This document shows, piece after piece, positions 1-64,000 of a DNA stretch of 64,000 nt. The first letter of the stretch is position 1; each line of letters begins with the position of its first letter. The position numbers were made by a program, and so were the translations under genes. This DNA comes from Axinella damicornis. Taxonomy: Eukaryota > Porifera > Demospongiae > Axinellida > Axinellidae. Below the pieces are notes generated by a model. The model searched no databases. It saw only the letters and a list, made by a program, of their open reading frames with translations, and had not been told where the DNA came from. Where the stretch lies: assembly GCA_963931865.1 (NCBI GenBank), contig OZ007517.1:3724164-3788163 (forward strand), written 5' to 3'.

Positions 1-1210
1 TCCCTTCCATTCAGCACGGACCCAATCACTGAGATGGCTGGGCTCCTGCAAAGGTGCCTGAAACAACTGCTCCTGCCTTCCTTGTCTTCCTTCATTGTTT
101 CAACTCGATTGTGAATATCTCACTTGATCGGGTACAATATACATTACATTCCAGGGATATACTTGGCAAGAATGGCAAGAGTTCCCTCCTGGAGAAGCTC
201 AAGCCTTAAGGTACGTCGCATGTTTCACGCAGAATCCATTACTTTGACAGTTACTGCACTACATGCATGCTAGCAGGACCTGCGCTGTGGGTGGTATCTG
301 GCGTACTCGTACTCAGAGGGGAATGGCCTACCACCCTCCTCCTCAACCAACCCGGCCAACGAACCCCGTCCTCCAATCGTTCACCAACCTTCTGCACGTT
401 TACCAGACGGTATACTGCAGTGGCGCAACCCGTGGCAAGAAAAGTTTACATGGTGTGTGATTCTGGCCAATTACACATTACACAGAAACTTTTGCATACA
501 ATTACGGAAACAGCAAAAATCTTCACACTGTACGATTAGGTTGAGCAATAATACGTAGTATCGATGGTTTGATTATCACGATACAGTTGCGATAGTCATT
601 TAGTAACTTCTATTGCATCGCAATAATGATTTACACTATCAGACGCTACACTGTCAGTCAAGATTATTGCACAATGTTTCGCTAAATGTTCTGCCTGGGG
701 CTGCATGTTAGGGAGACCCGCACATTATTTGAGAACTTCTTTGAGAACAATTATTTTAATAAAACTTGTATCACTTTTAGCAACCAACCACATCCGTTTT
801 CATGGCGCCACTTTTACACCGCAAAGCATACCAATGTACGGAAAATAAACAGAAAGGATTATGACGTCACTGCAACCGTATATATAATACCCCAACTGTA
901 TTGCAGCTTAGTGTTGAATATATTACAGTTCTAGTTTTGTAATGCAAACCATTCTCACTGTCTATATAAAGCCTCTGAAACCGAAGAAATGGCTAACACT
1001 CCACGTTACTGTAACGGGTTGGTGATGAAACTAGTGTCTGACACTTCATTCACCAGTCATTGTAAGACACCTCCTAAGATCAAGGAGTAGAATCTCTGTA
1101 CGCCATTCCAAAATAGTATTCAATGATTACATAATATTACACGGTACAATTTTTCCCTTGACATAGTACATGATCATAGGCAAGAACATTGTCAACCAGG
1201 CAAAAAAGGA
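1..1210. other. No recognisable gene
   Basis: I find no convincing coding region here. A possible exon end lies near 210 (AAG followed by GTACGT), but the upstream frame is short and unlike any family I know. The 540-1,150 stretch is AT-rich with many stops in all frames. Confidence 0.4.
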
Positions 1211-1467
1211 ATGGAGGTTGCGATACTTCAAGATGCGTGTTCGATAGCTGTCCCTTTAGCCAGCTCTCATCCTTGTCTGATACAAATTGGTACCCGCAAG
1301 GGGGACACCCTCGCGCTGGATTGCGAAAACTGGATCTGCATGAGGAGGTACATACTAATTCTCCTTTGTTATTAACCAGACATTTTGGCTATTTTTCTCA
1401 TTTGTTGTAGGGGGAAGCAGAAGCAGCTACTGGGTCGTGTGTCCGTGGTCAATGCCGTTACTTCCAT
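1211..1467 (+). CDS. Possible two-exon gene fragment, unidentified
   Basis: An ATG at 1211 opens a 45-codon frame that reaches a donor (GAG then GTACAT) at 1347/1348. A second short exon would run 1411-1467, between TTGTTGTAG and GTAAGT. The phases agree (2 to 2), giving about 64 residues. I recognise no domain. In another frame the second exon contains CVRGQCRYFH, which resembles the end of a CCCH zinc finger, so the true frame is uncertain. No promoter or downstream exon could be assigned. This is weak evidence from splice signals only. Confidence 0.18.
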
Positions 1468-1800
1468 GTAAGTTTCTCTTGTACGTATGTTGTAGCTGAA
1501 TATACGTACGTATAGTTGAGTACACAGTCCTCATTATTATAGTTGAGTACACAGTCCTCATTATTATACGTATCACACTTACAGTGTGTCAGGAATTCCA
1601 GCCTCTGTCAGGGAAATATTCAGCCAGAGTCTACCACCAATCACACTCTGGAGTCTATGATAAGCCGACCGTTTTTCAAGTTACAAGTTCGTGCACTCAG
1701 TTTGCCGAAGGATTCAACTTCCTCTGCCGTTTGTGCATTTGTTTGCCTTTGACGCAAGGATCCAGTAAGTTGACAGTTCTGAATCGTGAAGAAGCTACGT

Positions 1801-2381
1801 ATGCCAAGGGGCAAGGACGGCAAGAAAACCAGCGGCAGTCAGGCTGTGCCTGACTGTTGTGACCTATGCTGTGACTCCCTAGACGATGGTCAGGACATTC
1901 TGAATGCGAAGGAGACTGCGGCTGCAATCTTCACCGCTACTGTGCGGGAGTGACCAGGGTCCACTTTGAAGAGCTCGCAAAAAAGGGTACCCCATTTGTG
2001 TGTCAGTACTGTATTCTGAAGACCAACAAAGTTGTCATTCAGCAGCTCCAAGCCGAGGTGGCGGACCTGAAGTCTGAACTAACCGAGGTGGCGGCCCTGA
2101 AGCTTGAACTAGCTGAGGCGTCGGCTGAGGTGTCTGCCCTGAAGTCTGAACTAGCCATGCTAACTGACTCCGTCGCACCTCTAAAGTTCGAGATAACTCA
2201 GCTGAAAGAGTCCCTTGTCTCAGCAGCACAAACTGCCATGGCCGAAAAGTCCACGAGGGGCTATGCTACTGCCACGAAGTCGTCCACCAGCCGCGGCCGA
2301 GATGACAGAAATCCCAAACGCAGCGCACGAGCTATCTCAAGTACTTCTGCATCCCAGGTGCTAATACCTAACCAATCATAG
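1801..2381 (+). pseudogene. LINE ORF1 relic: PHD finger plus coiled coil, frameshifted
   Basis: This is the decayed start of a non-LTR retrotransposon ORF1. An ATG at 1801 begins a basic leader and a zinc-binding CDLC motif. Reading must shift frame between about 1900 and 1905 to continue through CEGDC, HRYCAGV and CQYC, a PHD-like Cys/His pattern. From there the frame is open to 2381 through a long heptad-rich coiled coil and a basic Ser/Lys/Arg tail. It matches in order and spacing the ORF1 of the LINE at 43270-44379 (there CDLC, CEGGC, HRYCAGV, CMFC, then LKTHR and a coiled coil). No ORF2 follows, so the copy is truncated. ORF1 proteins of this class bind the element's RNA; this copy should be inactive. 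The identification rests on comparing the two copies in this window. Confidence 0.75.
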
Positions 2382-2617
2382 CCACAGAAAATGGCTTCAA
2401 AACCAGAGCTAAATTCTTACAGCTACCATCAACACTTTAGACAAGCTATTTACACTCTATGTATGCTAATCAAGCTGCTAACATTGCACTTGCTACTGGG
2501 TTTCAGATGTCAGTATCACCCCTTCCTGCTTTTCTAAGAGTGATCATGTCAGTAAAAAGGTAGGGGCCTAGCCTTAATTAGAGGGGCATACCCTCAAGTC
2601 TCTTTATGCTTTGTACC

Positions 2618-4600
2618 TTGGCACGGTAAGCGCTCAAAAGTGTTTATATACGCTCACTGCATTCAAAGGGTTAACTTGTCCTCTATGAATGTTTAGAATA
2701 ATTTTCATGTTCTGTTACAGTTCCCTGTACGCTCTTGCGAGGGAGATATTTGCGGAGTTGCACCCGGGCGAAGACCACCCCCCCTGGACCTGGGCGAAGA
2801 CCCACCCCCCTTGCAAAAAGCGGTCCGTCGGCCCCCGCCGCCACCACCCCCCCCCCCCCCCCCCCCGCCGTCCCCACCGCGATACGGTCTGCCGCCCCCG
2901 CCCCCCGCCCCCCACCACCCCCCAGAAGAAACAAGCCGCACCCCCCCCCCCCCCCCCCCCCCCCTTGGCACGGTAAGCGCTCAAAAGTGTGGAAAGTGTT
3001 TATATATGCTCACTGCATTCAAAGGGTTAACTTTGTTAACTTGTCCTCTATGAATGTTTAGAATAATTTCATGTTCTGTTACAGTTCCCAGAACCTGTAC
3101 GATCTTGCAAGGGAGGTATACTTTGAGTTGCTCCCCTCCGTGCCCAAGCCCTATCTGCCGAACCCCTCTATGCCAGACCCTGGAAGAAATGGTCCGCCCC
3201 CCCCCATGAGAAACGGTTTGCCGCCCCCACCCCCACCACCCCCCAGAAGAAACGGTCCACACCCCCCCCCCCCCCCCCCCACCCCCCTACAAGAAATGTT
3301 CGACGTCTGCCCCCACGTGGGGTCGGAGGACCACATGTTATGGTATTTTAAAAATCTTATGAAGTACCTCGGGGGGGGGGGGGGGGGGGGGGGGGGTTCC
3401 GTTTTATAGGTTAGTTCATGCTTATAAAACTAAATACGATGTTTATGATTCCATTTGGATTCCTAAAGAGTTTTTTAGAGATCATGGTGATGTGTTTCAA
3501 TATAATTTTGCAAATAAAAAACTCTATATATCTCTGGCCTGAGGGGGCCTTGTAATTAGTTTTATTAGCCTGAGTGGGCATGAATACTTGGGCATTAGTA
3601 CAATGGGATCTGTACGATCTCGCTAGGGAGGTGTACTTAGAGTTGCACCCCTCCGTGCCGGGCGAAGACCCACCCCCCCCCTGGAAGAAACTGTACACCC
3701 CTCCAAGCCCTCTCTGCCGAACCCCTCTATGCCGACAACTCCAGACCCTGAAAGAAATGGTCTGCCACCCCCCCCCCCCCCCCCCCCCCACCCATGAGAA
3801 ACGGTCTGCCGCCACCACCCCCACCACCACCTCAAGTCTCTTTATGCTTTGTACCTTGGCACGGTAAGCGCTCAAAAGTGTTTATATACGCTCACTGCAT
3901 TCAAAGGGTTAACTTGTCCTCTATGAATGTTTAGAATAATTTTCATGTTCTGTTACAGTTCCCTGTACGCTCTTGCGAGGGAGATATTTGCGGAGTTGCA
4001 CCCGGGCGAAGACTCACCCCCCCTGGACCTGGGCGAAGACCCACCCCCCTTGCAAAAAGCGGTCCGTCCGCCCCCGCCGCCACCACTCCCCCCCCCCGCC
4101 GTCCCCACCGCGATACGGTCTGCCGCCCCCCGCCCCCACCACCCCCCAGAAGAAACAAGCCGCACCCCCCCCTTGGCACGGTAAGCGCTCAAAAGTGTGG
4201 AAAGTGTTTATATATGCTCACTGCATTCAAAGGGTTAACTTTGTTAACTTGTCCTCTATGAATGTTTAGAATAATTTTCATGTTCTGTTACAGTTCCCAG
4301 AACCTGTACGATCTTGCAAGGGAGGTATACTTTGAGTTGCTCCCCTCCGTGCCCAAGCCCTATCTGCCGAACCCCTCTATGCCAGACCCTGGAAGAAATG
4401 GTCCGCCCCCCCCCCCATGAGAAACGGTTTGCCGCCCCCGCCCCCACCACCCCCCAGAAGAAACAAGCCGCACCCCCCCCTTGGCACGGTAAGCGCTCAA
4501 AAGTGTGGAAAGTGTTTATATATGCTCACTGCATTCAAAGGGTTAACTTTGTTAACTTGTCCTCTATGAATAATTTCATGTTCTGTTACAGTTCCCAGAA
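2618..4600 (+). repeat. Tandem array of an exon-like proline-rich cassette
   Basis: A cassette is repeated, beginning TTGGCACGGTAAGCGCTC at about 2618, 2962, 3855, 4171 and 4479. The spacing is about 344, 893, 316 and 308 bp, so the normal unit is about 310 bp and the large interval holds a diverged or compound copy. Each unit reads like donor, short intron, acceptor (CTGTTACAG), exon. The exon frame is open and starts with variants of LYDLAREVYFEL or LYALAREIFAEL, then runs into Pro/Arg-rich sequence and long C tracts. A G tract of about 26 bases lies at 3371-3396. The long homopolymers and the adjoining gap mean copy number is probably collapsed in the assembly. This may be a proline-rich gene expanded by exon duplication, or simply a minisatellite. 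No function is assigned. Confidence 0.6.
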
Positions 4601-4800
4601 NNNNNNNNNNNNNNNNNNNNNNNNNNNNNNNNNNNNNNNNNNNNNNNNNNNNNNNNNNNNNNNNNNNNNNNNNNNNNNNNNNNNNNNNNNNNNNNNNNNN
4701 NNNNNNNNNNNNNNNNNNNNNNNNNNNNNNNNNNNNNNNNNNNNNNNNNNNNNNNNNNNNNNNNNNNNNNNNNNNNNNNNNNNNNNNNNNNNNNNNNNNN
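4601..4800. other. Assembly gap of 200 N
   Basis: There are exactly 200 unknown bases. The gap begins inside a copy of the tandem cassette (after TTCCCAGAA), so it probably hides further cassette copies. Confidence 0.99.
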
Positions 4801-4816
4801 GATTAATCCGGAACCA

Positions 4817-5367
4817 TTGGCACATCCGATGGCTGCTCCAAGTTGGGTGCCCCAGCGACACCAGTCCCAGCCTGGGCCAAGTTGGCAGCAACCGTCTGGG
4901 AGTTGGCAGTCACCCTCTCCCCACCCTGTGCGGCAGCGACTACTTCGACCTCCAGCGTCTCCCACCAGGCACACCCTGAAGTCGCCACAGGCGATAATAA
5001 ATCGTTATAGTCACAAGATAACTCCAGTTGGTGTGGGCCGGGTGGGGATTAATCTCGCGAGAGACAGCGTCTTCGGGGAGGACGTCATGGCCGCAGGGAA
5101 CCTGTCTGAAGATGGCCTGACCTTCATCCGGCAAACGATTGATTCGGTGAGATATTTCTACCAAGTATAGGAATGTATGCATGCATACTACACCTCTGAC
5201 CACTCCAATATTCGTTATATTTCTATAGGATTCAGCTCCCCGAAAGTATGGACGACGAGTACTTCAACTATGTCTATAGGCAGCCATGCCTAACAGCCAC
5301 AAACAGGGCGTGTGGCCGCTCCAAGACCAAAGGCAACAGTTCAAAAGCCAGCAAGACTGGACAATAA
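4817..5367 (+). CDS. Possible BEN-domain protein, 3' part
   Basis: An open frame from the gap edge is Ser/Pro/Gln-rich, then becomes a compact segment with INLARDSVFGEDVMAAGNL. This resembles the middle of a BEN domain, a DNA-binding fold. The exon seems to end at 5146 before GTGAGA. A second exon after TTCTATAG at 5229 contains DDEYFNYVYRQPC and NRACGRSK and stops at 5367, again like the end of a BEN domain. The two exon frames do not join in phase at the best splice sites, so either a site is misjudged or the gene is broken. The start is lost in the gap. BEN is a tentative call from pattern memory. Confidence 0.35.
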
Positions 5368-6089
5368 AAGGAAACCACAATAGGAGTAGATTTCATTCAT
5401 TGTAATTATGTGTGTACTTGCATTTGTAGTATATGTGCTAATGAGCTACCTCCTGGATGTGTAGGCACTAATGTGTTACTGTGTAGGCACTAATGAATGA
5501 ATGAATGAATGAATGAATGATGTCACTATGTATTTGTACCTTTGTTCTTGTAAGGCTTATGTGTGACTTTGGTTTTGTATTTAAGCAGTCTTGTATTTCT
5601 TGTGAATTAAAATTTGAGTGTTCCGTTAACAGCGTGCAAGTACAAGCATACAACAGCTTTTTCCAGTGTTATCAATTTGCGTGTACTTTGTGTAACTAGC
5701 ACTCGTATGTTTTTCTTTCAGCATCGCTATCACAAAAGGACAACTCTATTTAAAGCACATTAACTCCCCCAAGGTACACTAAATGCTTGACTATATGGAT
5801 ACAACACATATTTAAAAATTACAACAAACATTCGGCCAATAATGAACCACTGCACAGAGTTTGATACACATGTATATAGGCTGTTTTCGTTCTATATGTT
5901 ACAGGTGGGCAGTACCAGCGACATCTCATCTCATAGTTACAACCACCACAGCCAAAATGCTAGCCAATAATGAACCACTTAGTGGTTTCCCTATTGAAAG
6001 CAGCATTAGCCTCATAATGACTCTATCCCAATACTAACCCCTAATTCTATTTTACTAATCTTGACCTGATTCCTGATCTTGACCGTTAC
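5368..6089. other. Intergenic, no gene seen
   Basis: Apart from an ATGA tetranucleotide repeat at about 5490-5521, I see only AT-rich sequence with short frames. Confidence 0.5.
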
Positions 6090-6189
6090 TTAAGGTGGCA
6101 CATACCCCTTTACGTTAGGTTACCTTTAACCGTTGGGAGCCCCCGACGGTTAAAGGTAACCTAACGTAAAGGGGTATGTGCCACCTTAA
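6090..6189. repeat. Perfect 44-bp inverted repeat (hairpin)
   Basis: The arm at 6090-6133 is the exact reverse complement of 6146-6189, separated by 12 bases. The outer end is TTAAGGTGGCACATACCCC. There are no mismatches over 44 bp, so the palindrome is young or maintained. It may be the ends of a tiny transposon that has lost its interior. Confidence 0.97.
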
Positions 6190-6558
6190 TACTAATCCCT
6201 GACTGCTAACCTAATAGTTAAGACCATAGCATACCAACTTGTTGTCTACGAGCATTGCGAACCTGCCGCTTCAATCAACCGGCCTCTACCCGTGTACTGC
6301 CAACTTTCCTTGTGACCTGCAGATGCCACTTTGGTCTGTACCCAGCCTGCCATTTCGGTCACTTCTTCGGTACCAGCGCACTCTCTCCATTTGTCGGTGC
6401 ATGTGTGGTCGACAGTCCTCTGACTCCTCAGCTTTCACACTTCAGCTCTAGCCGAATTGTGCTACTTCAGAAGTTCTTCCAGACTCCCTGACTTCCCAGG
6501 AGATGGCCGGCTGCGGAAGAGATTGTGTTCTCAAAGTCTAACTTGGTTGCGATAACTA

Positions 6559-7103
6559 ATGTCGACCGCACTGTGGGCGTTGGTGAAGTGGGAGGAGGAT
6601 GGGCGTTTCACAGTTGTTCCGGCAGCGTGGGTGATAGAGCCCCGCCCGCTTCCAATGCAGAAAGACCTTCCGGTTAGCGGCCTGTGCCGGTGGACAAAAC
6701 GGAGCGCTCAGTACAAAGTAGTTGTCATGGACTTATCTGGTAAGCAGGTACTTGGATGTTACTAATATTATTAGCCTTGGCTATTGTAGCTACCATGCAT
6801 TGCATTTCTTGCATAAACTTTCATAGGAAAAAAAAAGCTAGCTAGCTAACTCTTTATTCGTATTCTGATCCTTTATTTGCAACTTATGATCTGACTGGGT
6901 GCTGTACTTTCTTTACAGATAGCAAGCATTACTTGCAGCAGAGGATTCAAGAACTGGTGTCGGAACAGGATGCCAGCGATGGTGACTCGCCGGAGGTTGA
7001 GCCTAAACCTAAAAAGCCGAAACGTACCAATACTCATAAGCCTACTACAGGACTGACTGAGGCAACTTTGCAAAAGAAGAACAAACCAGCTGACATACAA
7101 AGT
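6559..7103 (+). CDS. Two-exon 5' fragment of an unidentified, possibly BEN-type gene
   Basis: Exon 1 (6559-6739) starts at ATG and encodes a compact segment with ALVKWEEDGRFTVVPAAWV, a pattern I associate with the N-termini of some invertebrate BEN-type proteins. It ends at a GTAAGC donor in phase 1. Exon 2 starts at 6919 after TTTACAG, joins in phase, and runs through a charged linker with a basic KPKKPKR stretch, likely a nuclear localisation signal, to a possible donor near 7103. Downstream lies a decayed LINE, so the 3' part of the gene is missing here. GATTTCCCAGGAGACGGCCA near 7120 recurs slightly changed near 6488, a sign of local duplication. The function is uncertain. Confidence 0.4.
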
Positions 7104-7379
7104 GTGCTACTTCTTCCTGATTTCCCAGGAGACGGCCAGCTGCAGGAAGCCCCCCCCATCCTCTGTGAGCTCCCACACCCGTTCCAAAACGCTATTGCCA
7201 GATTTATTCGAACCACCATGGATTGAAGAAGTCTCAGCAAATGAACCACAACACGAAGGGTCCTCCTTGGCCACGACCCAAGAAAAGGTTGGGCAATTTC
7301 TAGGTTTATTCGTCAAAATACAAATGCCTTTGAAGTGTCCCCTTAGCGATGCTGACATTTCTCTTGTCAGCTTGGCTCT

Positions 7380-8260
7380 GACCCACTCATTCGAAACTGT
7401 ACTCTCGTTCCTATCCCCAAAGGCACTAAAGACCCTACTATAGCTGACAATTATCGTCCAATTGCGCTTGCCCCAACTCTTAGTAAGGTCCTTGCATGGT
7501 GTATTCTTCTCTCTTTTCCTCAGTACTTCCTGACCTCTGGACTGCAGTTTGGTTTCAAGCCTAAGATGTCCATCATCTCATCCTGGGACAATAAAGAATG
7601 TTGTAGCGCGTTTTGTACATGAAGGGTCTCCTGTTTTTGCCTGTCTCCTTGATGCTTTTAGGATCACGAGATTCTCTTCAAGAGACTACTTCATAGAGAC
7701 CTGCCCTCTCTCCTGGTACAAGGATCAACGCATGTGCATCAGGTGGGCCGACTCTTTCTCCAATTCTTTTCCTGTTTCAAAAGGTGTCCGTCAGTACTCT
7801 CGCTTGTTTCAGTCTTACTGTATGTCTCACCTATACTCTTTACTACTTCGCTTCTCCCGCTCTCCGTCATCTTGTTGTTCAGTTCAAATTTTCTTCTGTG
7901 GTCAGTTGCTGCAGTTCTCGGACACTGTTACACACCTCGGTCATCAACTATCTTATAATTTGAGTGACTCTCAAGACACCCTCCTCAGAATGCGGGATAT
8001 GGTCCGGAAAGCCAACTGTCTATTCGCTGCATTCCCTAGAGTTGGTCCCTTATACTCACTCGCTTGTTTCAATCTTACTGTATGTCTCTCTAGGGCTCAT
8101 CTCTCTGGGCCCTCTCCTGTCCTGCTATTCACAATTTGGAGATTGCCTACAACAAGATTTTATTGGCGACTTCCAAATCGCAGTCATACTGGTATCGATC
8201 ACCCTGTGGCTCGTCTAGATAGTTTGTTCAATTTAGCTCCTATGCACTTACACACGAGGA
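7380..8260 (+). pseudogene. Decayed LINE reverse transcriptase
   Basis: Near 7395-7560 one frame reads PIPKGTKDPTIADNYRPIAL followed by a QFGF-like segment, the classic entry to a non-LTR reverse transcriptase. Later parts are spread over all three frames: LLDASKAFD-like sequence near 7640, a WYKDQRM segment near 7710, and VTHLGHQL near 7930. The YADD catalytic segment is absent. CGCTTGTTTCARTCTTACTG occurs at about 7800 and again at about 8058, so an internal rearrangement probably removed the active-site region. It appears to be a different lineage from the LINE at 40-44 kb. Confidence 0.65.
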
Positions 8261-9100
8261 CAAACACCTCCTCACCAAAGGCTTGTCCTTCGCACCCAAT
8301 CCATGCACCCCTCCACATATACAGCACACAGATTTGCTGCACCGTTTCGATGATTTTGCACAAAACCTTAGGTCCAAATTAGCCAAGTCCCAAAATCCCT
8401 CCACCTCAACCCCATCCCCGGTCAGTGTACTAACCAAAACCGCCCTCCCTGCCTAAATTTTATCCCCACACCTTCAATAACCTCCCCTAGCAACAACCTA
8501 CAGTGGAAACTCTCAATTGGAGGGTTACATCTACTAACAATACCAAGGACATCCTTAACGAAAATCTACCCTCAATTTGCACACCCACAAGATCGAACCT
8601 TTCCACTAAACAATGAAATACTCTACGAACCCTACAACACTCTCCCTCAGAATTAACAATCATACCTGCTGAAAAAAATCTGTGCATAACCCTTTTAGAT
8701 ACAGATGACTACATCTTACTTTGTTACAGAATGTGTCACAATGGACACTGCAATCTGCAAGGCTTCTGCCTTGGCAAACGAAGCACAATCAGCATTTAGT
8801 ATTGACTATAAATTCAGTAATAAACAGTCATGTGACGATCATGTGACATAATTAATCTTGTGGTGAGTCTTGTTCCATGTCATTAATCTGGTATGATCAT
8901 ACTAAGTTCATCTGATTCTTTGTAAGTGTAGCTGTATGTCTAAGTACCAAAAATAATTGTGCCATACCCGTTAGTTTGTCTGAGTAGCAAGGAGAACTAA
9001 TCTAGAGTTGGGCAACCAACGTCAGTGGACTAGAACCAATGGTCCATCCTCGTGGAGTGCAGATAAAATGCACATAGTCAGCCATGCACAGGAGTGATTA
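8261..9100. other. Intergenic, no gene seen
   Basis: There are only short frames. The first part may be further 3' LINE debris. Confidence 0.35.
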
Positions 9101-9103
9101 TCC

Positions 9104-9600
9104 TTGATCTTTATTTTCCAATGCAGCATCCTGGCTGTACCAAAGCCTTTTCGTCGGGTGGAGAGCCTCAAGAATCACCTCCAAAGCCACTCCGGAGAAA
9201 AATCATTCATCTGCCAAGACACATCAGAAATCCGAAATACACACTTTGATGAGGTAAGACCCATGGAGGCTAATACATTACGACTGTCTACGCACCGTGA
9301 GACTCAAAGTAAATTTATAGACCACAATACATACGCACTCATACAAGAAGCAGATCAGATACCTGTATGGTACGGCCTATATATATGGAAGAGTGGAAGA
9401 TGTACTTGAAATCTAATTTCTGGATCAATTGTGTGCATGTTTACCGGTAGGATGCCTTAGCCATGTAAACGGCAAGGGCACACATGCTCGAGCACATCAC
9501 CGTCACAGCGACCTAGCAGACCTGCATCTAGTGATGGATGCTAATCTTCTGGATGGCAAACCATGGACTCTTGGCGGTTATGTGCAGGAGGTAGGGTGAG
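9104..9600 (+). pseudogene. Possible C2H2 zinc-finger relic
   Basis: Around 9126-9215 one frame gives HPGCTKAF and the next gives ESLKNHLQSHSGEKSFICQ. Together they resemble a single C2H2 zinc finger with its GEK linker, split by a frameshift. A later open segment near 9480-9595 ends at a possible GTGAGT donor but is unfamiliar. A broken fragment of a zinc-finger gene is the simplest reading. One finger is weak evidence. Confidence 0.28.
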
Positions 9601-10072
9601 TCAGTGCAAGAAGCAAGAAGGTCTTTGGGATTTACATCCTTTGGACGTGGAGGAAGAGGGCAAATGGGTAGGCATTGACACACAAAGTACACAAATTACT
9701 TTCGTCTCACGTGTTACCCTGATTTATGCTTATCTACATACAGATCACACAAACCTCCGAGGTGCGTCTGTCTGTGACATGGGAGTCACTGAGCTCAAAC
9801 AGGCAGCCGAAGCGACCATGACAACCAAGAGCAAGGGGCCATGAACACACCGGCCGAGATGTTTAAGAAGGTTAAAAGAGTTGTGCTGCAGACATCTAGT
9901 TCCTGGGATGCTTGTACCTAGAGATGTTCAGCAGACATAGCGTGTGGCCTGGGCTTAATGCCGCAGAGATAATGAAGAAGGTGTGTGGTTCATACGATAC
10001 CTCACCTTGTACATGCCAGACCTAAGCGATCTGAATGGCGTGCACGTGATAGCTGCTTGCAGCTTGACCAAC

Positions 10073-11399
10073 TAGCCTCAAACCCAGGCACGGAGGAGGG
10101 GTAGAGAGTGCCCGGTATCCACTGTTTGCGCATGCGCTTCATCTCCCGACATTCCAGGAATCCCGGATAACACTGCATCATCCCCGTGGCTTGTTGACGT
10201 CAGATACGTGTATGTAACCATATCACGATCGTATTCTGTCAATAATGGCGACTTTATGCAAGACCTAGACCAGGCTGTTTCGTACCTTCAGCGACTTGGA
10301 TGTGCAGCGATGATGCTCGAACCTGAGCAGAGGGCATCTCTAAAGTGAGTATACGAAGAGACTCTGGCTACGTACTGGTTTTAGTAAGTCATTATGTTAT
10401 ACCGTTCGTGTTTGATGTGAAGCTTGCCCAAGATGACAGCGTAGTCATTGTAGTCTCCGACTGCTGCGTTCAGTAGATTCAATCACTGGGGAGCGGAGTG
10501 CCTCCAGAATAACATTTACAGTAGCAGTCAATAAAAAGTTTACGTTCCGTTTACAAACAACGATCGTTTTACGGTGAGAAACGGCTCAGAAAACGGTGTG
10601 AAATTATTGCTACGTCAGCGTTTATACGCACTGTTTTTACGGTATACAAGCGTAGTAAAAACTTTTAACGCTTATAGCGGATGCAGCCTATGTCCGACGC
10701 TGTTCTACCTGGGTTATGTTTTACTCCCTGGATCTCTCTCCCTGCTGGTCTTTGTTCGATGTCTACAGCTTTCGCAGAACCGGAGATACAGTGGCAATGC
10801 GATCGATCGCTTACGAAAACCCCGCCCACCAAGCGAAAGCTCTTGGAACTTGCACATCCTTCGAAAGGTCTGGCTGATTTTTAAATATGCCTTATTGGAA
10901 GGCCTTAACTATACGCTGGCGTTTGTCCCTTGTCTGTAGCTTACTTGTAACCGGAGATAAAAGTCGACGAACTTGGCCGCTTACTTGCGACGGCGATAAT
11001 TGCTGACTCAGCAACCGTAGTACGGGCAGATTGCGTAATAACGGAACGGACCGTAGAACGATCGTTGTTTGTAAACGGAACGTAAACTTTTTATTGACTG
11101 CTACTGTATGCTGGGTCAATGCTATCAATAAACGGTAGTGAGTCAAGGATGATCATTTTCCTGTTATACATGTGGCCCCTTCCAAGACCAGCCATCCCTC
11201 GTGGCATTGATGACAGACTAAGTTCCAATCATGAGAGTGAAAGCTGCTGTAGTATACATGTACATGTAGATGTCAGTGTTCACGCCCAGAAAGTTATCCG
11301 ATGTCATCCACATGGTTTCATGCAGAACAATTAAGCGCATGCGCAAGCAGTGGATACCAGGTGCTCTCTCCCCTTCCTCTGTGCCTAGGTTCGAGGCTA
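10073..11399. mobile_element. MULE-like terminal-inverted-repeat element with 10-bp target duplication
   Basis: The ends are TAGCCTCAAACCCAGGCAC at 10073 and its diverged complement finishing GAGGCTA at 11399. The inverted ends extend about 70 bp. The flanks are CTTGACCAAC at 10063-10072 and again at 11400-11409, an exact 10-bp duplication. No transposase frame is visible, so it is non-autonomous. A separate element (10519-11106) sits inside. The 9-10 bp duplications here and in related copies suggest Mutator-type integration. Confidence 0.85.
10519..11106. mobile_element. Tc1/mariner-like MITE nested in a larger element
   Basis: The inverted ends are about 50 bp and essentially perfect, starting CAGTAGCAGTCAATAAAAAG. 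The element is flanked by TA on both sides (10517-10518 and 11107-11108). CAGT ends and a TA target are typical of Tc1/mariner-type elements. There is no transposase frame in its 588 bp. Confidence 0.85.
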
Positions 11400-11929
11400 C
11401 TTGACCAACGTAACAACCCAAGATGAATGAAGTCACATATATGCTGAGAAAGCATCCAGACAGTACCTGTTAATGGCTCAACACTTTGACTGTTCCCATG
11501 TGATTGAACACTGTGCAATCATTGCTACATGTAACCATGCTGACAGTTCTCTACATGTGTAATGACTCAGTATGTGGATTACCATTGTAATTACCCTTTT
11601 GTTGGTGTGGGCCCGCGCCTCGGCGGCACAAGCCAGCCTTATTGTGGTACTGTAGACCATGTGTTATCAGTTCTAGCCGGATTGGGAATTTCTGAGTGAT
11701 TTGTAAGTTAGCTTCTGTGATTAAAAGATTTGTTGTTTGCTGCCTTCGGCCGCGATCGTTACACATGTATAGGCTACGAGAGCCATTGTATATACATGTA
11801 TGGAGTAGGAACTCATTGTCAACCCTAGCATCATCTTTGTCCATACATTGAATGAACAGGGGCGCCAATTGGAAACACCACTGCACGTGGATGGCAAGTC
11901 AGAATCACGTCCATAAACTAGACAACATC
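11110..11929. other. No gene seen
   Basis: The first part, to 11399, is the right arm of the larger element. Beyond it only short frames occur on both strands. Confidence 0.45.
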
Positions 11930-11939
11930 ACCGCATGCG

Positions 11940-12140
11940 CCTTCATGAGGTAACGTTCGTGAGCTAGGGGCGACAGAGGACAGAACCGTCACAAGGGAAC
12001 GTTCACGAGGGGCGACAGAGGACAGAAAATTCACGAGGGGCGACGGAGGACAGAACAACAGAACATTCACGAGGGGCGATGGAGGACAGAACATCCATGA
12101 GGGGCAGTGGAGGACAGAACCGTCAAGAGGGATTGTTTGC
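11940..12140 (+). repeat. Minisatellite, GAGGGGCGACRGAGGACAGAA unit
   Basis: Six or so imperfect copies of a 30-35 bp unit containing GAGGGGCGACAGAGGACAGA and TTCACGAG lie in tandem. It reads as a local expansion, not a gene. Confidence 0.8.
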
Positions 12141-12277
12141 GAGAGGTTTGTGACATGGATGCTATTATACATGTAAGTAATTACCTCTCTGCATGCATGC
12201 TACATAATGTATTCCTGTACCTGATGAGGCCTGATTAGGCCTAAACCGCGGTCGTGGATAAATAGTAGTAAAATTTA

Positions 12278-13090
12278 CAGTACAGATCACATGTAAGGTA
12301 ACACACGCGAGCGTTTGACTCGCGAGTTAACAGGCGCGCACACGCGAGTACTCGCTCCGCCCGCAGTTTTCACTCGCGAGTGACAAGCTCCGCCCTCGCG
12401 TGTAACGCGAGTTCAAGGTTCGAGTGCACGGTCGAGTTCAATGAGTATACGCGATAAACCACGTGCAAGCTACAGCCAGGTCATGGAAAAGAAGCCAGTG
12501 CCGATCGCATATCGAAGGAACGAAGAAGCCAGAAATACAAATAGTCGCGAGAGACTGAAGAAAAACAAGACCAGGAGTAACTGCGCGATGATGGAGGCAG
12601 GAGAAAGGAGACAAACTGTGCCAGAAGACGAACAAGTATAAAAAAGGCAAGAGCAGTAGAACGGGATAGCATGGGCGACTGCAAGGGTGAAGGACTGGAT
12701 CCCCTGTCGTGCACTCCAGTGCCCCACGCTCTCCCGTTCGTTCTGCTGCTGTTGATCTTGCGTTTGTACTCGCTGTTACGAAGTTCCCCGCTGCTACTCT
12801 TCGGCCTCCACTGGGTCGGTCTTCACAGCTACCTCTGGAAACGGACTGTCTTGGAAGTTCAGACTGATGTAGTTTTGTTCATTTCTTTGTCTTTGTACAA
12901 TGTACAAGTGCTTATTTTGTTCTTTGTGCGATCCAGTACTGTGTATATTCTCGTGCGCACTCGCTCGCAATAATTACTCGCGAGTCCTCGTGGCACCACA
13001 CGCGAGTCCTCGCGAGTTAACTACTTGTCACTCGCGAGTAAACCCCACGCTACACGCGCGAATTTGTTACCTTACGTGTGATCTGTACTG
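12278..13090. mobile_element. TA-flanked inverted-repeat element with CGCGAGT subterminal arrays
   Basis: The ends are CAGTACAGATCACATGTAAGG at 12278 and the near-exact complement ending CTGTACTG at 13090. TA lies directly outside each end. Just inside both ends are clusters of the palindrome ACTCGCGAGT and half sites CGCGAGT, like subterminal transposase-binding motifs. An interior frame at 12441-12641 (66 codons, very basic) has no recognised domain. The element is non-autonomous, with a probable Tc1/mariner-type TA target. Confidence 0.8.
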
Positions 13091-13092
13091 TA

Positions 13093-13636
13093 AGCAATTC
13101 CATCTACGGTAAACTGCCATTCTGTTGAAGATACAACACTATAGTCGAATCTTAGCAGATAAGTATGTAACTGACCATTGGTTGGAATTGAAGAACCTTA
13201 GTACAATCATGACTCCTAGTCAACCAGGAAAACCCTTGAAATACTCAGGTGTCAAAGAAGCTGAGCGGGGCAGTGGAAGCTTTAATTTCTGTGTTTGTGT
13301 GCTTACCAGCCGGCTACGGGAAAAACATTCGTTTATACATGTATGGTTACCTTCCCATTGCATTCAGCAGCTCTCTGCTCACGGGCTAGTGCCTCACTGC
13401 CACATGCCAAGCATAAAAACGGCTTGATGACTTTCAAGCTAGTATACAGTAGCACTGTACATGTGCACACCTCAAGTTATCAGCACATGTGTAAACATTC
13501 ACACATGATTGTGTAACTGATTGGGACACTGCATTGTATTACGTGTTGCCAGACCCCTTCTCAATTTTTCTACGTGGGGTCTACATGTAGGAACGATATA
13601 CCACAAATTTATCACATTCGGTGTTCCATATGTGCC
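13093..13636. other. No gene seen
   Basis: A frame of about 100 codons at 13125-13427 lacks splice or domain support. Confidence 0.4.
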
Positions 13637-13949
13637 CTAGTCTAGTTCCCAGACCAAACCAGTGAGAAGGTTCTGGGCAAATGACCTACCCTTCCGCGTA
13701 GCTGCGAGCACTGCATTCCGCAGTAAGCATCGACGAGGGAAAACTGCACGTTAACTGGTATGTGCAGCTGATGAACAGCGTTATACGTGCAGTGCAGCAC
13801 GCGCACCCGTACATAATGTTATTCATCAGTCATGAGCCTAGCGCCTGTGGCTTCTCACCTACTCATAATTCACACTGAATGAAATTCCTTGGCTATGCAG
13901 AAGGGTAGGCCATTTGGCCAGACCCTCCCTTGTGGGTTGGGTCTGGGAA
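13637..13949. mobile_element. Diverged inverted-repeat element
   Basis: AGTTCCCAGACC near 13644 is matched by GGTCTGGGAACCAGA near 13936, and the next inner blocks (GACCTACCCTTC and GAAGGGTAGGCCATT) are also inverted. It resembles an old member of the TAGCCTCGTTCCCAG family. I could not define a target duplication. Confidence 0.5.
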
Positions 13950-13965
13950 CCAGATTATAAGGTAA

Positions 13966-14182
13966 CGAAGGGGATTTCCGGACAGTCTTTTAATTCCGGA
14001 CACGGCATTCATGCCCCTCGCATTCGCTCCGTTAGCAATTCTTCCAAATGATGTTAAATGCGCATGCATACCCTACCTTCAAACTTTCCAACGCTGTGCA
14101 GTTGTTAGCAAAATCTGCTCCTAGAGAGCGAAAGCTGGGGCCGTGTCCGGAAATCCCTTGCTATCCGGAAACCCCCTCCGTT
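13966..14182. mobile_element. Short MITE with TAAGGTAACG ends
   Basis: TAAGGTAACGAAGGGGATTTCCGGA at about 13960-13985 is mirrored by TCCGGAAACCCCCTCCGTTACCTTA near 14155-14180. The interior repeats CCGGACAC/GTGTCCGG. It has no coding capacity. Confidence 0.65.
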
Positions 14183-14510
14183 ACCTTATGTGCCCATGCT
14201 CATGCTTTGCAAGTGCATAAATAGTAGGCAAACCATTAACTGGAACAGCAACTTCAAATAGAAATTACATGACAGTATTATTATACAAAGTTTCACCACT
14301 CACCACTTTTCTTTGAGTAATAGTCTGGGACAACGGCTGCGCCTGAGCTCATCTGGAAAGAGCTGCACGTAGCATCATCCTCCCAGTCGCTCATTTCCTT
14401 GGGGACTCACACGACACGGCAACACAACATACAGTCAGCCAGTGCAACTCAAACTGGATTCACACCGCGCCACGTGCAGGACTAGTTCAGTGCGCTTTGA
14501 TTAGAGTGTC
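14183..14510. other. Intergenic, no gene seen
   Basis: There are only short open frames and no repeat that I recognise. Confidence 0.4.
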
Positions 14511-14518
14511 TCACATGT

Positions 14519-14571
14519 GCCTCGTACCCAGGCTAGCCAACGGTTCGTGGTATCGGCCTGGGTACGAGGCC
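14519..14571. repeat. Short palindrome, remnant of the TAGCCTCGTTCCCAG family
   Basis: GCCTCGTACCCAGGC and its complement GCCTGGGTACGAGGC face each other across about 20 bases. They look like two element ends without an interior. No clear target duplication is present. Confidence 0.65.
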
Positions 14572-14990
14572 GGAAACTGACTCTGCAAGCATGTGACTTG
14601 AGCTGCATGGGCGGGCCTAGGCCTCATGATTATGTTCACCACAGTCACCTTTTGCTCTCACGCTCAGCTGGAGGTCATGGCCAGTCCTTTCCACCGAAAA
14701 GATTTACAAAGACCTAAGCCGATAGTAAGGCAATTGCAAATTGTACGTTTTAATAGTTTGCGATTTTTTTTTGCGATTTTACAGTATTGTAAGACATGTA
14801 AGAGCTAGACTAAGAGTAAGTGCAGTGATAGCTAGTTTGCTTTGTGGTATCTTTGTGTCTTGGAAGTGCAAGGCATATATTGTTTCGCTAAAAACAAATG
14901 CAAATAAGGGAGGTAGGCCTATGTCCGGAATCTGCAACTGCAAAGTGAAGTAGTTACTTTTCTACAAGTGCCATACACATGCCATAGTCA

Positions 14991-15105
14991 TAGCCTCATT
15001 CCCAGGTCATTCCCACCACCAGTATCGTAAAGGCAATCAACACAGTATTTGACCACTTGCCATATGTAAATACTGCAAGCGATCAAAATGATGGGAATGA
15101 GGCTA
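14991..15105. mobile_element. Short MULE-like MITE (115 bp)
   Basis: The ends are TAGCCTCATTCCCAGG and ATGGGAATGAGGCTA. The flanks CCATAGTCA and CCATATAGTCA look like a target duplication that gained two bases on the right. Confidence 0.65.
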
Positions 15106-15235
15106 CCATATAGTCACTCACCCAACAGCTTCCCTAGGCAGTCACCTACTGCAACCTGAATATGGTCTGGAAGTGGGCAGGAACCCTAGGATATAAAATG
15201 GCAGGGGGAGGGGGAGGTTAATCAGACTCTGTCAT

Positions 15236-15460
15236 CACAGCTGTGACCGCGGGTCAAAACTTTGACCACTCGGTTCACCATTGGACCACACTGGCTTTGA
15301 CTGTTAACAGCACTGTTTTTCAGCCGTTGACCGCTGATTGACTATGTGATAATGTACAGAAGATTGTGTAGCGACCCCACCCCTTCCTTAGTGTACGGGG
15401 TCAACATGTGCAGTCATAGCTGTGACTGGTGCTTGTTGCAGTGACCTCTCCCCCCCCCCC
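15236..15460 (+). repeat. Dispersed repeat rich in TTTGACC / TTGACC motifs
   Basis: The block starts CACAGCTGTGACCGCGGGTC and carries repeated TTTGACC and GTTGACC motifs. Related sequence is at 20231-20433 and partly at 31240-31300. It is a non-coding dispersed repeat. Confidence 0.6.
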
Positions 15461-15651
15461 CCCCGATAAAAGCCATGGGATATTTGTGTCCAGCTGCAAC
15501 ATGGCTGAACCTCATTATGGGAATACCAGTTGTACCGGTATATACATGTACCATGAGCTACCGAGAGTTAGTTGCAATCACTGTCTTGCTATCTGAGGGC
15601 TTAGCTGCCTCTTGTCCTAGCTACATACATAGCTGAAGGATAAGTACTCCC

Positions 15652-15703
15652 TCGCCTCGTTCCCAGGCTCTCGTTCTCGAACGAGTGCCTGGGAACGAGG
15701 CTA
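15652..15703. mobile_element. Minimal 52-bp MULE-like palindrome
   Basis: CCTCGTTCCCAGGC and GCCTGGGAACGAGGCTA face each other with almost no interior. AGTACTCCC occurs at 15643-15651 and 15704-15712, a 9-bp target duplication. It lies just 5' of the hydrolase gene and supplies an upstream in-frame ATG at 15685. Confidence 0.8.
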
Positions 15704-15846
15704 AGTACTCCCCTGTTCCAAAATATTATAGTCTGGAATTTAAGACAAGTACGATAACCTCACTAGTTTCATGTGTATTTCTATTCATTACTGTAGGTCA
15801 GTTAAAGGAGTTTCGGTACAACAAGCATATACGTATAGTGAGGAAG

Positions 15847-17366
15847 ATGTTGCTAATATCCACACTCCTGTGCATGCTAGCAGTCCACGTTTCATGTGAA
15901 GATGTCATTGTAAAACCCGTCAAGACTGGAACAGATACCATTGCCCTGCTATATATTCAAGGGGCTCAAATAACTCCAGACCAGTATATCCCCCTTGTGT
16001 CGGCTATCCAGAAAGCATCACAATACTCCGTCTGGGTTGGCATCCCAGATTTTGCATTTGATGTACCGGAACCCATCGTAATTTCTGGTGGCATTAGCCG
16101 TGTCCTGAAAAACATGACTGCTTCAGGCATGAACACATCGAAGATCTTCTTTGCTGCTCATTCGCTGGGTGGAATCATCCTGCAGAATTACCTCCATGAC
16201 AATCCAAAAAGTGCTGTGGCACAGATTCTAATGGGCTCCTACCTTCTCAGGTCGTACAGGAATGTGACCTTTCCCGTTCCTACACTCACAATTGGTGGAG
16301 AGCTGGATGGACTGTGTCGAGTGACACGCATCATGGAAGAATACTACCATCGTATCTTGCATGCCAATACCATGCCGGACACTGCTGTTAAAAACTTTCC
16401 TGTCACTGTGGTGATGGGTATGTCCCACTTCCAGTTTGCTTCTGGCAATCCTCCAGGCGCTGTCAAGTCCCGGGACCTCAAACCCGAGATCAGTTTCGAT
16501 GATGCTCACACCTCTGTGGCTTTGCTCGTCTCCATCTTTATTTCACTACAAACACTGGCTCACTGTCAACACTAGCAACTGCTGTTCAGAAAACTGGTGA
16601 TTTCCTTCAACCTATTATTAATGCCTATGAACTGGAGGGCTTCTACAACTTCAAGCCCCCTTGCTATGACAATCCCCCAAGCTCTACATGTACCACCGGT
16701 TGCCCCTGGTCACAACAGGCCCAGCAAGTGATGGGCAATCTCACATCGGCAAAACTCATTGACACTGATGCCTTCCACCCAGCAGTACAACTTGGTCACG
16801 AATACTTTCCCCAAATTTTAAACAACTGCACATCACCAACACCTAGCTGTGAAATTAAAATTTCAACGGCTACCCAAAATATCTACAAGATACTCGACAA
16901 GCTTGATACTGCTTTTTTTGCTACCTCCGCTGATGAAATTAGAGCGAAACTGAAGTCTCGGCAAGCAGTCATGGAGGCAGCAGGATATCACAACGTCAGC
17001 TTCAATGTCTCGGATGGTTCCTCAATCTGCAAAGTGATCAACCAGCAGGCCTATGATTGGGCTCTACAGAACACAAGTAGCAACACGTACGCTCGATTTC
17101 AAGAATTTGGGGTTCAGCTTGTCATGGGGGAGGACAAGGGGCCATATGGTGCTGGACCCTTGTGGGTCTTGGCCTCCCTCTCGTACAGCAAAGGTACTAA
17201 TTCAACGGGAGGTGAGATCGTGGAGATACGATCTCCTATGTTGCGAACAGCTTCTGATTATTTTATCAAGCCTGTCTCTGGGATGCACTATTGTAAACTG
17301 CTGTCGCCTGCAAGAGCTATTGAATGGATTTACATTGATGGCCTACGCAAGTACTATTCCATTTGA
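15847..17366 (+). CDS. Secreted alpha/beta-hydrolase-like protein, intronless, one apparent frameshift
   Basis: The ATG at 15847 is chosen because it begins a clear signal peptide (MLLISTLLCMLAVHVSC). An in-frame ATG at 15685 lies in a transposon palindrome and would bury the signal. The nucleophile elbow is FAAHSLGGI with Ser106. Asp154 in GGELDG and His194 in GMSHFQ are plausible partners for a catalytic triad. Several N-x-S/T sites fit a secreted glycoprotein. The first frame ends at 16575. The second half, open to 17366 with Cys-rich KPPCYDNP and a long C-terminal domain, is entered only if one base is missing near 16540-16544. There are no introns, unlike neighbouring genes, so retroposition or horizontal transfer is possible. 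A poly(A) signal follows at 17412. The substrate is unknown. The break may be a sequencing error or a young inactivating change. Confidence 0.7.
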
Positions 17367-17411
17367 TTTAACTACGTAGTTTCTTCCCAATGGTTGAAAT
17401 TTTGAAGTTTG

Positions 17412-17417
17412 AATAAA
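17412..17417 (+). promoter_or_regulatory. Poly(A) signal of the hydrolase gene
   Basis: AATAAA lies 46 bases after the stop codon, at the expected distance for a short 3' UTR. Confidence 0.6.
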
Positions 17418-17419
17418 TT

Positions 17420-18117
17420 CATTGTACCGTCTGCGCATTGTGACATTGTTGATGGAACTTTTAACTACATGGAGAAGAATTAAATCCTACTGAATTTAGT
17501 GCAGTAATCAGGTTGCTGTACATTGATCAATGAAACTGCACAGCTCTGTCTGTAGATTTGTACTGCTGGTATATTATTCCTACCTGCATGGTGATCGACT
17601 GATGTTCAGCCACCTCTGAATGCAGTGACGCAATAGTCTTGCATATGTGCATACGTGCATACACACTGTAAAGAATAATCCAGTCAATGCAGCTACTCCC
17701 TGGCCTACGCGTGCTGGCATGTAAACATGGACGTCATACAACTAAATGGGTGGGGCTAGCTCAGATGTGGACGCGCACGTGCACGCTGCGTGAGTAAATC
17801 ATAAAACACAGAGCGAGCTAACTTGGCACGATCTTGAAAGACGATGCCACGAAACGTAACAGTAACAAAAAGGTAAGCTGCAGGAGGGACTGAATGACTT
17901 GGACCGCATGTTTCAGACATTATTATGCAATGCCAATGAGCGGATGAGGACGTCCTGGTCACGCCCCTTTGTCACTAGTTGGTAGTGGGGTATAGCCTGC
18001 AATACTAAGTATGCCATAGGATGTAGCAGCTGGGAGTAATATTGCTGTGCACGCTAAACGTACCAATTTTCTCCCTCTAAGCGCCATCCCTGGGTAGTCT
18101 CATTCCTAGACAATAAT
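17420..18117. other. Intergenic, no gene seen
   Basis: There is no supported gene, and no clear repeat structure beyond short TGCATACG motifs. Confidence 0.4.
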
Positions 18118-18700
18118 TAGTCTCGCGTGGCCCAGACCCTCCCTAGTTTGGTTCCCAGACCCTTCTGCGTTTCGTTTCCGGGGCGGGAGGGAGACGGATC
18201 CTGCGACGATTAGTGGGGCGAGGCGAAAGGGGAGGGGAGGGAGGGAGAAGGGTCTGGTGACTCTGAACAGGATGTTGTTGGCTCTACCGGAATGCTGGCA
18301 GGGCCAACCAGATTGAAGCAGCAAGTAATTTGTGGCACAATTTCCGCTTTGAACGTGTGAAATGGCGAGAAGATTCAGGGTGAGCAAAACTGCCTCCTTA
18401 GCAGCTTCACAGCTAGGCTACATGCAGTTGATGCCCGAACAAAGCGTGCATGCGATAGGGACGTTTTCGTGAGTCTCCCCACGGGTTCTGGAATGTCTCA
18501 CTATTAAGTCGATCGATCAACTACTATCATACTTGAGGTAAGTTACGTGTAATATTACATATACGGAAAATTATTCAATGATTACATTCCATCGCAAATG
18601 GCATCCTGTTCAGAGTCACCAGACCCTTCTTCCTCCCTCCCCTCCTCTTTTGCCTCGCCCCACTAATCGTCGCGGGAAGGGTCTGGACCATGCGAGACTA
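18118..18700. mobile_element. MULE-like MITE (583 bp) with 9-bp target duplication
   Basis: The left end is TAGTCTCGCGTGGCCCAGACCC and the right end is GGGTCTGGACCATGCGAGACTA. GACAATAAT is exactly duplicated at 18109-18117 and 18701-18709. Further inverted blocks lie inside (GGGGCGAGGCGAAAGGGGAGG against CCTCTTTTGCCTCGCCCC). No transposase frame is present. Confidence 0.88.
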
Positions 18701-18965
18701 GACAATAATAACCCCAGTGAGGATTGTTGAGATCTCACTGGCTGGGAAGGAGACTAACCCCAATATGGCTGAAATTCCCCCATGCATGAGAAGTCTCGCA
18801 GCTGTCCAGGCTCCAGCCCTCAAGGCTGGTAAACATGTTTGATGGGATGGGGGGCTTGGTCCCATGCCCTCTCCTCAAGAGAAAAGAACAGGGAGGAGAG
18901 GAGTCCTGTAGCAATCATGAAACAGCTGTCGACTTCTGGCACATAATCACTTGTGTTCGACCATG

Positions 18966-19250
18966 CCTGTAGCCAGGGGGGGGGGCCTGAATGAACTCAC
19001 CAGTATCATGTGACTACTGTGCATGCCTGCATGGCAAGTGATGAACGGATAGAAAGTAAGCCAGCGTTTTGTTGTGCACGGAAGCAGGAAAGCATTATCA
19101 GTGTAGCACCAAGCATGAAGTAGTTGTGAAAAAGAATGGCCCCCCAAAATTTTCCACTCTTCACGTAGTTTCTGAGCTGTCATACTATCCCAGCTGCCTC
19201 ATACCTCCGGATGAGATTGAACCCCCCTCTATACAAGGCTGGCTACGGGC
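18966..19250. mobile_element. Possible inverted-repeat element, TGTAGCCAGG ends
   Basis: GCCTGTAGCCAGGGGGG at about 18965 is matched in reverse by CCCCCCTCTATACAAGGCTGGCTACGGGC at about 19222-19252. The target duplication is not clear. Confidence 0.4.
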
Positions 19251-19782
19251 CTGTCAACATAAGACGTTCCCACTTTGGTGGCAAATATCGTGCCTTAATA
19301 AGAATCATGTCAAACTCTACAAATTTCACTCTTTGTTCTCAAGACATCCTAGACTTCAGCAAGACTCAAGACACTTCTCACAAGCAACTTTTGTGGTCCA
19401 TTGATTACATTAGCTGCAACAAAAGACCAGCGAGATTGTCCAACAGACCAACTACAATCTCACCTCTCACACACCTTAGCAACTGCATTTCACCTTGCTT
19501 CATTTGCTCCAACCACCTCCTTTTCATGTATCCCTTTGGATTAGCTGCAACCTTTGAATTCATTTTGAGCCTGTAGTTCGGCAATCTGATTGGTACCACC
19601 AGATTCAGGCACCGGAAGTTGACAGCTTTTCTCACAAACGTTACCAGCCTCTCTCCTCCCCGCGTTCATCCAGGAGGGAGCCTGGACCATACCGAGACTG
19701 GGACGTCTCTCCAATTCTCTGCTCAGTCCAGTACAGCTCGATCCCGATTCATTGATTCTGCATTTACTTGTCGTAACATTGC

Positions 19783-25903
<6,121 letters not shown>

Positions 25904-25947
25904 TTCCTCTTTTGTTGTAGGTATGAGCTTCATTGTTTACAGTCGTA

Positions 25948-26090
25948 TCCCTTGAATATCAGTACCCCTTGAATATCAGTACCCCCTGAATATCAGTACC
26001 CCCTGAATATCAGTACCCCCTGAATATCAGTACCCCCTGAATATCAGTACCCCCTGAATATCAGCACCCCTTAAATATCAGCACCCCTTG
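25948..26090 (+). repeat. 16-bp minisatellite just 3' of HS1BP3
   Basis: About nine copies of CCCCTGAATATCAGTA run in tandem, starting about 45 bases after the HS1BP3 stop. They probably lie in its 3' UTR. Confidence 0.93.
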
Positions 26091-26679
26091 GGCCCGAAGA
26101 ATGTGTCCTGATTAACAAGGTGATCAGGCAAAGAAGTTTTTGAAGTTGGGACTTGGCCAGGTGTCCTTAATTTGGCAGATTTCATGAAAGGAGGCAGTTA
26201 GCCTAGTAGAATGTGGAGCATATAATACACCAGACTAGCCTTGCTACAATCTGGTTCAAATACTGACTACTTTAGAAGCAATTTTGAGCTGAGAGCTTCA
26301 GTGAGACTGCCCAGCTTTCTGCCACAAATTATTGAGGTTCCCCCCAAAGTATGCATCACACAGTACTTTGTTCTTGAGACAACTATTGGGGGGGGGGGGG
26401 GGACCAACCATGCATTATGTCAATCCTCATACGAGGACAAAATTGCGACTGGCTCGCAAGACTACAGGCCATGCAATCTCGAGGCTATGACCCCCCCACG
26501 TATGTAGTGCATGTGTCATGTTAAAATACTGTAACAGTATAGCCAGAGGGGGCACTATATATTATGCATGCTCGCCTGCCCCACTATATGTCCGGCCTCT
26601 GAGAATTGAAAGGAGCACAAAAAATAATCACATGGATGCAGCATGGAGCAGAGACAACATCTGTAAATTATGGTCCAGG
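26091..26679. other. Intergenic, no gene seen
   Basis: Contains a 12-base G run near 26390. No supported coding region. Confidence 0.45.
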
Positions 26680-26690
26680 AAAAAAAAAAA
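26680..26690 (-). terminator. Pol III terminator of tRNA-Ser
   Basis: Eleven A on the + strand give a T tract on the - strand, eight bases past the tRNA 3' end. This is a normal RNA polymerase III stop. Confidence 0.85.
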
Positions 26691-26698
26691 CACGATCT

Positions 26699-26780
26699 CG
26701 ACAAGGATGGGATTCGAACCCACGCGTGCAGAGCACAATGGATTAGCAGTCCATCGCCTTAACCACTCGGCCACCTTGTC
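26699..26780 (-). tRNA. tRNA-Ser (anticodon GCU)
   Basis: On the - strand 82 bases fold as a class II tRNA: acceptor stem GACAAGG with CCTTGTC, D arm with GGCCGAGTGG (A box), anticodon stem-loop GGACTGCTAATCC, a long variable arm, and T arm GGTTCGAATCC (B box). Anticodon GCT is at 26745-26747 and reads AGU/AGC codons. It has no intron, and CCA is not encoded, as usual for eukaryotes. Confidence 0.97.
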
Positions 26781-26789
26781 AGCTCATTT

Positions 26790-28737
26790 CCCCCCTATCT
26801 CAACAGAAGTCTTCACAACATGGTCCATGCAGGCTGTGATCATGCATATATAGCACATGTGATGTCTATAGATCATTGATGCCAAGTTAAGTTGTATCAT
26901 GCATGGCTATAATTCGCAGTGGGTATGGCATTTGTACCATCTGAGTGTTAAGATGATTGTACTTACGAGGGCGAAGCTGGCTTGTATCATGATTAGTACT
27001 AACTGACAGTTTTGCAGAAAGAACACAGTTGCCATGGAATTGTTGTACAGTACATGTTTCAACTTCCCCCCAGTCTCCTGCCCACATGTAAGCATGTTTG
27101 TATTGTAACTCAGATGACTATAGGTGTGGCTTCACAACACCCATGCACTACATTACAACTAGGTCATGAAGTCAAGTGTGTAATGCAATGACTGACTTCA
27201 TGTTCACCTACTAGCACATGCAGGAATTTAGGAGAACCTGTAAACAGAATGTTTGGCCATCAACTACAACATACTGGAGTGGTCTCACAATGGATACAGC
27301 ATATGGAGCAGAGAGGAAATGTACCAAAAACTCCACGCCATAGCTTCTTCAAATACTTTGTTCCCTCAGATGCGCTCATCATGATACAACAACTTGAATC
27401 ATTTTCAACCATATAGTACACACACATTTTCGTCAGCACAATAATATTATTGCTTATCAATGTACTTGAAAAGAGCTACACCCAAATTGACCCAATACAG
27501 TATAAATATGCACGTACAAGTTGTACATCACTAACTGGCAATGTACAGCTCCTTGACAAGCTGCCATCGTCTCTTTAACCCCGCCTCCAGCTCCTTGTGA
27601 GTGGCAAGTGTCCACATGCTGCACAGAATGATAACAGAAGAACTGCACTCGTACCTTCTGTGGAACCAGGAGCGAATCCTGCCCGCGAGAGAGCATTTCA
27701 TTTGTACATATGGTGAAGTTCAAATACGGTGGCCAGATGCTAATTTTAGTAACACCATATATGGAAAGGTAGCAGCATGAACATGTTAATTAGTGTTTGT
27801 AGGGTCTTCCGACATAGTTGAACAGCAATTGCAGCTTCAATCCAACCAGTGCAGCTTAGCAGGCTAGTAACCTACATACGTAGCTCTGATGGTGCTCATC
27901 AGCGGTCTTATGGGGGACTATATTAAGGTCATCTCTCTTGGAATCACCGCCCATGCTGGTGAGTCCATGAAAACAGAAAGCTATGAAGCAAAACCTGCCA
28001 GATGATGACAAGCCAACAAATGACCCAGAGCAGCAATGACAGCACTATGATATTGAGTAGAAACACCCCACCCACAGAGAATTCCGTATGGGCAGTCATT
28101 GGTCGAGAGCTGTGATGATTGAAAGCTTGTTAACAAGTGGGAGTCACGAATCTGCACAAGACAGCACTTGTGTCAAGTTAGGCGCTTCAATACCTACGTG
28201 AAATGGAAATATGGTATGCCATATGTAGGCTTATATTGAAATACTTGCTCATTGTCGTCATCCAGCTGAGTATGCATGGCTGCCAGAAGTGGAGTATAGG
28301 TTTTGGCTGAGTTGCTGCCTCTGTGCTTGTTGTTTCAACTTCAATACTCCTACTGTGGTCAATTATTCATCCAAATACACTCAAGATTATGCTAGCAGAA
28401 TTCACGCAGACCTACATGCCGTTCCCAATCTGCCTCCCCCCTTCCCTCCTCTAACCAAGCAGTACCCACCTATTATTTCCTCCTCTCTCCCCATCCGTCT
28501 CTCCACCACCTGTACAGTGTTGCATCCACCTGCCAATTGTGGTGGGAGGGGGTTCTCAAATCCCTCTATCACCAGCACACATGCATGGACACACAGAGAC
28601 AGCTTCCATCAGTTCTATGTGGGATGGCAAAGCAGTGTAGCAATGGCTTGTAACATATGTAGGTGCAACTTCACAAGAAAGCAAGTCTATAATAGTTTCA
28701 GTACCACCAATGTGACATTGCGGCTCCTCCCTCCCCT

Positions 28738-28774
<37 letters not shown>

Positions 28775-29930
28775 AGAAGAGGGGAGGCATGGGAGGCATG
28801 TAGCCTAATCAGATGTTACATGTATGTACGTATGTAGCAATTTATGATTGCAAATCAACAGAGGGTGATTGGAAGGAGACAGCATGGAGGGACAGGGGTA
28901 TAGCTACACCCAGTGAAATACTTCTTCAGGGCTGTGATGGCCTAGCTAGCTGGTAAAAAAAATATTGTTTGTTCAATAGTCACCTATACATGTTATATAG
29001 TGTGCAGGATCAAGTTAGCAAGCTAGCTATCACTGTAATTTGAGAGCTTAAGCTTCAGAAGAGACTGATCAAGCAATCAAGGACAATTCGTGCAAATTAA
29101 AAATCTTGATCCCGGTCACAGTGGCATCTAACAATTAAATTAAAACAGCATGTTGAAATTGCTTCCACACTTATGGAAACACGGTAGCTACTATATTTGC
29201 CATGCCAAGTACTTCAGTGGCTCCTGTTTCCACAGTAGACAGGTCACAACACATTCACAATGATGACTAGATTCATATCTAGCTAGTATGACCATGGTGG
29301 CTATCTCTGCAAGGTTTGTTTCTGAACTCCCTAAGCTTATACACAGCTAGGACTGTCTAGCTATATCTTCCTCCCTGTCTTCTTTCTTTACTTTCCCTTC
29401 CCCTCCACCTGATACTTACTTTCACCCAATTGGACAAGTGGAGTCTCAAGCCCAGCTGTCATAGCAATGTCGATCTCGTTCCCAGACGCCATACCTTGTC
29501 AAATTTTATTCCCAAGCGGCATAGGGTCTGGGCGCCATCCTACTCAACAGTATTCGGAGTCAACTACAAGGACAGCAACAGAAGGAGCTCCAGTGGCAGA
29601 GGCCTACCAGAGGAGGCCAACGGCATCGGTGACCGAAGAAAAACGACAGAGACAGAATCACGCTCATCACAATCCACAGTTCACGCGTGCACAGGAAGTT
29701 ACCCGCCAAATTTGAACAGCTCGCGGATGCCGACCAATCAGATCACTGCGTTGCCGGAGCGTGCACGCCGGCATGCACGCGTTTGCAGCCAGGCTCTGCG
29801 AGTATATAAACCGAGTCCAGTTGTGTCCAAGTCATTCGGGTTAGGTTTAGCTCGGGTGAGGTTAAGGTGAGGTGAGCCCTCACCCTAACTTTACCCTTGC
29901 TGAACCTTTCACCGCCAGGGTAAGTTCGGG
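26790..29930. other. 3.1-kb intergenic stretch without a supported gene
   Basis: There is a G tract of about 35 bases at 28739-28773. Near 29474-29540 CGTTCCCAGACGCCATACC and GGCATAGGGTCTGGGCG form a short inverted pair related to the MITE family. A 146-codon frame at 29430-29870 overlaps that repeat and has no recognisable domain, so I do not call it a gene. Confidence 0.4.
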
Positions 29931-29936
29931 TATAGG

Positions 29937-30190
29937 TAGTGGGGTGGGAGCATGGGGGGTGGGGCTGGGGGGTGGGAGCATGGGAGGGTGGGGAGCATGG
30001 GAGGGTGGGGAGCATGGGAGGGTGGGGAGCATGGGAGGGTGGGGAGCATGGGAGGGTGGGAGCATGGGAGGGTGGGAGCATGGGAGGGTGGGGAGCATGG
30101 GAGGGTGGGAGCATGGGAGGGTGGGAGTGGGAGCATGGGGTGGGGCTGGGGTGGGTGGGAGCATGGGGGTGGGTGCATGAGGGTGGGAGC
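29937..30190 (+). repeat. GGGAGCATGGGAGGGTGG minisatellite
   Basis: Thirteen or more copies of a 17-18 bp G-rich unit run in tandem, fading into a GGGTGCATGAGGG variant up to about 30250. Pro/His- or Gly/Trp-rich frames here are artefacts. The G-rich strand could form quadruplexes. Confidence 0.95.
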
Positions 30191-30431
30191 ATTGTGAGTG
30201 TGGGGTGTGGCTGGGTGAGGGTGCATGAGGGGTGGGTGTGTGGTGTGGTTCATGCAAGATGGTGAGTGTGGGGGTTGCTGTTATGACTACAGCAATAATT
30301 ATTGTTTCAAGAATAAGAGATGACTATCGTTTTATTGTTTGAGCAACAATGTTGCAAGTGCTGAAACTCATGGTTTCATAATTGTGCAAAAGGTTGCATT
30401 TTGGTATTCTAGAAAGCTCTTCCTGTGCTTA

Positions 30432-30474
30432 GTGGTCGTTCCCAGGCTGCAACTGCCGACTGGGAACGAGGTTA
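30432..30474. repeat. MITE-end palindrome in the SSX2IP 5' flank
   Basis: CGTTCCCAGGCTGC and CCGACTGGGAACGAGGTTAG face each other about 60 bases before the SSX2IP start codon. It is a remnant of the TAGCCTCGTTCCCAG family inside the probable promoter or 5' UTR. Confidence 0.55.
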
Positions 30475-30534
30475 GCGCCGGCCGCCATTGGCCGCATAGT
30501 ATGGCGTGCGATCCTGTTGTCTTGTTTCGGAGTC

Positions 30535-33500
30535 ATGGCGGATTCCCCCTCGACTGTATCCGACCAGAGTGAAGACAGTGGTTTGCTTGAGAATGAATTT
30601 TGCACACCAGGCGTTTCCAACGTCGAATACCTGCATCAGGTTGGCTCAAGTTTCATCATTGGGGAATGCAGTGGTAATATATAGCTCTGAGGGTTTCATG
30701 GTAAATATTGGGCCCCCTCAGGTATTTTATAATACATATTTACAACTACACAGCTGTTCTGGAGAAACAGTGTACTAGCCTCGTTCCCAGTCCCACGCCC
30801 AGCTTGCCGTCGCTGCTTAGTACAGTAAAGCGGGGAGGGCCTGGTACATTTCCTCACGTGAGTGACGTCAAGGGTAGAAAGGGGTAGAAAGACCGGAAGT
30901 TTAATGTGGGCGTAGTGGGTCTTAGAACAGCAAGAAGAGCGAAGGTACCAGGTAACACACCACACGTATCTAGCTAGCGGGGGGCGACTGTCATACTCAC
31001 CGAGCGTTGAACGTGTAGATGGCTGAATAACACGCAAAACGTAGCGTCTTCGTTCTGAAAATTTTGCCATTTTTCGATTACGTCATGCTCACGTGAGGAA
31101 ATGTACCAGGCCCTCCCCGCTTTACCGTACTAAGCAGCGACGAAAAGCTGGGCGTGGGACTGGGAACGAGGCTAACAGTGTACCACGTTTAGTCTCTGTC
31201 CTGTAGACCCATTGCAGCTGATGTCATCACCAAGGGGGTGACACTCATATTCGCGGTAGTCACAGCTGCTACCGGGCTTATTGGCGAATCTTGTCCCTGT
31301 ATACTAAAGAAGGGGTGGAGTTGCTATGCATTTCTTATTCTTCCGTATATTATCGGGCCATGGGCAAAAATGGAGGCAACTGCCTCCTTTGCCTCATTGC
31401 TAGCTACGCCCTAGTGTGCACGCGGTCAAATGGTCAATGGCTGAAATACAGCACAGTCGAACGGTCAAGAGCCTTTTTGTGATGCAGTCAAGTGCAAAAA
31501 TAACAGTGTACCACATTATACCAGGAGCGCATAATGATGCGCTCCTGATTATACATATTTCACATCTCCAGGAGTTGCAGACCATTGGTCTTCCGTCTGT
31601 CCTCGTGGGTAAGAGCACGCAGCCCGACACGGTACAGCTGGTGAACACTGTGTACAGACTACTGCAGCTGCACAGGCACAGTACCAAGAGTATCGATGAG
31701 CTCAAGGCAAGGTCCGTGTACATGGGATTTGCCCGTAAAGTTATATACCTGTACCAGTATTTTTGATGCCAGTAGAAGTATTTTTGTGAAGTGTAGGGAC
31801 ACTAGCTCGTATTTTGTGGTTCAGCATTCTGTAGTTTACGTACACCAAGGGATCTGGGATGTGGCTGAGCACTGCATGTGTTTAATCCTCATGGTTTCAA
31901 CTCAAGCTCACCTCCTCCATGTGCTGATACATCGGATAGAGAAATGGGGCAAAATCGTAGCATGGCAAAGTTAGGGAGGGAGGCATGAGGAGAGTGGGCA
32001 TGAGTTACGTACCTTGCATAATGCTCTTGGGTATTTTTCAATGCCTCTCTCCCCCTCCCTCCCTCCCCCCTCTCCCCTTCCCCCTCCCCCTTCCCCCTCT
32101 CCCCCTCCCCCCTCTCCCCTCCCCCCTCCCCCCTCTCCCCTCTCCCCCCCTCCCCCCCTCCCCCCCAAAACCTGCTGTTAGTGTATGTCTGTAAGCTGTT
32201 GTTGCCCATATCAGGTGCGTCGTCTGAAGCTGAGCTTACAGTACAAGGAGACTCAGTTCAGCCATGACAGCAGGAAGAGGGAGAAGGAGTACGAGAGAGA
32301 AACTAGGACAGGTGGGTTTGTTCACATGTGCAAGTACATAGCTGCTTGTCTAGGAGTACAATAATCGGTATGTAGGAAACTTTGTGTCAGTCTTATATGT
32401 AGCCTCATTCCCATACCATATAGAGAAATGGCCTGGCAACTTTTGTGAGTTCAAACTGTAACGTTTGACGGGCACTGCACTTGCACCATTCAAGCAGTGA
32501 ATATTGCATTATATAATAGTTACGATTTTCCAGCTGCTGAGATGCTATTTAAAGCCCACCACCCTTCAACAGAAAACAAAGGGTTGGTGGGATTCGAACC
32601 CAGGACTGAGCCTGAGCTGACCACTAGAGACTCTCACCCTACCAGTGCACTAGCCTCGTTCCCAGGCCCACACGCGGAACGCGGCCTGGTTTTCACCAGG
32701 CCCACACGCGGAACGCGGCCTGGTTGTCACCAGGCCCACTTCTGTAAAATTCCCGTATGTGCACAGTCAGCATAACAGCGTAAGCGATTACATTCCTCAC
32801 TTGGATGCATTCGAAATCACGCGGAAGGTATACGTAGCTGTTGGTAATGGCTAAGTAGAAAGTCCTTGCCAAGGAGGTGAGTCTTGAAGGCTAGAACAGC
32901 CGTTTTATCAAACGGCTACACTTTTCATGGGGTAAAGAATGTAATTACTACGCAGTAATTTGCAATGGACGAACGTGATTCGCCTACCCGAAATCAAGAC
33001 TACTGAGCTCAGCACATACGGGAATTTTGCCAAGTGTCACCAGGCCCACTTCCGCGTTCCCCGTGAGGGCCTGGGAACAAGGCTGCCAGTGCACCACCAC
33101 ACACCCAGAACAAGTAGTGATGCTACGTACTGATCCCGCTTTGTGCATCTGAATGTCTTGCAGGGTTTTTTTACTAGCCTTGTGTGATTCAGCATTAATG
33201 GGTGATACATTTTCGGCCCGTGACCTTTAACAGTTGCCCAATGAGGAAGCCAAAAATACTGGTCCCATGGGGGACCACAATAGACATGCAGGTTCCGCTG
33301 TAAATGTGTGCCGGACTCAGAATTTGTTACCACCGGAAGAGTATACAAGTGATAATTTATGGCTGCTTTAGCCCTTTAGGGCCCATAGCGCCAAATGTCG
33401 TCATAATACTTTCAGCTTCGTGACTTCCGGCAATGTCCTTGGGATAGGTTCTGCAACAGCAGAAAGGGCGGGACAAGGGGAGGTGGGTGGGTGCACCCTG

Positions 33501-36500
33501 AGGGTGAAAACAGCATGGCCGTGTCTGGGCTCCGTGGTACGTAGAAAGGTCTTGGTCGGCACTGGGAGGGCCATTTCCGCCCTTTTTGGCATAATGGACT
33601 TAGAAAGTAGCTGTCTTGCCTTGTAGGCCCTCCATTTCCAGTGTTCATGGTCCGTTTTATAGCTATGGCAGGTTGGCCACTTCTTGGGAGGCTTGATTGC
33701 AAGTTCGTTAGTTGGTGGGTGTGGTTAAGTCACGTATATGCTTAGTGTAGCGGAAATTACCTGTGTTAGCAGTTTCGAGGCCAGCAACGCCAGGGAACAG
33801 AAATTAGGGTATGTTTAAGTGTTCTATAGACTGAAAATGACCTAGAGAAAGAAATTTTTGGGCCCTAAAGAGTTAATTAAGCAGGTCATTTAGTGCAACT
33901 GGGACCAGCAGTAGTGACCGTAATAGAGAGTTGGCTGCCACGGTGACCACTATAGACATGTTCCCCATTTACTGCGAGCTGGTGGGGTGGTTTGTGTGAC
34001 AAGGCAGTGCAGTTTGTAGGGCTGTCACAGTACGGCAAATTGGCATATATTGCATATTGCATGCAAGATGTTCACAATATATTGCTGTATTGCAATACAC
34101 AGATGTGGTTACTAAACCAGTAACAGGAAGAGCAAGTATACGTTCAGCAAGTCTTAAAACTACAAGAAGGTTAACGCCTTAGGTTTTCATACAGAAAAAG
34201 AAGTTTGTCAACATTTTCAGGCAAAAGACAGGATCTCTTGCCATTTACGAGGTTGTCTGCCGAGCTAAACAGCCTTTCGCTGGGCACACTTGTGGCACAA
34301 TACATGCAACACGCTGCAATATATTGCCCTACGCAATATATCGATATGTCGAAGTAAGTGTATTGAATTGTATTGCGATACGTCGTATTGCAATATAGCT
34401 ACATGTTGATATAATATTATTGTGACAGCCCTAGCAGTTTGTATGGAAGAATGAAAACCAAAGTGTCCATCTTGTTTCACCCTTTCCTCCTCCCATCTCC
34501 CAGCTGGTGTCAGACAAGAGTCAGGACCGACGACTGGGAATGAGCATCCTCAACTCCCTGCACCGGGCAGAAGGGAAGAGAAAAACATGGAACAAACCAG
34601 GAAGGTAGGTACACACATAGCTGTCTTCCTTTCTTCCTGAAGGGGATAGTATACATTGTAATCGAATTGCAGGCATTCTCAGCCTGTAAACAAAGTCCGA
34701 GGGCTGACATATGCTGGGCTGGAGAATAATCATGCAGCTCTCTTATGAGCTGACCAGAATTTAATGCAGGCCCCACCCCCTGGATAAGGAGGGCGTAGCC
34801 TGGCTGGAGCTATAATGCTGCTATATACAACTTTGCTCCTCACCCCCATAGGCAGCATTGCAGCTGTGTATTTGTGGGAGACTAACTCATTTAAAATCTT
34901 GTAGGCTACATGTACCTCTGTGTACCTAGCAAAGCTGGAAATCTGATTTGTTTATGTATCCACAGATTCCACAATGTAGTAGTAGTAGTAGTAGTGGTTA
35001 AGGAGGAATGCAATCATTGTGGCCCCCACCATATTTGGTATGGGTACTCAGTCTTGATTTCGGGTAGGCGAATCACGTTCGTCCTTTGCCAATTATTGCA
35101 TAGTAATTACATTCTTTGCCCCGTGAAAAGTGTAGCCGTTTGATAAAACCGCTGTTCTAGCCTTCAAGACTCACCTCTGGTTGATCCTTGGCAAGGACTT
35201 TCTACTCAGCCATCACCAACAGCTACCTTCCGCCAAGGGCGCATCGAGCCGCCGAAGGCGGCGAGAGGGCATGCAACTTCCTATAGCGCACGTATAGACG
35301 GCATAGTGCTGAGTGTTACTAAAAATAACGTTTCCGGTTAAGCACGTGAAATTGCGTGCACGGTTCGGTTACGGACGTTCAACGGAACTTATTCCTTGGG
35401 CAAGGAAGATGAGTGCTACCGATGTCGGTACAGAAACGCCTTCCAAGCGATCTCTAGCCCAAGTACTTCTTCTAGTCCGGGTAGCTCTCCTACCAGTGTA
35501 GCAGGCCAAAATTCGGAGAAAGTATCGCCGGATGCAAACAACATTCGCCGCTCTCGACAACAGCACAACGGCTGTTGCGTAAGTTGGAGGGAGGGAATGA
35601 TAGCATCGAAAGGAGCTCACGCTAGGTAGCTAGGTTCTTGTCAAAGACGCTACAGACGGAATATCAGCCATCTCGATCGAAAAAGTGACCGCATAAGGGG
35701 CGCGCGTCTATGGTTCACGTGCTTATACAGTCCAAATTTGAATTCTATATTTAGTAACACTCAGCATTTTGCCGTCTATGTACGTTGCATGCCCTCTCGC
35801 CGCCTTCGGCGGCTCGATGCGCCCTTGCTTCCGCGTGATTTCGAATGCATCCAAGTAAGGAATGTAATCACTTACACAGTTATGCTGACTGTGCACATAC
35901 GGGAATTTTACCATGTGTCACCAGGCCCTCTTCCGCGTTCCGCGTGAGGGCCTGGGTACGAGGCTAGTAAATGATGAGGAGTACACGGAGGCATATACAT
36001 GCAAGCAACATTGACCTATTGAACAAGGGAACCTGACGACTGCTGGATTGACAAGGGATAAGGCTTGCCCACCAATAGACCCCACACCCAGTGTCTAGGA
36101 CAGTGTATTGCACATGTTGAGTTCAAAGGTCTACGTATCAATAACCGTAGCCACTTGTAGGATTCTCTGTGTGTGGTGTGCCACACCCACATTCACTGAG
36201 GTCACAGTCTAGACAAGACAGTGTGTCCCTGGGTGGTGTTCTTGTGGGCGCTCACTTAACCTCTGGCTTACTGCTGGCAAGTTGGCGGGAATGTTAGAAG
36301 GAAGCTAGGACAGCGATCTGTATGAGGTTTTGATATGCCTAGTTTAGGGCTTCAACAGAAGGCAAACCAACAGCTGTTTCCTGGACCCATACCGTAGTTG
36401 CAGTTAATTTTGCGGTGGGGAAATTTTCGTGGTATTCGCGGATGAAGTAAAACCGCGAATATTAAATGTGTGGAATATTTTTCCACAGTTAGGCACTAGC

Positions 36501-38045
36501 GTGCTAGGCATAACAGTTACTGTCCTTCGTGTTCCTGGGCTCACGCTCACACAGTAGCTCTTCCCCGGCAGTTGCTTCGTTGTAGACGTGGTAGCCACGC
36601 ATACACAGCTCGATTGCTAACTCGTCCTCCATCGGCGGAATCGTACGTTGTGAGCGGAATTTTTTTTAATGTAATCCGCGAAAATTTCCCTCCGCGAAAT
36701 GTATGTGTATCACATTTAGTGTCTAGACCGCAAAATTATTGCTACGCGAAATAATCGGCAACTACGGTACTCATGGACTACAGAAAGACATATGGGCATA
36801 CACTTTGAGCTGGGGTAGGACATCCATTGTGAACCACCTGAATGTTGAGGAGTGGAGCACCTCATCTTCACACTCTCTTGACTAGACCCTGGTGACGACA
36901 TCCACCTGGTCCACTCTTTGGGCTGTACACATCTATGCCACAGCCTCTCTACATCTTTGTCTTCTGTAGCAACACCTGTCCTGATTTGCTACAGCAATGG
37001 CAGGTGGGGCTGGAGATTTTGGATGACTGATTTCGGGTTGCATGTGCCTCCCTCACGAACTGAACCTCACCAGAGGTCCCTTTTGGTGGCCTGTAGTTCT
37101 CCTGCTTGTAGAGCTGCCACTTCCACGCCATGTGCCATTTCATTGGCCTTCTGCAAGGTAAGGTCACTTTCAGCCAATAGTTTCTTCTGTATAGCTTTGC
37201 TCCGAAGTCCGCAAACTAGCCGATCCTTCAGAGCTTCTTCCAAGTGGCCACGAAGTCCACATTTGTCTGCCGCCATCCTACGAAGTGCTGTCAAGAACTC
37301 AGACACGCTCTCCATTTCTACTTGGGTCCTCTGATTGAGCTTAAATCGCTCCGCTATCACTGTCGACTTCAGCTTTGTCGTGGCCACCCCTAGCTCATCA
37401 TAAGTTTTGGTAGCCGGTTTGATAGGTGCCAATAAATTGCTCAGCAGTGGGTAGGCCTGAGGGCCCACCATGGTAAAGATAAAAAACGGCCGCCTTCCTA
37501 TTGCATTAGTTTCCACTTGAATATCTTGGGGTAAATAACGCTTGACAAACAAAACTGTTATTTGTTCCTTGGCTCCCTTTGGTTATGGTGTCTGCCCCAT
37601 GCTTTGAACCAACACTTTGTACTGCCATCTCGTTTACGGTATACAATGGATTGTTGTATTCATGGCTGCCACCTGTTAGTTGAGCTGGTTAGGAAGCCAC
37701 GGAGTTGGATTCCTGAAGGAAGCCAAGACGATTGCGGTGCCTACGAAAAGCAATGCAGTTACCCATTTTTGAGACTTCCATAGGAACTGTTTAGGTGTGG
37801 TTAGTGAGATTATCCTTTCTGCCGCACCATTCCAGAGTTCTCTACATGCAAAATCTGAGCAATAGCTATATTATTCTCTCTGTGCGGGTATTTCTTTGGG
37901 AACTCATGAGATTGTTTGTCTTAATTTACTGTCTGGTATTTTGCAGGTATTGAACAGAGCTTCCGAGACAAATGCCACCTGGTCAAGGATCACGTCGAGG
38001 AGCTGCGGCAGAGGATTGACAAACTGGAAACCAACCAACTTGAAG
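30535..38045 (+). CDS. SSX2IP (ADIP) orthologue, partial model
   Basis: Exon 1 (30535-30639) starts MADSPSTVSDQ and ends FCTPGVSNVEYLHQ. Exon 2 (from 31572) continues ELQTIGLPSVL and a helix with VYRLLQLHRHS. Exon 32215-32311 encodes TQFSHDSRKREKEYERE. Exon 34504-34604 encodes LVSDKSQDRRLGMSILNSL then HRAEGKRKTW. Exon 37947-38045 encodes FRDKCHLVKDHVEELRQRI. These follow the order of vertebrate SSX2IP (afadin- and alpha-actinin-binding protein), which works at centriolar satellites and spindle poles and at adherens junctions. Exons 1 and 2 join in phase. The vertebrate central coiled coil of about 75 residues is not found between exon 2 and 32215. Exon 32311 and 34504 do not join in phase, so small exons are missing from my model. 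The C-terminus was not found. Confidence 0.82.
30776..31174. mobile_element. MULE-like MITE (399 bp) in SSX2IP intron 1
   Basis: The ends are TAGCCTCGTTCCCAGTCCC and its complement. ACAGTGTAC is exactly duplicated at 30767-30775 and 31175-31183. It is a sister copy of 21747-22135. Confidence 0.92.
31240..31320 (+). repeat. Partial copy of the CACAGCTG / TTGACC dispersed repeat
   Basis: CGCGGTAGTCACAGCTGCTACCGGGCTTATTGGCG resembles, in rearranged order, the ends of the element at 20231-20433. The downstream AAGAAGGGGTGGAGTTGC matches its interior in reverse. Confidence 0.5.
32041..32167 (+). repeat. Long CT-rich tract before an SSX2IP exon
   Basis: About 127 bases of nearly pure C and T lie 48 bases upstream of the 32215 exon. 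It may act as an extended polypyrimidine tract. Confidence 0.85.
32575..33110 (-). pseudogene. tRNA-derived SINE or tRNA pseudogene split by a MITE
   Basis: On the - strand GGTTCGAATCC (32589-32602 region) is a perfect B box, followed by CACCAACCC. An A-box-like TGGTGCACTGG is reconstructed only across the MITE at 32651-33085, whose 9-bp target duplication CCAGTGCAC lies in that box. This is therefore a Pol III unit, probably a SINE head, broken by insertion. Confidence 0.6.
32651..33085. mobile_element. MULE-like MITE (435 bp) with 9-bp target duplication
   Basis: It starts TAGCCTCGTTCCCAGGCCC and ends GGGCCTGGGAACAAGGCTG. CCAGTGCAC is exactly duplicated at 32642-32650 and 33086-33094. CAGGCCCACACGCGGAACGCGGCCTGG is tandemly repeated near the left end. 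The interior matches the damaged copy at 35046-35966 in the opposite orientation. Confidence 0.9.
33366..33882. mobile_element. Inverted-repeat element with CTTTAGGGCCC ends
   Basis: CCCTTTAGGGCCCATAG near 33372 is inverted as TTTTTGGGCCCTAAAGAGTTAA near 33857-33880. There is no coding capacity. Confidence 0.55.
34017..34433. mobile_element. hAT-like MITE (417 bp) with 8-bp target duplication
   Basis: The ends are TAGGGCTGTCACAG and TGTGACAGCCCTA. GCAGTTTG is exactly duplicated at 34009-34016 and 34434-34441. Eight-base duplications and such ends fit the hAT superfamily. The interior is rich in ATATTGC motifs. Confidence 0.9.
35046..35966. mobile_element. Damaged copy of the 32651 MITE, interrupted by another element
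   Basis: The sequence from TCTTGATTTCGGGTAGGCG to the terminal GGGCCTGGGTACGAGGCTA is the reverse complement of the 32651-33085 element. The left terminus is missing, so this copy is truncated. A second element at 35234-35827 is inserted within it. Confidence 0.8.
35234..35827. mobile_element. 594-bp element with CAAGGGCGCATCGAGCC ends, 7-bp target duplication
   Basis: The inverted ends extend about 40 bp (CAAGGGCGCATCGAGCCGCC inward). Subterminal inverted blocks GACGGCAT, GTGCTGAGTGTTACTAAA follow. CTTCCGC is duplicated at 35227-35233 and 35828-35834, and the empty site is visible in the sister MITE at about 32815-32830. A 77-codon frame at 35396-35629 has no recognised domain. Confidence 0.85.
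35967..36389. other. SSX2IP intron sequence, no feature seen
   Basis: There are no supported exons or structured repeats. Confidence 0.4.
36390..36779. mobile_element. TA-flanked MITE with CCGTAGTTGC ends
   Basis: TACCGTAGTTGCAG at 36390 is inverted as CGGCAACTACGGTA ending near 36779, consistent with a TA target. CCGCGAA and CGCGAAA motifs repeat inside both halves. Confidence 0.7.
36900..37552 (-). pseudogene. Ty3/gypsy-type retrotransposon gag relic
   Basis: A 161-codon frame on the - strand (37552-37067) has the conserved core of metazoan Ty3-type Gag: RTQ, then SVSEFLTALRRMA, DRLVCGL, and an LL-AES-LTL helix. Beyond the stop another frame contains CHCCSKSGQ, a decayed zinc knuckle. No LTR, protease or polymerase could be recognised, and the adjoining sequence toward 36779 is a MITE. 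It is a broken fragment lying antisense in an SSX2IP intron. Confidence 0.75.
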
Positions 38046-40026
38046 GTCAGTGATGTCACTGATGGGCAACACTTGTGAGACACCGAGCTATTAGTCTCAC
38101 AATCATTAATCTTGGGCTAGGAATGAGATACAAGACTGGGATTTGCACCATTGTGATCAGCATGAGAGGAGCATTCAAATGATGTCAGTTTTGCTGTATG
38201 TTACATTTTGACCCAAAATCATGAAAAAACCATGGATTATAGCCTTTGGTCGAGTGCAATTTTCGTCAAAAATGTGACCAACAGTAAAATAGGACATCAT
38301 TTGAAAGCTCTTTTCATGCTGATCACAATGGTGCAATCCCCAGCTTCATATCTCCTTCGCATACTTAGTGACTTTCCTCAGACAATGGGTACATGGGGCA
38401 GGACCAAATGTTTGAGCTATGCACTATGCTATGTACATAGGTATCTTGGGCTAGGAATGAGATACAAGACTGGGATTTCGAGGACAACCATCAGACCTAT
38501 TTTGCATACAGAACTCTATTCATCTGGTAAAGTGCATGAGGCATGAAAAAGAATATATCATAGAAAAGAATCTTAGGACAGGAAACAAATGAAACCAAAA
38601 CAAGACAGCTAGCATGCATGCAAGATATGGCTATATAGTGCTGATATGAATCGCTCTTGTCTACAGGGTGTCCCACTGATGCCACAGTGATATGTGATGC
38701 AGATTTCTTGGGAAATGACAGTTATCGCTGTGTATTAGCATGTCATTAACTTCATGTTGTAGGCTGCCACTCACTATGAATGCCGCATGTAGCTCTCCTT
38801 ATATAATTATTTGAGTCAGAGACCCATGATTTTATGATGCTGATAGTTGGTCCCCAAATAATGCCACAATAGGATTAGCATTTTGTCACTTGTGATCGCA
38901 AAATCTGCATAAAAGTCTATTCGACAACATCCAGACGTTGGGGAATATTAAGGCAATCATCAATAGAGGAACAGGCCCCAAGAACTCAGCACACCGTCTC
39001 CACGGTTACGTTGTATTTATGGGTAGGGATGTGAGCTATTAGCATGCTCAGTCATGAACCTCATGTTCTATGACTTCTATCAGAACTTACCACAGGCAAG
39101 GACTTCTTGGAAGTTGCATGCTGTAGGAATCAGTGTACTTTTACGGGAAGAACGTCATGGATAGAGTAGTCTCCGGAGATTGCATGCAATTAATCACCTA
39201 ATATCTTGTGACATTAATTTTGATTCACTGATCAAATGCTGAACGTTGATCAGTACCCAGAATACATGTTCATCTTCAGACTCCAGGCTATGGCCGTTAA
39301 TTCTGGAGTACGTACGTATAATATTATATGGGGTCTGCAAGCGTTTAGCAATGGAACGGCTTCTAAATTGGAGTAATACATTGAAGGCCTAAACAATCAG
39401 CCAGATTTGCCGCAGGTTTGATCCTGAAGTCCTTAGAGCCACATTTCAAAATGTGCTGGTCGGGTAGGTGATCCTAGTGAGCACAGAATTACTGTAGATA
39501 TTACTGACTGTAGAAATGTTATAGGAAGACATTGCTGTAAAACTGATGATAGGGAGAGTACGCTATAATGTGAGACTGTTTCTGTGCTCTGAAAGTGTTG
39601 GACATGATGTTGAAGATCTTCATGGTACGTAGCATTAGATAAGGTAGCTGCTGCATGAAGAGCCCCATCATAATATTATGAGTTTTTCATGCTGCTGATG
39701 GGTGCTATCGCAAACAACAGTTCCCTTAGAGGGTCCACCTAATCGCAGAGTGCTGAGACACAATACTATACTTTGAAGTGCAGTGTCAGTGACAGCCTCT
39801 GTAATTCTTATTCTAAGATCCAATTTAGAGCAAGAAATTGCAATTCTATAGGAATATTTGCTGTGTAGTCCAAGTTAAGTAATTTCTAATTCCATACAAG
39901 AAGTTTGCAATTGGCAACTCAAGCTGCATGTATATCTGTGAAACTGCTTGTGGTTCTTCCTGAGGCATGAGATAGAATATGTTGCAATTGGGGTATAGAG
40001 GTCTGCCTGCATTTCCAGGAAAAGCT
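38046..40026. other. Nearly 2 kb without a supported gene
   Basis: ATCTTGGGCTAGGAATGAGATACAAGACTGGGATT occurs at 38110 and 38442. Sequence 38145-38185 is roughly inverted at 38297-38340, so a small folded repeat is present. No SSX2IP C-terminal exon could be recognised. I see nothing else in 38600-40026. Confidence 0.45.
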
Positions 40027-40165
40027 TAACTCTTTACCAACCATAAGAAACAGCTTAGGGAAGCAAAACCCTGTATTAAAGTATAACGCCTAGTATCATA
40101 TAAATTCTTATGGGCTTATGGGAGCTCATGACGGCTTTTGCAGTCATTGGTTGGTAAAGAGTTAA
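40027..40165. mobile_element. 139-bp MITE, TTAACTCTTTACCAACCA ends
   Basis: The 18-bp end at 40027-40044 is perfectly inverted at 40148-40165. The element begins and ends at TTAA. It abuts the 3' tail of the LINE. Confidence 0.8.
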
Positions 40166-40317
40166 GGTCTTGAAGTTCACTGTTTCACTAGAAAACCAGC
40201 TGATAATATAATTTTTTTCTTTTTTTTTTTCTTTTTTTTTTTCTATAAAACTTTATGCAAATGCAAAGGACATAGTGAATAGTGAAAAACACTAATACAA
40301 GCACATGCTCATACAAA

Positions 40318-43173
40318 CTATACTAGATGAACAAGGTTCTTAAATGTATATATAGAGGGTGCAGAAGTAATAGAGTCAGGTAATGTATTCCACAGGGAAG
40401 TTACATACGGGAAAAAGGAATAATAGAAACAATTTGTGTGAGCACTGAATTGAACAAGGGAGTGGTTGTTGCGAAGTGCATACTGTGATGTGTGAGGTAC
40501 AAGGGGTAGGTCATGATACAAATGCACACCATTAATAAGTTTATTATAAAAATAACAAAGACTTAAATGTTTCCGGCGAGTGCTAAGATCTGGTAAGCAA
40601 GCTTGACTCAGCAGCTGGTGATAAGGAGTATCCCACTGTTTTAAACAGACCTTGAGGGCAAACTTCTGCACAGATTCAAGGGAGTTGATGTCTTTGATCA
40701 GATAAGGGTTCCATGCAGGAGCAGCATGCTCGAGATGGGGTCTCACTAGTGATACATAGAGACTGGATAAGGCTGTAGGGCTGGACCACCTGTAGAATTG
40801 CCTATATAACATGCCAGTGAGCCTCCTTGCCTTCCTAGTGATGTTATGGATGTGGTCTGACCAGGTAAGATCACTGGTTAGGGTGACACCCAGGTATTTA
40901 TAGCTAGTCACATTTTCCATGGGTTTCCCGTTCAGTTGTAAAACAGGTGGGCTTACAGAGTTTTGTCGAAGCCTTGTCACAGTCATACATTTGCATTTTG
41001 AGGTATTGAATGATAGGTGGTGCTGGGTTATCCATGAGGCAACTGAGTTTATGTCTGACTGTAAGGTGGTATAATCCTCTGGGCAGGTAATGACCTTATA
41101 CAAGAGCAGATCGTCAGCATAGAGAGATACAAAACAACCTTCAGAGAGGGAACCATTAGCCAAGTCATTGATATAGAGCAGGAACAGTAGAGGACCCAAT
41201 ACCGACCCCTGGGGTACTCCTGATAAAACTGGTGTAGCAGTTGATTCCTGTCCATTCAAGACTACATGCTGGACCCTATTGGTGAGGTAGCTACAGATCC
41301 ATTTGATTAGGTGGTCACTTAAGCCAACAGATTTAAGTTTGTTCAGCAAGGGTCTGTGGGGTACTGAATCGAATGCTTTGCGTAGATCAAAAAAGACTGC
41401 TGCAACCTCTTTTCTTTGGTCTAGTGCCGAGGACCAGTGATGAAGAACATCAACTAGGGCAGAGACAGCAGACTTTCCAGGCTGAAAGCCCCACTGATGA
41501 GATGCAATTGGGTAGGAAGTCTCAATATGGCAGGAAATGAGGAAGTGCATGTGTTTTTCAAGCAGTTTGCTTACAACTGGGAGTAATGATATCGGTCTGT
41601 AATTTGATGCACTGGTAGGTTCAGACCCTTTTGGGACAGGTACTACTGAGGATGTTTTCCAAGCTTTGGGTATTTGCCCTGTTGTGATGGATTTATTAAA
41701 CAGCAGTGTAATTCCATGAGCAATGCTTGCTGCAGTTGATCTCAGCATTCTAGCTGAGATTCCGTCCCGACCGTTTGCTTTCTTGATGTCAAGGGAAGAT
41801 AACATTTCAAAAACCTCGTGCTCAGTGCATAGGAATTCCTCAGGGCATAGAAGAGGGTCAATGCTGCTAAATTCCAAGATGTCTTCATCATTTAAAGGAG
41901 GGACTGATTGGTTGAAACACTTGGAGAAATAGCGATTTAATAAGGCAGCTTTGTCTAAATCAGACTCGACAGCAATTCCACCATCCTTAAGAGAGGGTAT
42001 ACTGCTGTTTTTCTTGGTCATATATTTAGCTACTTTCCAAAAGCTCTTACTGTTGACAGTGTTAAGTCCACGGAAGAATTTCCTTTTAGCTTTCCTCAAA
42101 AGGTTTACAACTTTGTTTCTTTTTTGTTTGTAGGAAAGGAAATGTTGTGGGGTGCCAGTTCTCTTAGCACGTTTATACGCCAGATTTCTTGAGCGAATAG
42201 ATGTAGTGAGCTCTCTAGATAGCCATGGTAGATTCTTTTTAGCAGGAAGGGTAGATTTTGGAACACATTGATGCATTACACCCATGAACTCTCTTTCCCA
42301 GTTCTGCCAAGCCACATCAATATCATCTACAATGAGGGACTCCCAGTCAACAGCCTCAAGTAGCTGGTTTGCAGCCTGGAAATCAGCATGAGCGTATCTC
42401 CATATAGTTCTTGGATGCGTTTTCAACAAATTAGGAAGCTTCCACTTTACGGACACATCAACTCCACAGTGATCAGAAGTGCCTAGGGGAGAAATGGTAG
42501 AACAGCTGCACAAGTTAGACTGACAAGAAATGAAAACCAGATCAATAAGTGAACAAGTGCCACTAGGGCCAGAATGAGTATACCCAGGTACAACTTGAGT
42601 GAGTGAAAAATTATTTACAATATTATTGCACAAATTAGAAAACAAAGGGTGAGATAAGTTATTGTAATCAACATTAAAATCGCCTAATAATACAAAATTA
42701 GAAAAGGAAGAAACACTGACATCAAGCAAATGAGAAGATAAGGTTTCAAAAACAGATGCAGGTGAACTGGGAGGACGATACAATAAACCAATACATAACT
42801 TGCAGGCAGAATTACACAAAGCAACTAACATAAACTCTAAATCACTTGGACCATGAAGCAGAGTCTCAACCACAATGTTGCCTTTTACATAAATAGCAAT
42901 GCCACCCCCATGTCTATTTCTATCAAGCCTGAGAATCGAGTAATTAGGAAGTGAAATTTCTGCATCTGAGATATCCTCCGAAAGCCAGGTTTCCACAACA
43001 CAGACAGCAGCAGGCTCATAAGTAGCACATAGCAGTTTAAGTTCATCAATTTTTGGAACAAGGCTCCTGGCATTGAAGAGGAATATTTGGGCAACATTAG
43101 GTCCATTGTTCACAGTTGGACTATTGTCTACAGTAAGAGTAGGGTGTACATGATGTACAGTGTATCCACCCAT
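40318..43173 (-). CDS. LINE ORF2: endonuclease and reverse transcriptase
   Basis: The frame is intact, 951 residues. The N-terminal third is an apurinic-type endonuclease with FNARSL, ETWLSEDI, RHGGGIAIYV, GDFNVDYN and SDHCGVDV. The middle is the reverse transcriptase with PVPKGSEPTSASNYRPISLL, FFDLRKAFDSVPH, GVPQGSVLGPLLF and the catalytic YADD at residues 685-688 (41121-41110). A C-terminal region with RPHLEHAAPAWNP is typical of CR1/L2 enzymes. All visible catalytic motifs are present. It would nick target DNA and copy the element RNA at the site. ORF1 has a stop codon, so activity would need protein from another copy or readthrough. Confidence 0.95.
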   Translation of the reverse strand: MGGYTVHHVHPTLTVDNSPTVNNGPNVAQIFLFNARSLVPKIDELKLLCATYEPAAVCVVETWLSEDISDAEISLPNYSILRLDRNRHGGGIAIYVKGNIVVETLLHGPSDLEFMLVALCNSACKLCIGLLYRPPSSPASVFETLSSHLLDVSVSSFSNFVLLGDFNVDYNNLSHPLFSNLCNNIVNNFSLTQVVPGYTHSGPSGTCSLIDLVFISCQSNLCSCSTISPLGTSDHCGVDVSVKWKLPNLLKTHPRTIWRYAHADFQAANQLLEAVDWESLIVDDIDVAWQNWEREFMGVMHQCVPKSTLPAKKNLPWLSRELTTSIRSRNLAYKRAKRTGTPQHFLSYKQKRNKVVNLLRKAKRKFFRGLNTVNSKSFWKVAKYMTKKNSSIPSLKDGGIAVESDLDKAALLNRYFSKCFNQSVPPLNDEDILEFSSIDPLLCPEEFLCTEHEVFEMLSSLDIKKANGRDGISARMLRSTAASIAHGITLLFNKSITTGQIPKAWKTSSVVPVPKGSEPTSASNYRPISLLPVVSKLLEKHMHFLISCHIETSYPIASHQWGFQPGKSAVSALVDVLHHWSSALDQRKEVAAVFFDLRKAFDSVPHRPLLNKLKSVGLSDHLIKWICSYLTNRVQHVVLNGQESTATPVLSGVPQGSVLGPLLFLLYINDLANGSLSEGCFVSLYADDLLLYKVITCPEDYTTLQSDINSVASWITQHHLSFNTSKCKCMTVTRLRQNSVSPPVLQLNGKPMENVTSYKYLGVTLTSDLTWSDHIHNITRKARRLTGMLYRQFYRWSSPTALSSLYVSLVRPHLEHAAPAWNPYLIKDINSLESVQKFALKVCLKQWDTPYHQLLSQACLPDLSTRRKHLSLCYFYNKLINGVHLYHDLPLVPHTSQYALRNNHSLVQFSAHTNCFYYSFFPYVTSLWNTLPDSITSAPSIYTFKNLVHLV

Positions 43174-43269
43174 TCATTGTCATGAGACCAGCTGATCCAG
43201 GCTGACAATCACGATGCACAATTGGATGGTTCCAAGAGCTTTCGCCCTCCACGTTGTCACTAGAATGTT

Positions 43270-44379
43270 CTACTGCTGCTGAGCAGCCTGCTCCCGCTGA
43301 TTCTGGTACAGAACAGCGGGAGTTGAGACCAAAGGGGGTGAATTAAGAGAATCATTTGGGTCCAACAGCGGATTTGTTGGGGTGTTGGGACTCACGCTTA
43401 GGCTTGCAGGTTCATTCAACTGGAGTGTGGCTTGGGCAGGAGAAATGGGACAGTTTTGTTCCTGGATAGCTGGTGCTGTTTCCAGGAGGGGTGGGCCCGA
43501 GGGATGCTTGTAGCAGGGCTCAAGCTTCCATGCAGTCTGTAGCTGTACCCTTTCCCATTCCTGTTCCAGCTGTTTCAGCAGGGCTTCCTCTGCATGGAGT
43601 ATGTACCACCATCTAACAATTTTGCCCTCACCGTTGGTTTTGTACTTCCGTTTCACCTGTACAATACGGCCAACATCAGTCAATCGAGTAATTGACTTAA
43701 TGACGGTAGTGGCTGTACATGCCTTCATAGTTCCCCAGATACGGCGAACACCTGCAAATACCTCCCTTTTTTGGTTAGCACCACCAGATGCAGCATTCTT
43801 GTGGGAAGCATGGCTGTTATGTTTAGAGCCACTACTTTTGGATGGCATACGTGCACCAGAGCCCCCCTTGCCATTTGCCCCCTTCCTTCTACCCACCACC
43901 ACATTCCAGGGTTGCTTGCAATTAGAACTCACTGCTCCCTTCTCCCTGACTCCACCTGCCACAGGACCAGAGCTGGTAGTAGAACAGTTGCACTCCTTTA
44001 GAAGCAATGCCATCGACGCCTTGACTTCCAGCATTTCCTCCGTTAGTGACTGGTTGCTCTCCTGCAGGGCAGTCTTTGTGCTGGCTAGTTCGGTCTTGAG
44101 ATTCTCAACCTCCAACTGTAGCTGCGAGACCAAAGCTCTGTGGGTTTTCAGCTAACAGAACATGCATACAAAGGGCTCTGCTCCCGCTGTTAGTTTCTCG
44201 TAGTGGTAGCGAGTGACCCCTGCACAATAGCGGTGTACAGAGCTGTTACACCCGCCCTCGCAGACCAGCACTTCGTGACTCTCCTCCAGCTGGTCGTAGC
44301 ACAAGTCACAGACCTTCGGTGGTGTCTTCGCACTGGCTCTGGCGCCGGCGACCTTAGACTTCGTCTTCGTAGGTGGCAT
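43270..44379 (-). pseudogene. LINE ORF1: PHD finger, coiled coil, RNA-binding-like domain; one in-frame stop
   Basis: The frame starts at 44379 (MPPTKTKSKVAG) and carries a PHD-like zinc module with CDLC, CEGGC, HRYCAGV and CMFC. Directly after CMFC comes a TAG at 44154-44152 (codon 76), then LKTHRALVSQLQLEVENL in the same frame and 294 more codons to 43270. The second part is a heptad coiled coil, a Lys/Ser-rich linker, and a compact domain with VRRIWGTMKA and IVRWWYILHAEEALL. The relic at 1801-2381 has Ile at the position of the stop, so the ancestor had a sense codon. ORF1 proteins package element RNA. A downstream methionine at 44133 could yield a protein without the PHD part. Confidence 0.85.
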
Positions 44380-44399
44380 ACCACTCGCTAGCTAACTTC

Positions 44400-45109
44400 A
44401 GTCTATCAGTTGCAAAATAAGTACAGCTCGTCTTCTCGGAACAAAAGGTTAGGATTAGGAACTTTAGTATGCTTGTGAAAGTTTGAGCTAGCTACTTCTT
44501 CATTCATTACCCCGTGCGCATGCGCAGCAGGGGGTAGAATGATCGGTTTGTCTGTCGGTCTAAGCGCGGTTTGAGCAGGCTTTGTTGAAGGCTAGCTTAT
44601 TTCGGGATAGAAGTGCCAGAATTCTGAAAATACTAGGGTCTACATAACTCACAGACCAGAGATCTACTCGAGAGGCTGAGAAAAGCTGCGTGAAAGTCGT
44701 GCTTCTAATTTGACCACACCCAATTTCTAACATTACTGCCACAACTTACGGTATCTCATTCTGCATGCTGACATCGCTGTAAATCATGGCCTAGCTAGCT
44801 AGCTAGCTCATCGTGCATGCTGTATGAATAATCGGTGGTAGGCCTATATATAGCTGTCAAGTCAAGTTGCGCACGGGGTACGTGCTCTGCTGAGCACCTC
44901 TAGTTTCAGGAGAGATTGTTTGTCAAACATTGAAGTGCTCCCGGGCCCATCACAATTAGTAATGCATGGGTGTGAAGGCTTATAGGCCATCTGATCTGGG
45001 AGGAACTTTAATTTGACCTTGAGAACTCCTATTATGTTAGACACACTAGCTCTAAAGCCAGATGACGCAGGTATCACATTATGATTCCCAGAAACTGGGG
45101 TGTGCTCAA
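44400..45109. other. Intergenic, no gene seen
   Basis: A GCTA repeat lies near 44793-44808. There is no supported gene between the LINE and the poly(A) signal of the ankyrin gene. Confidence 0.45.
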
Positions 45110-45115
45110 TTTATT
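45110..45115 (-). promoter_or_regulatory. Candidate poly(A) signal of the ankyrin-ZU5-death gene
   Basis: TTTATT on the + strand is AATAAA on the - strand, about 470 bases past the stop codon. Confidence 0.4.
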
Positions 45116-45584
45116 TAATACATTTAATTTTGGGTATTGGCAATAGCCGCTATGCTAATAAAGTACACCAATGCAAGAACATAAATACAGAGACAAGAAC
45201 AAGATGACTGTATAGGGTGTGAGATAATTCAATACAACATATTTAGTTGGTAAGGTGGGACACGCGCAGGTAAACTATTACTATTACACAAAAATTTAAT
45301 GAAAAAGAATGAGTAACTGTTACAGTTGTGGTTACAGTAAACGTTCGAACATGTGAAAGTGAAGTGGAATGTACTGAGATTACAAAGAAGGTAAACTTAA
45401 AGCAGCACTTGCTTTTTCTCATGCATGGAACCCAATGGTGACAGTACAACTGAGGCAGAGCATGTGCAACATACATCACTATGACAGCATGCACCAATGC
45501 CATACACAACAGATACTATACACTGAACAGCTACACCATACACAACAGATAGCTACTGAAATACAACATAATTATACTGAACAG

Positions 45585-45955
45585 CTACAGTACACCATAC
45601 AATAATTGTTGTACAGAAGTACCCATGAATACAAAAATCATTATGACAAGTACACACGTACAACAACACCTACAAAAGGTGTTATCCTGGTCTCGGAGTT
45701 GCTGCTGTAGGTGTTCTACTTCCTCCTGCTTAGCCTGCAATTCCATCTGCACTGCTGTGTTGGTTTCTATGAGGGTTGCAACCTCCTCCTGCTTTGCTTT
45801 TAGTTCCGTCTGTACTGCTGTGTTGGTTTTTGTGAGGGCTGCAACCTCATCGTGCATTGCCGTTAGTTCTGTCTGCACTACTGTGTTGTTCTCCATGAGG
45901 GTTGCGACCTCCTTCTCCAGAGCCATCATCCTTTTTTGAAGTGTGTCAGCTTTGG
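45585..45955 (-). CDS. C-terminal coiled coil and membrane anchor exon
   Basis: KADTLQKRMMALEKEVATL leads into three 21-residue repeats of the type TNTAVQTELKAKQEEVATL, each exactly three heptads. A Cys cluster (CRCCCTC) and a hydrophobic run VLVIMIFVFM follow, and the protein ends YGVL. It would be a tail-anchored or single-pass protein with a dimer or trimer stalk next to the membrane. The acceptor joins the death-domain exon in phase. Confidence 0.85.
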
Positions 45956-48900
45956 CTGTAGTTTGTGAGAAATTAATAGCCTTGTAACATTAGAACAGAA
46001 TGTCCTTCTGTACATGCACCAATTTTAATCAGTAAATGCTGGGAGTAAGTACTTGTCATCATAGGCACATTAAATGTTCTTAGTGCTACTCACGTGACCC
46101 TCAACAAATCAGACACCTCAGAATCGATCACATGACTGAACATCAAATCGCTTAATGCACACTTCAGTGTGGATAATACACACCACTTGCTGAAAGTCAT
46201 TACAAACAGCAGACTCTTTGTAACAAACCATTTATGCCAAAAGCTCTTTCCAGATGAAAGGCAGTGGCTTCCTCCCCAGCGTTCCTCAAGGCAGAGGCTA
46301 GATTAAGGACAGTGGGATGAGGGTGGTTGGGTGGAGCCCATTTCAGCCATTGACAAAGCATCCGTTCGAAATAGCCAAGACAGCCTTCAGGAATAAGCAG
46401 TGGCATCCTCTCAATGACATCCAGCTCACTGCAATGAAACTTCAGGTGCATTCCAACAGATCTCCAGCGGGAAACAACAGTCGTTAGGAGGTCCAGAATT
46501 TTTTGTAGATCACCTTCCCCCAAAATTCTTTCACCTTTACGCGCAAAGGGGAACAGAAAATGGTTAAATCAGCTAACAACATGACAATTGTTTCAGTATA
46601 ACATCATGATTAGTTAGCATGGTAGGCTGTATACCACCTCCATACAAGTGTGATGGAAATATACACCATGAATGCACTTACCCTTTGACTGGTCAGAGGG
46701 TACAGGCACTGGGTCAGAGAATGGATGTGATGGAAAGTGTAAAGTAAATTTCCCACGGTCTTCAATAATACCCTTGACACAAATATAGCAGCAATAATCT
46801 GGTGGCGCTTCCAATGGTATGTGAGAAACAGTGAGGAGAATCTTTGGAGGATTTGTATTAGACAACTGCACCGAGTCAGGGTTCGAGGGAGCAAGATCAA
46901 TTTGGTCCTGGGAGATCTGAAAGGTATTAGCCAGAAAATATTATTAATCATGTGATCTACATTGTAGTCATGACTATTACCTACACACTAGTAACACTAC
47001 ACCTCAGGGGTTCTGTCTGGGTCCACACACCATCCACTGATGTCTGAAGGAATATCCAGTGACACCACATTGCTGGAGAGGTGCACACGAGCTATCTCAG
47101 ATGGCCAAAGACGTACGTCGGGGAGCAGCTCCTTCAAATCAGCCAATACATTCTGCATAAATATGAATAGAAGTATACTCACTATTAAGACGGACACATC
47201 ACAAGTACTTGGAGTTTCACAATTACAAACCTTTGGATACAATGGATGACATGGAGTTATGCAAAACACAGCCTTGTTTTGCTCTAGAGAGGGTGACAGA
47301 CTTGAGTACAGTAGCAGAGAGTACACACTCTCACCTGCATGTATACAAAAATGGTGAGACAATATTATTCTGAAGTTATATTGTCTGGAACTACATAAGT
47401 AGCTAGCCCAGATTTTACCTTGTCCAATGGCCACCGTAATGAAGCAAAAGTGACGTAGTGCTACTGTTCCCACAGACTGACCATCTCTGAAAATGTATTT
47501 CTCAGATGGAATCCTCACAAATTGGTACCTGGGGCCATTTGTACCATATACTGGAGTGGTGCTAGCAGAGAGGAACACTATGTTGTCGTCGTCACAGTCA
47601 CTTTTGCTCCGAAGGTCAGCAAAGTGCTCGATGGAGACTTGCACATCCTGAAGGAAATCGGTAGATGCTGTGATGAGATAAACTGGGCTGGCTGGTTTGT
47701 AGCCTTCAGGCAGGATGAATTGGCCATTGAGGCATGGCCTGACGGTGAGATCTACTGCTTCTCCTGCAGCCACTGCTCCAGGGGGAATTTTGATGGTCAC
47801 TCCAAGATCCTCCCTAGCCACTGTATGACCTTCTGATGTGATCTGCTCACGGTGTGCCTCATCACAGAACTCAGCTCCCGGGTAGGTGGGGTCATGACGG
47901 AAGGCTAAGCGAGATAATGACAAACAGTGGATATAAATTTGCTACGTATAATGCAGAATGCCATTTAGAAAGTGAGTATATGCCGAGCACTCTAGAGTGC
48001 TTTCCTCTTGAAGTCTGAGCACAAAGTACAAGGTAGATTCTCTCCGAATATTGTAGCCCACGCCACAAGATGCAAAGTAGATTGTAACAACTACCACTGT
48101 GGCATAAACTATACCCTTTATATACAATCATGTTTCCACAATAAGCTACTGTTTGTGATGTCATGAACCTAGCCTATACACACAATATACATCTTGCTTG
48201 TACTAAATTAGTGATCGTTGCATGTGTACATTGGCATGCAAACCTGGAGAATAGCCACTTGCACCATGTTGTAGCAGAATGTTCACAGCCTCTTGATTTC
48301 CACGTTCAGAAGCAATGTACAGAGGGGTGTGTTCAGCATCATTGGCAGCATTGCAAAGCTTTTCCCCATATTTGGTATCACTGACCAAGAACTGCAAACA
48401 GTAGTAACAGTTACAATAGTGAACACAAACTAGAGAAAGTCCAATCATCTATACATTACTGTACCAGTCAACATGACTAGCAGCTGACACTTGGACTCCA
48501 CATTCCAGTGTTTGCCTGAGGTTTAACTCGACTTCAAACTTTGTGCTATGAACAATGACCTTTTCATGAGTCACCAAGGAAAGGCACTTCCAACTACCTG
48601 TCTCACACCCATGTCATAGCATGTGCTTAGCTTATCTTATCTTTGGGAGACAATCTTACCTCCAAAATGATTTCTAGGCTGCATTTTGCTTCAAAACTTG
48701 TAAAAATTACAGAAGCATGTGTCCTGTCTGGAATGCACTCCATCAAACAATGGTAGGCATCTACACACTGGTGCATAGCTGCAATATGAGCAGGTGTGCA
48801 ACAGTTGTTGTCTTTGGCATAAAGGTCTGCACCACTGTGTGTGTGTGTGCGTGTGTGCATGTTGAAAAAGTTCCAAGGTTACGAGGCAACCCACATTTCA

Positions 48901-51900
48901 CATTGCTTGTACAAGTACATAATCTGTTGTACAGCCATCCTCCATTTTATATCTGCAAATGCCAATGCTCTCAAACAACATGCACTTGCAACATGCTGCA
49001 GACAGGTCACTCAGGCTCAACCTTCAATGTAAAACGTTCACTTCCATGCTGTAGATGAAATGAGCTAATAATATTATTGTTATGCATTCCTATTTCAGCA
49101 AAGCTTGAACTTACCATTCATGAAGAAATCTTATTACTTCCACTCGGTTGTATTTGGCAGCAAGATGGAGTGGAGTGCGCTTGCAATAGTCACAGCATTT
49201 GATGGGTTCTCTCTTCTGCAGAGTTCTCACAATATCGACAAACCCATGCTTAGCAGCAGTGTGGATTGGAGTCCTCTTTTTCTCATTTGCAGCATTCGTT
49301 TTCGCACCCATTTTAATGAGCAGTTCCACAATATCACAATTTCCTCCCATGCAAGCAAGGTGCATTGCAGTGTTCTTTTTCATGTCACAAACCTCCAGTA
49401 CACCTTTTGTATACAGTTGTGATTCAAGAATGCAATCAACAATCGCTAGGTGTCCATGTTGGCAAGCAAGATGAAGAGGACTCTTCCCCTCATTGTCTGC
49501 TTTCATTATAAGTGACGGGTTGGAGCGAAGCAGATGACTTGCAATCCTGGAAGATGACAAGTACAGCAGTAAAACAGATTGTATCTTCCATCCAGACTAT
49601 TGTGGGTCTAAAGTCAACCGCTGGGAGATTTTAGTTTTCTGTACTATAGCATACCTAGGGCGAGTTTTATCCAGTGTTAGAATTTCATGACAGTTGAAGT
49701 TTTCAGGTGGATCACAGAGTATGGTTCAGTCAAAATCCCCCCTCCCCTAAGCAGATTACTTCACACACCCTCCACACCCTTTCTTGCATATGGAAACGGC
49801 CAGCACCAAAAAGTGTAAAGTTAGAAGATCCTGCTTCGCTGACTCAGTTTATCCTTGCTTCAAGACGTCCCATACAATTGATTTGTGGCTTTTGATCACC
49901 AGAATTAGTACCCTTCAGAATGAATCCTTGCAACACTGCATCACACCTCCGAGCCCACTGCCTTCCTTATATGGAGTTCACTGCCTTCTTTCAGAGCTCA
50001 CTACCTTCCTTATATGGAAAGTTCAGAGCTCACTGCCTTCCTTATATGGAATGTTGAGCTCAGTGCCTTCCTTATATGGAATGTTCAGAGCTCAGTGCCT
50101 TCCTTATATAGAAAGTTCAGAGCTCAGTGCCTTCCTTATAGTTCAGTGCTCAGTGCCTTCTTTATAGAGCTCAGTTGCTTTCCATGTAAATAAGGAACTG
50201 AGCTCCCAACGTCTAGCACAGCATTGCAAGCATTCTGTAAAATCATGTGTCATTCTTGGATCACTCTCCTTTCGCTGTTCCTAACTGTACTCTCATAATG
50301 ACTTCATTATAAATGTGGACCAAGAAGATATTTATCATGAATTATTCCCCAGGTCCTTAGCTTGTTTCCAGGATTTGTTGTTTACTTGAAACTTTCAGTT
50401 GAAATATTGACCCATCCTGATGAATTTGGAATTGCATGTGGAACAGATGGCTCAGATCCCACTCATTAAAGGTTACACTACTTGTACATTACAGCATGAC
50501 ATTGTCTAATGTCACAGTACAATGGGGTTAGATCAGGCTGCACATAATAATTGTGTAAGCTGCAACTCACCCATGATATCCCTTTTCAGCTGCAAGATGC
50601 AAGGGGGGTTTGTCATCGTGGTTCACTGCATCAGTCTCTGCTTCGTGTTCTATTAATAGATGTACAGCCACGGAATTGCCTTGCATAACAGCAGTGTGCA
50701 GTAGAGTGTTTCCAGTATCATCTCTGGTTTCACACAACATTTGGCACCAGTCTTTGTTTTCAAGCATAAACTGGGGGAGAGTGATAATTATGTTATAGAT
50801 GTTCGTGCATGCCCATTAAAGTAATGTATTGTGGTGTGAGCGTATGCGTATGTAAGTGCACAAAAGGAATTAGGACTAGACAGTGTGACCCATGCAGTGA
50901 TGTTACTGTTACTCTGCTAGGATACAGCATTACCTTCAGAACAAGATCAGCTTTGAGAGCAAGGACCTTGAACAGTAGATTCTTGTTTGCACCTTCAATA
51001 TTCATCATGTATTTCATAAGACAGTCAAAAGCTTCCGTTCTTTCAAATTTTGCAGCTACCATAACAGGAATGTATGAGTCATCATCTTCAGCGTAGAGTT
51101 TAGCACCCCTGAATGGGTAAAAAGCGTACTCTACACAAGTTTATTAATGTCTAAGCATGCAAGACATTTAGATATAGCTAGCACTTAACAAGCAGATATT
51201 GATAACCTATGAGCCTAGACCTTTTTCAATGTCAAATGTAATTTCTGTAGACCTTGTTAATTTGTACACCCCACTTTTAGTTAAAGATTTCATACAATTC
51301 CTCTATTTATTTGTACAGCCTAGGTACTCCAATGAATTCATACAGCCAAACTGATGTGTATTCGATATGTTACTAATAATCATGTGGTCATCTCCAAACA
51401 AAAGAGCATGCCACATATATAGAAGTCATGCCTGTCAGTGGGTGAGAATTCTTTGTCAAAAGTTCTATCATTTCGCCTAATGTAGCAATGAGCCTCTAGG
51501 ACACCCTACGGTGAAAATTCTATCACCATGCAAGTAGCTTTACTTAGAACAGGTTGGTCCATCCACTTCTCGTAATATTATGCAGCAGTAATTATGCAAC
51601 AGGGACACAGCAATTACTTTCAGAAGTTTACACCTATAACACCAGTTCTTGCTTTTGACACATTATAGCTTTGCAGTATGCTCTCCTGCTGTGTAAATCA
51701 TTCAACATTGAAACCTGTAACTTGAAACCTGTAACTGCATGCCTTTCTACTCAATTTGTAATGCATTTTGCTTTTGTGTAAGCAAGCAATCTATTCTGCA
51801 GTTAGGATAATTCTATTGTACATGCTAGTACTACAACATTGGTGCATCTCACCTGTTGCATAGTATCCTGATCATTTCTGTGTGATTATTCTCTGCAGCA

Positions 51901-54900
51901 TAATGGAGTGGAGTATATTTATGGTTGCCTTCAATTTCGGTGAAAATTCCATCATCCAACAGAATTCCATCATCCAACAAAACTTCAGCAGTACTTGTGA
52001 ACCCCATCTTGGCAGCAATATGTATGGATGCCTCCATGTCATTGTTCCGGGTGGTTTTCACTGCACCATTTTCAATCAGAAGTTTAACAATGTTTGAGCT
52101 ATTTTTCTCACATGCGTAGTGCAATGGTGCGTTTCCATCATTGTCTTGGGTTTCACATGCTTCTGTGAATGATTCCCCTAGCCTTGAAATATGAACTTCC
52201 ACAATATCCACTTCTCCACTGTGACATGCAAGATGAAGTGGAATCATTCCTGATCTGTCTTTGGCATAAACCAATCCTCGGTACTTTGAGATCAGCAAAT
52301 CAGTAATCCTGTAGAACAAATTTGTAAGCTAAATGGTCACACATCTACCCCCAACTAAAAAACCCATACTTACTGTTCATATCCCATTCCAGCAGCAAGA
52401 TGCAGCAGAGTTCTGCCATCTTCATTAGTGGCCTGAGATAATTTTTCCCCCCAATCCAAGTCATTGATCATGAACTGGAAAGTGCAAAATGTATTGTAAA
52501 GCGAATAATACAACACTCAGACCACATGGCATGCAATTTACATACTATACCTGCAAAATAGCCATCTTCTCGTATTGAGCTTGAAATGCCAAGAAAATCG
52601 GATTCTTCTTTGGATCATCTAAATCAACATACTTCATCAAACAATGAAAGGCATCTTCCTTTCCAGAGGCTGCAGCTATCAGCAAAGGAGTGCATTGATT
52701 TTTATCTTTATCATACAGCAGAGTTTGATTCTCCTTGTCACTAAAGCACAGAAAGAAAGAAAGAAGCAATAATATAGTATATTGAAAGGAATTAATATTG
52801 TAACAAAATTAATACCTAATCTGTACATTACAGAAAATCAGTGACCTCACCTGTCACACAGAAATGTGATCATCTTTGTATTGTTGTGGCATGCAGCATT
52901 GTGTAGAGAATTAAATCCATGGGAATCTTTGATTCCGCCACCCACCACCAGCAAACTGCCTATCTGCACATTTCCTTTCCGGGCTGCAATGTGCAGTGGT
53001 ATCTCATCTGTGTCATTTTGGGCAGTAGTATCTGCTTTCATATCAATCAACAGATTCACTATACTTGCACTATTGCTTTCACATGCAAGATGTAGGGGTC
53101 TGTTCCCTTTACTATCACAAGCTTCACGCACTTGTTCCGACATATGCCTACTTAATACAGACACAACAGCCCAATGCCCTCCCTGGCATGCGAGATGTAG
53201 AGCATTCCTTCCATCAGGATCTCGTTCCTCCACCAGTTTGTGATCATACTTGTTCAGCTGTTGCACAGTTCTGGAAAAGAGATGCAGGAATTAAGGCGAA
53301 ATAATCACAAATTGGAAATGCAGAGTAGCTTCAATCAAAATCCATTTTCACCCTGATCACTTCTACAATGCCACCCGATCATTGTGGAAGACATCCAGAA
53401 AAGGAGCAGACAGCAACTGCATGAGGTTCCCTGATCTAGCTGGAAGCTGATGCATGCACTCCTCGATGAGACACCAAAATGAGACAATGAAGTAAGTCTG
53501 CACATACAGTAATTCCCTAAGTTATCTATTGTTCTACGTTGAACAATGGTCTGATGCTGTTTTAACATTAGACACTTCCTCGATACCACTTTGACAGTGA
53601 ATGGCACACGTGGATTCTATTGGACTGTGTTGATACAAACTCAATTGCTTAGTCTCACTTAATATCCAGCGCAGGCACAATTGAGACTTACACATGCTGT
53701 CCATGTTCTGCTGCAACGTGGATAGGTGATTTTCCATGTTCGTTTCGTGCATTGACTTGCACCTTCAGTTTTAACAGCACACTAACAGCTTTCTGATTGC
53801 CATCCCGAGCTGCAACATGCAGTGGGGTGTTTCCATTCTCATCCTTTGCTGCACTGAGTTTTGCCCCCCAACCACTGTCACTGATCATGAACTACACAAA
53901 AATAAGGAACATGAACAGTTTATGAATACCAATTAAGGCAGACATCCAGATTGCTGGCATGTATATGTATATACGTACTTCTAAAATTTCTGCCTGCTTC
54001 CATTCAACATGCAAGATTTTGAAGACAGGATTCCTCTCTGGACTTTCCAGGTCTATATATTCCATGAAGCATTGGAAGGCTGTAGCCTGTCTATGGGCTG
54101 CAGCCATTAGAATGGGTGTGTGGGAGTCCTGATCTTCAGCATAGAGACTTGTGACACCACTGTGTGCAAGTAAAAAGAAAGCCAAAATATGACGCCTTAA
54201 AAACGGCTCATACAAACATATCTTCACTGAAGTTTCATATAAATGTAGACAGTAGCATACAAGCCTACTTGAATGCCACCACAGATCAGGAGAATTTGAT
54301 TACACCATATAGCTCACCACTTTTCGATCAAGAACTGTATCATTTCACCATGGTCGTGTTTAGCCATAGCTGCATGATGTAGGGTAGTGCGTTTGTACTG
54401 GTCCTGACGTAATACAGTGTCAGCACACTTTTCCCAAAGCCTTTCAACAATGCTAACCGACCCATTCTGCGCAGCAATGTGTGTAGGAACCATTCCTTCG
54501 TTGTTAGCTTCACTGACACTTGCACCACTATCAATTAGAAATTGTACAACGTCTTCACTCCTTCCCTCACAAGCAAGGTGCAGTGGGGTGTTGCCACTAC
54601 TATCAGAAGCATGAAGCACCTCATATATACTCAAGTTAAATGTTTTAACGACCTCCACATGTCCACTAAGGCAGGCAGTATGCAATGCAATCCTTCCGTT
54701 AGCATCCGAGGCCACTGTTAGTTGGGGATCGTGATGAATGAATTCCAGTACAACTCTGTAACGGAGAAAAAAGATTCAGATATCATTAGTGATACTGTTA
54801 CTCTTTGTCAGGCAGAGCAACTAACTTGAAATGGCCCTCTTCTGCAGCCAGGTGTATTGGAAGACTTCCATCACAATTTTTTGCATATGGATCAAATTTG

Positions 54901-57900
54901 AGTTGCAGGAGCACTTCCACCGCTACAATATTTCCATGTCTAGCTGCAGCATGTAGTGGGGTGTTTTCATCCACGTCAGTACACTGCTGGAGCTTTGAAC
55001 CCCATTCAACATCACTAAACAGGAACTGCACATGTGCAAGAGAAATAAAACTGATAGTTGATACAGTATGCTCTCATACCGTAGTTTCTCACTAATACGC
55101 CCTTCCCCCTCTTTTTCGCCCAAGTTCCTGCACAGGGTAATTTGACTCGTTTTAACGCCCCCTGGTGAGCGTCTTCTGGAATTATTATTATTATTATTAT
55201 TGTGAACTTTACAGCCATATAACAGGAAATTATTTTAGTGATGGAAACAAGAAAAATGTTGAAGGTAGCGAACAAGGCTGACAGCATACTACCAACAAAC
55301 GGTGTAGCTGCATGGTGTGTATAGAAATATTAAAAGCGTGATGTGATGAGTAGAGACAGCAGGATGAACATGAGGCATGATCTACAGTATTACTATGATT
55401 GCATAATTTGACAAGGTACGTTACTAGCAAGGAGCAAAGAACAGTATACAACACAACAAATACTAACAACGACAACAACAACAGATAAGAGCATGGAAAA
55501 CAGGGATTCAGTTACGGATAGAGGATTGAACAACGTTCCAAAGCATGGCGATACGATTAAAATAGAAGTGCCTCACAGCGGAGGTATGAACCAAGTTGAT
55601 TGTTAACATTCGACCAGTGGAGCCTGCTCTAGTGCATGTACGACGGAAGGTTATGAAGCGGATATTATCATCTGGGTCTTGTAAACATTTCACCAGAAAT
55701 AGGAGATTGTGTAGGTCGAACCAGAGGGAGATTGGCAACAAGCGGAGAGATGTTAGCCTAGATTTATAATCCATAGAATAGTCATTTAGGATGTATTTCG
55801 TTGCCCTTCTTTGTATTCTTTCTAGCATTTGAATATCTTTCACATACCTGGGTTTCCATACCTGGGAGCAGAAAGAAAGATGGGACCTGACCAGTGAGAT
55901 GTACAGTTGTACGTCCACGATACAAGTCATCTAGCTGCAAATGGACAGTATTGCTGTTCTTGCAAGAGGATGGCTACAGCGAAGTCGTCGTGAATGTTAT
56001 GGCCCTCCCATTGAAGTGGCAGCTCTTCTCACCGATGTAGGGAGACCACGCATGATGACCACGAACAGTACTGGCGATCGTTTGTACTTTTGTAATTGTG
56101 AACATCAGTGTCATATAGTTTGTGTATGTATGTAGCAAAACCTTTTTGAGGGGGCGTATAGTCAAGACTAATTGCATATTCGAAAATACGCCCCCTCCCC
56201 ACTTTGGGCTATGGTACTCAAACACAAAAACTTACATTCAGAATATCCTCCCAGCTACAACTGATTTCAATGGCCTTAAAGATGGGATTCTGCTTGGAAT
56301 CACTCATGTCAACAGACTCCATTAGGCAGTGAAACGCTGCAGTGTTTCCATGAACTGCTGCTGCCAAAACTGGAGTGAATGAATCACAGTCTTCAGCAAA
56401 GAGGTCTGCACGACTGTACAAAGATAAAGCAAGAGCGGAAAGTGTCAAGTTGGTACTTGCTGTCAATATAATTCAGCCAAGGTTGCATGCATGAGTAAAG
56501 CTTTCACGGCAAGAGGCATGCTCCAGAATATCTAGCACTATACTTACCGCTTTCTAAGCATCTCAATGATGCTGGTTTGGTTGTACCTGGCAGCAACATG
56601 AAATGGAGTACGTTTCTGTGCATCTAAAGTTTCAGCGGACATTCCATTATCCAGAAGAAGTTCACTGACACTCGTATGTCCATTCTGCACAGCCACATGT
56701 ATCAAACTGTCCTTATTCAAGTTTCTGGCATTCTTGGAACATCCAACTTCAATCAGATATTCAGCCACGTTTCTGTCCCCACTTTTGCATGCAAGGTGCA
56801 GTGGAGTATTTAAATCACAATCTTGAGCTTCACGAACTGTAACCAGACTGAGCTGTGATTTATGAGCCTGCACAGCTTCCAGTTTCCCACACAGGGAAGC
56901 AAGGTGGAGAGGAATCATTCCATTTTCATCTCTATCCGTAACCAGTGAGGCATCACGACCGATAAATGTTTTCACAACACTATAATTCAGAAATATAATG
57001 ATACGGTTTAAACTGAAAGCAAGCAATGCACATGGATTTCAGACTTACACAGGATGCCCTTCCTCAGCTGCAAGGTGCAAGGGCCTCTTTTGGAAGACGT
57101 TCTTTGCTCTGGCATCAAATCCCAGGTCCAGCATGACCTTCACTGCAAGGTTGTTGCCCTGCTTAGCAGCAACATGCAGAGGATTGTTTTCATGCTCTGC
57201 TCTGGAATTCCGTAGCTTTAGTCCCCAGGTGTGGTTGTTGACCAGAAACTGCAAAAGTCATGCAAAATGGTATGAAAGATGAATCACAGAATGAAGCAAT
57301 CATGAATGTTGTTCGTTTCAACAACTGAATTAAGGTACTGTAGTGGGCTTGCTGTTGTATGAGTAATAAGATAAGTATATTGGGCATGTTAATCCACTAT
57401 CACACAAGTGTCAGTTTGTCCAGTTCCAAAGCTCACTTTCAGAATAGCTTCCTGCCTAGACCTGACTTTCAGCACTTGGAATATAGGATTCCCTTCTATC
57501 TTGTCCAGATCCAGGTAGCCCATGAGGCAATCAAATGCACGTGTATGCCCGCAGCTAGCAGCCAGCAGAACTGGAGTACAGAGATTGCAGTCTTCTGCAT
57601 GGATGTTTGCACTACTGTGTAAATGGATAGAAAAAATACAAATACTGTGCTAAGAACATTATCTTTTTCTTCAACACTTGAATTCTACTTTAGTGTTATA
57701 TCCCTCCTTTTGGTTGACTGTATCCTTATTAGACTATTTTGGCCTTCCCTTGCTAACAGCTTGTGCGCATATCATGAGTATGAGGTCGATCCATTAACTT
57801 ACCATTCTCCATACAAGAATTCGATCATTTCATCTTGATTGCACTTTGCAGCATGATGGAGAGGTGTGCACTCATCTGATTCAGATGGGAAGTCAATATC

Positions 57901-58854
57901 AACTCCATTAGCCAATAAAACTTCTGCAATGGGAACGAATCCACACTGTGCAGTGATATGAATGGGAGCCTCTCCTCTGAAGTTGTAGTGATTAAGACTT
58001 GCACTGCAGTCAATCAGTAACTTAACAGAATCACAACTTCCCCCAACACAGGCGAGGTGTAGTGGGGTGTTACCCATACTGTCAGTGTCCTCGAGTAAAT
58101 TTGCACCAGTAACTTCCTGTAACAGCTTCAAACTCTGGGTAAGAATCATCACAACATCTGTTTCTCCATGACGACAAGCAGTGTGTAGTGGAGTTCTTTC
58201 TCTGTTATCTTCACACAGCATCAGTTTAATATCATGGTCAATCAAACGGTTCACAATCCTAGAATGATATGAGAATGGTTATCCAACAAAAGTCCTGACA
58301 GGTGTACTCACACTTTATGTCATACAGACTTACTTTCGTGCTGCCAGGTGCATTGGTGTTTCAAGCTTGCTGTTCTGAGCACTACCGCATGCACCGTGTT
58401 GTAGCAGAATGTTCACAGCTTCTTGATTTCCACGTTCAGAAGCAATGTGTAGTGGGGTGTCTTCAGCATCATTGGCAGCATTGCAAAGCTTTTCCCCATA
58501 TTCGGTATCACTGACCAAGAACTGGAAATAGTAATTAAAGTTACAGTAGTTAACAAACATCAAGTTCAGCAGAACTGTGGAAGTCAATTCATGCATGCAT
58601 CATTCAACATGACTGCTAGCTACAATAGGTGAGCACATCTGGTTGACATTCACGGACTTGCCTCAGGTAAAAATATCAAATCATACCTTCAAAACGATTT
58701 CTCTGTCGGTCTTTACATCAAAACTCGTGAAAATTACAGAAGTATTGTCTGGAATGCACTCCATCAAACAATGGAAGGCATCTGCACACTGGTACATAGC
58801 TGCAATATGAGCAGGTGTGCAACAGTTGTTGTCTTTGGCATGAAGGTCTGCACC

Positions 58855-58942
<88 letters not shown>

Positions 58943-61900
58943 TTGAAAAAGGTTGCAATTAGGTTATGAGGCCAAAGCCAACATTGCTAGAGGGTGTACC
59001 CACTTGGTGTGTGTGTGTGAATGTGCTTATTGAGAAGGTTGCAAGTAGGTTATGAAGTCACACACATTTCACATTGCTACCGGTAGTAAGATGTACCTTC
59101 CAACTAATTCCCTAATCATTTCAGCATTATTCTCTCTAGCTGCGTAGTGGAGTGGAGTATGACCATCCCGAGTTTGACGCTCGGTGGGGACCTTTATGTT
59201 GAGTAGGACCTGAACAATGTGTACATGTCTGGAGCGAACAGCAATATGCAGAGGGGTCTCACGGAGGTTGTTAGTGGCCATTGTGTCCACTTCACTGTCT
59301 ATCAGCAGCTCCACCACACCAACACTGCCTCCAGCACACCCAAGATGAAAGGGTGTGTTGCCTTCAGCATCATGATGCTCATGCAATGATTCAGAATTCA
59401 GCCACAAATGCTCTTTGTGAACTTGAACTATTTTAGTGTGTCCATGAAGACAAGCTAGATGAAGTGGAGTCATTCCACCGTTGTCTTCAGATGTAACCAG
59501 TTTGGAGTCATACATCATCAGTTCCAGGACAACTCTGCATGAAAAACAGGTACAAGGTTGTATAAACTTTCATAACATTATGAGAATGAGAACACAAAGT
59601 TCTACTCACTCATGATGGCCATTTTCTGCAGCTAGGTGCATTGGGGTCTTTCCATCTGCATTTCTGATACAACTATCAACTTTGTGTTCCATCAGGACTG
59701 CCATGGCCGACAGGTCATTATCTCGTGCAGTGATGTGCAGCACACGATTCTTCTGGTTATCAGTGGATTTGATGAGTGTAGCTCCCCACACAGTGTCAGT
59801 GATGAGAAACTATTGGAAGCAATGCATTATGAGTGAGATTGGGAACTTAAGCACAATCATTTTAACTTACCTGCAAAATTTCAATTCGATGCTGTGTCGC
59901 ATTCAGTACTTTGAAAACCGGATTCTTTTGGTCATCTTGGAGGTCCATAGACTTCATTAGGCATTGGAAGGCTTTATTATTCTTGCCTGCCGCAGCAATC
60001 AGAACCGGAGTGCACAGGCTGTGATCCTCTGCATAGACATTTGCACCACTGCAGGAAGTGGTGACAATAATTATTTGAAATATGATACAACAGGATGTTC
60101 TTTAGTACATGCTAAGATCATCTACCGTTGCTGATCAAGGCAGTATGCATGTGAGCTCACCGCTGATTCAAGAATTCAATTATCTTGGTCTGGTTATTCT
60201 CTGCAGCATGGTGAAGCGCTGTGAATCCACGGGCATCCATCAATTCAACTATCGTGTGGCCACCTTTATCCAGAAGCGTCTTAACAATTTCAACTGATTT
60301 GTACTGAGATGCAGTGTGTATAGGGGCTTCTCCTCGTCTGTTGGCTGCTGTTACACTTGCACCACTATCAACCATCAGTTGCACCACATCTACGTTTCCT
60401 CCCACACAGGCAAGGTGTAGTGGGGTGCTGCCACCTTCATCTGTAACCTCAAGTACATTGGTATCAGTAGCTTCAAGTAGCATACGACTCTCTACATAAA
60501 TCCTCACGACTTCTACATGTCCATTTAGGCAAACAGTGTGCAGAGGAGTTCTTTTTCTATTGTCTTTGCAAAGCATCATCTTGGCATCATGGTCAATCAA
60601 CCGCTTCACAATGCTGGAATGAAGTTATCAAACAACATTCAGTACTAGCTATGCTACAATGCACCCACAGATCATGTTATACAGGCTTACTGTTCTAGTC
60701 CCTTTCCCGCTGCCTGGTGCATAGGTGTTTCAAGCTTGCTGTTCTGAGCACTACCGCATGCACCATGTTGTAGTAGAATGTTCACAGCTTCTTGATTTCC
60801 ACGTTCAGAAGCAATGTGCAGCGGGGTGTCTTCAGCATCATTGGCAGTATTGCAAAGCGTTTTCCCATATATGCGATCACTGACCAAGAACTGAAAATAG
60901 TAATTAAAGTTACAGTAGTTTAACAAAAATCAAAACCGTATCCTGAATTCAATACTACCTAGAAGATGTCAACTCACGCATACACATTTATACACCTTTC
61001 CACATGATTGGTACAGTAGGTAAGCACAAGCGGTTGACATCACAGACTATAACCTCAGGTTCATTATAGCTACCCAAGTGTGACTTTGTAATACGGCCTC
61101 AAGTCACACACTTGGTGCTTCTGAAAGCATGAGTTTCGAGTTCGAAAGTATTATGGCTACACTATTTAGTCCCCAAGAAAGGCACTCCGCCAATAGCATG
61201 TGCTTAGTTTAACTTCAGTGAATAGCTGATCTGAAAATCATACCTCTAAAATGATTTCTCTGTTGTTCTTCACTTCAAAATTCGTGAAAATTACAGAAGT
61301 TTGCGCACTGTCTGGAATGTACTCCATCAAACAATGGAAGGCATCTACACACTGGTGCATAGCTGCAACATGAGTAGGTGTGCAATCGTTGTTGTCTTTG
61401 GCATTAAGGTCTGCACCACTGCGTGTGTGAATATGCATATTGAGAAGGTTGCAAGTAGGTTATGAGGTCACACACATTTCACATTGCTAGTAAGACATAC
61501 CTTCCAACTAGTTTCCTAATCATTTCAGCATTATTTTCTCTAGCTGCGTAGTGGAGTGGAGTATGACCATCCCGAGTTTGACGCTCGGTGGGGACCTTTA
61601 TGCTGAGTAGGACCTGAACAATGTGTACATGTCCAGAGCGAACAGCAATATGCAGAGGGGTCTCACGGAGGTTGTTTGTGGCCAATGTGTTCACTTCACT
61701 GACTATCAGCAGTTCCACCACACCAACACTGCCTCCAGCACACCCAAGATGAAAGGGTGTGTTGCCTTCAGCATCACGATGCTCACGCAATGATTCAGAC
61801 TTCAACCACGAATGGTTTTTGTGAACTTGAACTGTTTCAACACGTCCACGAAGACATGCTAGATGAAGTGGAGTCATTCCACCGTTATCTTCAGATGTAA

Positions 61901-63566
61901 CCAGTTTGGAGTCATACATCATCAGTTCCAGGACAACTCTGCATGAAAATGGGTACAAGGTTGTATAAGCTTTGTGTATGCATCATCATATTATAGTAAC
62001 AAAGTTCTGCTCACTCATGATGGCCAGTTTCTGCAGCTAGGTGCATTGGGGTCTTTCCTTCTGCATTTTTGATACAACTATCAACTTTATGTGCCAACAG
62101 GACTGCCATGGCTGGTAGGTCATTCTCTCGTGCAGTGATATGCAGCACACGATTCCCCTCGTTATCGGTGAATTTGATGAGTGTAGCTCCCCACACAGTG
62201 TCAGTGATGAGAAACTATTGGAATCAGGTGCATCATGAATGAAATACAGGGCTTAAAGCACAATCATTTTAACTTACGTGCAAAATTTCAATCCGATTCA
62301 GTGTCACATTCAGTGCTTTGAAAACTGGATTCTTTTTCTCGTCTTGGAGGTCCATAAACTTCATTAGGCATTGGAAGGCTTTCTTATTCTTGCCTGCTGC
62401 AGCAATCAGAACTGGAGTGCACCGGTTACAATCCTCTGCATAGACATTTGCATCACTGTAGAAAGTGGTGACAAGTGGTGACGGATTACAACAGAATGAT
62501 GCTTTTAGCACAGATAAATAGCAAAGAACCTGGTTAGAGGCATATGCATGTACATACTGAGCTCACCACTGATGCAAGAAGACAATTATCTTGGTCTGGT
62601 TATTCTCTGCAGCATGGTGAAGCGCTGTGAATCTGCGGTCATCCATCATTTCAATCATCGTGTGATCACCTTTATCCAGAAGCTTCTTAACAATTTCAAC
62701 AGATTTGTGCTGAGATGCAGTGTGTATAGGAACTTCTCCTCGACTGTTAGCTGCAACGATACTTGCACCACTATCAACCATCAGTTGCACCACATCTACG
62801 TTTCCTCCCACACAGGCAAGGTGTAGTGGGGTGTTACCGCCTTTATCAGTAACCTCACGTACATTGACATCAGTAGCTTCAAGCAGTGAATTCAAATTCT
62901 GGACAAAAATCATCACAACGTTTGTTTGTCCGCTCAGGCAAGCAGCATGTAGAGGTGTTCTTTCTCCACTGTCTTTACCCAGCATCAGTTTAGGATTATG
63001 GGCAATCAGCTGCTGCACTACACTGAAGTGCAAATTGAATTCATAAAGTATAGCATGCATTGGAAGCAAGAAACTATCAGCCATTATTCTTACCTTTGCA
63101 GTCCTCTTCCCGCTGCCAGGTGCATAGGTGTTTCGAGATCATCATTTTGAGCGTCAGCACGTGCCCCATGGTCCAGTAGAATACTCACAGATTCTAGATC
63201 TCCTGATCCAGCAGCAAAGTGTAATGGGGTGAGTCCAGTGTCTTTTGTAGCATGGCAAAGTGTTTCACCATGTTTGAAATCATCAAGCAGAGACTGAAAG
63301 CAATGACAATTGAACTTAGCAATTGAATGTGGTATTACAGCTTCTATAATATTATTATGCATACCTTTAATAGAATTGGTCTCTTGCACTTCACTTCCAA
63401 AGCCAGGAAAATAACAGAAGCATGCACATTCTCTGGAATCTGCTTCATCAAACAATGGTAAGCTTTTACACACTCGTCCATAGCTGCAATATGAGCAGGT
63501 GTGCAGAGGTTGTTGTCCTTGGCATAGAGGTCTGCACCACTGTGTGTGGGTGTGTGTGTGTGTGTG

Positions 63567-63600
<34 letters not shown>

Positions 63601-63615
63601 GTGTGTGTGTGCATA

Positions 63616-63649
<34 letters not shown>

Positions 63650-63651
63650 TG

Positions 63652-63689
<38 letters not shown>

Positions 63690-64000
63690 CATTGGTGTTT
63701 GTGTGTGTGTGTGTGTGTATGTGTGTGTGTGCGTGTGTGTGAGTGCGGTGTGTGTGCATATGTGTGTGGGTGTGAATACTTTGTATGTGTGTGGTGTGCA
63801 TGTACATAGCATGCACAAGTTACTGGAGTGCATGCTATGAAACCTCTTTGCAACCATGCATCTTAACTATTCAAAACAGTCAGAACTTACTTTTCAACTA
63901 GTAGCATAATAATATCAGTATTATTCTTTCTGGCTGCGTAGTGGAGTGGAGTATGACCCTCTAGAGTCTGACATTCAGTGGGAACCTTCAGGTATAGTAG
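45585..64000 (-). CDS. Giant ankyrin-ZU5-UPA-death domain-coiled coil-membrane protein (5' end outside window)
   Basis: I placed 39 exons with GT-AG sites, totalling 10,170 nt in a single frame, so about 3,389 residues before the stop are visible. Order: a very long ankyrin solenoid (11 three-exon cassettes), ZU5 (47419-47904), UPA-like region (47231-47334, 47003-47152, 46682-46916), death domain (46229-46534), and coiled coil plus hydrophobic tail (45585-45955). Phase agreement across every junction argues that the gene is functional. Ankyrin, ZU5, UPA and death domains together recall ankyrins, and ZU5-UPA-DD recalls UNC5 and PIDD. The repeat number and the C-terminal anchor are unlike those. 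A signalling or scaffold role at a membrane is inference. The N-terminus, and any signal peptide, lies beyond 64,000. Confidence 0.9.
46229..46534 (-). CDS. Death-domain exon
   Basis: ILGEGDLQKILDLLTTVVSR is followed by W, LKFHCSELDVIERM, then MLCQWLKW and VLNLASALRNAGEEATAFHL. This is the six-helix death-domain pattern, with the conserved Trp, the LDVIE helix and the final LAxALR-GE-A helix. The exon ends in phase 1 at GTTTGT. Without that splice the frame would stop at 46200 after ten more residues, a possible soluble isoform. Confidence 0.88.
46535..46681. other. Intron, no feature
   Basis: An ordinary short intron of the ankyrin-ZU5-death gene, typical of the 50-350 bp introns in this gene. 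Confidence 0.7.
46682..47334 (-). CDS. UPA-like region (three exons)
   Basis: Exons 47231-47334, 47003-47152 and 46682-46916 encode YSLLLYSSLSPSLEQNKAV, then NVLADLKELLPDVRLW, SNVVSLDIPSDISGW, and a later PPKILLTVSHI strand. This beta-rich region between ZU5 and the death domain, with its Asp-Ile-Gly-Trp strand, fits a UPA domain. The match is by position and pattern only. Confidence 0.65.
47419..47904 (-). CDS. ZU5-domain exon
   Basis: A 162-codon exon in phase 1. GVTIKIPPGAVAAGEAVDL and the later ASPVYLITASTDFLQDVQVS, IEHFADL and ALRHFCFITVA are the beta-strand signature of a ZU5 domain, as in ankyrin, UNC5 and ZO-1. A poly-acidic CDDDN loop sits in the middle. Confidence 0.9.
48244..48834 (-). 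CDS. Ankyrin half-cassette 11 (A11, B11), joins ZU5
   Basis: A11 is 48660-48834 (GADLYAKDNNCCTPAHIAA). B11 is 48244-48391 (148 nt), closely like B3 and B5 up to LLQHGA and then SGYSP, ending in phase 1 instead of 2. The new phase fits the ZU5 exon, so no C exon is used. It is far more similar to cassettes 3 and 5 than to neighbour cassette 10. Confidence 0.88.
49115..51108 (-). CDS. Ankyrin cassette 10 (A10, B10, C10)
   Basis: A10 is 50934-51108 (AKLYAEDDDSYIPVMVAAK). B10 is 50571-50770 (TLLHTAVMQGNSVAV). C10 is 49115-49546 (SPLHLACQHG, TAMHLACMGG, TPIHTAAKHG, TPLHLAAKYN). The B10-C10 intron carries a 35-bp minisatellite (49962-50185). The 744-bp intron between C9 and A10 shows no feature. 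Confidence 0.9.
49962..50185 (+). repeat. GAGCTCACTGCCTTCCTTATATGG minisatellite
   Basis: Six to seven copies of a 30-37 bp unit lie in the B10-C10 intron. Confidence 0.9.
51853..52740 (-). CDS. Ankyrin cassette 9 (A9, B9, C9), one repeat deleted
   Basis: A9 is 52551-52740 (LLYDKDKNQCTPLLIAAAS). B9 is 52374-52474, only 101 nt, which is 99 nt or exactly 33 codons shorter than other B exons. It retains WGEKLSQ, TLLHLAAGMGYEQ and both splice phases. C9 is 51853-52308 (IPLHLACHSG, APLHYACEKN, ASIHIAAKMG, TPLHYAAENN). Confidence 0.9.
52851..54159 (-). CDS. Ankyrin cassette 8 (A8, B8, C8)
   Basis: A8 is 53979-54159 (TSLYAEDQDSHTPILMAAA). B8 is 53692-53891 (TPLHVAARDGNQKAV). C8 is 52851-53270 (420 nt, the shortest C; NALHLACQGG, RPLHLACESN, IPLHIAARKG, NSLHNAACHN). 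The B8-C8 intron (421 bp) holds nothing I recognise. Confidence 0.9.
54318..56413 (-). CDS. Ankyrin cassette 7 (A7, B7, C7), intron enlarged by a LINE
   Basis: A7 is 56236-56413 (RADLFAEDCDSFTPVLAAA). B7 is 54826-55025 (TPLHAAARHGNIVAV). C7 is 54318-54755 (IALHTACLSG, TPLHLACEGR, VPTHIAAQNG, TTLHHAAMAK). The A7-B7 intron is about 1.2 kb because a LINE fragment inserted there. Exon phases are unaffected. Confidence 0.9.
55175..55935 (-). pseudogene. LINE reverse-transcriptase 3' fragment
   Basis: The - strand frame at 55930-55508 encodes VDVQLYISLVRSHLSFCSQV and ERIQRRATKYIL, the C-terminal region after a non-LTR reverse transcriptase. An (AAT)n tail lies at about 55200-55182. It is 5'-truncated and lies in an intron in the same orientation as the host gene. 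The flanking 55070-55170 and 56140-56220 carry ATACGCCCCCTCC-like blocks that suggest an older inverted-repeat element around it. Confidence 0.75.
56548..57614 (-). CDS. Ankyrin cassette 6 (A6, B6, C6)
   Basis: A6 is 57437-57614 (ANIHAEDCNLCTPVLLAAS). B6 is 57049-57248 (NNPLHVAAKQGNNLAV). C6 is 56548-56979 (IPLHLASLCG, TPLHLACKSG, SLIHVAVQNG, TPFHVAARYN). This even-type cassette is more diverged than 2 and 4. Confidence 0.9.
57803..58855 (-). CDS. Ankyrin cassette 5 (A5, B5, C5)
   Basis: A5 is 58687-58855 (169 nt, two codons shorter than A1 and A3) with a long CA-repeat acceptor. B5 is 58334-58521 (188 nt, four codons shorter at its end, closing HLAARK). C5 is 57803-58258 (TPLHTACRHG, TPLHLACVGG, APIHITAQCG, TPLHHAAKCN). 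All length changes are whole codons. Confidence 0.9.
58857..58939 (+). repeat. (TG)41 microsatellite at the A5 acceptor
   Basis: An 83-bp perfect TG run lies immediately upstream (in gene sense, a CA run) of the AG that opens exon A5. Confidence 0.97.
59097..60048 (-). CDS. Ankyrin cassette 4 (A4, B4, C4)
   Basis: A4 is 59871-60048, B4 is 59610-59809 and C4 is 59097-59534. All three keep the lengths of cassette 2 exactly (178, 200 and 438 nt), and the protein differs at a minority of positions. It is a recent tandem duplicate of cassette 2. Confidence 0.9.
60161..61418 (-). CDS. Ankyrin cassette 3 (A3, B3, C3)
   Basis: A3 is 61244-61418 (GADLNAKDNNDCTPTHVAA). B3 is 60691-60890 (FLVSDRIYGKTLCNTANDA). 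C3 is 60161-60613 (TPLHTVCLNG, TPLHLACVGG, APIHTASQYK, TALHHAAENN). B3 is almost the same as B5 and B11. The A3-B3 intron (353 bp of spacer) is longer than in cassette 1. Confidence 0.9.
61501..62455 (-). CDS. Ankyrin cassette 2 (A2, B2, C2)
   Basis: A2 is 62278-62455 (NVYAEDCNRCTPVLIAAAG, AFQCLMKFMDL). B2 is 62015-62214 (NRVLHITAREND, TPMHLAAETGHHE). C2 is 61501-61938 (TPLHLACLRG, TPFHLGCAGG, TPLHIAVRSG, TPLHYAAREN). This even-type cassette is nearly the same as cassette 4, with corresponding exon ends 2,404-2,407 bp apart. Confidence 0.9.
62567..63539 (-). CDS. Ankyrin cassette 1 (exons A1, B1, C1)
   Basis: A1 is 63365-63539, with a CA-repeat acceptor and GADLYAKDNNLCTPAHIAA. B1 is 63094-63293, with a TPLHFAAGSGDLESV repeat. 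C1 is 62567-63022, with repeats TPLHAACLSG, TPLHLACVGG, VPIHTASQHK and TALHHAAENN. Phases are A 2-0, B 0-2, C 2-2. This is an odd-type cassette, related to cassettes 3 and 5. Confidence 0.9.
63541..63778 (+). repeat. Interrupted (TG)n microsatellite at the A1 acceptor
   Basis: About 240 bases of TG with TGCATG, TATG and GCGC interruptions abut exon A1. Frames rich in HTHT or VCVC are artefacts. Confidence 0.96.
63891..64000 (-). CDS. Ankyrin exon C0, cut by the window edge
   Basis: The 3' end of a C-type exon, with KVPTECQTLEGHTPLHYAAR and a phase-2 end before GTAAGT. It matches the ends of C2 and C4, which implies at least one more cassette to the right. Confidence 0.9.

What the first reader, a model, noticed from the sequence alone, without database searches (positions are those of the whole stretch)
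45585..64000. Ankyrin-ZU5-UPA-death domain-coiled coil-anchor protein of more than 3,300 residues
Thirty-nine exons splice in one frame to a domain order I do not know from a described protein: scores of ankyrin repeats followed by the ZU5-UPA-death module of UNC5, PIDD and ankyrin, then a heptad stalk and a membrane anchor. A death domain on a huge variable recognition array would suit an innate-immune or allorecognition adaptor. Seen: domains and frame. Known: ZU5-UPA-DD is a signalling or scaffold module. Inferred: the role.
Basis: partly seen in the sequence, partly recalled or inferred. Interest (0 to 1): 0.88.

Follow-up and report, generated by a model that had tools for sequence, protein, structure and literature searches.

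The report
Giant ankyrin-array ZU5–death-domain scaffold gene
This stretch of an animal genome, probably a sponge's, holds more than half of one predicted giant gene: a row of repeated ankyrin modules followed by a ZU5 domain and a death domain, a design like that of the well-known ankyrins, and the protein would likely act as a very long docking scaffold for signalling inside the cell.

Summary
The observation largely holds. On the minus strand, 39 exons in the window (45585-64000) splice in one frame with GT-AG introns. The array runs 16 kb beyond the window, giving a model of 69 exons and 5,847 residues without an internal stop. The ankyrin part is a three-exon module repeated 20 times, grown by copying two-module blocks. 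ZU5 and Death pass Pfam cut-offs as single frames. Fifteen relatives of the ZU5 exon, 65-81% identical, exist in public contigs. UPA is not detected. The coiled-coil/anchor exon hangs on a weak splice donor and found one 49% hit. ANK-ZU5-UPA-DD is the ankyrin order, so the domain order is not new; new are the single ZU5, the cassette array and its size. A 'variable recognition array' was tested and gained no support. A Cys at the ZU5 self-cleavage position is a lead, but close relatives mostly have Ala there. Most likely a multivalent death-domain scaffold; function is inferred, transcripts are lacking.

The parts
63891..64000 (-). exon A11 (ankyrin), window part; exon runs to 64310 beyond the window
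63365..63539 (-). exon C11 (spacer)
63094..63293 (-). exon B11 (ankyrin)
62567..63022 (-). exon A10 (ankyrin)
62278..62455 (-). exon C10 (spacer)
62015..62214 (-). exon B10 (ankyrin)
61501..61938 (-). exon A9 (ankyrin)
61244..61418 (-). exon C9 (spacer)
60691..60890 (-). exon B9 (ankyrin)
60161..60613 (-). exon A8 (ankyrin)
59871..60048 (-). exon C8 (spacer)
59610..59809 (-). exon B8 (ankyrin)
59097..59534 (-). exon A7 (ankyrin)
58687..58855 (-). exon C7 (spacer), acceptor in a (CA)n run
58334..58521 (-). exon B7 (ankyrin)
57803..58258 (-). exon A6 (ankyrin)
57437..57614 (-). exon C6 (spacer)
57049..57248 (-). exon B6 (ankyrin)
56548..56979 (-). exon A5 (ankyrin)
56236..56413 (-). exon C5 (spacer)
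54826..55025 (-). exon B5 (ankyrin)
54318..54755 (-). exon A4 (ankyrin)
53979..54159 (-). exon C4 (spacer)
53692..53891 (-). exon B4 (ankyrin)
52851..53270 (-). exon A3 (ankyrin)
52551..52740 (-). exon C3 (spacer)
52374..52474 (-). exon B3 (ankyrin, short)
51853..52308 (-). exon A2 (ankyrin)
50934..51108 (-). exon C2 (spacer)
50571..50770 (-). exon B2 (ankyrin)
49115..49546 (-). exon A1 (ankyrin)
48660..48834 (-). exon C1 (spacer), acceptor in a (CA)n run
48244..48391 (-). exon B1 (truncated ankyrin exon; its donor leads into ZU5)
47419..47904 (-). ZU5 exon; HFC near its end
   Evidence: Pfam ZU5 27.9 bits; 15 relatives 65-81% identical
47231..47334 (-). exon in UPA position, part 1
   Evidence: phase-matched; also readable in relatives P0004 and P0006; no Pfam UPA hit
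47003..47152 (-). exon in UPA position, part 2
   Evidence: donor fourth weakest of 68; no Pfam UPA hit
46682..46916 (-). exon in UPA position, part 3 (NPPKILL motif, like YPPRILL of paralog L016)
   Evidence: no Pfam UPA hit
46229..46534 (-). death-domain exon
   Evidence: Pfam Death 26.6 bits; weak acceptor and donor
45585..45955 (-). coiled-coil exon with hydrophobic C-terminal segment and stop; linkage uncertain
   Evidence: search gave one hit at 49% identity

Best explanation
A minus-strand gene is predicted to splice 69 exons (39 in the window) into a 5,847-residue protein with twenty ankyrin modules, one ZU5 domain and a death domain, and this protein likely works as a very long intracellular docking scaffold that would gather many partners along the array and recruit signalling proteins through its death domain. 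Shown by calls: the open exons with matching phases, the ZU5, Death and ankyrin matches, and the cassette duplication. Inferred from knowledge of UNC5b, ankyrin and NLRP1: the ZU5 and the segment after it would pack on the death domain and keep it quiet until load or ligand on the array loosens it. Uncertain: the C-terminal coiled coil and hydrophobic tail, which would make the protein multimeric and membrane-held if they are really spliced on.
For: One phase-consistent reading without internal stop over 69 exons; phase-blind splice test, 63 of 63 donors and 52 of 63 acceptors; the genome-wide ZU5 search has one hit in this locus, at the C-terminal exon, and none between the 20 modules, so one C-terminus serves the whole array; Pfam ZU5, Death and Ank; coding constraint: closest A-exon pairs dN/dS 0.52-0.62, substitutions rarer at ankyrin core positions; 15 foreign relatives of the ZU5 exon, two of which (P0004, P0006) also carry the next exon; a ZU5 and a region 41-42% identical to our DD also lie together in the Kelch-bearing locus L027.
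Against: No transcript evidence. With a mild penalty for starting a new gene (-14) my gene finder cut the stretch into eight genes; it gave one gene at -40 and beyond. UPA undetected. DD sits at threshold in context (22.2 against 22.6 bits), its exon has weak splice sites, and Pfam does not call the matching region of L027 Death. Single-sequence AlphaFold models are poor (pLDDT 54.5 for DD, 46.8 for ZU5) and Foldseek found nothing significant. Three upstream acceptors (B15, B18b, B20b) are weak. No partner, ligand or expression data.
Confidence: 0.45

Rival explanations
1. An ankyrin-like cytoskeletal scaffold: the array ties membrane proteins to the cortex and the death domain has no death-signalling role, as in canonical ankyrins.
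For: Same order as ankyrins, ANK-ZU5-(ZU5)-UPA-DD (PMC5135030 passages); the poor ZU5 model's best PDB matches are ankyrin-B and ZO-1 ZU5, E 0.88 and 1.0, not significant; a ZU5 profile built from four members finds ZO-1 ZU5 at E 5e-9 and ankyrins at 0.2-1.2.
Against: One ZU5 instead of the tandem; 20 modules instead of 24 repeats; UPA undetected; spectrin-binding residues not tested. [quoted passage not shown]
Confidence: 0.25
2. A self-cleaving sensor of the NLRP1/CARD8/PIDD kind: the ZU5 would cut itself at HF|C, the array-ZU5 part would stay bound until degraded, and the freed C-terminal part with the death domain would then assemble and signal.
For: HFC lies near the end of the ZU5, where HF/S (PIDD, Nup98) and SF/S (CARD8, NLRP1) are cut, and Ser, Thr or Cys can serve as nucleophile in such reactions (PMC3210808 passages); own-genome ZU5 rows have HF[C/S] in 9 of 19 alignable and any F[C/S] in 15 of 19 (20 rows from 18 loci, L013 left out, L022/L023 and the two L026 rows nearly alike).
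Against: In the closest relatives the nucleophile position is mostly Ala: 10 of 12 alignable (8 HFA, 1 QFA, 1 PSA), with one HFC (P0004) and one HFS (P0011); Ala would not cut. No His lies 26-28 residues before the Cys, where CARD8 and rat NLRP1 have theirs 27 before the Ser (counted by eye on the sequence; numbers).
Confidence: 0.12
3. Several neighbouring genes or a decaying array wrongly read as one gene.
For: Gene finder splits at mild penalty; one intron of 2,853 nt and truncated exons A19, B1, B3; LINE-like frames in and near the locus.
Against: No internal stop in 69 exons, regular phase cycle 2-2, 2-0, 0-2, dN/dS about 0.5-0.6 for the closest A pairs, only one C-terminal ZU5 exon in the locus.
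Confidence: 0.18

Closest known systems
Canonical ankyrins (ANK1/2/3 and invertebrate orthologs)
   Same: Ankyrin array, then ZU5, then a segment in UPA position, then death domain.
   Different: One ZU5, not two; 20 three-exon cassettes with spacers, not 24 repeats; UPA not detectable; a possible coiled coil and hydrophobic end instead of the ankyrin tail (tail recalled).
UNC5 / UNC5CL and PIDD (ZU5-UPA-DD module; domain make-up partly recalled, partly PMC3210808 passages)
   Same: Order ZU5, UPA position, DD at the C-terminus.
   Different: Ankyrin array in place of ectodomain or LRR; UPA unproven; Cys instead of Ser at the PIDD cleavage position.
NLRP1 / CARD8 FIIND
   Same: Cleavage-type motif near the end of ZU5.
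   Different: DD instead of CARD; HFC, not SFS; nucleophile position Ala in 10 of 12 alignable close relatives.
Death-domain expansions of marine invertebrates, including ankyrin-bearing TRADD-N proteins of Amphimedon (PMC8195603 passages) and NACHT-Zu5 of sponges (PMC12909245 passages)
   Same: Death or ZU5 domains shuffled onto repeat arrays.
   Different: TRADD-N and NACHT not seen in the window exons scanned with Pfam (upstream exons and most C and B exons were not scanned); array far longer.

Membership tests
[quoted passage not shown]
   20 A-C-B modules; 98 repeats above 3 bits with a home-made HMM trained on this same protein
Canonical ankyrin | tandem ZU5-ZU5 | tested here: not met
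   one ZU5 in the spliced C-terminus and one in the locus
Canonical ankyrin | UPA domain | tested here: inconclusive
   no Pfam UPA; position kept in paralogs and one exon in two relatives
Canonical ankyrin | death domain after UPA | tested here: met
   Death 26.6 bits for the exon frame alone, 22.2 in the spliced context, cut-off 22.6
Canonical ankyrin | spectrin-binding residues | not tested
   no reference sequence was fetched
ZU5-UPA-DD module (UNC5, PIDD) | ZU5 domain | tested here: met
   27.9 bits, cut-off 21
ZU5-UPA-DD module (UNC5, PIDD) | UPA domain between ZU5 and DD | tested here: inconclusive
   as above
Self-cleaving ZU5 (PIDD, NLRP1, CARD8) | F followed by Ser/Thr/Cys at the cut position, conserved | tested here: inconclusive
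   HFC here; Ala in 10 of 12 alignable close relatives
Self-cleaving ZU5 (PIDD, NLRP1, CARD8) | actual autocleavage | not testable with these tools
   needs expressed protein
Tail-anchored coiled-coil protein | C-terminal hydrophobic segment spliced to the DD | tested here: inconclusive
   best 19-mer hydropathy 2.44, highest in the protein, but weak donor; one hit, 49% identity over 79%, E 1.4e-12, which may be coiled-coil likeness only

The most novel reading that the evidence does not exclude
A lineage built a death-domain scaffold of nearly 6,000 residues by stamping out a two-module exon cassette, so that array length, and with it the number of docking sites, is an evolvable and perhaps individually variable dial on one death-domain output; in this species the ZU5 also carries a Cys that lets it cut itself and turn the array into a removable lid.
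Probability: 0.12. Interest if true: 0.78.

Novelty: new variant of a known kind. Interest (0 to 1): 0.52.

Why it matters
If transcripts confirm it, this is an exceptionally long ankyrin-repeat gene feeding one ZU5-death-domain end, from a genome rich in death and ZU5 domains (at least 150 and 48 hits). [quoted passage not shown] That point needs the species to be named, which no call did.

Tried and rejected
Rejected: 'unknown domain order' (ankyrins share it). Rejected as unsupported: hypervariable recognition surface. Downgraded: UPA (no HMM hit), membrane anchor, self-cleavage. Led nowhere: homolog search scored on the ZU5-to-DD part of a pasted 1,838-aa query found none among 6,875 candidates (candidates were limited to similar total length); solved-structure search with the 427-aa C-terminus, 0 hits, with the DD pair, one unrelated hit at E 0.21, with the 17-row ZU5 alignment, two ZO-1 hits at E 0.2 and 0.3; scans of bacterial/archaeal and viral contigs with the ZU5 alignment, 0 relatives; single-sequence folds of DD and ZU5 and their PDB searches, nothing significant; poly(A) signals do not separate the two possible gene ends; Rfam, 0 matches in 40000-64000. 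Ankyrin HMM on the other ZU5 loci L013-L031 (1.5 kb upstream for 12, about 6.7 kb for 7): no convincing ankyrin, best E 0.4, with the own locus as positive control; a further 7.5 kb upstream of L016 was only looked over by eye; 28 of the 48 ZU5 hits were not examined. My first impression that L022 is an NB-ARC protein was not borne out (no Pfam family).
Full report
The locus. The window is C13:3724164-3788163 of a 226.5 Mb genome in 120 contigs. All exons lie on the minus strand. Coordinates above 64000 are window coordinates extended into the neighbouring loci L009-L012.

Gene structure. Stop-to-stop frames show ankyrin-bearing exons from 48 kb to the window end and on to 80284. A home-made gene finder with generic splice profiles and a hand-curated exon list gave a final model of 69 exons and 17,544 coding bases, 5,847 residues, no internal stop, median intron 101 nt, range 61-2853. 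Every junction has AG and GT (with the two corrections: the ZU5 acceptor at 47904 and the B15 acceptor at 69682). The gene finder was not neutral: at a new-gene penalty of -14 it produced eight genes, at -40 one.

The cassette. Three exon types alternate: A (mostly about 438 nt, phase 2 to 2), C (mostly about 178 nt, 2 to 0), B (mostly about 200 nt, 0 to 2), 20 times; three B exons upstream of the window are split in two. Looking only for the best-scoring site within 25 nt, regardless of phase, returned the model donor in 63 of 63 and the model acceptor in 52 of 63 array exons. Pfam finds ankyrin repeats in 10 of 10 A exons and 5 of 5 B exons given to it; of 5 C exons one had a sub-threshold match. 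By length, each module is roughly six ankyrin repeats plus a spacer of about 59 residues.

How the array grew. A module tree groups 7, 9, 11 and 1; 8, 10 and 12; 16 and 18; 17 and 19, with starred support. Alternation of the classes means that blocks of two modules were copied. Module 1, next to ZU5, belongs to the 7/9/11 class. dN/dS between the closest pairs is 0.52-0.62 for A exons, 0.16-0.64 for B, 0.27-1.88 for C (few synonymous changes in C). Core ankyrin positions change in 62 of 416 comparisons, DARPin-type binding positions in 42 of 142, other surface positions in 61 of 180; the last two do not differ (p 0.47). So the array is under ordinary folding constraint, without sign of selection for a variable binding face.

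The C-terminus. ZU5 (27.9 bits) and Death (26.6 bits) pass their cut-offs as single frames; in the 657-aa spliced C-terminus ZU5 is 26.4 and Death 22.2, the latter just below 22.6. The three exons between them have no Pfam UPA match, and exon-wise no UPA rang in the genome or the controls. Their position, the first of these exons in relatives P0004 and P0006, a shared NPPKILL/YPPRILL motif with paralog L016 and a weak phmmer match to L016/L017 (E 0.0085) suggest a diverged UPA; this is not proof. A four-row ZU5 profile finds the ZU5 of ZO-1 at E 5e-9 and ankyrins at 0.2-1.2. AlphaFold models from single sequences had pLDDT 46.8 (ZU5) and 54.5 (DD); their best Foldseek hits were ankyrin-B and ZO-1 ZU5 (E 0.88, 1.0) and, for DD, huntingtin-HAP40 with a Fas-FADD chain third (E 2.9): nothing significant.

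The coiled-coil exon. Its phase fits the DD donor, but that donor (ATG|GTTTGT) is the fifth weakest of 68 and 12.7% of 2,022 background GT sites score as high. If it is not used, the DD frame reads on to a stop at 46200. A search with this exon found one protein, 49% identical over 79% of the query, E 1.4e-12, on a 3,117-base contig; coiled coils align easily, so I do not count it as a relative, whereas the ZU5 exon found fifteen foreign relatives. The exon's last 30 residues hold the most hydrophobic 19-mer of the whole protein (2.44). I keep the exon as possible, not shown.

Relatives. The ZU5 exon search gave 16 proteins among 72 candidates: P0001 is listed as the window's own; 15 others are 65-81% identical. 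Whether ankyrin arrays precede them is unknown. Among the 19 other own-genome ZU5 loci held (L013-L031, of 47) the nearest is about 32% identical (L016/L017), so no recent paralog was seen. L027 reads Kelch (Pfam), coiled coil (by eye), ZU5 and a region 41-42% identical to our DD, though Pfam does not call that region Death; L021 has two Death stretches before its ZU5. No convincing ankyrin was found upstream of the 19 loci in the DNA held, with a working positive control.

Self-cleavage lead. The ZU5 ends ...GTVALRHFCFITVA. PIDD, Nup98, CARD8 and NLRP1 cut between F and S at this place, and Ser, Thr or Cys may act as nucleophile (PMC3210808, passages); in rat NLRP1 a His is also needed (PMC8081665, passages). 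Among own-genome rows HF[C/S] stands in 9 of 19 alignable (20 rows from 18 loci; L013 was left out), but in the close foreign relatives Ala stands there in 10 of 12 alignable (HFA 8, QFA 1, PSA 1), with one HFC (P0004) and one HFS (P0011) (four rows had a gap there: P0012, P0013, P0015 and L028). The HF part may be structural. I give cleavage about one chance in eight.

Literature. Passages were read in PMC5135030, PMC8195603, PMC6208332, PMC8260672, PMC3210808, PMC8081665, PMC12909245 and PMC8781854; no paper was read whole, and other titles were seen in search listings only. In the searches for ZU5/death domain/ankyrin with sponge, with UPA, with NLR and Amphimedon, with genome, with Porifera, and for giant ankyrin arrays no listed title or abstract start, and no passage read, describes such a gene; the library holds open-licence papers only, and lists were cut at 12 to 25 titles.

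Verdict. A real, very large, cassette-built ankyrin-ZU5-death-domain gene model: a new variant of a known kind. Function is inferred.

Noticed in passing
window 40318-44151, minus strand: A LINE-type element with two long open frames (293 aa and 951 aa, endonuclease/reverse-transcriptase-like; naming by eye) lies about 1.4 kb downstream of the gene's stop.
   Followed up: no
window 55508-55930, minus strand: Open frame that looks (by eye) like the end of a LINE reverse transcriptase, inside the intron between exons C5 and B5.
   Followed up: no
window 48834, 58855, 63539 (minus): (CA)n runs end directly in the acceptor AG of three C exons (C1, C7, C11); the microsatellite itself would serve as the 3' splice tract.
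   Followed up: partly
extended 94007-98284 (in L012), minus strand: Single open frame of 1,426 aa with a right-handed-beta-helix-like N-part and several hydrophobic segments (by eye), the next long frame upstream.
   Followed up: no
window 15637-17366, plus strand: Two overlapping open frames (312 and 287 aa) that look by eye like parts of secreted enzyme-like proteins.
   Followed up: no
L027 (C5:12687557-12697556): Kelch plus a long coiled coil (by eye) plus ZU5 plus a death-like region: another sensor-ZU5 combination in the same genome.
   Followed up: partly
whole genome: At least 150 Death and 48 ZU5 exon hits, many close together; of 980 Death candidates only 150 were scored.
   Followed up: partly
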